This document shows positions 1-64,000 of a stretch of DNA of 64,000 nucleotides, in pieces. Origin of the DNA: Mytilus galloprovincialis (lineage: Eukaryota; Mollusca; Bivalvia; Mytilida; Mytilidae); NCBI RefSeq assembly GCF_965363235.1, contig NC_134848.1, positions 61,280,181 through 61,344,180 on the forward strand, read 5' to 3'. The notes under the pieces are model-generated. The model was not told the DNA's origin. It saw only the letters and a program-made list of their open reading frames with translations, and did no database searches. Positions within the stretch are counted from its first letter, which is position 1; each line of letters opens with the position of its first letter. The position numbers and the translations under genes were made by a program.

Positions 1-49
1 TCCAAGTTTGGTAATTTATTCTGTTGACCTGAAAGAAACCAAACATTTA

Positions 50-560
50 TGAGATGTCACATAACATGTTTAACCCAGCCTCATTTGTTGTGCCTGTCCC
101 AAGTCAGGTGCCTCTATCCTTTGTAAGTCTTGTATGATTTTTAATTTTAGTTCATTTATATATGTTTTGGAGTTTAGTAATAGCAAATGCAGTATGGCCT
201 CCATTATCAAATTTGTGTCTTCTGTACTATATTTTGTCTGTTTTTATTTTTATTTTTAGCCAAGGCATTGTCAGTTTATTCTTGATCTATGAGTTTGACT
301 GTCCCTCTGGTATCTTACGTCCCTCTTTCACTGAACTAATACACATTTTTGTTTAGCAGGGCCAGCTTAAGCACGCCTTCAGGTATGTGATTTTTTCTGC
401 TGTGTTGAAGACCCATTGATGGCCATCAGTATTTTTTGCTCTTTAGTTGGGTTGTTGACTCTTTGACACATTCACCATTTCCTTTCTCAATTTAATAGTG
501 TTATCTGCAGGTCACCCTTATATCTGAGAAACTTCATACCAATCAAAGAAGCAGAAAATT
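50..560 (+). repeat. Dispersed repeat, Penelope-tail type
   Basis: This stretch repeats phrases found near 22.4, 23.1, 32.6 and 61.6 kb, such as the text for 'cctgtcccaagtcagg' and 'tgtccctctggtatctt'. In two of those places it lies directly behind a Penelope-like reverse-transcriptase fragment, so it is probably the non-coding tail of such elements. The short open frame at 162-356 lies wholly inside it and is not taken as a gene. Confidence 0.6.
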
Positions 561-1072
561 AGGTCACATTGACCTACTGTAATAAGGATGCTTTATCAAC
601 CAAATATTGGACTTATGAGTGTTCCTGATAAATGTAAACAAAAAAAGAGCATCGGACTCATGAAGAGTTGTTTTCATTATTTCTATATTTTTCCAATGTA
701 ATGTTTACCGGTACATTAAAAATACCATAGTTTGACTGGTCAGCAATTATTTTATGTCTGTTGCTCAAACAAGGGAGCATTCTGCACACATTTTCTTCAA
801 TAAGAAACAAAGTTTCTATACTGCAGACAATTGCAAACAATAAAAAACAAAACATGCAGCAATTGAAGACTAAGCAACACAAACCTATCCAAAAAGTAAG
901 CATGATGTCAGGTGCTTTGGCAAAATGAGCAAATTCTGTTCTACAATTATGACACTTGTCATTTAAGAATGGCAGACACACCAACAGGTCATTAAAGTGG
1001 TTCTGATTTTACAAATTTAACATTTATGTTATTCCTATTAAAAATAACTGACTACAAAGAGAGTAAACTAAC

Positions 1073-1387
1073 CTTTGAACTTTGTATTTATGTCAAAATT
1101 TCTGTTTCTTATAAAATTTCGCCGTTTCTCTTTAGTTTTTAATTCCCTCCGTTTTTTAGCTCTAGCATTTTGGAACCATACTCTTGCCACTTGTTCACTT
1201 ATTCCAATAGAATTTGCTATTTCTATTAATGTGTCCGTGTGAGGCATTTGATCCCTTAAGAAATGAAATTTGAGTGCTTGTAATTGATACTCCCTAAACA
1301 AAGTACGTTGACCACGTCGACTATGTTTATTTTGTGTCCCTCCACTTTTAGTTTTTTCTGTGAAATCTGTTTCTGGTGAAACAAGAC
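1073..1387 (-). CDS. Homeodomain 2 exon (canonical)
   Basis: The exon has 105 codons, acceptor TATTTTACAG, donor AAAG|GTTAGT, phase 1 to 1. It contains a full homeodomain: N-terminal arm SRRGQRTLF with Arg5, helix 1 [12 protein letters not shown], helix 2 [12 protein letters not shown], and recognition helix [15 protein letters not shown] with all DNA-contact residues. The WFQNARAK form is shared by LIM-homeobox and ZFHX-class homeodomains. A basic tail follows ([14 protein letters not shown]). The shorter companion exon at 3822-4073 lacks the basic residues, so this copy probably does the DNA binding. The frame meets a stop soon after the donor, so retention of the intron would end the protein just past the homeodomain. 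Confidence 0.9.
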
Positions 1388-4300
1388 CTGTAAAATATAA
1401 AAGAACTTTTTTTTCTATTTTAAAGAATGATAAACACAGAACACATATACAAGTTAACATTTTTCACAAAGAATGCAATAAATGCACAAATAACACCACA
1501 AAAGAGTAATCAAACAAAAAACCTAATAAACATGTAAACAATCAAATAATGCAACAAACAAGTAAACAAACAAATTAACACTATTAACAATGTTAAGGTG
1601 GTACCTAACACTACAGGGAGATAACTCTGTAAAATCAGCTAAACGTTTTAATTACGTTGTGTTGTAAAAGGAATATTAAGCTTCTCAATGATCAAAATTG
1701 GTGGTTGTCAAATTGCTATATAACCAGTGTAATTTTTCTGACAAAACGGTTGGTTCAAATCTTTTTTAAATTTTTATATTTTTGTTAAAGTGTCAAAGTA
1801 AATACATACTTTGACAAAATTTTATGAAAATTAAATGAGCCAAATTAATTTTAGTGAAAGTGTTGGGTACCACCTTAAGTAATCTTACAGCATTGATGAA
1901 TAACAAATTAATAATTATGTCTCTCTCATCATTTCTCATATCAAATGTATCATGTATATCTTTTATATTCATTTGAAAAAATTTACTGTTTCCAATAGCA
2001 TAAATTGTTCTAAATAATACGGATGTTCTTATCCCAAGCAAAAAACCCTAGCCGTATTTGGCACAACCTTTTTGAACTTTTGATCCTCAGTGCTGTACAA
2101 CTTTGTACTTGTTTTGACTTTCGAACTTTTATATCTGGGCATTGGTAAGTCTTGTGTGGACGAGGTGCGTTTCTGGCGTATTGAATTTTAATCCTGATGC
2201 CTTTGGTTAGCTATTATTCATGTGTTTCTTTGTTAAATATATTCAAATACCATGTACTGTGGATTCATTTATTTTCGTGGATATCAATTCTTGTGGATTG
2301 CTGAAAACTTGCATATTCGTGGATATTTGATTTTGTGGTTTTACCAATCTCTGTATACAAACCCTATTGAACATTTGATATTCGTTGACCATTTGAATTT
2401 GTGGTTCATCTGTATCCACGAAACTCCCAAAAATTTGGTATCCAACGAATAATAATGATTCCACAGTACATGGTATATGAATACAGTGACTGCCAAACAC
2501 CTTCAAAAACAAAAAGGAGCATGTCTGATATGTGGTTTATTAGTTCTACTCATAACAGACCTGTCTCTGAATCATTTTCTTCTTCCTCAAAACTATCAGA
2601 TAATATGAGTTCATCAACCTCCATATGTAATGGTACACTGTTATCTTCATACTCTAAAGACTGGTTCACTGTTCCTACTCTAGCTTCTGTTCCCTCCATG
2701 ACTACATTTCTGCTGTGAAGGGTTTCATCACTTTCTGATACACAGCTCTGTTGATCTAAAAATTATATGGGAATTTTTGTCTACTAGTTATATGCCTGTT
2801 CCAGGATACGGTAGTTAGTTGAATCTGTTATATATGTGATTTCCATGAAAAATGAGGATATCTTATTGATGAAATTATTATACAATATTTATTTGTATGG
2901 CCAAATTAGAAGCTTGACTGACCTTACATAAAAATAAATTCTGTATGAATGTTAGAAAGATTCGTGGATTTTTTAAGCAGATTACTTTCTGAAACCAAAT
3001 CTTAAAATTTTCAAACTTTAAAGTTGTGCACCTTTTAAATCTCATGTGTATACTATAAATCTGAAAACGATTAAGACTAGTAAGGAATTCTGTAATTTTT
3101 TGGCATTAAAATTGAAATATCTTTTTCAACTCATCGGTGACCTATATTTTTTATTATCATTTTCAAATAAGATGTACTTAAACTAAACTATTGTAAAATT
3201 TGAGCGATTTCTGTAATTTAGTTCTTTTATTTCGATATTACATCTATTTCTCCTATTAGTTCAACAGAAAAAAGTACCTTTACAAAAATGTATGCTTCTT
3301 GCGAAGACAGATTGTGAGCGTAAATGAACGGTGACCCCATTTTTTATTTTATTTTTCTATTAAGTATGAAATAAAGTTCATCTATAGAAAAATATAGCAA
3401 AACCCTATATTAAGAAAAAAATATCGATTCAGACCCACAAGCCCTCTTAACAAGAAATTTGAAGGAATGATAAAATGTTCTCACAGAAATTCATTAGTTT
3501 ACTGTTAAGAAATATTGTTGATGATGTTAAGGCCAAATAAAATATATGTGTGGTTCCAGTAACCCTACCGTCTCTACTTTTTCGGCTTAAAAATAGCCTT
3601 CCCTAAAGATTTTATTGTAATTTTTCATTAAGCACTGTTAAAGTCAGAATGTTGCTCCCATAGATTCAATGTAAAAAAAAACATAAAATTAAAAAAAATC
3701 CCTACCTACCTACACTAACTTTTTTTCAGATGTAACTGGAACCACACATACTTTTTTATTTGGCCTAAGTATGACAGTTCTAGCATGCCAAACTGGGTAA
3801 TTGATGAAATTTTAAGCTAACCTAATATCTTCACTCCTTGTTGGTATGTTGCATCAGCAATGGCATTTTGGAACCAAATTACTGCAGCTTGTAAGCTGAT
3901 TCCTGCTTCCTTAGCTACATCCAATATTTTGAAGTCGAGATTTCTTCTATTTATCAAGTGTGATTCAAGTATTTCTATTTGTTTCTTAGTGAAATAGGTT
4001 TGTGATGATTCCCGTGGTGGATTTTTCTTCTGTTCAATACTTTCCTTGTGACAAAGAATTGTAGAATCAGCACCTACAAATGATGAACTAATACATGCAA
4101 TAGATTGTTTTCCTTTCACATATTCTTTCCATAAAATGCACAATGACACTATGATATTATGGATGTGTTAACAAATTAGATAACAAAGATTTCAATTAAA
4201 AGTCTTTATATTTTTATTAATATTATAAAAAAAAGCATGCAAGTAATTTATAGGTATGTGAAAATAACAAAGTTATCTCCCCTGAATGGATAAATTATAC

Positions 4301-7300
4301 CTTCTGCTACACTATCTGATGATACAAATTCCATAACTTTTTTATACAGTGGTACATTATCCTTTGACTCTGTAGACAAACTGCATACATCTTTCTTTGC
4401 TTTTGTCTCATTCTGATGACTGCCATATAATATTCTACAAGTGCTGAAGAAAAAATATAAATACCAATGTATTACACTTAATAATGTATGTAAAACATCT
4501 TATTTTTTGGTTGCTACACCAATGTCCCAGGTTAATTCAGAGCTTTCTAACTAGTTTAACTCACCACTTTCTGTATGTGCCTGTCCCAAATCATGAGCCT
4601 GTAATTTAGTGGTTGTCGTTTGTTTGTGTTTATCATTTATATTTATTTTTCAATATTCTGTACATAAAATAGGCCATTAGTGTTCCCGATTGAAATGTTT
4701 TACAATTGTCATTTCCATGTATTTCATAGCTGATAATGCATTATGGGCTTTGCTGATTGTTGACGGCAGTATGGTGACCTAAAGTTGTTAGTTTTTGAGT
4801 CGTTATGTCTCTTGTAAAAAATTTTAAATCTAACAATTTTTTTTTATATGTTTTAATAATGGAAGTAACTAATTCTGTCAAAACATGTGATTTATTAATT
4901 GTATGGAGGATATTTTCATATTAGATTTTTTCAACATTTGTGTGTATATCTATCAAAGAGAAAAGTTTACGTTTAGGACCAACAAGAAAACTCAGAAAAA
5001 GGGACAACCTTGAAACCAATTACTGGTTTTAAACCTCTTTCTGAGTAGTAACTGTACATAACATATATGTCAAAAACAAACCTATCTACAATTTGTACAT
5101 CTCCAGCTGGCATTGATGGTTCATACATATTTTCAGGACTTGAAAATGTGTTGCTCCTTGCTTTCATCAACTCTGTTCTTGCATTTATAATTTCAGGACT
5201 TGTAATTGTGCTGTTCAATGCCCCTGGTCTTGCATGCATCATGTAAGGACTCTTTATTGTGCCGCCCAATGCCCCTGTTAGCTCTGGATGTACATGTGTA
5301 ATTTCAGAAGGTGTAACTGATTTGTTCCATGTTCCAGCAGCTTCAAGTTTAACAGGGATAATTTCAGAATCTCCAACAGTTGAACTGTTAAAAGTCCCTG
5401 CCAGATCTGGCCTTTCAAATGTAATTTTAGGATTTAAACCTATTCTGTTCCAAGTTTGTGCCAGGTCTGGTCTTACTTGTGAAAACTCATTATATGTAAC
5501 TACACTGTTCCATGTTCCTGCAAGCTCTGGTGTTACATTCGTAGTTTTAGGACTTAAAATAGTGCTGTTCCACGCTTCATCGACTTCTAGTTTTACAGGG
5601 GTAATAGCAGGACCTGTAACCATATTGTTTAATGTTGTTGTCAGCTCTGGTGTTACATGTGTAACTTCAGGACTTAAAACTTTTCTGTTCCATGCTTCAG
5701 CAATCTCTAGTTTTACAGGTCTAATTTCAGGACACATAATTTCTGAACCCGTGTCTGTCCTGTTATATGTTCCTTCTGATACCTGCTGCACGTCTGTAAT
5801 TCTAATATTTGAAACTGTACTGTTATTAGATTCTGTTTCTTGTTGCGACTTTTCAGTGTGGGTTTTTACTTTCTGTTAAAAAAAAAAAATACAATGTTCT
5901 GATTAAATTCCGAAAGCATTCATTCAAAAATAAATCACAACTGCATACATTTTGTACATATTTCCATTCTCAATTTTATATTAAAAATTGAGTACCCAAC
6001 AGGTTTAATACCACCAAATCATAGTAATTTACACATGGTTACATTACATAAAAGGGTAGAAACAAATATGACCTTGAACATGAGTTGCAAGAAATTGATC
6101 ATTAAGCATGTTTTAAAAGTATAAAAAACAAGGTAATCATGGTAATATAGAGAAAACCAATTGTATCATTTTCCTGAATTTGCTGGATATATCTAACCTT
6201 CATACGGATTGGGTTTTTATTGATTGATTTTAATTCTATGAGAGAATTAATAAGCTATTGCTTGTTTTTATCTTTAAGGTGGTACCCAACACCTTGAATA
6301 AAATTAATTTTGCTCGTTTAATTTGCATAAAATTTTGTTACCACAAAAATATTTACTTTGACTTTTTAAAAAAAAATAGAAAAATTTCAAAAAAATTGAA
6401 CCAATCACTTTCTTGTAAAAAAATTGGTTGGTTACATAGCAGTTTGACAAATGCTCATTTTGATCATTGAGAAGCTTAATATTTCCTTTACATTACAACT
6501 TGATTAAAATGTTTAGCTGATTTTTCAGAGTTATCTCCCTGTAGTGTAAGGTACTACCTTAAGTTACAAGGATAGTTTCTCAGCGGCATGCACTAAAAAA
6601 AAAGTACTAAAATTACTGTTGCGAAACACCTAACACTTCAGCTTTTAGATCCACAACTAAAGTTTGTTTTTACTAATTAAGCTTGTAAAAAGATATAATG
6701 AATTCTTTGCATATAAGTCTTTGTATTCTTTTTGTCAGTGTTCAATGGCATATTTATAATGCAATTAACCTGAACAATTGCATGCTAAATTTTGAATCTT
6801 CTTTGATCATAAATCTCATACCTGTACCCAGAGGGGTATGACCCCACCCCTTGAAAACAAATAAGCAGTGTTAAAGTCAACATTCTGTTTGAATAGTGAC
6901 TGTTAAAGTTAAGTTTTTGGGTCCAAATGACCCCTCTTTGGAATTTCCTGGCTACAGGCCTGAATCTTACACATACTTTTTTGCATTCTGATGACGTCAT
7001 CACATTCTTCAGTACTCCCGGTACAGAGAGACGTGTCATAGTGGTTGGAGTAGAGCAACACTTGGTAATAGTATCAATGACACTTGCCACATTAGTTTCT
7101 GTAATAGAGCGGTTAGAATAGACTTTGGATAATTTACATGTATGGCTAAGGTCCGTCATAAAAGTCATCAGAGAATCAATGTCAGCTGTCCCATCGTACC
7201 AGACAAGGTCGTCTGTCTTTACCGAATTCCTTGGAACTTGCCATAGAGCGTCATTGGATGGATCAAGTGCCTCTATATACTTTTTAAATGATTGAACAGG

Positions 7301-9955
7301 ACAATATGGGGATTCAGGAAGCTCGTAGATAACTATCTGATTTTCTTCCGATTTCATTTCATTTTCAGCTCTTCGTACAAACTGCAAATTTTCCTTTGAG
7401 TCGTTGATGATTTCAAATGAAGACTTTGTCATTTCAGACATATCTGATGTAACTTCATAGTGTCGATCAAAATGGAGTCTAACTTCAAACTGAACTTTGT
7501 TAAATAGTCCATTTGGAGTAAAAGGGTTCATGAGTTCGGACTGGTAAATCTTCTTCAAATCCCTTGCAGTGATCGGGGGGACTTTCTCTCCTTCATATTC
7601 TGTAATAAACAAATACTGTTAATTCAGAAATTTTTTAGTGCATTTATTATTGCTATCTTGTTATTTTAGACTAAAATGTGATTTTAATTTTTGTGATAGG
7701 GAGAATAATCCAGTGTAATTCATATAAATAATTTCAAAATGTAAGTTTAAATCATTGCGATTATAACCCTGTCGCATTTTTCGCAATAATAAAAACATCG
7801 CAATAATTTCTAAATTTACAGTAATAATAAACAATATGCATGGTTCTTTAAAAACATGTTATTTTAGTTATTTACTTAATGGTGCAATATTTATAGAGAT
7901 TCTTGTATTGGATCCTTTAATTTATTCAATCCAGATAGTAATACATGTATGATCGAATCTTAAACAAGTAATTAACATGATTAACTATGTAAGATTCTGT
8001 TTCTCTAATAACTACCAAATAAATTTTCATTTTTGATAATGGAAAATAACCTTAGAGCGCTTTCAACATTCTCATGATTCTGAAATTTCTACAGCATACA
8101 AATGTTACACTATATTGACCTGAGTGACTGAAGCAGACTCACCATTTGTTCTTGACTGTATACAAATATTATTTTTGTGCTGACTGAATGAACCTGAGTG
8201 ACTGAAGCGTCTTAAACAGTGTTTACACTGGTATGGCTTCTCTCCCGTATGAATTCTCATGTGTTCCTTCATATGGTGATTATGTTTAAAGCCTTGTCCA
8301 CAGGTATCACAAATGAATGGACGACAATCTGAAATATCCAATTAAAAATCAAAAATAATATGAATTGTGCTTGAATATAATCATGTTGAATTGTAAATCA
8401 GGTTGACCTACTTTTGACTGCAGGTTTCAAAAAACTAGTAAATGGTGAAAGTGGCGGCACAAAAAAAGATATATGTCATGTATTGTTAAGTAGTGATTTA
8501 GCATCCTTTCATTTTTATAAACGTGTATTTTAACATGATACACAATAAGTAAATTTCAAAACTTAAGAACTTAAATGCTTAAGAACAGAAACTAATTTTG
8601 AGACCCTACAGTCAAACACCATGTAAATCTTAATGCCACCTAAGCTTAGCTGCTGCAGGATATAAATTGTTGAGGGTTTCAGATTACAAAAACAATGCTC
8701 ACGGTCATTATTATTAAATAAGAAGATATATATGTAGTTACGATTGCCAATGAGGGAAATTTCCATCAGAGACCAAACAATGTAAATTTTAACAATTATA
8801 TGGACTTCAACAATTAGTGAAATATATAAGCTGCAAAAGAGAGGCGAAGATTCCAAAGGGATATTCAAATGCATAAGGCAGCAACCATTTGATTTTCTGG
8901 GGCGGGGGGGGGGGGCTATGGATTTTTTTTCTGGACAAACTTTTTTTTTCGCCTGCGGGGAAAAACAATCTATTTTTTTCAAGACAAGTCGAAAACAATT
9001 TTTTTCTTTCAATTTCAGCATTACACATAGTGGCAGCTGAGGGGGAAACAAATATTTTTTTTTTTCTCAGAATCAAAAACAAATTATTTTTTTCTCCAAA
9101 AACTGGAAACAAACTTTTTTTTCCAAAAAAATCCATAGCAAACCTCCCCCCCCCCCCTCCGCCATGGTTGCTGTCTAAGCTGAAACTAAACAATGCATAG
9201 CAAGCTATAAAAGACACTAACATGCATCAAATAACAAAATGTAAAACCATTCAAAAGAGAAAATAAGCAGCTTGATATAAACCAACTAACAGGCCAATAT
9301 CAATCAGGTGTCATACCACCAATTACTCCCTCAAATTTAGAATGTATGTGAAAGTAGGCCTACTCGGACAAAAAATAGTGCATTTGATGTCATTGTTCAC
9401 CTAAACTAACCAACAAATTTGCAGAAATGAAAGTTTTCTTGAAAGAGAAATATATTAAGACCATTTTAAGCCAAAATTTACCTATTAATGAGTTTGCATT
9501 AACAAATTGAGGATTAATGCGCTCCATAGTATACTAATTTAAGATTTCAAGAAAACCAGGGGTTATTTTTAGTGGTACATTTGTCCCTCCTTTCGGAAGC
9601 TCTCTTCTTTCTTATATGATTTTGAATGTATGTTGAAAATTGGCATGCAGAAATTGAAGGTGACAGCTGAACGATTCAGGATATACCTAGTTTCTATGAA
9701 GTTAAACTTAAGGTAAAATATTTAGAAAGCTGTGAAAATTGCAAAATTTGGTTGAACAGATAGGGACTTTTAATTGGTGGTATGACACCATCACTACAGT
9801 ATTTGGTTTGGACTTTAGTTTTCTATACAAAAGACTTCTGCATTTTTATCATCCCTTAAAGTTTTCTCCCTGCTACTAAAGATCTTCAAACTGACTGGAA
9901 ACTGACTAACCTGGTTCATGGGGAAAATAAAATACTTACAATTGAGGGTCTGCAT
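1073..9955 (-). CDS. Composite zinc finger / DUF3504 / double homeodomain gene (whole span, 3' end not found)
   Basis: Eight exons can be linked by GT-AG junctions of matching phase: 9955-9940 (tentative start), 8328-8143, 7599-6977, 5872-5082, 4443-4301, 4073-3822, 2755-2561 and 1387-1073. Together they give about 840 codons with no stop. Order in the protein: two C2H2 fingers, a DUF3504 domain (Crypton-derived tyrosine-recombinase fold, as in ZMYM2, QRICH1 and KCTD1-related proteins), ten 20-residue repeats, linker, homeodomain 1 (degenerate), acidic linker, homeodomain 2 (canonical). Fingers and homeodomains point to a nuclear DNA-binding regulator. The finger sequence resembles ZEB/zfh-1, which also combine fingers with a homeodomain, but I know of no ZEB with DUF3504. 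Exon 1387-1073 ends on a GT donor, so at least one exon is missing; it may lie at 1-1000 or outside the window. Each exon looks real. That they form one transcript is inferred from strand, spacing and phase. Confidence 0.75.
1593..1878. mobile_element. TTAA-type MITE, copy 1 (inverted relative to copies 2 and 3)
   Basis: The element is bounded by TTAA and carries inverted ends GGTGGTACCTAACAC and its complement GTGTTGGGTACCACC. The same roughly 287-bp sequence occurs at 6274-6562 and 11068-11357. TTAA target sites suggest a piggyBac- or Kolobok-driven non-autonomous family. It lies in the intron before homeodomain 2. Confidence 0.8.
2247..2474. mobile_element. MITE with ends ATACCATGTACTGTGGATTC
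   Basis: Inverted ends of about 22 bp close on a 180-bp body made of 'ttcgtgga' phrases. Related bodies lie at 10037-10780 and in part near 51.75 and 60.4 kb. It sits downstream of the acidic linker exon, in an intron. Confidence 0.7.
2561..2755 (-). CDS. Acidic linker exon between the two homeodomains
   Basis: The exon has 65 codons after the acceptor ATTTTTAG and before donor ACAG|GTCTGT, phase 1 to 1. It reads [17 protein letters not shown] at its start and ends with a strongly acidic stretch, [12 protein letters not shown]. No domain is recognised. Acidic linkers next to DNA-binding domains can serve activation or autoinhibition; here that is speculation. The plus-strand open frame at 2401-2718 is its shadow. 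Confidence 0.65.
3527..3768. mobile_element. MITE with ends TTAGGCCAAATAAAA
   Basis: The two ends are near-perfect inverted repeats of about 36 bp (GGCCAAATAAAA...GTGTGGTTCCAGT). The body is about 170 bp and non-coding. A half copy is visible near 44832-44870. It lies 54 bp beyond the donor of the homeodomain 1 exon. Confidence 0.75.
3822..4073 (-). CDS. Homeodomain 1 exon (degenerate recognition helix)
   Basis: The exon has 83 codons, acceptor ATTTGTAG, donor TTAG|GTTAGC, phase 1 to 1. A homeodomain fold is visible from [18 protein letters not shown] (helix 1) through [20 protein letters not shown] (turn and helix 3). Trp48, Phe49, Gln50 and Asn51 are present. The basic residues that normally follow (Arg53, then Lys/Arg at 55, 57 and 58 in WFQNxRxKxR) are replaced by [11 protein letters not shown] binding by this copy is therefore probably weak or lost, as in the divergent homeodomain of ZEB proteins. 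It lies about 1.1 kb upstream of the acidic linker exon. Confidence 0.82.
4301..4443 (-). CDS. Short linker exon between repeats and homeodomain 1
   Basis: The exon has 143 bases bounded by TTCTTCAG and G|GTATAA, phase 2 in and phase 1 out, joining both neighbours in frame. It reads [13 protein letters not shown], then a lysine-rich piece (TKAKKD), then an acidic/serine part ending SSDSVAE. No known domain is seen. It is too short for a long-ORF screen and is supported by the junction phases. Confidence 0.65.
4545..4770 (-). repeat. Dispersed repeat family A (reverse copy)
   Basis: Part of a family whose forward copies begin 'gatgtggtatgattgcc' and contain 'aatgagcaaagcccat'. Other copies are near 36.2, 39.1, 42.1, 42.9, 46.2, 50.6, 52.8 and 58.6 kb. 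No coding content was seen. It lies in the intron between the repeat exon and the short linker exon. Confidence 0.6.
5082..5872 (-). CDS. Exon of about ten 20-residue repeats with VKLE motifs
   Basis: The exon codes for 263 residues and begins [18 protein letters not shown] after an acceptor with a long pyrimidine tract (T-run then AACAG). About ten units of roughly 20 residues follow, with consensus near [20 protein letters not shown]. The core Trp-Asn and Pro-Glu-Leu or Val-Lys-Leu-Glu are best kept. Three units carry PVKLE, which fits the sumoylation consensus (hydrophobic-Lys-x-Glu). The units are diverged at both protein and DNA level, so the array is not young. The donor is AG|GTTTGT in phase 2. 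I know no domain of this type; a flexible or interaction region between the DUF3504 and homeodomain parts is an inference. The open frame on the opposite strand is a shadow of these repeats. Confidence 0.75.
6274..6562. mobile_element. TTAA-type MITE, copy 2
   Basis: Same family as 1593-1878, opposite orientation, with TTAA at both ends and inverted GGTGGTACC ends. Intronic in the zinc finger/homeodomain gene. Confidence 0.8.
6977..7599 (-). CDS. DUF3504 exon (Crypton-derived recombinase fold, predicted inactive)
   Basis: The exon codes for about 207 residues after the acceptor TTATTACAG. It carries the DUF3504 landmarks in order: an [10 protein letters not shown] start, [18 protein letters not shown] (N-terminal helix block), [17 protein letters not shown] (family CPVxxFKKY), [13 protein letters not shown] (family VWY), and [16 protein letters not shown] (family LSKxYTNHxIRxT). 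Tyrosine recombinases need the His and Arg of the NHxxR-type box. Here the corresponding residues are Arg and Thr, and the later GH box and nucleophilic Tyr are not recognisable, so catalysis is unlikely. The fold probably survives as a protein- or DNA-binding module. Two in-phase donors compete (GTATGT after 6977, GTAAGA after 6971). The reading frame is intact, unlike a decaying transposon, and it sits in phase between flanking exons of the same strand. Confidence 0.78.
7614..7823. mobile_element. MITE with ends TACTGTTAATTCAGAAATT
   Basis: Inverted ends match those of 41598-41811 and of the interrupted copy at 46126-47033 (family end ACTGTAAATTCAGAAATTATT). It stops 15 bases before the acceptor of the DUF3504 exon, leaving only the TTTGTTTATTACAG tract as host sequence. 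Confidence 0.7.
8143..8328 (-). CDS. Zinc-finger exon, two C2H2 fingers of ZEB/zfh-1 type
   Basis: The exon codes for 62 residues (186 bases, phase 1 at both ends). The acceptor is a TTTCAG and the donor is ATG|GTGAGT. Finger 1 reads C-x2-C-x12-H-x3-H around [10 protein letters not shown] and HMKEHMRIH. The standard linker TGEKPY follows, then finger 2 with QCKHC and [10 protein letters not shown]. The block SHSGS(F/Y)SQH and the KHxHHxxEH core are hallmarks of ZEB1/ZEB2/zfh-1 fingers. The second finger ends in H-x4-C (HKNNIC), the C2HC variant also seen at the end of the ZEB N-terminal cluster. Such fingers bind E-box-like DNA in ZEB proteins; the target here is unknown. Confidence 0.88.
8877..9175. 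mobile_element. TAA-flanked MITE with ends GGCAGCAACCAT
   Basis: TAA flanks both ends (8874-8876 and 9176-9178). The ends are inverted (GGCAGCAACCAT and ATGGTTGCTGTC), each followed by a G/C homopolymer. Inside is an array of 'aacaaactttttt'-like phrases. A 3-bp TWA duplication suggests PIF/Harbinger mobilisation. Open frames on both strands here are low-complexity artefacts. Confidence 0.72.
9307..9789. mobile_element. TIR element with ends GGTGTCATACCACCAATTA and 4-bp duplication
   Basis: A 19-bp perfect inverted repeat bounds 483 bp, with ATCA on both sides (9303-9306 and 9790-9793). No coding frame was seen, so it is non-autonomous. The superfamily is not clear from a 4-bp duplication alone. 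Confidence 0.72.
9940..9955 (-). CDS. Possible first coding exon (MQTLN) of the zinc finger/homeodomain gene
   Basis: An ATG at 9955 is followed by 16 coding bases and a strong donor (GTAAGT at 9939). It ends in phase 1, which is what the zinc-finger exon at 8328 needs, and would give MQTLN-Y-CRPFIC. The frame is also open upstream, so this could instead be the end of a longer exon, although no acceptor was seen. A cDNA would decide. Confidence 0.3.
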
Positions 9956-10050
9956 GGGTTTTACAGAATAGAGAATGTGCAAAACAATTGACAGCCGGAA
10001 GGTTTTTAAACAAGATCAATTTTACCTTTATTTATATACTGTGAATTCAT

Positions 10051-10281
10051 TACTGTAAACCAACTTATTTTCGCGTATACTTTATTTCGCGTTTACTGCT
10101 TACTGACACTTTTCGCGGCGATTTAATTTCGCGATTTTCAAATTTGCTTGATCATGTTGATGTAGTTAAATATGTAACGATCCAAATTGGACATATCCGT
10201 GACTATTTATATTTGCGTTATTTTTGTACCTGCGAATGTCGCGAAAATAAATCACTCACGAAAATTAGTTGGATTGCAGTA
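10051..10281. mobile_element. Nested MITE, ends CTGTAAACCAACTTATTTTC, TA duplication
   Basis: TA flanks CTGTAAACCAACT...AGTTGGATTGCAG. The body is rich in TTTCGCG and CGCGAAAA phrases. It is inserted in the left end of the outer element. Confidence 0.65.
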
Positions 10282-10479
10282 TTCATGTTATTCATTGGAT
10301 ATCAATTTTCGTGGATTTGGTGGTGACCCAAAACCACAAATTCAAATGTCCAAAGAATTACAAATCGAATATATATATATAGGAGTTTATGCAGACTTTT
10401 AAAAAGCCACGAAATCAAATATCCACGAAAAATGCAAGTTTTCCTCATTGTCCCTGAAAATTGATACCCACAAAAATAA

Positions 10480-10763
10480 GGGAGCTACCATTTGATTTTT
10501 ATGGGGGGGCTAGGATAAAAAATTTTGTCCTGCATTTTTTTTTAGCTGTAATCTCTGTCCTGCCTTTTTATTTTTCACTCTGTTCGGTCCTGCCTTTTTT
10601 TTTTTTTAGTTTATCCTGACTTTTTTTTACCTAAATTGTCGTCCTGACTATTTTTTTTTGCAAGTGTCTCATCCTGCTTTTTTTTTTTACTCCAAACTCC
10701 TGTCCTGCCTATTTTTTTCAAATTTCATCCTAGCCCCCCCATAAAAATCAAATGGTAGCTCCC
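10480..10763. mobile_element. Nested PIF/Harbinger-like MITE, ends GGGAGCTACCATTTGATTTT
   Basis: TAA duplications stand at 10477-10479 and 10764-10766. Inverted ends of about 36 bp run into a G/C tract, and between them lies an array of 'tcctgcctttttt' units. A second copy with inverted interior is at 50759-51067. Removing it and one TAA restores the right end of the outer element. Confidence 0.82.
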
Positions 10764-10784
10764 TAAGTGAATCTACTGTAGTTA

Positions 10785-11067
10785 GCTGACATACATCGTG
10801 AGAATCCTGACTTTGTCCATGATTCCATCTTTCTCTTTAGGAGTTTCGATTCTTAAAATGTCTTTTGTCTTTGTCTGCAGATTTCATTCCATAGCTCTGT
10901 TACCATGGCAACTGCCTTCCATCATTTTCTAGGAGAATTGAGAATGTTATATGATGGCATCAATAATGAAAATAAAATAAAAATATTAATCATCAAAAAA
11001 CTATTTTTACTATCATGTACTATAACATGTGTACGGTAAATTCAGAAAATTATTCATGTTAAGTTAT
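10785..11067. other. Unique sequence, possible unannotated exon on the minus strand
   Basis: This is one of few non-repetitive stretches upstream of the zinc-finger exon. On the minus strand, after CTGCAG near 10879, a short open frame reads TKTKDILRIETPKEKDGI. No clear donor was found, so it is not called as an exon. Confidence 0.2.
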
Positions 11068-11357
11068 TTAAGGTGGTACCGACACTTTCACTAAAACTAA
11101 TTTGGCTCGTTTAATTTTCATAAAATGTTGTCAAAGTATTTACTTTTGATCCTTTAGTCAAATAAATATATATATAAAAAATTTGAAAATTTCGAACCAA
11201 CCGTTTTGTCAGAAATATTACACTGGTTATATAGAAATTTGACAAACACCAACTTTGATCATTGAGAAGCTTAATATTCCTTTTACAACACAACGTAATT
11301 GAAACGTTTAGCTGACTTTACAGAGTTATCTCCCTGTAGTGTTAGGTACCACCTTAA
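11068..11357. mobile_element. TTAA-type MITE, copy 3
   Basis: Same family and orientation as 6274-6562, with TTAA at both ends and end GGTGGTACC. Confidence 0.8.
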
Positions 11358-12059
11358 AGGTTTTTATTATGCAAATAATGCAATTTGTTGAATATTGCAA
11401 TAATAAGAACTTGCATTCTGATAGCTGTTACTCCTGTTTGTATGCAGATTTACAAGAAATCACAGTAATCATAATCATGTTTATCATACATTTTTGTCCA
11501 TACTTTTAGTACCTTTAAAAATCAATAATTTCTGAGTTTACAGCATTACATTGTATTTATGATGTGAACTCAGATTGAGAAGTTTTATTTTATATTTTTT
11601 TATTATTTTTTTTTAAATTATTTTGAGCCTCTAAAATAACTAAAATAAACAGTTGCACAATGAGTGCAATGATACGCCCCTAACATTTTCAAAGAATAAA
11701 GTTTAATTACTTCTCCATGTCATATAAGAAATAAATATGAAAGTCAGAAGGGAGCTTTCATCAAAAGATATAAACCAAATTTTCATGAGAATTGCTAAAA
11801 GCATTTTAAGTTATTGTCGGAAAACGGAAAAATCCCCAAATGAAATCGCAAGACATAATTATACATCATTATCATAAATTATATGTGGTAACCTTCAGCT
11901 GTTATCTGCTCTTTGGTCAGGTTGTCTCTTTGACATATTCACATTTCCATTCACAATTTTATGAAATAAATTTGATTAAGTTTTTTCTTATACACTATAC
12001 TGGAGAATATTTATATTTATAAATGAATGGCAATAATTTATTTTGAATTTATCGAACAG

Positions 12060-12335
12060 ACAATAATTTGACTTTCACGTGCCACCCTTACAAAAATCAG
12101 CATTCCCGCGTCACCCTTAGGCTTAGACCCCAATGAGACCCACTTATAAATGCATGGTACAAAAAAGTGTAACTTAGAATACACCTTATGCTAATCCCGG
12201 CTGACTCGGCTGCTTGAACTTTGACACATACAACAATCACTTTTCCATTGTGGCGTCAGATATTTTGTATTGTGACGTCAAAATTTTACAGGAACCTGTG
12301 TGATATCCAGTATAAATGGCTTACAAATAGCGATA
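12060..12335 (+). repeat. Dispersed repeat family E, copy 1
   Basis: Shares ordered phrases ('cttagaccccaatgagaccc', 'catacaacaatcacttttc', 'tatgacgtcaaaat'-like) with 37170-37500. No coding content. Confidence 0.6.
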
Positions 12336-12336
12336 A

Positions 12337-13502
12337 GGTGTATATGTGAGCCAAAATTTGTTCCTGTGAAAAAAGTTCCAGTGGAACTAATATCACAGGA
12401 AATATGTTCTGGGAGAACTTTTTTCATAGATAATTTCAATATAATTTGTTCCATCTCTATGAAATAAGTTCCACACTTTACCTGGTGAAATAAGTACTGT
12501 GTTGGTGAAATTTGTTCCTTACCTAGTGAAATAGGTTCCAGGTTTATGAAATTTGTTCCTTACCTGGTGAAATAAGTTCTGGGTTTGTGAAATTTGTTCC
12601 TCACCTGGTAAAATAAGTTCCTAGTCTGTGAAATATGTTCCACTGGTTAAACAGGTTATCTTATATACTGAACATTTGTCATCAATGAGTTTAAAGTTAT
12701 CATTCAAGTGCATTATAAAAATAAGTATAATATATTGATAATACAATAAATGAAAAATGTAAATCATCCAAAAAGAATCTTGTGGACTATAGCAAATGTT
12801 TAATTATAAACGTAATTCATCGAAATCAAAATTAAAAATATCAAAATGACAGTCCCACTTTGAGCCAGAAAAGAGAAAGATAAGAAAAAATCTTTCAGAA
12901 AAAATTAAAGTCAAAGATAACATGAACATATGAACTAACTGTTCCATGACAAGTACATGTATGGCTAGAAACAGGGCCATGACAGTTAACAGGAACCACG
13001 CAGGAATACCACATAAAACATAGATACAAATTATGATAAATTACCATCACTTTATCCTGTAAAACTTAACAGTCTTGCCTGCAATTACACATGTATCCCA
13101 TGCCAGCACACTCAGTACAGCATTTAGCTTGCTTTATAATTAAAGTGTAACAAGAAAATGTTTCGCTGTGCAATATGTTGCAAAGGTACTTATTTCAGTG
13201 AAAATAGGTTTGAGAAGAACTTATTCATTGATTTCTTTGACATATGTACATATTGGTCTTAAACTAATATCACAGGAACTTATTTAAAACTCTTAATATT
13301 AACTGGAACAAAATTCATGGATCTATGATATTTGTTCCGGAACTTATTTCATATTTGGTCTAAAAATTAGTTCCGGAACAAATTTTACAGTGTTGGAACA
13401 TATTTTCTGTGATATAGGTTCCGGCGGAACATATTTCCTATGAAATTTGTTCCAGCGGAACAAATGTCACACCGGAACATATTTTTTGTTACATATATGA
13501 CC
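12337..13502. mobile_element. Foldback-like element with GTTCC/GGAAC arrays at both ends
   Basis: The left 320 bp holds degenerate repeats of the form 'gaaatttgttcc...ctggtgaaataagttcc'. The right 310 bp holds the same motif on the other strand ('ggaacaaat', 'ggaacatattt'). Extreme ends are loosely inverted (GTGTATATGTGAGCC and a complement near 13490-13502). The middle 500 bp has no coding frame. It is probably a non-autonomous transposon with subterminal arrays, class unknown. Confidence 0.5.
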
Positions 13503-15182
13503 AAACTACTGTCCAAAATTTAGCATTGACCAATGAACCATGAAATCAGGTCAAAGACAAATGACAACATGGACAACTGCTAGACAGACATATGCATGCA
13601 CACCTTACAATTATTCCAATTAAGCCAAATTTAGAACTTTGAACTATTCCTTATTATATGTATACATGCAGGGAAATAAAGGTCATTCTGAGCATTTATG
13701 AACCTGTCACATTTTATTATAATCTGTTATATCGTTATCTTTAAGATACATGCATGTAATGATCATGTATAAGACTAGTCCAAAATAAAATAGCCTTGCC
13801 GGACTAGTATAAGACATAATGCATTTCACACTTATATATTCTATTTTTAGCCATCACGGCCATGTTTGTTGGCTGAAGGGGATTAAAAAAAAATTGTACA
13901 TTGCCTCGTACCCTGTCTACTTCTTTTGGTGCACGATACCTCGAAACCGTAACCCAGATCTATACTAGACTGCATTGTTCTTTTCTGTAAGTTTCTCCTG
14001 ATCTGCATGGTGCACATCATTCGTGGGGAATATTTAAATATTACCGCGGGAAAGTCTATTTGTTTACTGAATCAAACGAAATAATCTTTAAATTTTCCAT
14101 TAACAATCAACTGCCGAGCATGTTAAGATAATCTTCTCTATAAATCGCATTACAGGGACAACTTAATAAAACACGTGCCAGTTTGTTTTTAATAAAATTG
14201 TCACATGACATTCACCATCTGTGTTAATACCTAATAAGTATTCAAAAACTACATCAGTTATCGGCCGTCATATGTAACGTTTGTTGTGATCTGTTTTATT
14301 ACCTATGAACTTCTTACCTGTATTGCACACAACATTCACAATGCCACTAGTGGTTAATTATCCTATTTACAAGCTAGCTATGTATAGGCCATGCATGAAC
14401 CATTGTTATATGTATAACATGGTAAATGTAATTGTGTATCAGTGTCAGTAATATGTGTAATGCAATATATGACATATATAAAAACACAAATTTATACGTC
14501 TTACCTTTTCTCGTAACTAATTCTTATTTCCTTCTACAATTGATCTTCTGCAAAAACTAGACTTCAGTTCAACACCAATTTACATTTCACCAATATATAC
14601 GTGTATTTTACCTGTATAGTATTTACCTGTACAATGGTACACTGTCCCCAATAAACATCCTTTAGGGCGACATTTAAATCGTCTGCTCTGAATGGCACAT
14701 ACGTTTAAAGCTAATTAGCAGGTGTTAAACATTTTATTGTGATCAATTTGGTCCATTTAACAAACAAAATGTGTACAATGTATGGGTATAACATTCAAGG
14801 TCTCTTTTAAAATGAATCAAGTGGGAATCAAGTGGCGTCTCTTGTGCATATAATTTAATTAGCAACTATATCATGTATATAGGCATGAAAATATATATGA
14901 GTTGAAACGAGGGAGTTTACAATAATACAAAACATAAATTATAAAACTAAATTTAGCATGTTTAAATCGAAGTTTAACATGTTTAATAATAAAGATATAT
15001 TGTTGATATTTTATAGTATACAAAGCACAGACGTATGTACACATGGTACAAACAAAGTTTACAAAAAAAACATCTTTCTTTTGAATATTTAACAAAATAA
15101 TATTCATATTCTATACACTGCGGGATAGGTGTGTCTGGATTAGAAACCCGACAACACTGAGGACACGCTTTTTAAAACAGTA
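13503..15182. other. No gene seen; one strong minus-strand donor
   Basis: AT-rich single-copy-looking DNA. On the minus strand GAAAAG|GTAAGAC at 14505 is a strong donor and could close a 5' non-coding exon of the zinc finger/homeodomain gene, but nothing else supports it. The small frames at 14871-15328 show no recognisable protein. Confidence 0.3.
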
Positions 15183-16931
15183 ATATGGGTCATTTTAAAA
15201 AAATGTCGAATTTTCAGTACACAGTACACCCATGCTAACATTTGTATTTCTAATGGAAATTTCAGTTGTAATGGTTTAAATGAAAGCTTGTCGGATTTGT
15301 GATTCAGAACACTAATAAAAAAACACACCTTTCATCTATTTTGATATGTTAAACTGCGTTTAAGGCCGATTTTGGGGGTATTTGTGTGCGTACAGTGTCA
15401 GAAAAACACATTTCAAATGATTTTTTTTTTCGATTTTCTGATCGCCTTGATATCTGCAAATTTTTAAAGTGACTTTTTAAGAACGTAAATTATTACTCTA
15501 ACGAAAAATCGTAGCTTCTTTATCATTGTATGTAACATATTATCTACACACTAAATTCAATCAGCGTACGGGAGGTTCATGTCCATCCTGTTACCGCTAC
15601 TTAAAACAGCCGTTAAATTATTCTCCCTATGAATATTCAATCTAATTAAAATATAGATCTCCGATTTCGTTATACTACGTTACTACATATGAGCTCATAT
15701 GTAGTAACGTAGTATAACGAAATCGGAGATCTATATTTTAATATGTAGTAACGCAGTATAACGAAATCGGAGATCTATATTTTAATTAGATTGCATATGT
15801 AGTAACGTAGTATAACGAAATCGGAGATCTATATTTTAATTAGATTGATGAATATTGAATCAGTCAGTGTTGATTTCAAAAGTGCAAAGTAATCTTTACA
15901 TTTAAAACGCCTCGTTTCTTGAACGACAGTGTAGAGAAAAGAAATTTCAAGACATTTAGTGAAAAAAAATAGAGTGTACTTTTTTTTAATGTCTATGCTG
16001 TTACCAACAATTTTGATTAATTACACCAACAGTATGCTTGTAAAAAGTGCAATACCGTGTTGGAAACCAAATTAACAATAGAAAACCATAATCATTTCAC
16101 CAAAGGGAGTAGTTATTCCACAACAACAATCAAAAACGAAGAAATTTGTCTATCCTGTTATGTCTATCCTGTTACTATGGTTGCTATGGTAACAGTAACA
16201 GGATAGACAATTGTAGACAAAAACGTCGTTAAATTTTTTTATCTTAACATATAGGTGCAAAACGAATGAAATATTTCGTTGTTTGAACTCATCTTAAGGT
16301 TATAACGTCTTAATCTTCCCAATTAACCATTTGCAGGTACAATACTGATATCGGTAACAGGATAGACAAAAAGGTAACAGGATAGACTTTTATATAGTGA
16401 TATATCAGAAACGTACGTTCCTGTTACCAATGAAATAAAGAGAAAAGTAAACTAACTTATGAGGGATTTACTTGATGTTGGGTTTATTTGAAAGGGTGAA
16501 AAAATGCCGAACAATATAAATTGCTATCTTAGACTTGCATTACTGGTGGTAATTTTTACAACCGTTAAAAACCAATTTTTAGAGGCATTTTTCAGTACAA
16601 CCTGGAAAATTGGCAAACAATCTATTATTTTACAGAATGAATATATATAGAAGTTTATTTTCTTGAAAACCATTTAATTGGCTACGTAGAACAAGCTTAA
16701 CATTTTATCTGAACCTTTTCTTAATAACACAAAATTTCTTTTGAAAATGGTAACAGGATAGACAAAATATTGTACCACCGATAAAAATATGTTTCAAGAT
16801 ACTCTTGTTTAATATGTTGTTCTTAAAGTACTGTTTGTTTTGATTTGCTAATGTAGAGGGTTGTTTGAATAAGAAACTTTTAATTTTTTTGGCAATTTCA
16901 AAATTCGACATTTTTTTTAAATGACCCATAT
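15183..16931. mobile_element. Unclassified 1.75-kb TIR element
   Basis: The ends, ATATGGGTCATTTTAAAAAA... and its partner at 16900-16931, are 32-bp inverted repeats with about one mismatch. Inside are a palindrome (15637-15850) and at least six copies, on both strands, of the motif GTAACAGGATAGACA (near 15579, 16148, 16161, 16190, 16354, 16372 and 16749). No protein-coding frame longer than about 80 residues was seen, so it is probably non-autonomous. Confidence 0.65.
15637..15850. repeat. Palindrome with two further direct copies
   Basis: A near-perfect palindrome centres on GAGCTC at 15691-15696 with arms of about 49 bp. Two more direct copies of the right arm follow, each containing CGAAATCGGAGATCTATATT. 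The last copy also pairs with the sequence left of the palindrome (AATATTCAATCTAATT). Confidence 0.85.
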
Positions 16932-16934
16932 GAA

Positions 16935-17105
16935 ACTTCAAATAAAAAAAAATGATGCGTCTGTTTTTTATAACAAGTTTGAATTGGCTAGTTTTATTAT
17001 AAAACTTAAAGTCATATGAACCGTGAACCGCAAATTAAAAAAAAAATGATGCATATTTTTTTTTATAACTAAATGGATAGTTTTCATTATAAAACTTATT
17101 TGTAC
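16935..17105 (+). repeat. Two direct copies of an approximately 90-bp AT-rich unit
   Basis: Both copies contain 'aaaaaaaatgatgc' followed by 'ttttttataac' and 'attataaaactta'. They lie just outside the 1.75-kb TIR element. Confidence 0.5.
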
Positions 17106-17559
17106 ATAATATACTTTTTTCTCAAGATTTTTTTAATCCGTCCAAATTTAGAAGAAATTTACTCTTTTTTATATCTATTTCACAGACAACAATTCGGTGA
17201 CATGTTTTCCATTTGCAGTGAACTCAGCGTCTCCTATCATGCAAAAACCCAGTGGTCGCAATAAGCATCGCTCTGTTATCGAAATAAACTATGGTATACA
17301 CATGCTTAATTACCTCAATATCCAGGCTTCTTTGTTGATTGTTTACTTAGACATGTTAGATGACAATCGTAAACTAATTCGGCCTAAAACATGACAATTG
17401 ATTAGCTGTCATATTTTCACATCATAACAGACCAAGTGAAATATTTTTTACGATTATTCTATATGGATGATTATAAAAAAGATAAAAACGTGCACAGAAC
17501 TAAGTTTATGATACATACATGCAATGGGTACAAACATTCCCTTATCACGAGAACTGAAA

Positions 17560-17770
17560 CGTTTGCCGCAAACTTGCAGCAGACTTTCCGCAATTTTGCG
17601 ACAAACAAAAAGTTTGCAGGAAAACAGAAAGTAGTATTTGCAGATATTTGCCGCTTGCTGCAAACTTCAAGCACACATTAATATTGCTGCAATCTTGCGA
17701 CAAGTTTGCAGAAACATCAATGTTTACAGTGAGGTTGCAAGAATGTTAAGATAATAAAGAACGTTAGCCG
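17560..17770 (+). repeat. Repeat rich in GCAAACTTGCAGC / TTTGCAG, copy 1
   Basis: Short phrases such as 'gcaaacttgcagcag' and 'cgacaagtttgcag' recur. An inverted relative is at 35200-35525. Short open frames on both strands are by-products. Confidence 0.55.
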
Positions 17771-17804
17771 TAAGATTGCAGAAATTTTTTCAAACTACCA
17801 TTCT

Positions 17805-17945
17805 CACAAGGTCGTCAAGTTGGTTACTTATTCCTTATTCCTTATTCGTTACTTATTCATTATTCGTTATCTATTCGTTACTTATTCCTTATTCCTTATT
17901 CGTTCCCTATTCGTTACTTATTCCTTATTCCTTATTCGATTTCTA
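17805..17945 (+). repeat. Simple array of TTATTCCTTA / TTATTCGTTA
   Basis: About fifteen degenerate copies of a 6-10-bp pattern (TTATTC[CG]TTA) in 140 bp. Confidence 0.8.
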
Positions 17946-18059
17946 ATATCCTTCCCACTTTTTAATTCTTTATATTCTTATCTCTGGTAAATTTGTTGAG
18001 GTAAACATGGTAAAATGACCCTTACCTTTTACCACCTATTTATACGTTTAAACTATATT

Positions 18060-18525
18060 ATTGTTTGTGTTCAACCGATGTACCCGTTTCAGCGCACGGT
18101 TGATACCCTGTTACTTATTCATTCCTTATTCGCTTTTAATACGCGTGTTATACATTGCACCTTGAAATAAATCGATTTTCAATTGTTTTCATGTCTCTGG
18201 TGGCAGCTGTGTGTTCTTCGTGGTGAAATAATCATATTAGTGCGTATGTACCCGTTTAAGCGCTGGACTGATACACAGTTACTTATATTCGTTCCTTATT
18301 CTCTTATAATACGTGTGTTATACGTTGTACTTTTAAAAATAAATATTTTCGTGTCTCTGGTGGTAACTTTGGGTTCTTAGGGGTGAAATAACCCTATTAT
18401 AATAATTGAATAAGGAACGAATAAGTAACAGGGTATCAATCGAGCGCTGAAACGGGTACATAAGTTCTAATAAGGTTATTTTACCTCTCACGTACAACGT
18501 ATAATACACGTATTATAGAGGTTTC
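18060..18525. repeat. Two direct and one inverted copy of a roughly 120-bp unit
   Basis: The phrases 'tgtacccgttt.agcgc', 'gttacttatt', 'ttataatacgtgtgttatac' and 'gggtgaaataa' occur twice directly (near 18078 and 18246) and once inverted (18405-18520). Confidence 0.6.
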
Positions 18526-18529
18526 CCGC

Positions 18530-19045
18530 TTTGCGACCGTACCAACCGTAGTACGAACTGGGAGCCGTCATTGAACTTTTTTTAAAATAATGCATTTATG
18601 CCCTTAATGTCAAAGTATGTTTTATGAATTGTTAACAAAAGTATTTGTATGATTTTTAGCTACTGCAAGTCAACTTTCCTTCCTTGTCACCATTTATCCT
18701 CCCATTAAGTATAAAACAGTTATTCCCCTTGCAAAAGTCCAATAATAAAGAACCAGACCTATTTTTTTCCAATATCTCTATTTATTCCTTCCCTCGGAAT
18801 ATCTAAAAAGCCTAAAATCGACACACTATTTTCTATTAAATCAGAGAAATTATTTGAAAGATCATGAGAATCTAAAATAAGAAAATCTTTCTCTGATGCT
18901 GTTCGACCATTAAAATCGCCAACCTAACTGACAAATTTATATCGTGATGACAACTCATTTTCGGTGATAGAGATAAACTGTAAACAGCAATAATGTTCAG
19001 CAAAGTTAGATAATCAAATAAGTCAATATGACCAAAATGGTAAAA
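18530..19045. other. No gene seen
   Basis: AT-rich DNA without a convincing coding frame, RNA gene or repeat structure. Confidence 0.4.
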
Positions 19046-19049
19046 TAAT

Positions 19050-19275
19050 GCATGTGGATCAGGATCTGCTTACCCTTCCGGAGCATCTACGATGTTGGGG
19101 ATTGTGTTGCTTAGTCTTTAGTTTTCTATGTTGTGTCATTTTTACTAAAATATTATTTGTGATTTTTGTCTGTTTGCCTTTTTTCGCCATGGCGTTGGCA
19201 GTTTATTTTTTTATCTATGAGTGTGAATGTCGCTCCTGTATCGTTCGCGCCTCTTTTGTTTCATATTTTTGATGA
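19050..19275 (+). repeat. Penelope-tail-type dispersed repeat
   Basis: Contains 'ggatctgcttacccttccg', 'tttagttttctatgttgtg' and a phrase like 'tgtcgctcctgtatcgttcg', shared with 22440-22645 and 61530-61680. Confidence 0.6.
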
Positions 19276-19309
19276 TTACAGAATAATTCAACCTATAATG
19301 ATATTCAAG

Positions 19310-19715
19310 ATGTTTACCCAAGTCGCGCGTTTCGTCTACAAAAGACTCATTAATGACGCTCGAATCCAACAGAGTTAAAAAGGCCAAAATAAAGTACGAA
19401 GTTGAAGAGCATTGAGGACCAAAATTCCTAAAAGTTTTGCCAAATAAAGCTAAGGTTATCTATTTCTGAGGTAGAAACGCCTTAGTATTTCGAAAATTCA
19501 AAAGTTCTGTAAACAGTTAATTTATTAATATGACCATATCAATGATAATTCATGTCAGCACAAAAGTGCTGACTACTGGGCTGGTGATACCCTCGGGGAA
19601 TTAAAATTCCACAAGCAGTGACATCGACCCAGTGGTTGTAAATAAACTCATCATATATACCAGGATTAAATTTTGTATTTACGCCAGACGCGAAAAGTAA
19701 CACTGAATAAGTCTG
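19310..19715 (+). repeat. Dispersed repeat family C
   Basis: Phrases 'cgcgcgtttcgtctacaaaag', 'gttgaagagcattgaggacc' and 'gacatcgacccagtggttg' recur near 58.1 and 60.9 kb, and inverted near 23.4 kb. Non-coding. Confidence 0.65.
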
Positions 19716-20599
19716 AAAATAGAATATATCAAGGAGAAATCATTAGCCACCTATAAAAATTGCGACCCATGGAAAAAATTCATGTCATCCCATTGTAGTC
19801 TTACAATATCTAATGAAGACCCCTTATCATTATTTAAATAAGTTTTTCAAGTTCTGAACATATATATTGTTTTTACATTTCCCAATATAGTTAACCCCCA
19901 TGTTCTATTTTTACTAATTGGGACCATTTTGGTTTTAGGGTAGGGTTATCGAATACATTTTCAGTATATTGCAGTACTATTTGTAATTCATTGCTGCAAG
20001 GGCGATCCTTCTATAACAAAAGACTCTCGAGTCTGAAATTGTATATTTTGGAATAGGATTCATAATAATTTTGAATGGCAAATGCTCTAAAAATTAATCG
20101 AAATATAAGTATTGGGCCTATAAATGAAAATATTTGAACATTAATGTAGTATCATTCATGGGCACAAAAGAGCGTAAATCCAAAGCCTTCCGATTCTCAA
20201 TTGGTCTGACAAAGTTAATTACATCACTAATTATATTTTAGTATTTTTTTGCATGGTTTATAGATCGGTACTTGGAAATATCATTTTCGCGGAAATTTTA
20301 ACCGTATATCTGTATCTGTCTGATCCAAAGTATTGTTCGGCGTTATCGACATATATTAAACCAATTCTCGCTAAAATCAATGCAAATCAGAGTAAGCTTT
20401 GTCTCTATTTTGAGGACCTATTTCCCCGTTTTAAACGAATAACAACTACAAGTGTTATTTTTTTCTTTATCTTTCCTTTGCCAACAAAGGTCTCGATGGC
20501 ATAAACTTAGCCAATATCCTTCATTATAAATGAGTTCAGTCGAAAATTCCTCCTTACTATACCAATCATTTCTTATACCTTAACCAAACCTATTGCAAC

Positions 20600-22340
20600 T
20601 ACTAAAATTTTCAATTACAAACAAGTTTTACAGGACCTCAATATTGACGACTACAAGTCTAAACCTCCTGATTGCACTTCTGCTATTTCCCAATTCACAG
20701 ATAATCCGACTGGCCACGTTATTACCGGCGACTTCAATATTGTCAATAACACTTCCCTGCGAAATATATTATCGAAAGGTCCGAAATGTCGTGAGCCTAA
20801 ATCCATCAATTGGAAATACAACTAAAAAATGTTGATGGATTCAGTCGAGTATTAAGCCAGGCATTGGGCTAAGCGCGAGATGGAAGACGTAGACACTCTT
20901 TCCGAATGGATTCACGCTGTGAGGTCGTTGATTCAAATCAGAATTAAGAAACTGAATGGGTCTATCAATAATAGTACCCATGCTACGTCAATCTTTAAAG
21001 AACCAAATGTTGCAAAACACTTATCCTACCTCCATCACAAATATGTTGTTGTCCCCACAGATAAAACCTCAAACAAAATCGTTTTTGTGTGTAAAACTCA
21101 TTACATTAACTGCTTGATAAACGAATTAGGTATTGACAATTCACTTGAAAACTCAACATATTCCCTCACGACACTAACCAAAGAGGAAATCCTGGATAAT
21201 CATGATAGGTCTCTTCTATGTTCCTTTAGAATGTCAACCAAAGATGAAGAACTGGATCTTCCATCACCTTATTGGATACATAAATTACATAAGTGCAAAC
21301 AACGGTATATTGCTGGGTATTGCAAGTGCTCCACGAAACCTCTTTCTAAATATTAACATCTATTTTATCAGCAATCAAAGCCGGGCTTCAAAGTTATTGT
21401 GAAAGTGACTATACTTGAGGTGGCGTGATTCAGATGTAGATACTAAATTTTTTTTTAGAGTACATACAATCTAACTCTCTTCCATCTTACAATAGTATTA
21501 AAACATTTGTCTTTTCTACACTTACACAAGTATTCCACATTCCAAACTAAAAGACAAAATGAAATAGTTGGTATTGCTTTGTTTTATAAAGAAGAATGGC
21601 CAACGTAGATACAAGTATCTTGTCTTAGGGAGGGATAAATCCTACTTTGTAAAGAATCACTCTGATTCAAACAAAAAATTCTCTGAAACTGACATTATCA
21701 AGATGCTTGATTTCTTGATTGACAACATATTTGTTACGTTCGGAGGACGTGTTTTCAACAGACTGTCGGCATTCCAATGGGAACCAACTGTGCCCCTCTT
21801 CTTGCGGACTTGTTTCTTTTTTTATTTCTGAGGCTGACTTCATACAGGAACTTCTTAGGAAGAAAGATAAGAGTTAGCAATATCCTTTAACTTTATTTTC
21901 CGCTATATATATGGATGATGTTTTCTCACTAAATAATTCAAAATTTGGATTCTATGTTGAACGCATCAATCCCATCGAACTAGAGATAAAGGATACAACA
22001 GATACAGTTAAGTCGGTCTCATATCTTGACGTACATCTAGAAATTGACAATGAGGGCCGGTTGAAAACAAAACTTTACGACAAAAGAGATGATTTTAGCT
22101 TTCCAATACTAAGTAGCAACACTCCAGCAGCACCTGCATACGGGGTATATATCTCCCAATGCTACGATATTCCCGTGCTCATGATTTTCCTGATAGAGTG
22201 TTGCAGCTCACAAGAAAACTATTAAACCAATAGTTCCAAATGGTGAAGTTGAAATCATCCCTTCGTAAATTTTACGGACGCCATCACGAGTTGGTTGACC
22301 GTTATGGAATAACTGTTTCACAGATGATATCGGATATGTT
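20600..22340 (+). mobile_element. Penelope-like retroelement, broken copy
   Basis: A reverse-transcriptase region of the Penelope-like class that is common in bivalves. Recognisable parts in order: an N-terminal piece around VITGDFNIVNN, the block VVVPTDKTSNKIVFVCKTHY, a WIHKLHKC finger segment, the catalytic YMDD motif in a VFSLNNSKF context, and the thumb-side SYLDVHLEID...YDKRDDFSF block. No GIY-YIG endonuclease was recognised. It is a fossil with several breaks spread over the frame, of moderate age judged by how clear the motifs still are. Its non-coding tail follows at 22440-22645. Confidence 0.85.
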
Positions 22341-22439
22341 TCTTATATCGTAACTACAATAACCTTCCCTTTCATGAATGTGACCTACAGAATTAGACTA
22401 ATTACCGTATTTGTTATAACATGAGCAACCCAACGGGTG

Positions 22440-22645
22440 CCCACATGTGGAGCAGGATCTGCTTACCCTTCCGAAGCACCTGATATCACCCCAAGTTTTT
22501 GTTGGGGTTCGTGCTGCTTGTTCTTTAGTTTTCTATGTTGTGTAATGTGTACTTTTTTTAGCCATCATGATGACGTTGTCAGTTTATTTTCGATTTATGA
22601 GTTTGAATGTCCCTCTGGTATCTTTCGTCCCTCTTTTGGACACAG
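22440..22645 (+). repeat. Tail of the Penelope-like element
   Basis: Directly follows the reverse-transcriptase remnant and carries the family tail phrases ('tttagttttctatgttgtg', 'tttgaatgtccctctggtat'). The same tail without coding part recurs in the window. Confidence 0.6.
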
Positions 22646-22974
22646 GGAATAACCATTTAATTTGCTAGAATCAGATTGTATAGCCTCGCCATGACACTAA
22701 TGAGCCAACGTTTTACAAATGACTATTGATGGGTCTCTTTATGCTCAAATCGTACTCGATAATAATTGTTGACAAGTTTGACAAGTTGACTGCTTCGCTC
22801 TATCCTAATTTAAGGTAATCTGGTAAAATGTGTGCATGTGGTTGTAGATTTAGTATTGGAAATGTGTTTTTATGGAAAATGGTTAACTTTCTAGTTCTTT
22901 CAGCTGGGTCATTGCCTTGCGATTTTGATTATACTAGTTCTATATATAATGTATTTAACTATATTATAAGACCT

Positions 22975-23195
22975 ATTGGTGACCTTCTGCTGTTGTCTGT
23001 TCTATTGTCGGGTTGTTGTCTCTTTGACATTTCCTCATTTCCATTCTCAATTTTATGTATTTTCTATGTTGTGTCATGTGTACTATTGTTTGTCTGTTTT
23101 TGTTTAATTTTTAACCATGACGTTGTCAGTTTGTTTTCGATTTATGAGTTCGACTGTCCCTCTGGTATCTTTCGTCCCTCTTTTAGAGTATGTTG
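22975..23195 (+). repeat. Second, separate copy of the tail repeat
   Basis: Begins 'ggtgaccttctgctgttgtc' and ends with the same 'tgtccctctggtatctttcg' phrase. It has no coding part in front of it. Confidence 0.6.
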
Positions 23196-23329
23196 ATTAA
23201 GAGTAACATGATTTCGAGTTCACTTTACTTGTTGAAAACATCTACAAATAGACACAAATCTGATGTGTACCTCTCTGGAGGTATGCCTAGATTGGCATTA
23301 GTTATAAATACAGGCTTTTCTAACTCAGG

Positions 23330-23480
23330 AATAGATAACATTAGCTGTATTTAACGAATTTTAGTCCTCAATGCTCTTCAATATCGTTCTTTAATTGGCC
23401 TTTTTAACCTTTGTTGATTCAAGCGTCTCTGATGAATCTTTTGTAGACGAAACGCGCATCTGGCGTAAATAAAAATAGTA
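23330..23480 (-). repeat. Dispersed repeat family C, inverted fragment
   Basis: Reverse complement of the 'gttgaagagcattgagga' and 'cgcgtttcgtctacaaaag' part of family C. Confidence 0.6.
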
Positions 23481-23514
23481 ATGCATTTTTGTTAACGTTG
23501 TATAGGATAAAATA

Positions 23515-24110
23515 GGGAAAGGAAATGGGGATTGTGTCAAAGCGACAACAACCCGACTATAGAACAGCCGAAGGCCACAACGGGTCTTCAATGTAGCGAG
23601 AACCTCTCGCACCCAGAGGCGTCATTCAGCTGGCCCCCTAAAAATATGTTTACTAGTTCAATGATAATGGACCTCATTCTAAATTATACACACGAAACTA
23701 AAATTAAAAATTATACAAGACTAACAAAGACCAGAGGCTTTTGACTTGGGACAGGCGCAAAATTGCGGCGGTGTTGAACATGTTTATGAGATCTCAACCC
23801 TCCCCCTATACCTCTATATAGTCAATCTAGAAAAGTAAACGCATAACAATACGTACATTAAAATTCAGTTCAAGAGAAGTCCGAGTCTGATGTTAGAAGA
23901 TGTAGCAAAAGAAAATAAACAAAATGACAATAATACATAGATAACAACAGACTACCAGTATTTAACTGACACGCCAACTCCAGACCTCAATTAAACTACT
24001 AGTAATTGAAAGATTATGTCTTCATCATATGAATATCAGGCACAATCCCTCCCGTTAGGGGTTTAGTATCATACTATCATAAAATATATGAGAAGAACAT
24101 AACCCGTGTC
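23515..24110 (-). repeat. Tail repeat of the minus-strand Penelope-like element
   Basis: Lies immediately beyond the 3' end of the reverse-transcriptase remnant on the minus strand. A solo copy in the opposite orientation is at 32400-32930. Phrases include 'gagatctcaaccctccccc' and 'agaagtccgagtctgatg'. Confidence 0.65.
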
Positions 24111-25960
24111 ATGCCAACAACTGTTTTTGTTTTTAATTAAATGTATTTAGTTCCGTTGCAAAGACCCTATAAGTGAATCAATATTAAAGCCAAAATATGC
24201 AATCTTTAATGACCTGACAACAGTATCGTAACTATATCCCTTCTTGATAAGTCTGTTTAAAGGTTTTGTAAGCTTTTGAGGTGAATACTGACATTTTTGT
24301 GCTTTGTAAAGAGTATTACCATAAAAGATTGGATGTGAAATACCTTAACGTATAAGATGTCTGCATATTGAGTACGAATTATTTCCTTATACCAATGATA
24401 AAATTTTGAAAATGTTTTGACTAGTTTGTGATATCGAAAACCCTGGTGTAATAATTTTTCAGTAACACATAAATTTCTCTCGCTGAAATCTAATACGTTA
24501 TTACATACACGAGCGAATCATACAAGTTGTGGTATATAAACACCATAAGATGGTGAAAAGGGAACGTCACCATCTTAAATGGATAATAAACGATAGGAAA
24601 TGAAAAATCATCTCTTTTATTATTTACTAAATTATAATCCTGGTACCTTTGATAACTATTATCATAATTTTTTGTATTAAGCTTCCCGTTAATGATAAAG
24701 ATATCGAGATCGAGGAAAGGGCAGTGGTCATTGTTAGTTTTAGCTTTATTTAAAGTAAGTTCAACAGGATAAATTTCTTTAGTATACATACTGCAGTCGT
24801 CATTATTGAGAGCCAATATATCATCCAAATATCTAAAAGTATTAGTTAAATTTTTGTATCAAATGTTGTTTCGATGGATCTTTGCTAATTTTAGTCATAA
24901 ATTGTAACTCATAACAAAACAAAAATGTTATTAAATAAAACTTCAAGCGCAGATATAGTATCAAAACATGTCCAATTGATATAGTTCTATTGTTTATTGC
25001 TACTAAAAAATGACTTAAAAGAGTTTGAACATACATACTCGCATTCTGACTTTTTAATGCCCAGTTAATTAGGGAAGTGATTTTTTTCTTAATAAGAATA
25101 TGAGGCAAAGTGGTATATAGGGTAGACAAATCAAAACTTTGAACAGATTCAAAATCACCAATATATACATGCAATTTATTTAGTACTTCCAACGAGTTTT
25201 TGACACTCCAAAAGTAATTAATTTCACTATTTTCAATTTATTATCAGGTTTTTTATTGTACCAATTGTACTAGTAAGTAGAATAGACAATCTAGTAGTGG
25301 AACAATGGATTGGAGATGAAATACATCTATATTTGTAAGGTTTTTTGTGTAGCTTCGGAAGCCAGTATACAGTTGAGACTTTCATTGTATTTGGCTCTGC
25401 TTGTAAAGAAGTAGTTAAAAGTATGTGTTTGTTACAGATGTCGTTTTCAAAAAATGAAGTCAGTTGAAATGTTGGTGAATTCGTGATTTCCTTTTGCAGA
25501 ACCTCAATATAAAATTTACGTCAAACAATAATGGTATTATAAGCAGCTTTATCAGCCGGGACAAAAACAAATGCCTTGGCTAGATCGTTTAGTTTATGTT
25601 TGATACACGAAATAGGGTTTTTATGGTTGTTGTTCAAAGTAAAATGTTCTGTAAAATGTTGTATACGAATATCATCACTGAATTAAAAAAAGAGTCCAAA
25701 GATTTTTTGTCAGCTTTTTCCCGTTTTACCCATTTCAAACAGTAAGTACGGAGTGAGTCGTGAATGGAATTACGACACTTATTCCAATTAATAATTGACG
25801 GGTGACGATATTTTAATAGGTCCTTTACTGAAGAATGATTTTAACTCTCAGTCGCGAACGATGTTAAGGTCTCCTGTTATGACATGGGAAATGGGGTCAT
25901 AAGTGTATTCGGAATTACTGCAATTACATGACATATGTGCATTTTCACTGATATTTACAT
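24110..25960 (-). mobile_element. Second Penelope-like retroelement, broken copy, different lineage
   Basis: Reverse-transcriptase blocks of the same class as 20600-22340 but clearly diverged from it. In minus-strand order: VITGDLNIV region, a FVPADKA block, YWLPKLHKKPYKYR, SFDLSTLYTTLPH, the YLDDILALNN catalytic motif, PFLDLDIFI, and a C-terminal GYSYDTVVRSLK...GFNIDSLIGSL segment near 24.2 kb. No endonuclease domain follows. It is a fossil with multiple breaks. The two Penelope-like copies in this window point tail to tail. Confidence 0.85.
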
Positions 25961-25964
25961 CTTT

Positions 25965-26530
25965 ACACAATTGGCTATAATTAAACACACATTATTTCCT
26001 GGTAGATTTCTTGTAAATATAACAAATAAGAGGAACATTGTTTAGCAAAACAAATCGTGCATATTGCAGATTAACGAAGCAAATACACACGCCATTTATA
26101 ATTGATATTCATTTTTTAATTCTGTGTGCAATATACATGATATATGCAAATAAAACGAACAAGAATTAATGGCAATTTATCGGAACTGAAATACACATAT
26201 TAGTTGATTTTCCGTCATTTGATGTCTTATCTTTAGACGAGAAAAGTCTGTAATTCTTATCTCATTTAAACCAATATATAATGTTGCTGTATTTCAGCCG
26301 GCCCGCATCATAAAGCAACCAATCAGAATGTATATGTGATAAGTGAGTATTTCAAGATTGTGTGTATATCTACTGAAACTAATAGCTCGGCACCGTGATG
26401 CAAAGCAAATATTAGAAAAGACCGTACAAATCGTAGATGATCCTTGCATGGCAGCGTTAACATGGTTAACTTACGATATCAGTCAGAAAAAGCTTGTCAA
26501 ATTTCTTTTGCCCAGGGTACATTCGGTTAA
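25965..26530. other. No gene called; 3' side of the membrane TRIM-like gene
   Basis: AT-rich DNA downstream of the last exon of the minus-strand gene, probably including its 3' untranslated region. The plus-strand frame 26343-26684 overlaps that gene's coding end and shows no known domain. Confidence 0.4.
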
Positions 26531-26532
26531 AA

Positions 26533-27854
26533 TCATTGATAAAACGACCGAGCTCTTAATTTATCTTCATGCAATTGAGCGTGTGTACATGCAAACATCA
26601 AGACGCAAAATACAAGAAATATGCCAACGCACACGTTCACAATTCGTTGGTCTCCAATATAAAAAACAAATTCGCGGTAATTAACTCTTCTTATTTTAGC
26701 TTCTAAATAGGGTCTGCAAAAAATACAAGTTTTTCTTAGATAAAATTGTGGGAAAGTAGTTGGATATTTCTCAACAAATTTTCTATAAAATTTCAAGCCG
26801 ACATTGTTGCAGATAAGCGAAATATTAAACGAGTTTGTTGGTCCATGGTAAGATACAATGGCTGTAATCGTAAAGAAAGGTAAACTGATGGAATTTCTGT
26901 CACATAATTTAAAAGTTCCATTCATGTGCTCAGTAAAGTATCCGATGGTGTTTTGTTCAAAATTATATCTCATCAGGATAATAAAGAAATAGTCGGTTCC
27001 AAAATATTTTTTGCCTAAAGTACCGACTTCGAATAAAATCGTGTTGTTCGGAAGAAATCTGTGTTCTTTTATAATTATTTCAACAGTGTAGAACATCTCC
27101 TCTTGCGACTTCGAAATCATAGGTTCAGAAAAGATATATGAGGAAATCGGATTATGAAAATGATAATCCGACACAGAATTATTCCAATTAGCAAATACTT
27201 TGGCGTCTTTTGATACAAACAAACCAGGAAATAATGTTGATGCATCAAATGTGACAAACGAAGGATATGACGAAATAATGGACACAGAAATAAAACTGTC
27301 ATTGCGATAAATGCCAAATATTGGCCACAATTCGCCCTCTGCTGCTGATACATTTTTAAATGTATATGTAACAGTTGAAGAATTTGATGACACTTGCAGA
27401 CTTTTCGTTTTTGGTTCCAACCTCAGTACCAAACGAGTTTCCAAGAGACCACTTTCTTTATCGTGTTTAATTCTTTGTATGTATGGCGATATCCTATCGT
27501 TGTATTGGAGGCATATATCGGTACCACAGTTTACGCCATAAACAACCCAAGAGTTTTCTGTGTTTTCATACGAATATGAGTCATGGACTTTGTTTCTTGA
27601 TATACCAATTTCAAAAATTTCCATTTCGTCGTGTATTCCCTGCTTTAATATACCTTCAATTTTGACAGAAATATCTAACTCGTACGCCTGGTCATTTTTA
27701 TACGATGTATTCCCGAATATCCCTTTAAACTTATATCGTCGATCACTGCAGATGAATCCTCTCGAGTATGGTTTTGAAGACACTGTTTTGTTGTCAAACG
27801 ATCTACATGGGAATAGGGTTGGACTGTTGTTGAATATAAAATGTAAATCTGGAA
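26533..27854 (-). CDS. Exon 3: tandem SPRY-like(?) domain and C-terminal membrane helix
   Basis: 440 codons including the stop, after acceptor TTTTTCTGATCAG. Two similar halves can be seen. Half 1 has YELDISVKIEG...FEIGIS and later LWPIFGIYRNDSFISVSII. Half 2 has YTVEIIIKEHR...FEVGTLG and later FPQFYL. The pattern of a beta strand pair followed by an 'LWPxxGxxxNxSxxSV'-type strand recalls SPRY/B30.2, the usual C-terminal partner of TRIM modules. This is an inference from pattern only. At least eight N-x-S/T sites fit an extracytosolic location. The helix VNVCVGIFLVFCVLMFACTH and a short basic tail end the protein. Confidence 0.78.
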
Positions 27855-30800
27855 CTGATCAGAAAAAGAGCTTAGTACATAATTACAAAACATCAACTAT
27901 ATATATAATTACACATTTGAAAACGAAGTTAATTTTCACAAGAGAAACAGCAATTATATATTGATTCGAACTCATGCTACTGAGATACTATTCGTCTCAA
28001 CATAAGACTAACAATAATATTTTGATTGTTACAGTATATATATAATTTTGACATACGTATATAATTTTATTTACAATCAAAATATATAATTTAACATACA
28101 TTTTGACATGATTTTTTTTATTGTTTAGAAAACATCACTGAAATAGCCCTAAAAATTAAATAGATCACCGAACATTTCACATGGTATATCGAGCCAACTG
28201 TACTAATATATAAAACAATATTTACATCTGGAATTTAAACATTAAAAAAAATGTATAATTCATATCGTTTGTAAATCTCAAACATTTGTTGTTATTCAAA
28301 TAAGACATTTGAAATCGTATGAATATTCTTAGTAACCTCATGTCAAAATGTCAGTTTTGATTGCATGGTTGGTACGAGGGAAACAATTTACTCTATCACA
28401 TGGCAAGTACTCTTCTATCCTTCACGGCGAAGCTTGATCAAGTGTGCGCTTTCATAAAAAGCAATGAGTATTATGTACAATTAAGACGTCATAGTTTATA
28501 ACTGTGAATTTGAAATTTAATATACAGTTATAACAGAGCATGCAATATACTAAATTAAATAACACATATTAGAAAGGGTGATAGAGAAAATTGTTATATC
28601 CCTCGAAAAAATAAATATCGTTAATAGTTATCAAATGTACCAGGCTTATAATGTTATTCGCATGACTCGCGTTTAGTTTAAATAAGACTCATCAGTGACG
28701 CTCAGATCAAAATAATTAGAAGGACAAACAAGTGTGAAGTTGAAGAGCTAGGCTGACAATGTTTTCTTAAGGTAACGATTTGCTCTATTACCCTCTCAGC
28801 TATGTGTTATTTATATAATATACCGGCAGATTTTTTTCGTTATCTATTCATAAAATGCTATATTTAGGGTGATTTTACAAAACAACCTAAAAATCTACAT
28901 CAATAATAGGACAAAATTTCCTTCGCAGAAAACATATGAAGACATAAAGATTAATTCAAATGGCGAAAGAGAAACAGTTATAGATCAATAAATACCTATG
29001 TCTGAACCAAGCCATAGATGCGGGATTTCATCAGCAAAAACATATACTGTTGTTGTAAACACTGTGAAAAGGAGTGCGATAAAGGTCACTATGTGCACTG
29101 TATACTGAGTTGTCTGTTCTATAAATTCAATAATTTCAATAGCACTGTGAAACCATGGAAAGCCGGTTATCTTTCCTACAAAGTAAAACAATATTACACA
29201 ATCTTATTTACCAGCTAGCGCATGTCTTAAGTCTTGTATCTTCTAACGAGTTAAAAGTGATAATATAAAGTGTGTGTTTTAAGTCGATATTTAATAAAAC
29301 CATCAGGAATGAAATTGGTGAATGCAGTAAACATATATATTTCATGTCCAGTATATATATGTAATTTTAAAAAAGTTTTCCATTCGCCTGTCCGTTGAAA
29401 AAGAATACTAGTATTGATTTTCATTTTAAGAAAAATAATTTGATGTTTTTTTAACGGTTGGTTTTTATGTGTTTTTTATATTTTGCTCATAACATTTCGC
29501 CGAAAAGCGGGGTCATTAATTGTGGTCTTGGGTCTATTAAGAACAGATGTATTCCGAATAACATCCGGTGTTCCGAAAGACTACGGACATCGTCGAATAT
29601 ATACTGCGTAAACCCCCTCAGGGGTTTACGCAACTGAGGGTTTACGCAATAAATTTCAAGACTTAACATCGTTTTTTGCTAACTCGTATTCATAAGTTAT
29701 TTGTCAATATAATTCAGATTAATATTAGAGATATATAATACATGTCTCTGGTTATATTTTGTAAAGAGAGTAAGTGGGTATTTTTCATGTTCTATTAGTA
29801 TTTAACGTTGTATTGCTAATGTATTTTATCAAAGATTTGGCACCAGATTGAAGGACTTACGAGTTATGTCCCCTACTTGTTTTAAGCTTGTAATAGATTA
29901 AGATTACGTATGCTAATTAGATATTTTCGCATAAAAAGTGCGCACAAATCTCAGTGTGTAATTTTAAATTCTCAGTGTGTGTTTTTCAGTTTATTTCATC
30001 TCAGTGTGTCTTTTTAAAATCTCAGTGTATAATTTTCAATTCTCAGTGTGTAATATTCAATTCTCAGTGTGTGTTTTTCTTTTTTCGTAATCTCAGTGCG
30101 TCTTTTTAAAATCCCAGTGTGTAATTCATGTAATTCCTTATTCTCAGTGTGTTTTAAAAAAAATTCTCAGTGTAAAATTTTCGAAAAATGTTTTAAACAT
30201 AGTTTTGACGAGAACGGCTTGCCATAATGACTGATGTATTGCCTATCTTTTAAATTAAAAATATAGCTTGTTGTAATAGACAATTTTTACTTATTTCATT
30301 TTTTTTGTTTGTATTTGTTTGTTTGATTGTTTATAGATGCATGTTCAATGAACTTTCATCGACATTGGCTATATATATTTTTTTGTATTAGTGGAGGACA
30401 CCGGATAACCCATGGAGAACCACCGATCGATATGAGGAAAGTTAACAATTTTAGTCGATTAGATCGAAGTTTGCCACACAACTCGAGATCACCACAAGCG
30501 AGGTACGAACTCACAACCTATTAGCAATGACAGACCCAGTGGCGGATCCAGGGGGGGGGGGGGTTCCGGGGGTGCGCACCCCCCCTTTATTTTTGCCGAT
30601 CAATGCATTTGTATCGGGACATATGTTTTGCACCCCCCCTGCACCCCCCCCCCCTTTCGAAAATTCCTGCATCCGCCCCTGAGACCAATGCAGTGAAGAT
30701 GACCTCCTAAGTCTAGTTGGCCACTAAATCCATAAAATTTAATTGTAGGTTAAAAGATAATGTTAGTATACAAACTTAGTCCCCGTCTGCAGCTTTTGTT

Positions 30801-31838
30801 TAAGGAAACCAGAAATAGAATGTCATTAAACTGGTCAGCCTTTTCTGCAAGCTCTTTACTTTGATGATGGTATTTTTGTATCATTTCATCCATCTTCATG
30901 TTTAGGTGATCACATATTTTTTCTTTCATGGCTTGTTCAAGTACAAAAAACGTATTTTGTTTTGAGCTTTGTAATATTTGTTCTGAAAACTCGCAGCAGT
31001 CTCTTGCATGCCAAACAAATGCTTGTAAAATATTTTCTGTATTCAAAATAAATTGAATTTGTTCATCCTTCAGTTTTAACAATTCTTCAAGTTCACTGAA
31101 AATCTGGTTTAAAATACAGCTATTGATATGTCTTATGTTCTCCTGAAAAAACTTTGTGGTAATTGTATTAAAACGGGGGAGAAGTGAATCTTTGAACGAC
31201 TCAGCTCTTGATATTTTGTCTTTCAGACGTTCGATAAGATATGACAAGAACTCCTTTTCGTTTGTAATAACACTTTCAATATCTTCAATGTTATGGCCTT
31301 CGTGCCCTGTAATTGCACATGTAGGACAGATAAGTATGTTGCATTTAGTTTCCTTGCAAACATATCGCATATGTCCATTGTCGTGTCCAGTTAATTTACA
31401 AGTATAGCCGTTTGAAAGACGAGGAGCGGCATAATTTTCAAAGCAATGTTCCTCGAATATCTTTTTGTGTTGTCTCTGACAATCTACACACATATCTATA
31501 TCACATGTGTTACATATTCGAATGTTAAGATCCGTTTTATTACATACGCCACAGTTGATTTCTGTATTATTCTGTAGAAAACATGTCAAATCGCGCCTAG
31601 TGTTGTCCTTTGGTAGATTTGCGATGTCTTCTCTTTTGATAAGATGTGACTTGTTACAAAACGGACATTTTATTTTATTTCCACTGTTCAGTCCGACTAG
31701 ACACGCCATGCATAAAGTATGAAGACATGGCAATAATTTTGGAATTCGGGTTTGTTCGTCATTCAGTTCAGAACATATACCACATTCTAGGTACCTTTGT
31801 TGAAGTTGCTCAACTAAATCTTGTCTACTGTTTGCCAT
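26533..31838 (-). CDS. RING/B-box membrane protein with large glycosylation-rich domain (whole span)
   Basis: Three exons, 31838-30776, 29175-28996 and 27854-26533, join in phase 1 at both introns (junction codons AGA and GTT) and give 854 residues and a stop. Layout: RING C3HC4 (about 19-61), two B-boxes (about 96-190), coiled coil to about 350, membrane helix (about 380-401), a domain of about 420 residues with many N-x-S/T sites, a second helix (about 817-838), and a 14-residue tail. RING and B-box place it among TRIM-type ubiquitin ligases. Such proteins with a C-terminal membrane anchor exist (TRIM13, TRIM59), but two helices around a large, apparently luminal or extracellular domain are unusual. 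ATG at 31838 (MANSRQD) was chosen because the RING follows at normal distance; an upstream in-frame ATG at 31898 would add 20 residues that look like untranslated sequence. The splice model is predicted, not confirmed by cDNA. Confidence 0.82.
27860..28990. other. Intron 2 of the membrane TRIM-like gene
   Basis: AT-rich. A partial family C fragment lies near 28660-28765 ('aataagactcatcagtgacg', 'gtgaagttgaagagc'). Nothing else was recognised. Confidence 0.5.
28996..29175 (-). CDS. Exon 2: first membrane helix
   Basis: 60 codons between acceptor CTTTGTAG and donor ATAG|GTATTT, phase 1 to 1. After KITGFPWFHSAIEIIEFIEQ it carries one strong hydrophobic helix, HIVTFIALLFTVFTTTVYVF, then an acidic/aromatic stretch (ADEIPHLWLGSDIG). 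Confidence 0.75.
29605..29635. repeat. Short palindrome GCGTAAACCCC/GGGGTTTACGC
   Basis: A 26-bp hairpin (arms of 11 bp, loop CTCA), followed by a third copy of GGGTTTACGC. Intronic. Confidence 0.7.
29951..30175 (+). repeat. Array of TCAGTGTGT motifs at 21-bp spacing
   Basis: Ten occurrences of TCAGTGT or close variants start at about 29951, 29972, 30001, 30022, 30043, 30064, 30093, 30113, 30144 and 30167. Steps are mostly 21 bp, with some of 29-31 bp. The T/A-rich spacers vary. It lies in intron 1 of the membrane TRIM-like gene. Confidence 0.75.
30537..30681. mobile_element. Short TIR element CAGTGGCGGATCC, 5-bp duplication, copy 1
   Basis: AGACC flanks both sides (30532-30536, 30682-30686). 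Ends are CAGTGGCGGATCCAG and the inverted partner of CAGGGGCGGATGCAG. The interior is G/C homopolymers. Copy 2 is at 35904-36039. Confidence 0.78.
30776..31838 (-). CDS. Exon 1: RING, two B-boxes, coiled coil
   Basis: 354 codons. The RING reads CGIC...CLHTLCMAC...CPFC with all eight ligands. B-box 1 is built on CGVCNKTDLNIRICNTC...CVDCQRQH. B-box 2 follows with CKLTGHDNGHMRYVCKETKC...CPTC...GHEGH. The remainder is a heptad-rich helix (for example RLKDKISRAESF, FSELEELLKLKDEQI). The donor is A|GTTTGT at 30775. Confidence 0.9.
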
Positions 31839-32064
31839 CGAACATTTGCTATAAATATTAAAGACGAGGCATAATTTGGTTGCAGATATCATTGACATTC
31901 AATGTTAAATAAATTAGGTATATTTTTTGCTGTAATATTACAATATTATAGAGATCTCAGTTTTTAGAAATTATATTAACTATACCCTGATATAGCACGT
32001 TTTTGTTGACATAAATTATAATTGATAAGACGGTGAACTGTTTATAAAACTTTTTTTTTCGAAA

Positions 32065-32335
32065 GATTTTCTACCCCAGATATAGACAACCTTAGCTTTT
32101 CTGGGGCATATTAAACTATCAGAATTCTGGGTCTTCAATACTCTTCCACTTATATAGTACTTGTTTAGCCTGTTTAACTCTTTTGATTCTAGTGTCACTT
32201 GTGAGTATTTTGTAAACGAAACGCGGGTCTGGTGCACAATATTTCAATGCATAGACAACCAACAAAAAAGTGGGTATAGTAGTACTACATACATGTGGTC
32301 AAAATATGACCGTCTCTCCCATTTTATCTTTTTTT
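32065..32335 (+). repeat. Dispersed repeat family D, copy 1
   Basis: 'attttctaccccaga.atagac' through 'ggtcaaaatatgaccg'. An almost identical copy is at 34603-34882. It contains a family C-like phrase ('aaacgaaacgcgggtctgg'). Confidence 0.7.
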
Positions 32336-32399
32336 ATATACAAAGTCAATTTGTCCATTCTAAGGTCTGATTCGTCTTCCCCACACAATTTTGTGAAGC

Positions 32400-32930
32400 A
32401 TTGTATGTAATCATAATCTTTCAATTAGTTTAATTGAAGTCTGGAGCTGGCATGTCAGTTAACAGCTAGTAGTCTGTTGTTATTTATGTATTATTGTCAT
32501 TTTGTTTATTTTCTTTGGTTACATCTTCTGACATCAGACTCGGACTTCTCTTGAACTGAATTGTAATGTGCGTATTGTTATGCGTTTACTTTTCTACATT
32601 GGCTAGAGGTCTAGGGGAGGGTTGAGATCTCATAGACATGTTTAACCCCGCCGCATTTTTGCGCCTGTCCTAAGTCAGGAGCCTCTGGCCTTTGTTAGTC
32701 TTGTATTATTTTTAATTTTAGTTGCTTGTGTATACAATTTGGAGTTTAGTATGGCGTTCATTATCACTGAACTAGTATATATTTGTTTAGGGGCCAGCTG
32801 AAGGACGCCTCCAGGTGCGGGAATTTCTCGCTACATTGAAGACATGTTGGTGACCTTCTGCTGTTGTCTTTTCTATGGTCGGGTTGTTGTCTCTTTGACA
32901 CATTCCCCATTTCCATTCTCAATTTTAGTA
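32400..32930 (+). repeat. Solo Penelope-tail repeat
   Basis: Opposite orientation to 23515-24110 and without coding sequence. Phrases include 'acatcttctgacatcagactc' and 'gagggttgagatctcatag'. Confidence 0.65.
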
Positions 32931-32934
32931 CTAC

Positions 32935-34285
32935 TACGTCAATCGGAATATAAATTCACACGTTCATTATAATTTTGAGCACGGTTGCGAAGAAAAGGAT
33001 AATTATGGCGTCGTAAATAATTAATTGTTTAAAACAGAAAAAAATCATCGTAATATGCATAAGTTCGCAGCATTCTGGAAGGCATATCGTCCTACCATGA
33101 CTCGATATTTTGACTCTAAGTCGATCAGTCTCTGCGTTAACTCATGTATGTTACCCATTTTACTCTACTCTATATTTAGACCTATATTCTCTAGTCTCTA
33201 AACCAATACCCAGTAAGGTATAAGTTACTGCGCTTGTGTGGTATAACTCTATGGAAACAAAGTTGAGTTTGCTACGATGGTGTAATCGCACGTTTTGTTA
33301 CATGTATAAATTGAACACTACCATGACTACATTTGTTTTTGTTTTGAGCGTACATGCATGATCATGTTTATCCGCCGCTAAATTATTCAGATTGTTCATG
33401 GTTTAAAATATTAGTAAGTAAATGTTTGAAGAGCATTTGTAGATTATTAAAGGGGAAAAATAGCACTATTTTCTTACCTTTTTAATTTTTGTCCACTTAT
33501 ATGATGTTTATTCGACCTAAATCGATGAATGCAGACGGAAACTCCGCCAAATTTGTATTTCATGCATAATAGTTTTAAAATATCGATTTAAAGTACACTT
33601 CTAAAGAATTCAGTGGTTTACTATAATAGAATTATATTCTGTCGTGTTGAAAACAATTATACATAATATAATTATATATATAGCTATAGGTCAAACAAAA
33701 GACTAGTACGTAGTGTTTTCTTTAGTAACGGAGAATTATGTATAGAGAAATACGTTAGTTCAAAATGTGCTCAAGTTTCTAAACTATAATTATCTATAAT
33801 AATAGATTGAAAATACATGCGGGGATTGAGTGGATAACGAAGGTTCATTATTAATTATAAAAATGAAAGCATGGAAAAGTGAAGAATAAAATACGACTAT
33901 GTTTAACTTTGAAGGAAAGAAAAAAAGTCAGAATTCAACTGTAATTTAATCCACTAACGTATCATTCAGATTGAAAAATTCCCAGAGGTCACAGTGTCAT
34001 AAAATGAAAGAGGGGCGAAACATACCCGAGGGACATTCAAACTCTTGAAAATAAACTGACAACGCCAATGGCCCATGGCATAAAAAAAAAGACGAACAGA
34101 CAAATACTAGTACACAAGACACAACATAAAAAACTAAAGAATTCGCAACACGAACCACAAGCATAGGATTTCTATAAACGATTACAAAAATGTCGAGAAG
34201 CTTTTTTTAGATTTTCGAAATTGATAAAGGGTGCAAACTGAAATTGGTTTTTTTTTCATATTAAGAGATTCATGACTATTGTTCA
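32935..34285. other. No gene seen
   Basis: AT-rich DNA. A short piece near 33990-34130 ('cattcaaactcttgaaaataaactgacaacg') matches the reverse of the tail repeats. No exon-like frame was found. Confidence 0.4.
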
Positions 34286-34288
34286 ATA

Positions 34289-35196
34289 CAAGTTGTTTCA
34301 AAACACATTTCGGTAAATCCCAATAGCGAGAAAATTATTCAGTTTCTATTTTGAATATATAAAAAAATCTATAAATACTTCTGGTTGCTTGAAGCTAAGA
34401 ATTTTGGCAATTTCTTAAAGAACATTCATTTTAAGAACTTTTATTTGGTATTAAGTCAGCGCCGTTTTAACTAGCTTCATTTAAAAATTAAAGTTGGGGA
34501 AAATATGTTTGCCGAGCGGAACGAGGAAAATATAAAATTGTTAGCTTCCTAAGGAAGTGCCAACTATGCATGCCCAGTCAATATTGTGTAATTCTTGCAA
34601 TGATTTTCTACCCCAGAAATAGACAACCTTAGCTTTTCTGGGGCATATTAAACTTCAGAATTCTGGGTCTTCAATACTCTTCCACTTATATAGTACTTGT
34701 TAACAGTTTAGCCTGTTTAACTCTTTTGATTCTTGTGTCACTTGTGAGTATTTTGTAAACGAAACGCGGGTCTGGTGCACAATATTTCAATGCATAGACA
34801 ACCAACAAAAAATGTTGATATAATAGTACTACATACATGAGGTCAAAATATGACCGCCTCTCCCAGTTTTTTTTTTGAAAGTCAAGTTGTTTCAAAACAC
34901 ATTTCGGTAAATCCCAATAGCGAGAAAATTATTCAGTTCCTATTTTGAATATATAAAAAAATCTATAAATACTTCTGGTTGCTTGAAGCTAAGAATTTTG
35001 GCAATTTCTTAAAGAACATTCATTTTAAGAACTTTTATTTGGTATTAAGTCAGCGCCGTTTTAACTAGCTTCATTTAAAAATTAAAGTTGGGGAAAATAT
35101 GTTTGCCGAGCGGAACGAGGAAAATATAAAATTGTTAGCTTCCTAAGGAAGTGCCAACTATGCATGCCCAGTCAATATTGTGTAATTCTTGCAATG
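34289..35196 (+). repeat. 314-bp direct repeats around a family D copy
   Basis: 34289-34602 and 34883-35196 are nearly identical (I see about one difference) at a fixed offset of 594 bp. The 280 bp between them is a copy of 32065-32335. The repeats start and end in ordinary sequence and contain no coding region. A recent tandem duplication of a 594-bp unit, cut short, explains it best. Confidence 0.85.
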
Positions 35197-35199
35197 TTC

Positions 35200-35525
35200 T
35201 GGCAAAAATATAGAATGGTTAAAAGTTTTCTGCAATATCCTAATTGTGACAAAAATATATAGAGTGGTAATTTAAGAAGATTTCTAAAATCTTACGGCAA
35301 ACGTTCAGACTCTTAATTATCTTAGTTTTCTTACAATCTTAATGCAAACATTGACGTTTCTGTAAACTTGCCTCAAGCTTGACGCATGATGATTGCAGGA
35401 AATTTGTAGCAAGCGGCAAACATATGCATACACTATTTTCTGTATTCCTGCAAACGTTTTGTTAAACGGAAACATATGTAGCTAGTCTGCTGCAAGTTTG
35501 CGACACACATTTCAGCTAGTCCTGC
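35200..35525 (-). repeat. Repeat rich in TTTGCAG / GCAAACTTGC, copy 2 (inverted)
   Basis: Reverse-oriented relative of 17560-17770, with phrases such as 'tcttacggcaaacg', 'caaacattgacgtttctg' and 'gcaagcggcaaac'. Confidence 0.55.
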
Positions 35526-35903
35526 TCGTAAAATCATGAGGCATTCCCTCCTCAATTATCAAAACCAGCAGTAACTATTTACAGTAATTATTATTTACAA
35601 ATCAAAACTATATACATCTGGGATCTAAGGAGTTCTAGGTGTGAGAAGCTCCTGTCAAGGCCTATGGCAGGATGGTAAATAAAGGCTGGCCTTGAACTCT
35701 TCTTGACTGTGTAGCTGCTGTTGTAGCTTTTTCTAATAGTGCGTTCCACATGTTCCATTCCCTGGTTGATCTTGGGAAGAAGGAGTACATGTACTGGTCT
35801 TATAGAGTACGCTGTTGGTGTATGCGGTGGCCTAGCTCCTTTGGTCCGTGTCGGAATCTCCGGGTTCAGTGTAATAGTTTGAAGGGTCAATATCCACTAA
35901 GGC

Positions 35904-36039
35904 CAGTGGCGGATCCAGAAATTCTCATAAGTGGGGGCCCACTGACTGACCAGTCACGCTTCCGTGATTCCCTATATAAGCAACCAGATTTTCCCAAAAA
36001 GGGGGGGGGCGGCCCCCCTTCCCCCTAAATCCGCCTCTG
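35904..36039. mobile_element. Short TIR element CAGTGGCGGATCC, 5-bp duplication, copy 2
   Basis: AAGGC flanks both sides (35899-35903, 36040-36044). Ends CAGTGGCGGATCCAG and inverted CAGAGGCGGATTTAG. Inserted inside the LINE remnant. Confidence 0.8.
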
Positions 36040-36109
36040 AAGGCTATTGTCTGTGGATCTTGAAGGCCATAGTGAGACGTTCACTTCCACTTGTATTTTT
36101 GTCCATCTG

Positions 36110-36500
36110 ATGAGCTAAGCCTTTTTCAACTGATTTTTATAGTTCGTTAAAATTCTTATGTTGTACTGTTATACGACTGTCCCAGGTTAGGGGGAGGGTT
36201 GGGATCCCGCTAACATGTTTAACCCCGCAACATTATTCATGTGTGTGCCTGTCCCAAGTCAGTAGCCTGTAATTCAGTGGTTGTCGTTTGTTTATGTGTT
36301 ACATATTTGTTTTTCGTTCATTTTTTTTTACATAAATAAGGCCGTTATACATGTTATACTAAGTTTCTCGTTTGAATTGTGTTACATTGTCTTATCGGGG
36401 CCTATTACAGCTGACTATGCGGTATGGGCTTTGCTCATTGTTGAAGGCCGTACGGTGACCTATAGTTGTTAATGTCTGTGTCATTTTGGTCTTTTGTGAA
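36110..36500 (-). repeat. Dispersed repeat family A (reverse copy)
   Basis: Reverse complement of the family with 'gacaaccactgaattacagg' and 'cttcaacaatgagcaaagcc'. It interrupts the LINE remnant. Confidence 0.65.
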
Positions 36501-36930
36501 TAGTCTCTTTTTTATAAAGTGCAGCGGCGATCTTTAAGAGGCTCCCATCTTAGTCTCTCCATCAAAGTGCTGACACAACCTGGGGATACGTCTTAGTATT
36601 CATTGAACACGAACCTAGTTGCCCTTCTCTGTACTTGTTCTAGGTCTTTTTTAAGGTTTTTCCATGATTTGGTGGAGTTTCTAAAAATATGGTACGATTT
36701 AGCGAAGGTACGAGTTGGTGTATACCTTGGGAAGAATAGCTTCTATCATTAAAAAAAAGTAATGTTTTATCTATTTACTTTTAATACCGATTTTAATGAA
36801 ATCATCAAATATGAAATTAATTATTTTGATGGGCTTATTTAAAACACAACGTGTTTAATTAGGTGATTGAAGACTATTTAGTATTCGTAATGACAGAAGC
36901 GGTAACCGAATATTGGGCAAAAATAACAAA

Positions 36931-36941
36931 ATGAAACCCAG
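36931..36941 (+). CDS. DCTN6: DCTN6 coding exon 1 (MKP + AG)
   Basis: ATGAAACCCAG followed by the strong donor GTAAGT. It ends in phase 2, and the split codon AG|T gives the Ser that precedes VKIA in the family. Upstream out-of-frame ATG (36890) reads to a stop overlapping this start. Confidence 0.75.
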
Positions 36942-39900
36942 GTAAGTGTAATTATTCATAATCATATGCACAATGTATTCCGACAATTTGTCGTTATATC
37001 GCAGTTCATAGTGAAAAAAAATAAGTTGAAAAAACAGTGAAACGATTCAGAGTCGTTTTAGAGAGATATCAAATTAAATGACACATTTATTACAGCCATA
37101 AAGGGGGGTCTCATTGTGGGGGGGGGGGGGGGGGGGGGTTCTGATCCTGGATTCCACTTACTGTTTTGTCAGATTCCCATATCACGTTTACACTATGTAC
37201 CTAAGCAATCCTCATTTTTTTTGGATTTTTCCAGGTCCTGCTGTACTTCATTTCCTGTTTTTATGAAACAATAATCGTATTTCACGTGTCACGTTTACGA
37301 AAAATTGGCAATCTCGTGTCATGCTTAGACCCCATTGAGACCCACATTAAAAATAATGCTCAGTTCACAATTCACCTTATTGCCAATCCTGGCTGACCCA
37401 GCCGCTTGAACTTTTGATGCATACAACAATCACTTTTCTGTGGTGTTAGATATTTCGTTTTATGACGTCAAAATAATATGGGAACCTGTGTGATATTATC
37501 GAATTTATCAGTTGAATCAAGTGAAGTCATAAGACTGAGGTGCGCGGATTATAGTTTAATTCCCTTTTGAAGTGTTTTACGTCCTAACGTCAATTCTATT
37601 TCAATGCTCATCAAATTTGCTTTACTGTCCAAACAACGTTAACCTTTACTTCGTATTCACACAAGCGTATTTCAAATGAGAAATTGGATAATTTTAATTA
37701 AAATTGGGAAAGGAAATGGGGAATTGTTAGCCTATTCAAATCAATTTTGAATTAAAAAAGAAGAGTGTGTGAACGCAATTAGTGAATTCGATTCGAGTTC
37801 AATTCAAATCAAATGTCCTTGTGAACGAGACATAATATTAATTCATTAATAAAATGTTACATTGATTTACAATCAAGAAAGAGAGACCAATCAAAAGACA
37901 TGGAATGATTCATCATAACAAATGGACAAAATGGTTGTATTTACATCTCAAAAACTACTTGGAGACTAACCTGTTGGAAAAGTTTAAGGCCTGTCATCAA
38001 CTAGATATTAACAAAAGTTAAATGCAAGTTGTGTAAAATATTTATTTTGATCAATGGGCACTTTTTCCTGTTCCTGCATACGTACATCCGTCATTTTACA
38101 TGGCAAAATAAAAGGTGTAAAAATAAACAAGCACCTGAATTGCTTTTGATGGTTGATTCTGTCCACCCAATTACACCCCTTAACTCATGTTAACTTAGTC
38201 CAAATATAATTATGAAGTCTGGCACAAGGCTATTTTTTTTCTGGAACGCCTTCCTAAGACGTCAGACTTGGGACAGGCTGATATACACTTATCTGTATTT
38301 ATGCATCTGAATCTGTATACATCTACATTGTATTTTGGTAATTTGATTGAAATACTATATGTACAAGTATATTTAGTATTCTAAAAAGAACAAGTATTTT
38401 ATGCAGATTTTTTTCCTCTAAATTCCATTATTATTTGCAAACAAAAACTGATTATATTATAGAAATTCCTATCAGAGCATTCTGTCTTATTAGTCTGATG
38501 AATGGGATAATAGTTGATTCCCCACACTCATGACACTTACATGTACTTATACATATACCTATGCAGAGTTTAAAAGATTACATTTTGTTGATATTAAATT
38601 TCCGAAAGGGTAAAAGACCACCCAGATTTTAAATGACATTAATCAAATTACATATGTATGCTTTTAGTGTGAAGATTGCAGCAGGTGCCCTGGTTTGTGA
38701 TGAGTGTGAATTAGTAGGAGATATAACTATTGGTAGGTACAAACTAAGTGTGAATTAGTAGGAGATATAACTATTGGTAGGTACAAACTAAGTGTGAATT
38801 AGTAGGAGATACAACTATTGGTAGGTACAAACTTAGTGTGAATTAGTAGGAGATATAACTTTTGGTAGGTACAAACTAAGTGTGAATTAGTAGGAGATAT
38901 AACTATTGGTAGGTACAGACTAAGTGTGAATTAGTAGGAGATATAACTATTGGTAGGTACAAACTAAGTGTGAATAATTACAAATTAATGCCTGAAGCAA
39001 ACTTTTGATATTTCATTTTCAGCATATATCAGATAGATAAGACTAAGTGTTTTACATATAAAAAAGAAGATGTGGTATGATTGCCAAAGAGACAACTCTC
39101 GACAGGTGACCAAATGACACAGAAATTAACGACTACAGGTCACTGTATGGCCTTCAACAATGAGCAAAGCCCATACCGCAAAGTAAGCTTTAAAAGGCTC
39201 TCAAAATGACTAATGTATGAATGTAAAACAAATCAAACAAGAAAACTAACGGCCTATTAAATTTATGTACAGAAAATGAACGAAAAACAAATATGTAACA
39301 CATCAACAAACGACAACCACTGAATTACAGGCTCCTGTCTTTGGACAGGCACATACAGTTTAGTTTACATTTACTGACAGCTCTGGAATTACATTATTTT
39401 TTTATACGACTGCAAAAATTGAAAATACTTTTAGTTTTCGCACTCTAACTTTAGTAAATGTGAATAGAAATCTATGAAATTTTAACACAAGGTTTATTAC
39501 CACAAAAGGAAGGTTGGGATTGATTTTGGAAGTTTTGGTCCCAACATTTTAGGAATGAGGGGCCAAAAAGGGCCCAAAATAAGCATTTTCTTGGTTTTCG
39601 CACTATAACTTTAGTTTAAGTAAATAGAAATTTTGACACAAGGTTTATGACCACAAAAGGAAGGTTGGAATTGATTTTGGGAGTTTTTGTTTCAACAGTT
39701 TAGGAATTAGGGGCCAAAAAAGGGCCCAAATAAGCATTATTCTTGGTTTTCGCACAATAACTTTAGTATAAGTAAATAGAAATCGATGAAATTTAAACAC
39801 AAGGTTTATGACCACAAAAGGAAGGTTGAGATTGATTTTGGGAGTTAAGGTTTCAACAGTTTAGGAATTAGGGGCCAAAAAGGGGCCCAAATAAGCATTT

Positions 39901-42900
39901 TTCTTGGTTTTCGCACCATAACTTTAGCATAAGTAAATAGAAATGTATGAAATTTAAACACAAGGTTTATGACCATAAAAGGAAGGTTGGGATTGATTTT
40001 GGAAGTTTTGGTCCCAATAGTTTTGGAATAAGGGGCCCAAAGGGTCCAAAATTAAACTTTGTTTGATTTCATCAAAAATTGAATTATTGGGGTTCCTTGA
40101 TATGCCGAATCTAACTGTGTATGTAGATTCTTAATTTTTGGTCCCGTTTTAAAATTGGTCTACATTAAGGTCCAAAGGGTCCAGAATTAAACTTAGTTTG
40201 ATTTTAACAAAAATTGAATCCTTGGGGTTCTTTGATATGCTGAATCTAAAAATGTACATAGAATTTTTGATTATTGGCCCAGTTTTCAAGTTGGTCCAAA
40301 TCGGGGTCCAAAATTAATTTTGTTTGATTTCATCAAAAATTGAATAATTTGGGTTCTTTGATATGCCAAATCTAACTGTATATGTATCAAAAATTGAATA
40401 ATTGGGGTTCTTTGATATGCCAAATCTAACTGTATATGTAGATTCTTATTTTTTGGTCCCGTTTTCAAATTGGTCTACATTAAAGTCCAAAGGGTCCAAA
40501 ATTAAACTAAGTTTGATTTTAACAAAAATTGAATTCTTGGGCTTCTTTGTTATACTGAATCTAAACATGTACTTAGATTTTTGATTATGGGCCTAGTTTT
40601 CAAGTTGGTCCAAATCAGGATCCAAAATTATTATATTAAGTATTGTGCAATAGCAAGAAATTTTCAATTGGACAGTATTCAGCAATAGCAAGAAATCTTC
40701 AATTGAACAGTATTGTGCAATAGCAAATATTTTCAATTGCACAGTATTGCGCAATAGCAAAAAATATCTAATTGCACAATACATGTATTGTGCAATAGCA
40801 AGAAATTTTCATATTTTCAATGTGAGTTATCTTCCTTTGTCCAGAATTGTAGTTGAATCAACTTAAATCATTGCTTTATACAATATACAATGTATATTTA
40901 CTTTTACTACCATCTGATAAATTAAAACAATCTTTACCATTCAGTGATAACAAGCACTTATTTTACATTTTAATATGTATTTAAATGAGTAGTTGTTGTT
41001 GCAAACTCCATTAGAAATTTGAATTGAGATCAGTTTTGGAATAAGGGAAAGGGGGATGTGTAAAAAAAATTGGGGGGGGGGGGATTCAATTTTTTTATTT
41101 CAGATTTCATGAATAAAAAGAAAATTTCTTCAAACATTTTTTTGAGAGGATTAATATTCAACAGCATGTATTGTGAATTGCTCAAAGGCAAAAAAATTTT
41201 AAGTTCATTAGACCACATTCATTATGTGTCAGAAACCTATGCTGTGTCAACTATTTAATCACAATCCAAATTTAGAGCTGAATCCAGCTTGAATGTTGTG
41301 TCCATACTTGCCCCAACCGTTCAGGGTTCAATCTCTGCGGTGGTATAATGCTGCGCCCTGCGGAGCAACTGGTTATATGATAAATTTGTAAACCTTCATG
41401 AATTGTTATGAAACTTGGACAGAAGCTCTCAAGATTAAGAAATAACATTTAATGAAAATAAATTAGATTTGTGTTTTTAATTTCAATTTTACTTGTCAAC
41501 ATTACAATTTCTTCTGACAGCAGCAATCACAAGCACACAAGTTCCACAGAACCTTTTACAAATTTTCTATTATTGCTGGTTCTTAATCAGTTAACTATAC
41601 TGTAAATTCAGAAATTATTGCAATGTTTTTATTAATTGTAAAAATGCGACTGGGTTTATATAATGCAATAATTTAAACTCGCATTTTGAAATGTTTTTTT
41701 TATGAATTAAACAGGATTTTTTTTCAAAGTCACAGAAATTAAAATCGCATCTTAGTCTAAAATGACAAAATTGCAATAATAAATGCACACAATAATTTCT
41801 GAATTTACAGTCATTGCGGGAGCTCAATCAGTTTTGTACATGTGCTTAACCAGTAAATATGTATTATTACATGCACTTGTTTTATATAACTGCAGGTGCT
41901 AGAACAGTTGTTCATCCTAAGGCCAGAATTATAGCTGAAGATGGACCTATTTATATTGGAGAAAATAACATCATTGAAGAATTAGTACAGATTGTCAACA
42001 AGTAGGGTCAAAATTTATTTCAGTGATTTTCCTAGTGCTTAGGGGAAGGGGCCCAGGGCTCATCATGCTCATGCAATGGGAATAAATGTTCGTGAAATGT
42101 TGGCTTTGGGGAAAATATATTATAAAAAAGAAGATGTGGTATGATTGCCAATGAGACAACTCTCCAAAAGGGACCAGATGACACAGAAATTAACAACTGT
42201 AGGTCACTGTATGGCCTTCAACAATGAGCAAAGCCCATACCGCATAGTCAGCTATAAAAGTCCCCTAAATAACAATGTAAAACAATCCAAAAGAGAAAAC
42301 TAACGGCCTAATTTAAGTACAAAAAATGAACGCAAAACAAATATGTCTGCTTATGTGGAGGGCACACATCATCAGCCATGTGCAACTTGCTAGGGGGGTT
42401 TTTGGACATCCCCCCTTCCCCCAAGAAAATTTTGAAAAAATTGTTACAAAATTCTGCATTCTGAGAAGGAATAACTGCATGAACTGAAAACAAGATTCAA
42501 GAGATTTGTAAACAAAAAACCATGATACAACACCTACAAATTCTCAAGATGATGTCTACATTCGATTGGGAATTTTAGAGCTGAATATTTGGGAAAAAGA
42601 GCATAATTCTCTTTAGGATTTGGGCCCAAATACAGACCCAAAATGAGGGTTGGAAAATCCCTGTATTTACAGTTTTGATACAAATCCAATGTAGTAAACT
42701 AGTACTAGCAAGGCTAGTAAAATGTAATGTATAAAATAAACATTTGAAATACTGTAAATTCAGAAATTATTGAGATGTTTTTATTGATTGGTGTGAATTG
42801 CACTAACATGACTAATGAGAACTCACATTTTGATATCCAATTCATATATTGATATAAGAAGATGTGGTATGAGTGCCAATGAGACAACTCTCCATCCAAG

Positions 42901-45900
42901 TCACAATTTGTAACAGTAAACCATTACAGGTCAAAGTACAGCCATCAACATGGAGCTTTGATACAGATATTTATCGTCCTTCCCTACGCCTATATCATCC
43001 TGCTCTGTCGCTCAGTAATTCTTGTATCAAGACTTCAAAACGAGACCAGGCATTATCAGCGACGTCACAATGTGAGAGGAGAAGTTATCAGCGACGTCAC
43101 AATGCGAGAGAAGACGTTACCATGCATTTTTTTGTCAAGCGTAAAAGTGTCATAGGGAGATAGAAAAAGAACAGTAATAGAACGATAAACAGATAATCGG
43201 GTTTTCTTCGTATCTATATCGTAAAATATCAGCCGCTCGCTACGCTCACTTGCCAAAAAGGTTCACATTGTGGCTCCCGGGTGATAATTTACGATATCAA
43301 TGTGTAGAAAACCTGATAATCTATACCTATATGCAGATTTTTCTGAAATTACAATTATTAATCTCACATATTTGTCCTCTCTTCCAAAAATTGTTTAAGA
43401 TAAACTTACACAACTATTTCTGAATTCATATTATCTTAAAACCTTGTCACTAATTACTGCTTCCTTCAAGCATGAAATTGAAGATTGATCGATACATTTT
43501 TGATGTTTTCACACCATATTCAGGACTACTTGCTTTTTTGTGATGATAAGTTATTATTGATGGAGAAAGCCGTAATGCCTGAAGAGAATCATAGACCTTC
43601 TACAGGAAAACGGACAATCACTGTCAATTAAGATTGGAGTCAAAAGCAACAGTAACAAGCAGGTCTAGATCTTTAACTTATAAATTATTACCTCAGTAAC
43701 AGGCTAGTGGTTACCACTCGACCACCGAGGCCCCTGGAATTGAAGGCAGACATTTTCCAATTAAAAGTGACTGAGAGCATCATATTTTTTATGCCCCATT
43801 TATGGGCATTATGTTTTCTGGTCTGTGCGTCTGTCTGTGCGTTCGTCCGTCCGTCCGTCCGTCTGTCCCGCTTCAGGTTAAAGTTTTTGGTCGAGGTAGT
43901 TTTTGATGAAGTTGGAAGTTCAACTAACTTGAAACTTAGTATACATGTTCCCTATGATATGATCTTTCTAATTTTAATACCATAGTAGAGTTATTACCCC
44001 ATTTTCACAGTCCACTGAACATAGAAAATGATAGTGCGGATGGGGCATCTGTGTACTGGGGACACATTCTTGTTTTAAGGTGTGTCTACATTTTGAGTAA
44101 AAAGTCAATATTTTATTTCTATGTTGTTGGTTAGCTGACTTATTGAAATATAACCCTAAATTTCCTTTTCTCATTATGGTTATATTATTAACCAGATTCC
44201 TAATCAGTTTTTGACTAAAATGGCATAATTTATAATTTATTTTTCATTTATAGAAATCCAGAAGGGAAGTCTAGTTCTACACAGAATGTGATGATTATAG
44301 GAAACAATAATGTATTTGAGGTTGGATCATGTATCCTTAGACAATACAATATAAACAATCGGCACCAAAAACCAATATTCCGACATGTTCCTTATTGGCC
44401 AAAACAAACAAAAGTCCAAATAAGAATTTACTAGTCTGGGGCATCGGACTTGTGGCTAACGGTACAGACTGATATAAATGGGATGTACTCATTTATAGAT
44501 AGGTTAAGTTTAGTAGACCCTATTTTTATGCTCCATCTATGATAGTAGAGGGGTATTATGTTTTCTGGTCTGTGCCTCCTTTCGTTCGTCCGTCCATTCG
44601 TCTGTCTGTGCGTCCGTTCGTCCCACTTCAGGTTAAAGTTTTTGGTCAAGGTAGTTTTTGATGAAATTGAAGTCTAATCCACTTGAAACTTAGTACACAT
44701 GTTCCCCATGATATGATCTTTGTAATTTTAATGCCAAATTAAAGTTTTGACCCCAATTTCATGGTCCACTGAACATGGAAAGTTACTGTGCGAGTGGGGC
44801 ATCCGTGTACTATGGACACATTCTTGTTTCAGGATGTAAATGGAACCACACATATATTTTTATTTGCCCCATTGTTAAAAGTTTAAACCTGAGATTACTA
44901 TATGCATATTTGTATGTTATAGTACAGTCAGTGAACATGATGGCTAAAAGGATTGTGTATACTTAGTACCTACATATGTGTGAAAAGAAAAATAAAAACA
45001 AATAACAAACTCTTTGATATGAAATATTCGACCTAGTCACTCTTTGATGATACATTTTAGCAAATTAAACTCCATGCATATATCTTTGAATTTTTTTTAT
45101 TGTTGTTTAAAACATTTAATATGTATATTAAATATTGTTCAAAACATGAATTGTAAACAATGAGGAAAATTCAAAACGTAAAGTCCCTAATCAAATGGCA
45201 AAATCAAAAGCTCAAACACATCAAACAAATGGATAACAGCTGTCTTATTCCTGACTTAGTACAGGCACTTTCTTATAAAGTAATCTCAGTTCAAAACGAT
45301 CAAACAATCATTTTTATAAATGTAAAGTAAACAACTCGTACAAGAGACACGTGAAGCCATTTGAGCACTCAATTTGATCAAACCATACATTTAACACCAG
45401 TTCAGTTCAGTTTCTTGTATATTCCTCCATTAATTGTGGAGCACTACCCAAAGGGTATAGTTTTAGCAACTATGTATACCTTAAAACATAAGGAAACATT
45501 TAAAACACCTTTTATTGGTTAGTTTGTTGTATCAAGTTAGTGCATGTAATTTTTCACAATCAGCTGGTGATTGATTTTCTGTAAAAATCTTAATGCTTGA
45601 CGAGTTCAGGGTAAAATTCTGAGTTTTGACTGATCAGGTAAAAAAGTCCCAAAAGTCAGATTAAAAATTAACCAGATGCATGATGTCGATAAATCCCAAT
45701 AAACAAGGTGTAATTTTGAAAAAATGAAAAACAAATTTGCCTGATGCTTTAAAATGATATATTTTCCAATACCACCCACTGAATCTCACATTGGAAGGAA
45801 TTATTTGCTTGAATCTACTGTGTTTTATTTCTGGTATATAATTATTGTCCTTTGAAGGTTACTGCCGGTTTAATAATTTTATTATCATTATTATAAATAC

Positions 45901-48820
45901 TCCAGTAACATGATTTATTTGTTAAATTATATTAAAAATGTTCTTTCATAAAATGTAAATAGCATTCCTTAACATACTGAAGATATAGAGGCCACAAAGA
46001 TTGGTGATCATAACATGATAGAGGCTAAAGGTTAGTATAGCATCTTCTACAAATAGATGATTACTTATACTGCTTTTGAATAGATAATTATACACAGTTG
46101 TTACACTTTGAAATAAGTAATTACTTACTGTGAATTCGGAAATTATAGCTATATAAAAAAGAATATGTGGTATGATTGCTAATGAGACAACTCTTCACAA
46201 GCGACCCAATGACACAGAAATTAACAACTATAGGTTACCGTTAGGCCTTCAACAATGAGCAAAGCCCATACTGCATAGTCAGCTATAAAAGGCCCCAAAA
46301 TGACAAATATTAAACAATTCAAAGAAAAAGACTAACGGCATAATTAATGTACAAAATAATGAACGAAAGACAAATATGTAACACAGCAACAAATGACAAC
46401 CACTGAATTACAGGCTCCTGACTTAGGACAGGCACATACAGAATGTGGCAGGGTTAAACATGTTAGCAAGCGCCCAACCCTCCCCCCTAACCTAGAACAG
46501 TGGTGTAACAGTACAACATAAGAACAAACTATAAGAATAAGTTGAAAAAGGCTTAACTCATCAAATAGAAATACATCTGACAAAAACACAGAGTGGACGA
46601 GGCTGAGTAATTGTACATCCTAACAACAAAAAGACACTCAGTACAGATCTGAGAATACTCACAGCTACTGACAGCTAGTTCAAAGCCAATAACAACTAAT
46701 AAAAAAAATCCTAAGACTAAATTATCCATCATCACACATCCAACATCCAATGGGTTTAGTGTAAAGACGTCATAATCAGTCAGAGAAAAAGATGACCTTG
46801 TGCAATGCCAAGATACAGGTATTGACAGATTGTGGAACCATGAATATGCATATGTATATAACAATAATATTTAGTTTTGAAATCGCAATAATTTAAACTC
46901 GCATTTTGGATTTTTTCTATGTGAATGAAGGTTTTTTTTTCCCAGTATCGCAAAAATAATATTAATTGCATTTTGGTCTGAAATGACAAAATCACAATAA
47001 TAAATGCACACAATAATTTATGAATTAACAGTAATTATGCCATTGCTATGATTATGGTGCTATTCTATAAATAAGTGAAAAACTTCAATCAACCCATAAG
47101 AGCTTTCAAATGTCAATTTGCAGAATTCAAATAAAGTTTTTACAGATGTAATCGACATTTTTTTAAGTTGATTCAAATTCTTTATACTATAGACATGCGA
47201 AAGTGCAAACATATCATCACTGAATTGTAACACTCAGAGCATGTAAATTCAAAATACTAACCAAATCATTCTTTCCAAAATCAAATACTTTGGGCAATGG
47301 GAGATGTTCATTGGCAATTTACAACCCCCCCCCCCCCCCCCCCCCTAATTATAAAATTTTCATTTTACTTCCAATTCTTACAAAATTCTAAGGAAAGTTC
47401 AACCAATCACAATTTAGTGATTTGAGTGCTTTTTATTCCCCCCTATAGTCAACATATAACACACGTTAGAAAGGCAGCCATTTTGATTTGAAACGATAAA
47501 GAAAATCAACTGTTTCAAGATAAAAAATGAACAAATACATGTAAACTTACTTATAAAATGATTTTATTTAATTTCCTAGCAAGCAACGCCAACACAAATG
47601 TTCAGTTTGGTCTTGGGCGCTGTTTGGAATACAACTGATGTCAATCATGTACAGCCCATGTTTTATTCAAATTATAACATGTCTTTGTTTCCAGAGCTAT
47701 AAAAAGACATCATATTAGAATATAAATATTTTCCAAAAAATATACATAAAATATTTGATAACATGTTAAAATTATAATTATTTATTTATAAAGCAAAAGT
47801 AGGAAGACAAGTAGAACTGACCTCTGGTTGTATAATAGGAGGCATGTGTAGTGTGTCCAGTACAGAAACCATGCCTGAGAATACTGTTATATGTGGTAGT
47901 AATTGTGACAGAAGAGTTGCTAGAGAAAGGCCGCCAGTGAGTACAAATAGAAGCTAATCTAAAATAAGAAGATGAGGTATGATGGCCAATGAGACATGAA
48001 CCAACAACAACTACTGAACTACAGGCTCCTGATTAAGTTATATTGTTTTAGTGTTATTTTGGTCCCTAATGTTAGTTATTTATGCAAAAAAATTAGGGGA
48101 TACTACCATGACTACTGTGAAAATGTTTTTGATATATGTTTGCGATCTTGTAAGGGAAGTTTTAAGCTTAGTTCTTATTTTGAACTATATGGGCACTCAG
48201 TTTTCAGAGACAGGTTTTGTCATTTAGATTGTGAATTTAAGCACCACAAAAATAATCCTTTTTACTTGTACATGTATCAGATGTTTTGGAAGCATTTATT
48301 GTGTTGTGCTAGACAAGCTGGATGAAGCCCATTGTTATATCAAAAGGCCACATGTTTTTCTATGAGGCAGTAACTCAAAAGCTTCTTTTTTATGTTCCAT
48401 GTCACAGATGTTTTCTTATTTTACTTATGACAGTACTTATAATATAATAATGTCTCTTCAAATATCAGAAAAGTGCTGCACTGTTAAGAAAAGAAAACAA
48501 TATTTTTTCATTTTATAGAAAATATAGAATTTATCTTTCTGAAGAAATTGGAAGTAAATAGAGGCTCTGTATTTGTAGAGTAAAATGTTTGAAGAAACAT
48601 GTAGGATGAACAATTTTTAATTCCATTCATTATTAAAAAGAAAATATTATGTTTTTTAAATGCATTGACACTTCAATATGAAAGGATTACATACTAAGCT
48701 TCATAATTGTATTTTTTCTACCTTCAGACACAAAGTCTACAGATTGACTTTCTGACCAAAATATTACCTAACTACCATTATTTGAAGAAACCAAAGGCCG
48801 GAACACCACAAAGGACTTAG
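36931..48820 (+). CDS. DCTN6: Dynactin subunit 6 (p27), complete seven-exon gene
   Basis: Coding exons 36931-36941, 38668-38732, 41896-42001, 44254-44330, 45983-46030, 47794-47936 and 48728-48820 total 543 bases (180 residues and stop). All junctions are GT-AG and phases match throughout. DCTN6 is a left-handed beta-helix protein that pairs with DCTN5 in the pointed-end complex of dynactin and so helps dynein motors bind cargo. The protein begins [14 protein letters not shown] (human counterpart about ten residues in: SVKIAPGAVVC). It continues with [75 protein letters not shown], and ends [20 protein letters not shown]. Human DCTN6 has 190 residues. The hexapeptide repeats of the beta-helix are evident. 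Introns are full of repeats. Assignment is secure; the tiny first coding exon is inferred from phase, donor and fit to the family. Confidence 0.95.
37118..37138 (+). repeat. Poly-G tract of 21
   Basis: Uninterrupted G run in DCTN6 intron 1; the true length may be uncertain in the assembly. Confidence 0.9.
37170..37500 (+). repeat. Dispersed repeat family E, copy 2
   Basis: Matches 12060-12335 in the same order ('gcttagaccccattgagaccc', 'catacaacaatcacttttc', 'gggaacctgtgtgatat'). Confidence 0.6.
38668..38732 (+). CDS. DCTN6: DCTN6 coding exon 2
   Basis: Acceptor ATGCTTTTAG, then [21 protein letters not shown], donor ATTG|GTAGGT. Phase 2 to 1. Its last 29 bases are repeated downstream. Confidence 0.93.
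38704..38976 (+). repeat. 44-bp tandem array duplicating the exon 2 / intron 2 junction
   Basis: Six copies start at 38704, 38748, 38792, 38836, 38880 and 38924, with a partial seventh at 38968. Each holds 29 bases of exon 2 end and 15 bases of intron, including the donor GTAGGT. Copies differ by only one or two bases. Confidence 0.95.
39057..39365 (+). repeat. Dispersed repeat family A
   Basis: 'aagaagatgtggtatgattg' through 'gacaaccactgaattacagg'. In DCTN6 intron 2. Confidence 0.7.
39410..40060 (+). repeat. About four tandem units of roughly 160 bp
   Basis: Each unit runs 'ttcgcac.ataactttag', 'aaacacaaggtttatgacc', 'aaaggaaggttgg', 'aggggccaaaa.gggccc'. DCTN6 intron 2. Confidence 0.8.
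40060..40640 (+). repeat. About four tandem units of roughly 120-170 bp
   Basis: Each has 'ggtccaaaattaaac', 'tttgatttcatcaaaaattg', 'gggttctttgatatgcc' and 'cccgttttcaaattggtc'. It continues directly from the preceding array. Confidence 0.75.
40640..40830 (+). repeat. About five tandem units of 35-40 bp, TATTGTGCAATAGCAAG
   Basis: Units read 'tattgtgcaatagcaagaaa' plus 'ttttcaattg.acag'. TATTGTGCAATA is itself nearly palindromic, so the strand can fold. Confidence 0.8.
41598..41811. mobile_element. MITE with ends ACTGTAAATTCAGAAATTATT
   Basis: About 25-bp inverted ends, 214 bp long, same family as 7614-7823. It ends 84 bp before DCTN6 coding exon 3. Confidence 0.8.
41896..42001 (+). CDS. 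DCTN6: DCTN6 coding exon 3
   Basis: Acceptor AACTGCAG. Codes [20 protein letters not shown] and [14 protein letters not shown], donor CAA|GTAGGG. Phase 1 to 2. Confidence 0.93.
42119..42350 (+). repeat. Dispersed repeat family A
   Basis: 'aagaagatgtggtatgattg' to 'aaacaaatatgt'. A further partial copy begins at 42855. Confidence 0.7.
42855..43330 (+). repeat. Family A fragment followed by a hairpin-containing repeat
   Basis: The family A start (42855-42955) is followed by two direct copies of 'atcagcgacgtcacaatg.gagag' (43046, 43088). An imperfect inverted repeat follows, 43190-43230 against 43290-43325 ('gataatcgggttttct' with 'agaaaacctgataatc'). Confidence 0.6.
43786..44077 (+). repeat. 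Dispersed repeat family F, copy 1
   Basis: 'ttatgccccatttatgggc', a 'cgtccgtccgtcc' run, 'ttcaggttaaagtttttgg' and 'ggacacattcttgttt'. Copy 2 at 44518-44832 has the same orientation. They flank DCTN6 exon 4. Confidence 0.8.
44254..44330 (+). CDS. DCTN6: DCTN6 coding exon 4
   Basis: Acceptor CATTTATAG. Codes [20 protein letters not shown] and FEVGS, donor CAT|GTATCC. Phase 2 to 1. Confidence 0.92.
44518..44832 (+). repeat. Dispersed repeat family F, copy 2
   Basis: Same orientation and order as 43786-44077. It is followed by a half copy of the GGCCAAATAAAA-type MITE end (44832-44870). Confidence 0.8.
45160..45420 (-). repeat. Dispersed repeat, reverse copy of the 57760-57910 type
   Basis: 'gtccctaatcaaatggcaaaatc' here is the complement of 'gattttgccatttgattaggg' near 57.87 kb. 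Confidence 0.6.
45983..46030 (+). CDS. DCTN6: DCTN6 coding exon 5
   Basis: 48 bases, acceptor ACTGAAG, codes (Y)[15 protein letters not shown], donor AAAG|GTTAGT. Phase 1 to 1. It fits human YSQAMKMGDNNVIESK residue for residue in length. Confidence 0.9.
46126..47033. mobile_element. MITE split by a family A insertion
   Basis: The left end TACTGTGAATTCGGAAATTA is separated from its body and right end (46880-47033, 'ttatgaattaacagta') by a long family A copy (46148 to about 46870). Confidence 0.65.
47325..47345 (+). repeat. Poly-C tract of 21
   Basis: Uninterrupted C run in DCTN6 intron 5. Confidence 0.9.
47794..47936 (+). CDS. DCTN6: DCTN6 coding exon 6
   Basis: Acceptor TTATAAAG. Codes [20 protein letters not shown] and ...[21 protein letters not shown], donor CCA|GTGAGT. 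Phase 1 to 0. Confidence 0.94.
48728..48820 (+). CDS. DCTN6: DCTN6 coding exon 7 and stop
   Basis: Acceptor CTACCTTCAG. Codes [20 protein letters not shown] and [10 protein letters not shown], then TAG at 48818-48820. No clear AATAAA was noticed close behind. Confidence 0.95.
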
Positions 48821-48929
48821 GATGTATTTTGCAGTTACAACATTTATTTATAAAAGGTAATTATTCAGGGTGTAATTAAGGAAAGTATAGCACACAGGAT
48901 TTGATGCCACAAAACCAGGTTCAACCCGC

Positions 48930-49290
48930 CATTTTTTTCTTTAAAAATGTCCTGTACCAAGTCAGGAATATGGCCATTGTTATATTATAGTTCGTTTCTG
49001 TGTGTGTTACATTTTAACGTTGCGTCGTTTGTTTCCTCTTATTTTTGTGTGTAAATTCACATTGCGATAAGACGTGTCACGGTACTTGTCTATCCCAAAT
49101 TCATGTATTTGGTTTTTATGTTATATTTGTTATTCTCGTTGGATTTTGTCTGATGCTTGGTCCGTTTCTGTGTGTGTTACATTGTAGTGTTGTGTCGTTG
49201 TTCTCCTCTTATATTTAATGCGTTTCCCTCAGTTTTAGTTTGTTACCCCGATTTTGTTTTTTGTCCATGGATTTATGAGTTTGAACAGCG
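48930..49290 (+). repeat. Dispersed repeat with internal duplication
   Basis: Contains two versions of 'cgtttctgtgtgtgttacatt' about 180 bp apart (near 48990 and 49162). It may fall in the DCTN6 3' untranslated region or just beyond it. Confidence 0.6.
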
Positions 49291-49439
49291 GTATACTACT
49301 GTTGCCTTTATTTAACTATTTATTGTCTTGCCTAGATTAAAAAATCTTACAAAGCTAGACATAGGGATTACAATCCGACAGTGATGTTGGCAGCAACATT
49401 AACTTTTCGTATAAAACTTGATATTTCAGTAAGTAGAAG

Positions 49440-50070
49440 ACCTAGAGGCTTTGTATGCAAATACCTTATGTTACAAAGTTTCTGTCAGTCACATGTCTAA
49501 TGTCGTTGACCTCATTTTTCATGGTTCAGTGTCTGCTTCAATTTTTTTTTTAGTTTTTTGTCATGTGAAATACTCACATACTATCAGTACATGTAATAGG
49601 ATAACTTTATTTGGTGCATGGCTTCCTTGCAACATCTACATGTCTGTCATGGATCAGTGATTAAGGTTAAGTTAACTTGGCCAAGTCCATATCTTAAACT
49701 GTAAGTTACAGGTCAGCTATATTTGGTGTATGGAATGATTGTATGGTGTTCATGTCAGACTGGCAGGTTTTATCTGACCACGACCTCATTTTCATGGTTA
49801 AGTGGACAATGTTTATTTTTGTGGTTTGGTGTATTTCTCAGATACTATAAACAATAGGGCCTCTATATTTGGTGTATGGAATGATAATGAGGTGTACATG
49901 TCTGTCTGTCAGTTTTTTTATGACCTGAACCTCATTAGCATGGTTCATTGATCAATGTTAAGTTTTCAAGATTTTGTGAGTTTATCAGATATTATATCAA
50001 AACAATAGGTCATTTATATTTGGTGTATGGTATGACTGTAAGGTGTACATTTTCATTTTAATCTCTGAAT
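49440..50070 (+). repeat. About four degenerate tandem units of roughly 180 bp
   Basis: Recurring phrases 'atatttggtgtatgga.tga', 'aggtgtacatgtctgtctg' and 'gacctcattttcatggttca'. Family typical of bivalve genomes as far as I recall. Confidence 0.7.
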
Positions 50071-50565
50071 CCTCTATAGCCTGTGAAAGGTTTTAGTTAA
50101 TGTATAAAATAGAAAAACCTATATTTAGCTTTGTTTGAATGTGAAAACCCCTCTAAGGACTATTCCATTAAAGTGGGAGTTAGGTATGAAATTCCCCCCA
50201 AAACCACCATACGTTGAGTATTTTTTGCATACATCATATGGTCATACAAACTTAATCAGGCCACACCAAAATAGAAATTCATTTCTTAACCTCCGACATC
50301 CTTTTAAAGTAATACATGTAATAACCATAAAATGCTGTGATCCTCCTATTCTTTCTTCTGTAAAAATTGACCATATTTATCTGTCTTTCTGTTCATCATG
50401 TTCATTGCATGGGTTTGTTTTTAGGATGAAATTAATTTAAATATTTCATGACCAAAGTTAAGTGATTTTGATAGAAAATAAATGGAAAGAAAATAAGTAT
50501 TTGTTGTTTAATAGCCATGTAATTATTTTTGTTTTACTACATATTGTACAGCATCTTCTAGGAAC

Positions 50566-50660
50566 TATAAAAAAAAGATGTGGTATGATTACCAATGAGA
50601 CAACTCTACACGAGAACAAAATGACACAGAAATTAATGAATATAGGTCACTGTTCCTATG
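50566..50660 (+). repeat. Family A fragment
   Basis: 'aaaagatgtggtatgatta' to 'cacagaaattaatgaatatagg'. Shorter fragments also lie at 52764-52845 and 58551-58605. Confidence 0.65.
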
Positions 50661-50758
50661 TATATTTATAAAAAGGTTTCGATTGACATAATTTGAGCAA
50701 GATTTACTTCTGTGTTGTTGCCATTCTAAGTGAGCAAACTCCTATATAAACCAGCTAA

Positions 50759-50781
50759 GGGAGCTACCATTTGATTTTTAT

Positions 50782-50813
<32 letters not shown>

Positions 50814-51067
50814 CTAGGATGAAATTTGAAAAAAATAGGCAGGACAGGAGTTTTGAGTAAAAAAAAAAGGCAGGATAAGACACTTGCAAAAAAAAAAAAA
50901 GTCAGGACGACAATTTAGGTAAAAAAAAAGTCAGGATAAACTAAAAAAAAAAGGCAGGACCGAATAGAGTGAAAAATAAAGAGGCAGGACAGAGGTTACA
51001 GCTAAAAAAAAATGCAGGACAAAATTTTTCATCCTAGCCCCCCCATAAAAATCAAATGGTAGCTCCC
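50759..51067. mobile_element. PIF/Harbinger-like MITE, ends GGGAGCTACCATTTGATTTT, copy 2
   Basis: TAA at 50756-50758 and 51068-51070. The interior is an array of 'ggcaggac' plus A-runs, in the opposite direction to copy 1 (10480-10763). A run of 32 G at 50782-50813 follows the left end. Confidence 0.85.
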
Positions 51068-51074
51068 TAAATGC

Positions 51075-54000
51075 AACTTGTTTTACTGACTGCCAGACTT
51101 TAGAAGAAGGGTTTATCTGAACAATTTCTATGCCTTATAGCATTGCTTAATTCAACACTATGGTCAAGTTAAGATCTCTTATCAAAGGTGTGTGTATTGC
51201 ATGTTTCAATTTAGATAGTCAAATAAGAAATTCAACCGTGTATCGCATATATCCCTTCCAAACGGTGTCCAAGGGAGATAAATCTAACTCAAATTATGTC
51301 ATTCAAAACCTTTAAATTGATTTAAATGTGTAGAAACAGCATGGACATGCCAAAAGATTTTTTTTTCACTTGATTTCCGATTAAGTAATATGTGACTTAT
51401 TTTTCAGTGCAATATTTTATTTAATGGTGGTTTAGGATTGTGATGGGAGGCTGAAGAATAAAGATATAGATCAAGAACTTGATTCCACAACAATTAGGAC
51501 AATTATATGTTGCTTTTTAGAGTGCTTAGAGTGCTTAGAGGGATGAATGGTTCTGCAAATATCTAGCTCATATTTGTATTATGCTCTAAACAAGTTCTTT
51601 AATTTCAAAGACAGCTATCTCTGCAATAATGATTGGTCCAAATTTAAACATGTATATTGCAGAGTTGGAATATTTGATTAAAAATGTCATAGATAATGTA
51701 CTTTTTGTTACTTAAAAAGAAAATATATATTCTGGATTCAGTTATTTTCATGGGTACCATTTTTCGTTGATAGAATAACGATTATATTTTTCGTGAATAT
51801 TTGTTTTCATAGTTTTGCAATAACTGGATGTCAAGGTCAACAACCAACATTCAATGTGACTAAAAATAGAGCAAAGGTGTCAAACTGCAATTTTTGGCTT
51901 AACTCTCAACAACTATATAGCAATAAGAGATAGATATGCTGACCTGTTTGTGAGTTACTCCCCCTGAAATGTTGATTTTTTCGATCAAACCATGCTGGAT
52001 CTAATTGATAACTCCGGATTTAAAGATGGTGCAGAATTCTGAGCTGAATACATATCATGAATATAATAATTTATTTCATGACTTGCAAAAAATTTATACA
52101 CCATTTTAATGTTCTGCTTCCAACTTTAGACATGTTTTTTGCCCATGAATTTAGAAAAGAGGTTAGACAGCTACTCAATTTTAGATAGGGTTGCATATAA
52201 TTTCATTGTTAGTCAAAATTTATAATAAATTACTATTCATGAATGAAAATTAAAAGGTATTATATCAGATTTGAGCAGGCAATAAGAATTATGAAATTAT
52301 TTTATCAGTATCTTATCTAATGCTTATGTAATTATAAGTTATGAATAAAATTGAATAGACACTCTGATATATTAAAAGACAATTAATTTATTGACCTCAA
52401 TAGCATTGGTTGACTAATTGGTGTTTAATGCCACATCAGTTCTATTGTGCTATTTCGATGTGGTCAGGTTTTTATTAGTAGAAGAAGCTGTAGTGGACAG
52501 AGTGCCTTAGCTAGTAAATCTGTCAATCCTAGTCAATTGAGATAGGAGTCGAGCGATGTTTTCTTGTGTATTGTTTTGAGACTTTCTCTGTGGTCTCGTG
52601 GTAGCATGTTTGCTTAGAGTGGGGGAGATTGTGGATTACAATCCTGCCCCCTCATACCAAAGAATTTGCAATTGATATTTGCTGCTTCTCTGCTAGCTAC
52701 ACAGAATAAAGGAGTAAGATAAAAAATTAGTCGGCTTTGATTCGAATAAGTGGGGTGATATAAAAATAAAAAAGATGTGGTATGATTGCCAATAAGACAA
52801 CTCTCCACCACAGACCAAATGTCATAGAATTTAGCAACTATGCAATTATTCATTCTTTTGTTTGTTTCATTAGCAAGATACATTTTTATCAATCTGAAAA
52901 CCTGTTCTGAAGATGTTACCCTTGAAATGTTGATCATTGAGTTTTATGCAGTTTGTGCTAGTTTACTTAACATGCTAAACAGCTATAGGGAAATGTAACC
53001 TAGGTTAACAAAACTTATTGACTATTGGTATGAACAAAGAAAATGTACCCTTAGGGTAAATAAATATGGTCACTTAAGGTTTTCTTCCGGCCTTCATTAA
53101 AACACTCACCAAAATTGGTCGTCCTTTTTGACTCTGTGGGATGTAGGAATTCGCAGTCTTGTATGGTCAGAATGGGGACATTTTATCCAATGCCTTGTAT
53201 ATAGAAAGTGTAGTGCTCTTTACACTCTAATAACCCTTGCAGAAAATCTTTAAAGTGTCCGTAGTTGGCCTGTTGCAAGTCTTATTGTCCGTCCCTATCA
53301 AATATGTCCCCATTTTACAGCAGCATTCCTAGTCTCCGACCCTCCATGCTGGTCGAACCGTATTGCATCACCTGTTTTTCTGACAGGTAACTGGTTATAT
53401 CTACAGATATGATCAAAGTACATGTATCAAATTTGATTTTTTTAGTAGATCTCATCATATGTCGACTAGTCAGATAAAAACTGAAAATGACCCCAGAAGC
53501 GTGGCACTGATAATCACATGACGTTTGTGTTATGCAGGCATTCAATCATATTTAAGTATACCCAGTCATGCCAGTACCTCTTTTTAATTATATAAAGAAT
53601 ATAGCCTTGATAGGAAACAAGATACTTATACATTTACTTAAATATTAGTGGTCAATATATAAGAGAAAAAAAATGAATGTATGAATTACCACTGTGATAC
53701 ATTTGTAGGTCCGGGTTGAAATCATAGCCAGGCCAAACCAACGATCTATCAATTGACAGTTGCTAGTTGTCTGCTTGTGTCAAATGATGACTAGTCTTTG
53801 TTAAGATGTAAGTTGGTAAACTAGCCCATTGAAACAATTATTCAGTATGTTGATTGTGAACAAAGCAAGGTTAATAATCATGAACATAATAACGTTCATA
53901 TCCACATTAACATTCTATATGATATTTTGTGAAACAAATGTATCGTAAGCTTGAAGCTTCTCATAAAGTCACTGAGTCACTTTTTTCATAAATTTCCATG

Positions 54001-55545
54001 ATAGCTGCATTTTGTTTTTTATTATTTTTCCAAGAAATCATATATATATATATATATAAATTCATTTTCTCAGACATTCGATCTATAAAATTGATTTATA
54101 TTTCAAAGTAATTTAAAATCTGGTAATCAACTTATGAAAACAAATGGTATAGTTGTTGCGAAAATTTTGTAGGATAGTGGAAAATAGTGCTGTACAAATC
54201 GTGTTGATACTTGAGAAATAACAACTCGCGAGAAATGATTAAACCATCTCTTTCATACGTTTCATCGTTATTTTTGCCTTGGTTTTCGATTAAGTGCCCG
54301 TTGCGCTACAGTGCTTTAATTATAAACAGATGTACTTTGGAAGTTGAATACAAATCTGTTTTTGTAGAATAGAGAATGGAAAAGAATGTACAACGGAGAA
54401 AAAAAACCCGACCAAATAGCAAGGCTGTGTATTTCTTTTGCTTACATCTACTTCATTCCTTGTTGAACAACACGGATAATGGTCACTAATTGCTTATTCA
54501 CACACACACACGTGATTCTTGTATCACATTATGATAACTGACATGATCAATCAAAATACTAGAATGTTTTGTAATTCTTGCAGCATCTTAAATCAGGTTT
54601 TGAAGATTGAATGATTCTAGTCAGCATTTTTTTAAGGAGGGATGCTTGGTTATATAATTTTCATATTATTTACCATAATTATTATATTTGAATTACTGGT
54701 CATTGAAACTATGATATTTTGTTTCTCAATATCATTAACCTAATTTATCTGTGGCTGGAGGTCTATACCCAAAACATCATAACATTATTTGTTTATAACC
54801 TGGCTATAACTTTAAACCAATTTGTTTCATTACCTTCTTTTCAGATGTTTTGTTTTCCTGAAAACTGGCATTTTCAGAAAATAAATAATTTATTTTTAAA
54901 TACACAACCAGATACTCGTAGTTTATTATCAGCAGTGTGTTTGGTTAAAAAAATATTTCACGAAGTCCCACTTAACCAGGTTGGTTACCAGAAAAAATAT
55001 AGTGTATGCTTCATTTAAAGCACCTACCAACATGACAGTTTGTCCTTAGTTTATACCTTCAGATTAACTTAAACCGTATGTATAAAATATATAATCACTA
55101 GAGTCTGGTTGCTTCCTTTTTAATTCATGGTTTTCTACATTTATTTCATTAAACTATTATTACAATACACACAGACATACGATAATTTCGCATCAATTAC
55201 TAATCTGTCATGACGGAGAGGATGCAGTAAATTACATGGAATGACATTAAAAGTATCATAAATCGTGCTGCTAATCACCAAGTAAAATACAATAGACCAG
55301 ATGCCTAAGAACCAGAGTCAATATTATCATAGATTATTACACATAATTTGTATTATAAGTATGTTTTTCATAACGAGTGAGAATAGGATATCGCGTGATA
55401 TTAACTCGAGTTATTTAATTAAATATAATGCTAAACGAGCCTTTAACCTTCGCACATGCTAACATTATATTAAATTCCCACATAAGCGCAAATTTGTAAT
55501 CAACTAAGTTAAAAATATTGACATTAAATAGATAGCAATGACCAT
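51075..55545. other. Long stretch without a convincing gene
   Basis: AT-rich intergenic DNA with a partial 'ttcgtgaatatt' MITE near 51730-51830 and a family A fragment at 52764-52845. The frame 54719-55018 is the most exon-like piece: a good acceptor (CTTCTTTTCAG at 54843) precedes MFCFPENWHFQKINNLFLNT, but the rest is unrecognised. Confidence 0.35.
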
Positions 55546-55554
55546 GCATACACA

Positions 55555-55680
55555 TAGAATAGAGAACGACAACGGGAAATGTTTCAAAGAGAAAGAGACA
55601 ACAACCCGACCAAAGAGCAGAAACCAGCTCAAGGCCATCAATGGGTATTCAACACAGCGAGAAACATGCATTCAACTGAA
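55555..55680 (+). repeat. Dispersed repeat fragment, Penelope-tail type
   Basis: 'gagacaacaacccgaccaaag' and 'aaggccatcaatgggtattc' match the reverse of the phrases near 400-500 and 32.85 kb. Confidence 0.55.
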
Positions 55681-56291
55681 AATTGAAATACAAAGAAGAA
55701 CAATTTAGTGCACTATGAACATATATAAAAGCAAAAAAAAAAAAAAAAATACATGTATGCAGAACAGTGACACTGCAAGCCATTCCGGGATTGACCAAGA
55801 CTCTTCAAAATATGTGATTAGTTGTTTTCACTTCTTATACGATTTGGAGACCTGTTTAACAGTGTATCTACAGCATATTTTAACGATTTAAACATTTTTT
55901 TAAATGGGTCTAGAAAGGATTAAACATCCCGTCATTGTCTTATTGTGCTATGGTAAACTTTTGTATTCTTGTTTTTCATTTTTGCTAATGGGCTTTGTCT
56001 ATATGCCTTTTTGTGTTTCTTTATTACATATTTGTTTGTTTTTATAGTGATTAAGATTATAACCCAATGTTGACTGCTGTACCCCTACTTTTGACATTTT
56101 TACCTATTATGTTTGTTTGGGGCGCATTTCATTTGCGCCAATTTTTAAAAAATCAAACCTTTCATTTGCGCCACAAGGTTATATATCATTTGCGCCAAAA
56201 AAAAAAAACCTTCATTTGCGCCATTTTACAGGTATGACAGGTAATATAACGGAAAAGTTAAATATTATTTACGATTTATTTTGTTTTTTGT

Positions 56292-57197
56292 TTGTACATA
56301 ACTCCCCCTGGATATATGTGTGAGTTCATACTCATTTCTAATACAAAACTGAGAGTCACTAAGGATGGTACCTTTAAATGCTGTCCAAGATATTTTTTTC
56401 AAATGTACACACTGCATGGATGTAAAGATGGTAACTATGTGCCGCTTGTATATGCATTGCTTCCTGGAAAAAGTGAAGAATGCTACACAAACATGTGGAA
56501 CTTTATATTTCAACTTTGTGAACAGAGAAATCTTGTACTTAAACCACAGTCTATTCATATAGACTTTGAACAAGCCATGCATAATGTTATTTTGCGAATG
56601 TTGCCAGGATCGAAAATCGATTGCTGTAGATTTCACCTTGGCCAAAATTGGTGGCGGAAAATTCAAGATCTTGGATTAAGTACCGAGTATAAGGAAAAGA
56701 CCTGCGAAATTGGTAAATGGTTATCATCATTTTTTGGGTTACCATATCTATCGCCTGATCAAATTGAAGACTGCTTCGTAGATGATATTATGACTGAATC
56801 TCCAACTGATAGCAGATGCATAAAATTTGCTGATTATGTTTTGGAAACTTATATAAGCCCGGAATCTAGATATCCACCGTCATTTTGGGCTGCTACACCC
56901 ACTGCTAATTTTAAACGAACCAACAATGGACCGGAGTCATTCCATGCACATTTTAATGAACAATTTTATTCAAAACATCCAAACATGTTTATTTATGTTG
57001 ACGTTGTAAAGAAGATTCAGGCTACAACATACATCAAAATCCGATCTATGGACACACCGGCTGCAGTTCGACGATGGGAGAAAGAGAAAACTGACTATCT
57101 TATGGAGAAACATGGCATGTACCTAAGAGGGGAAATTTCAAGGCATGACTACATCAAGACCGTTGCATATAAATTTTGTGCCAGAACAGACTTGTAA
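56292..57197 (+). CDS. MULE transposase (catalytic part)
   Basis: About 300 residues, open from a TTG at 56292; the first ATG is 56316. It shows the MULE DDE core: first Asp in KDGTFKCCP, then the family block YTLHGCKDGNYVPLVYALLP, second Asp in HIDFEQAMHN, the C-x2-H-type box CRFHLGQNWWRKIQ, and an acidic residue in NNGPESFHAHFNEQF as likely third catalytic Glu. It cuts and joins DNA at the element ends. Related animal proteins often carry an N-terminal FLYWCH zinc finger and exceed 450 residues; none is visible here, and the frame begins close behind the left end array, so the N-terminus is missing or encoded by an unseen small exon. The frame itself is unbroken, which suggests a fairly young copy. 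Confidence 0.88.
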   Translation: MYITPPGYMCEFILISNTKLRVTKDGTFKCCPRYFFQMYTLHGCKDGNYVPLVYALLPGKSEECYTNMWNFIFQLCEQRNLVLKPQSIHIDFEQAMHNVILRMLPGSKIDCCRFHLGQNWWRKIQDLGLSTEYKEKTCEIGKWLSSFFGLPYLSPDQIEDCFVDDIMTESPTDSRCIKFADYVLETYISPESRYPPSFWAATPTANFKRTNNGPESFHAHFNEQFYSKHPNMFIYVDVVKKIQATTYIKIRSMDTPAAVRRWEKEKTDYLMEKHGMYLRGEISRHDYIKTVAYKFCARTDL

Positions 57198-57249
57198 CTT
57201 TACTATAGTGCTAACAAATGTCTCAGTAATGTTCTCCAGTGTATAGTGC

Positions 57250-57545
57250 TTTCTTTTCTGTTTTTATCAAGGTTTTAACATTACTTTAATGATTTTACCA
57301 AGGTTTTATTCAGGTTTTAACATTACTTGTATGATTTTATCGAGGTTTTAGCATGACTTGTATGATTTTATCGAGGTTTTAGCATAACTTGTATGATGTT
57401 TTATACTGTTATCGAGGTTTTAGCATAACTTGTATGATGTTTTATACTCTTATTACATGTATTTCTGAGGAGTATGTTTCTTCATTATTAAAAGACTTTT
57501 TGAAAATTTTTATGTTTTATACTATTATTACCTGTATTTACCTGT
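57250..57545 (+). repeat. Short tandem repeats of 'atcgaggttttagcat.acttg'
   Basis: About six units of 30-45 bp ('ttttatcgaggttttagcat', 'acttgtatgatgttttatac') between the transposase stop and the right end of the MULE. Confidence 0.75.
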
Positions 57546-57759
57546 ACTCACCTGTAATATTGGCGCAAATGAAAGATTTAGTTTTTGGCGCAAATGAAAT
57601 ATGGTTTGTGGCGCAAATGAAAGATTTTTTTGGCGCAAATGAAATGCCAATTGGCGTAAATGAAAAGCACCGGTTTGTTTGTTTTGTTCTTACGTCGTTG
57701 TCAATATAATGGAATTTTATGCGATAGTCATACAAGTGAGAAGTGGAGCTATCTATAAA

Positions 57760-57910
57760 ACCAGGTTTAATCCACCATTTCCCACATAAGAAAATGCCTG
57801 TAGCAAGTCAGGAATATGACAGTTGTTATCCATTCGTATTATGTGTTTGAGCTTTTGATTTTGCCATTTGATTAGGGACTTTCCGTTTTAAATTTTCCTC
57901 GCAGTTCGTT
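57760..57910 (+). repeat. Dispersed repeat fragment
   Basis: 'aaaaccaggtttaatccacc', 'tagcaagtcaggaatatg' and 'gattttgccatttgattagg'. Relatives at 48920-48990 and reversed at 45160-45420. Confidence 0.6.
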
Positions 57911-58089
57911 TTATTTTGTTATTTTACTTTTTGTTAAAGAATTTAGTTAGAGCAATTTATGTATCAAAATCAGGATAACAAAAAAACATAGTACATTTTC
58001 TATGATCGTTGTCAGCATAGTAAAAGATAAAAGATAAAATTGAACAACATGAACTAAGTTACATGTATATGTATACAAAAAATCGAAGA

Positions 58090-58310
58090 TGACAGGCTTA
58101 TAGTTTTGTAAAGGAGACGCGAGTTTTGTCTAAAAAAAAAACATTAGTGACGCTCAAATAAAAAAGAAAAGTCCAAACAAAGTAGGAAGTTAAAAAGCAT
58201 ATAGGACCAAAAATGTTGAAAAGTTTTACCAAATACAGGTGGGGTAATAAATTCCTACGACAGAAAATCGTTTGTATTTCGAACAATTCAAAGTTTTGTA
58301 AACAGTTAAT
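58090..58310 (+). repeat. Dispersed repeat family C
   Basis: 'acgcgagttttgtctaaa', 'cattagtgacgctcaaat', 'aagtttt.ccaaata'. Diverged copy. Confidence 0.55.
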
Positions 58311-59039
58311 CTGTCATATACAGTAACTCTTGTTTTTTATATAAAATTACCGAAATGGTAGATTAACACTTATATAAAAAAGAGTGAAATTTGAGATATG
58401 TGACTTACATGTCATGTACATTTTATATATTTAATGCTTTAATTTATATGCAGTTGTGAAATTGAATAATAAGGCATTTAAAGCTTAAACAAAATAAGTT
58501 TCACATTCATGTAGTTATGTTTTAGCATTAAATTAGCCGAAACGGAAGTTAATATATAAATAAGAATAGTGTATAATTGCCAATGAGACAACTTTTCCAA
58601 AAATCATTTAGAATTGTTTAAAAAAAAAACCTGCTTTTCAGCGATAAAAATGAAACGAGAGGAAAAAAACATGACAATTTGCTTTATAAAGTTAATACAA
58701 TATGCTAAGAAAGAGAAACTGAAGGTGACAAATGGATAGTCAAACTGACAATTATAAACCCACCGACAAAAAACGAAAAACGACATAAACACAAATCTAC
58801 AAAGCACAACATAAATAAATATTGTGAATAACGAACCTTACCAAAAAAAAAAAAAAAAACCAGGGCTGGTATCTGGTGATCCGGAGGGGTAATTAGATCC
58901 TGCTCAACACAATAATATCTTATAGATACCAGTAGTATATTAAAGATTAGACGCAACACTCATTAAAGGACACGACAGAAAGAGATATTGGTATATAAAA
59001 AACGTAGCATATTTATATTAAAAACTGGAGTTGTCAAAT

Positions 59040-59135
59040 TGAACAGTTTTGATTAACCGGTTACTCGGACAATCTGTCGACCGATTAACCGGTTACTCGG
59101 ACAATCATTCAACCAATTAACTGGTTAACCGATCG
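59040..59135 (+). repeat. Two to three units of GATTAACCGGTTACTCGGAC
   Basis: The phrase recurs at about 43-bp spacing with decay in the last unit. Confidence 0.7.
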
Positions 59136-59139
59136 TTGA

Positions 59140-60900
59140 ATTGATGTTTAAGGTCTTTGGTACTCTACAAATGCATGGTTTTATAATAAGATAAATTGAA
59201 GTTTATGGAACTTTATGGTTTGACATTATAAGGCGTTTTACCATTTTTGAGTCCGCATTTCGTTTAAAGTATGACAAAACCTTAGAAGCTAGAGGTGGTA
59301 TATTTTCATTATCTACGCGATATTAAAACAGAGTAAAATAATTAAGTAAATCGTAAAATTTAATCAGCTACCAACTGTGCACAATACATGTACAATAATT
59401 ATGTTTACAAACCTGTTTTGTTTGTTACCTTTGTTCTGTATTTAATACTTACTTTGATTTAGTCACGTTTCTCCAACATTTGATAATAAGACTAAAACAA
59501 CATAAGGGATTATGGGGTCCTTATAAGGACTGGCAGCGTGATAATTACCTATAATTCACCTATATCAGGTTCCTACTAAAATATTGTAAAAAGGGATATT
59601 GTTAAAAAAATATCTATATCAAAACATTAACAAACCATATATTTTTGGTCGAGTTTAACCAGAAACGGTTACGTAATTATTTTCATCCGTATTTGATTTA
59701 CAAAAATTCAAAAGGTTATTCAACAACAAAAATCTTAAATAAACTTCTAATCAAACTGAAAATTTCATAAAAAGTATGAAGAAATAATCTCGAAATCATT
59801 TTTTTTTAAAGATTTTTTTTTTTTTATTAAAAGTAACATGAAAAATCGAAATGTTCACTGACTGTACCTCATTTTAGTAATTTATTCTTTTACTTGATAT
59901 ATTTTTGTATTTGTGTTACATGTAGATGTTAAAATCTAAACCGATGCAAAACAGCCAAGTTTTATTTATGTGAAAAGTCACCAAAAGCGATTGTCTTCCA
60001 GTGCGAAGAACCATATATCTTCCTAGTCGTTCTGTCTGTATATCAATACAGCTGAAGCCAGTTTTCGTGGTATGCTGTCTTAGCAGATGAAATAGTCAGT
60101 CGTATATCTGTCCACTTTTTCAACAAAAACGGAGCTGATACAAATTGGGTAATATAATGAGTATACATTATGATCTTAGTGGTTTCATGATTTACATATC
60201 ACTACTAGAGAGTCCACCAAATATCTTCTTAGTCGTCATCAAGATTATGGACGATATCTTGAAGTTAAAATTCCTGATTTTATATATTTTTAGAGTTTCA
60301 ATTAATTTATAGTAAAGTAATTTATTTTTATCGGATTATTAGCAATCTTTGGCATAACCACGGAATCAAAAATCCACGAAAACACACTTTTTTTTTATCC
60401 ACTCACGAAATTTGGTACCACCGAAATTAAATAAATCCGAGGTATGCAGATATAGTATATGATGATACTCATAGCTGTTGTAAGTTTAAATCTGATATTT
60501 TTTTAATATCAATCTTGTTTATAACTGAATTCAATTGGTTAAATGCACACGTTTGCAAAGTCAAGGAAAACATCTCTTCGTTTATTCCGACAGTGAAAAT
60601 AATTAAATTGGAAAAGAGAAATCATTAAATACTCCTTTTAAATAATCCCAAACATTGTAAACAATGATACTGTGATGGGATTGTCTCATTTTGTTTTAAC
60701 ACAAAATTGTTTCCCAGTCATGTTCATGTGGATGACCATAGTAAAAAACTTCGAAAAACGATCTTCTTTCATCCTTATGTTTTTGTTATTTTGATAATTT
60801 GGTATTTTTGACAAATATTTGTCTTCTGTGTAAAAATGTCACATCTTTTCTTGGAACATGGTGATTGTAAATTCGAAATATTGACAGGACCATAGTTGAA
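59140..60900. other. No gene seen
   Basis: AT-rich DNA. Near 60355-60440 a fragment of the 'ccacgaaa'-rich MITE family is visible. No exon-like frame. Confidence 0.4.
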
Positions 60901-60904
60901 AAAT

Positions 60905-61045
60905 AAACTCATCATAGATATCAGGATTAAAATTTGTACGCCAGACGCGCGTTTCTTATACGAAAGACTCATCAGTGACGCTCGAATCAAAACAGTTAAA
61001 AAGAACAAACAAAGTATGAAGTTGAAGAGCATTAATGGCACCTTT
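60905..61045 (+). repeat. Dispersed repeat family C fragment
   Basis: 'cagacgcgcgtttcttatacg', 'actcatcagtgacgctcgaat', 'gaagttgaagagcatt'. Confidence 0.65.
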
Positions 61046-61640
61046 GTCATCGATTCTATGTACCATCTAATAATATTCACGAGTCTGAGCGGTATGATTT
61101 TGCAAAAGAAACCATAATAATCATGTTTGTAAAAAATGTTACCATACAAAATAGGACACAAGCTGCAAATATAACAATTTTGTCCAATTCCTTGTTGGTA
61201 TAATTCTTACAAAGTCGGGATTCTCATGGCAGATTTTTCACGCACGACAGAATAAGCTTACCCTGTTTATACAGCCCATATCGTTCTATTTGTAGATAAT
61301 GCAATTCCCTAAGATTTTTTTAAATTTTCTAAATGGCAATTATATTGCACCTTAATTTGACACCTGCTGCCTTTTTTTAAATTTTAACTGAACAACATGA
61401 GATTGATATGTAGAAAAAGAGTTTCACTCCATTTGAGTTCAACCTATTCCGATTGTTCCAACTCCAGGGTTTGTCTGTGGATACACGGATGTATACCTGC
61501 ATGAACATTACCATACTACCTTTTTCACGGGTGCATGTATGGAGCACGATCTTTCCAGAGCACCTGAGATCACCTCGGTTTATGTTGTATTTTTTGTTGG
61601 ATTTTTTGTTGGATTTTTTGTTGCTCAGTCTTTAGTTTTC

Positions 61641-62671
61641 TATGTTGTATTTTGTATAATATTGTGTGTCTATTGGTCACTTTGTTGTTTTATGTTGTAT
61701 TGTGTATAATATTGTGTGTCTATTGGTCACTTTGTTGTTCTATGTTGTATTTTGTATAATATTGTGTGTCTATTGGTCACTTTGTTGTTCTATGTTGTAT
61801 TTTGTATAATATTGTGTGTCTATTGGTCACTTTGTTGTTCTATGTTGTATTTTGTACAATATTGTGTGTCTATTGGTCACTTTGTTGTTCTATGTTGTAT
61901 TTTGTATAATATTGTGTGTCTATTGGTCACTTTGTTGTTATATGTTGTATTGTATATAATATTGTGTGTCTATTGGTCACTTTGTTGTTCTATGTTGTAT
62001 TTTGTATAATATTGTGTGTCTATTGGTCACTTTGTTGTTCTATGTTGTATTTTGTATAATATTGTGTGTCTATTGGTCACTTTGTTGTGCTATGTTGTAT
62101 TTTGTATAATATTGTGTGTCTATTGGTCACTTTGTTGTTCTATGTTGTATTTTGTATAATATTGTGTGTCTATTGGTCACTTTGTTGTTCTATGTTGTAT
62201 TTTGTATAATATTGTGTGTCTATTGGTCACTTTGTTGTTATATGTTGTATTGTATATAATATTGTGTGTCTATTGGTCACTTTGTTGTTCTATGTTGTAT
62301 TTTGTATAATATTGTGTGTCTATTGGTCACTTTGTTGTTCTATGTTGTATTTTGTATAATATTGTGTGTCTATTGGTCACTTTGTTGTTCTATGTTGTAT
62401 TTTGTATAATATTGTGTGTCTATTGGTCACTTTGTTGTTCTATGTTGTATTTTGTATAATATTGTGTGTCTATTGGTCACTTTGTTGTTCTATGTTGTAT
62501 TTTGTATAATAATGTGTGTCTATTGGTCACTTTGTTGTTCTATGTTGTATTTTGTATAATATTGTGTCTATTGGTCACTTTGTTGTATTTTGTATAATAT
62601 TGTGTGTCTATTGGTCACTTTGTTGTTCTATGTTGTATTTTGTATAATATTGTGTGTCTATTGGTCACTTT
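61641..62671 (+). repeat. 50-bp minisatellite, about 21 copies
   Basis: Unit TATGTTGTATTTTGTATAAT followed by ATTGTGTGTCTATTGGTCAC and TTTGTTGTTC. Starts fall every 50 bp from 61641 to 62541; the last two units are shortened. The array sits inside a copy of the Penelope-tail repeat, whose flanks are at 61530-61640 and 62672-62755. Open frames inside are artefacts of the repeat. Confidence 0.95.
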
Positions 62672-62810
62672 TAGTTTTTTTTTGGCATGGCATTGTTAGT
62701 TTGTTTTTGAACGAAGAGTTTGAATATCCCTTTGGTATCTTTTTCCACTTTCCTCACTGACATTGACATACTATTTTAAGGGATTATTATACAATGTATA
62801 GAGAAAATCA

Positions 62811-62930
62811 TATGGCTTTTTCAATATCGCATCCGTATCAACCCGAGACACCAATATAATCCCAAGAGCTCTGCTCGAGGGGTTATATTGGTTGTGGGTT
62901 GATACGGTGTTTGATATTGAAAAAGCCATA
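62811..62930. repeat. Long hairpin with arms of about 50 bp
   Basis: TATGGCTTTTTCAATATC at the left pairs with GATATTGAAAAAGCCATA at the right. Inner parts pair as CCGTATCAACCC with GGGTTGATACGG and CCAATATAA with TTATATTGG. The loop is about 15 bases with GAGCTC. Confidence 0.88.
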
Positions 62931-62985
62931 TCATATACACTTTATTATATACATATACCTCAAGTAGATGTTTTTTTATGTGACA

Positions 62986-63111
62986 TGACGTCATACAGAT
63001 AAGGAGGTTTGAAATGACGTCATACAGAATATAGGTTTGACATGACGTCATACAGATAAGGGATTTGATAAAGCCTTTGCAACAGTGACTGCAATCGATG
63101 ACGTGACGTCA
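62986..63111 (+). promoter_or_regulatory. Cluster of four CRE-type palindromes TGACGTCA
   Basis: Perfect TGACGTCA at 62986-62993, 63015-63022, 63043-63050 and 63104-63111, each followed by TACAGA. Spacing is 29, 28 and 61 bp. TGACGTCA is the full CREB/ATF site. No gene start is seen nearby in the window, so a regulatory role is only possible. The units look like a short tandem repeat. Confidence 0.6.
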
Positions 63112-63119
63112 TACAGATT

Positions 63120-64000
63120 AAAGGTGTGATAAAGCTTTTGCGACCGTGCTGATATCGATATATTATAAACATTTTTAATTGGACAATCAAAACAAAAATG
63201 AAATTAAAACAAATCCGTCAAAGAATCAGAAAAGACAGCTGATGAGTACTTTGTTTAGAAATATAAAAAATATATATCTTGTAAATTATCTTGTGGATAC
63301 AGCTGGGCAAAGGTTAAAATGTATTAACATATTATCACTGATGATCATACAATCCTTCATATCATTTGTAGGCGGATACATCACTTTACAGCATTGTATA
63401 AAATAAAAAACCAATAATTAATCTAGGCATTGATCCTTTTGTCGAAGAATTGACAGGTACGTTTAACAAATTGTTGTTTGATATTTAAGAAAGTATGATC
63501 ATTCAATTTCAAAGGTTTCAGTACTTTTTTTTATAGTTGATTAATGCATTTGCATATTGACAGTTATGCAAGTAAACATGCAAATTGTGTGTATACGGTG
63601 CAGAAAATCAAATGCATATCATCAAAGACTTAAAAAAAAAAACAATACTTTTTGTTAATTTAATCAATTGCAGTAAATGCATATTAAAAAGATAATGAAA
63701 AAGTATATATCTATGTTTTTTTGTGGCGGGGTTATGTAGAAGAAATAGCTTTATTATATAAATCGATTTTAAAAGGAAATTGTTTAATTAAAAAGAAAAC
63801 TAACATTATGGTGGTTAGGAATATTTGAATTTGTGCAAGAGCATGCAGACAAAAAGATGCACACGGTGCAGTACAATCATCAAATCAAAGCAAGTACTAA
63901 ACTGTAAACCAAAAAAGAAATATTTCTTTTCAAAGATTTAACCTTTTAAAGTAGATTTTGATGCGATTTGTATTCGCTATTTTCTAATTTTGTTTATATA
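63120..64000. other. No gene seen to the window end
   Basis: AT-rich DNA with short frames only; nothing recognisable on either strand. Confidence 0.4.

What the first reader, a model, noticed from the sequence alone, without database searches (positions are those of the whole stretch)
1073..9955. A host gene that joins ZEB-type zinc fingers, a Crypton-derived DUF3504 domain and two homeodomains
Seen: seven exons on one strand, each with intact frame and good splice sites, all joining in phase, in the order fingers, DUF3504, repeats, homeodomain, homeodomain. Known: DUF3504 proteins descend from Crypton recombinases, and ZEB/zfh-1 genes combine fingers with a homeodomain. Inference: a captured recombinase domain became part of a homeobox regulator. 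I know of no described protein with this architecture.
Basis: partly seen in the sequence, partly recalled or inferred. Interest (0 to 1): 0.86.

Follow-up and report, generated by a model that had tools for sequence, protein, structure and literature searches.

The report
Homeobox gene carrying dead recombinase domain
This DNA appears to hold one animal gene that joins two E-box-type zinc fingers, an inactive piece of a jumping-gene recombinase, a repeat array and two homeodomains, a gene-regulator design not met in the papers searched, though no RNA or second species could be examined to prove it.

Summary
Seven minus-strand exons (8328 to 1073) join in phase at AG/GT sites. A codon score is positive in 7 of 7 exons and negative in 13 of 14 in-frame extensions beyond them; 0 of 163 control chains do as well on sites and phase. 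The finger pair is ZEB-like: 30/47 and 32/51 identical to recalled ZEB1 pairs, 32-44% to four other pairs. HD2 is canonical (Pfam 4.3e-16); HD1 is degenerate (21.0 bits, cut-off 22.9). DUF3504 is below Pfam's cut-off (17.6 against 29.7 bits) but strong against recalled DUF3504-like sequences (95.1 bits; best of 2000 shuffles 9.8). Recombinase catalytic residues are missing. Corrections: the homeodomains are not ZEB-like; the repeats are about ten 20-residue units with three VKLE (SUMO-type) motifs; linker and homeodomain exons look duplicated as a pair; the gene probably runs out of the window. Best reading: a host transcription factor with a captured, catalytically dead Crypton-type domain. 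No RNA, relative or own genome was available, so single-transcript status and function are inferred.

The parts
9940..9955 (-). possible first coding mini-exon, ATG to phase-1 donor (MQTLN)
   Evidence: ATG and donor seen; donor at 95.9th percentile; weak evidence, start not proven
8143..8328 (-). exon with two C2H2/CCHC zinc fingers, ZEB-like
   Evidence: Pfam zf-C2H2 1e-07 and zf-H2C2_2 2.6e-10; 30/47 and 32/51 identical to recalled ZEB1 pairs
6977..7599 (-). exon with DUF3504-like (Crypton tyrosine-recombinase core) domain; match about 7516-7079
   Evidence: PF12012 17.6 bits, E 0.0043, below cut-off 29.7; 95.1 bits to profile of recalled DUF3504-like sequences, best of 2000 shuffles 9.8
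5082..5872 (-). exon of 20-residue tandem repeats (units at 5734-5141) with three VKLE motifs near 5716, 5596 and 5353
   Evidence: lag-20 autocorrelation 0.42, best lag of 500 shuffles -0.18; units laid out
4301..4443 (-). linker exon 1
   Evidence: similar to linker exon 2: score 56, 0 of 2000 shuffles reach it, maximum 48
3822..4073 (-). exon with degenerate homeodomain HD1 (about 4014-3838)
   Evidence: Pfam 21.0 bits, cut-off 22.9, 22.1 trimmed; three-helix model, 50 of 50 listed Foldseek hits homeodomains, best E 0.02
2561..2755 (-). linker exon 2, acidic
   Evidence: highest per-codon coding score of the seven exons, above all 157 control segments
1073..1387 (-). exon with canonical homeodomain HD2 (about 1319-1140) and basic tail
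   Evidence: Pfam 4.3e-16, 58.9 bits; Q50, N51, R53 present
1..28 (-). possible next exon, running out of the window
   Evidence: acceptor at 99.87th percentile, phase 1 open; phase 0 also open by eye; a dispersed repeat ends near 50

Best explanation
One host gene, on the minus strand and probably running past position 1 of the window, encodes a nuclear DNA-binding regulator. Its first half carries one ZEB-type finger pair, then a captured tyrosine-recombinase core of Crypton/DUF3504 type that can no longer cut DNA, then a spacer of 20-residue repeats with SUMO-type sites. Its second half carries homeodomains that look duplicated together with their linker exons. Likely working (inferred): the fingers read a CACCT-type E-box and HD2 a TAAT-type site; HD1, which has lost basic contacts, and the recombinase-derived domain hold partners or copies of the protein together; the SUMO-type sites recruit or tune a corepressor. 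Shown: exons, phases, domain resemblances, absence of the later active-site residues. Inferred: single transcript, nuclear role, DNA targets, partner binding, repression.
For: Phase-compatible chain, 0 of 163 control chains as good; codon score stops at the splice sites, 13 of 14 extensions negative; all seven exons in the first 10 of a blind scan; fingers ZEB-like; DUF3504-like domain; homeodomains; linker and homeodomain exons similar in pairs, which ties four exons together as one unit. The extension of the DUF3504 exon to its stop codon is 63 codons of strongly negative coding score, so it is not a plain last exon; the repeat exon has a 99.9th-percentile acceptor, so it needs an exon before it. 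Known DUF3504 proteins are mostly regulators with other DNA-binding domains (PMC3212892, abstract and section 16).
Against: No transcript, ortholog or own genome. DUF3504 under Pfam's cut-off and not listed at all when the whole spliced protein is scanned. Recalled baits were typed after I had read the exon. Donor at 5082 and donor at 4301 weak; blind site choice agrees in phase at only 4 of 6 junctions. Per-codon coding scores of 6 of 7 exons lie within the range of control segments, and HD2's sum turned negative with another background. Repeat units show no codon-level constraint. The protein model of the DUF3504 exon was unusable.
Confidence: 0.6

Rival explanations
1. Two neighbouring genes on one strand: a finger plus DUF3504 gene and a separate two-homeodomain gene, which only appear joined because compatible phases were picked.
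For: The donors that link the halves (6977, 5082) are not the best in their frames and 5082 is weak. No RNA.
Against: Coding score of the frame past 6977 is -8.76 over 63 codons, so the DUF3504 exon does not simply read on to its stop. The repeat exon has one of the strongest acceptors of the strand and no methionine in its first 45 residues, so it needs an upstream exon. 0 of 163 control chains pass.
Confidence: 0.2
2. A decaying gene or pseudogene: a former homeobox gene that picked up mobile-element sequence and is losing function.
For: HD1 is degenerate; repeat units differ more at codon positions 1 and 2 than at 3 (0.41, 0.43, 0.365); the recombinase tail is missing.
Against: No stop or frameshift in 2,505 coding bases; HD2 keeps its contact residues; the DUF3504 exon has no second copy in the window and no dispersed repeat overlaps an exon, while six of the eight flanking introns or intron-like stretches carry repeats of at least 100 bases or short matches elsewhere.
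Confidence: 0.12
3. The exon 7599-6977 is not recombinase-derived, so the gene is just a finger-homeodomain gene with an unknown domain.
For: Pfam score 17.6 under the cut-off 29.7, with Rpb5_N next at E 0.053; one shuffled control reached E 0.022 with another family.
Against: The family was named before the scan; 95.1 bits to the recalled profile against 9.8 for the best of 2000 shuffles; hhalign probability 99.4%; each of three baits alone 184-249 against at most 63 in 1000 shuffles.
Confidence: 0.08

Closest known systems
Domesticated Crypton DUF3504 genes (KCTD1b, KIAA1958, ZMYM2/3/4, QRICH1, WOC), PMC3212892
   Same: A DUF3504-like domain without the later catalytic residues, inside a longer protein with other DNA-binding domains
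   Different: None of the genes named in that paper's abstract and the sections read carries homeodomains or ZEB fingers; here the Pfam score is below cut-off
ZEB1/ZEB2, fly Zfh1, worm Zag1 (PMC8304685, passages)
   Same: A finger pair about 63% identical to ZEB1 pairs; fingers combined with homeodomain and long spacer
   Different: Two fingers instead of four in the first cluster, homeodomains not ZEB-like, at least two of them, DUF3504-like domain between, no PxDLS-type motif by pattern
ZFHX (ATBF1) and ZHX/HOMEZ zinc-finger homeobox genes (recalled)
   Same: Fingers with more than one homeodomain; ZFHX3 homeodomain 2da3 is the best solved hit of HD1 and among the best of HD2
   Different: ZFHX has many more fingers (recalled); neither has DUF3504 as far as recalled; LHX9-type homeodomains score as well or better for HD2
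Oyster homeobox genes of undetermined family, such as Cgi_ZF (PMC5322547, section 9 read)
   Same: Bivalve zinc-finger-class or unclassified homeobox genes without assigned family
   Different: Their domain make-up is not given in what was read and no sequence was at hand; relation unknown

Membership tests
DUF3504 (PF12012) | Score above Pfam's curated cut-off | tested here: not met
   17.6 bits against 29.7, E 0.0043; filed as DUF3504-like only
DUF3504 (PF12012) | Similarity to DUF3504/CryptonA recombinase sequences | tested here: met
   Only against three recalled composites, two of them checked and accepted by Pfam as DUF3504: 95.1 bits, best of 2000 shuffles 9.8
DUF3504 (PF12012) | Loss of most of the R-H-R-Y tetrad (PMC3212892) | tested here: met
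   Alignment: bait NHSIR is NRSIT in the exon, and the GH and Y tail does not align (tail scores 16-25); read against recalled sequences
DUF3504 (PF12012) | Tyrosine-recombinase fold | tested here: inconclusive
   Single-sequence model, pLDDT 33.8
ZEB/zfh-1 | E-box finger pair of ZEB type | tested here: met
   30/47 and 32/51 identical to recalled ZEB1 pairs
ZEB/zfh-1 | First cluster of four fingers | tested here: not met
   Two fingers; no further typical finger on this strand of the window by pattern or in the first 26 kb by blind scan
ZEB/zfh-1 | ZEB-type homeodomain | tested here: not met
   ZEB1 homeodomain lowest of eight for HD1 and HD2; its typed letters lack the N-terminal arm, which lowers its score somewhat
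ZEB/zfh-1 | Second cluster of three fingers at the C-terminus | not testable with these tools
   The gene probably continues beyond window position 1
ZEB/zfh-1 | CtBP-binding PxDLS-type motifs | tested here: not met
   Pattern P.DL[STA] absent from the seven-exon product; unknown beyond the window
Homeodomain (PF00046) | HD2: score above cut-off and standard contact residues | tested here: met
   58.9 bits, cut-off 22.9; Q50 N51 R53
Homeodomain (PF00046) | HD1: score above cut-off | tested here: not met
   21.0 bits alone, 22.1 trimmed, cut-off 22.9; homeodomain-like model and hits, so called homeodomain-like

The most novel reading that the evidence does not exclude
Probability: 0.35. Interest if true: 0.78.

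Novelty: new variant of a known kind. Interest (0 to 1): 0.6.

Why it matters
DUF3504 domains are known in a handful of regulators, and no function of the domain had been reported when PMC3212892 (section 16 read) was written. A gene in which the domain sits beside fingers and a homeodomain with predictable targets would make its role testable, and would be a case of homeobox-gene innovation by capture of a mobile-element protein rather than by duplication alone.

Tried and rejected
Structure of the DUF3504 exon alone: pLDDT 33.8, unusable. Solved structures for the DUF3504 exon: four weak hits, best Abraxas at E 0.055. Searches for real DUF3504 relatives: viral contigs three times and genome contigs with the bait alignment, none confirmed. 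PF12012 in 7, 84 and 369 prokaryote genomes, hoping for host contamination: 0 matches; the 14 control genomes did not ring either, so this says nothing about absence. Finger alignment in genome contigs: 12 loci at 39-53% identity, taken as generic C2H2 frames and not read further; 8 of the 12 were given, of which L004 was not held. A ZEB finger string in papers: 0 papers. Further fingers upstream: besides the two fingers, three loose pattern matches on this strand (43560, 39054, 28461) do not look like fingers by eye. The blind scan's extra candidates 884-709, 12604-12523 and 2500-2363 were not accepted, by eye. Rejected: an active Crypton (active site gone); a plain ZEB ortholog (homeodomains differ, two fingers); RNA_pol_Rpb5_N on the DUF3504 exon (E 0.053).

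Novelty searches: homeobox + DUF3504, 3 papers: passages of one read (PMC4169000), two seen in the listing only; Crypton + homeobox, 4 papers, listing only; further listings. None described such a fusion in what was seen. Most subscription papers, preprints and protein databases were not searched, so the architecture may already sit in a database.

Full report
What was checked. They are open, flanked by AG and GT, and join in phase to a product of about 835 residues. The window is 32.6% G+C with no N. At that composition the open frames of 277 and 300 codons around the DUF3504 and repeat exons are very improbable by chance (my estimate from stop frequency), so these two at least are, or recently were, coding.

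How good is the chain? With a generic splice-site score, 6 of 7 acceptors and 5 of 7 donors are the best in their open frame; the donor at 6977 is third, the donor at 5082 second, the acceptor at 2755 second. Always taking the best site blindly gives phase agreement at 4 of 6 junctions, which alone is weak. Requiring compatible phases and sites at least as good as the weakest in the model, 18 of 175 neighbouring control segments pass and 0 of 163 control chains of seven pass. The controls are stop-free segments of at least 60 codons, 96 on the plus and 82 on the minus strand; minus-strand segments of the first 9 kb were dropped, and the thresholds come from the model itself. A random-draw version on the 82 minus segments gave 0 of 5000 draws, which repeat the same chains many times.

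Coding signal. A codon score trained on two other ORFs of the window (26536-27858 and 30753-31898; the first has no Pfam match at E 0.01) is positive over 7 of 7 exons and negative over 13 of 14 in-frame extensions past the splice sites; the exception is 5 codons long, and several other extensions are only 1-7 codons. The model frame is the best of six for 7 of 7 exons. Against this, the per-codon values of 6 of 7 exons lie within the range of 157 control stop-free segments, though above their 75th percentile, and with a wider background HD2's coding sum was -2.5. A blind exon scan of 26 kb ranks all seven in its first 10 of 28 listed candidates; two have other borders, and three non-model candidates are mixed in, one of them (12604-12523) upstream of the finger exon.

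Fingers. Pfam finds two C2H2 fingers. The second finger is of CCHC form. Read by eye, the residues at helix positions -1, 2, 3 and 6 equal those of the recalled ZEB1 fingers 6 and 7. ZEB proteins bind CACCT-type E-boxes through such clusters (PMC8304685, passages), so that target is predicted here, not shown.

DUF3504. Pfam gives PF12012 at E 0.0043 and 17.6 bits, under the cut-off of 29.7. Since this family was named before the scan, the chance of that score in that one model is about 1.7e-7 (E divided by 24736, my arithmetic). But a shuffled control reached E 0.022 with another family; four shuffles and the reversal gave no DUF3504, and the scan of the whole spliced protein did not list DUF3504 at all. 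The baits were typed after I had read the exon, so some bias is possible. The match ends just after the place where the baits have N-H-S-I-R; there the exon reads N-R-S-I-T, and the GH...Y tail does not align. Loss of the catalytic tyrosine and second arginine, and mostly of the histidine, is what PMC3212892 (section 10 read) reports for domesticated copies.

Repeats. Exon 5872-5082 shows a sharp 20-residue period (0.42 at lag 20; best lag in 500 shuffles -0.18). Nine gap-free units and one of 17 residues can be laid out at 5734-5141 (the short one by eye, in line with the 51-base period). Three units carry VKLE, a SUMO-consensus form (the consensus is recalled). Units differ at codon positions 1, 2, 3 by 0.41, 0.43 and 0.365, which gives no sign of protein-level constraint between units.

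Homeodomains. HD2 is canonical (4.3e-16) with Q50, N51 and R53. Its highest solved-structure hits are DUX4 chains, whose totals add two homeodomains; the best single-homeodomain ones are LHX9, Aristaless and ZFHX3. HD1 is degenerate: 21.0 bits under a cut-off of 22.9, net charge 0 against +6, with I53 and D55 (it is one residue shorter, so its N-terminal numbers shift). Its model, made with HD2 as the only other row, has three helices (pLDDT 67.1); the 50 Foldseek hits listed of 442 are homeodomains, best E 0.02, none at 0.001. Neither resembles ZEB1's homeodomain, whose typed letters match 2e19 over 52 residues. HD1 and HD2 resemble each other, and the linker exons before them resemble each other (scores 81 and 56; shuffle maxima 55 and 48; 0 of 2000 shuffles each reach them). 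This suggests, without proving it, that a linker-homeodomain pair was duplicated.

Limits of the gene. A possible ATG mini-exon lies at 9955-9940. After HD2 the frame leaves through a donor at 1073. A very strong acceptor before position 28 opens a phase-1 frame that runs out of the window; phase 0 is open too (by eye), and a dispersed repeat ends near 50. So the C-terminal end, possibly with more homeodomains or ZEB-type fingers, is unknown. Exons are single-copy in the window apart from the internal repeats, while repeats seen elsewhere in the window fall in the introns.

Reading. The most likely thing is a single host regulator gene with a captured, catalytically dead Crypton-type domain between a ZEB-type finger pair and a duplicated homeodomain part. 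What it works like: the known DUF3504 regulators and multi-handed factors such as ZEB. Membership: it fails the tested ZEB criteria of finger number and homeodomain type and falls under the Pfam cut-off for DUF3504, so it is filed as DUF3504-like and ZEB-fingered, not as a ZEB. In the papers searched (parts of five papers read) no such combination was met.

Noticed in passing
56262-57194 (+): Open frame of 311 codons with a MULE transposase domain, Pfam 2.8e-12.
   Followed up: no
30753-31898 (-): Open frame of 382 codons with a RING finger and a sub-threshold B-box (TRIM-like), Pfam zf-RING_5 2.1e-06.
   Followed up: no
26536-27858 (-): Open frame of 441 codons without a Pfam match at E 0.01.
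   Followed up: no
1593-1878, 6274-6562, 11060-11357: A dispersed repeat of about 290-300 bases in two introns of the gene and upstream of it, 77-88% identical.
   Followed up: no
20511-25237, both strands: Several open frames of 104-166 codons that look by eye like broken reverse-transcriptase pieces; the five that were scanned gave no Pfam match at E 0.01.
   Followed up: no
L001-L012: Bacterial and archaeal assembly records, three of them named Endozoicomonas Pac_F2a, hold C2H2 zinc-finger frames, perhaps eukaryote contamination.
   Followed up: partly
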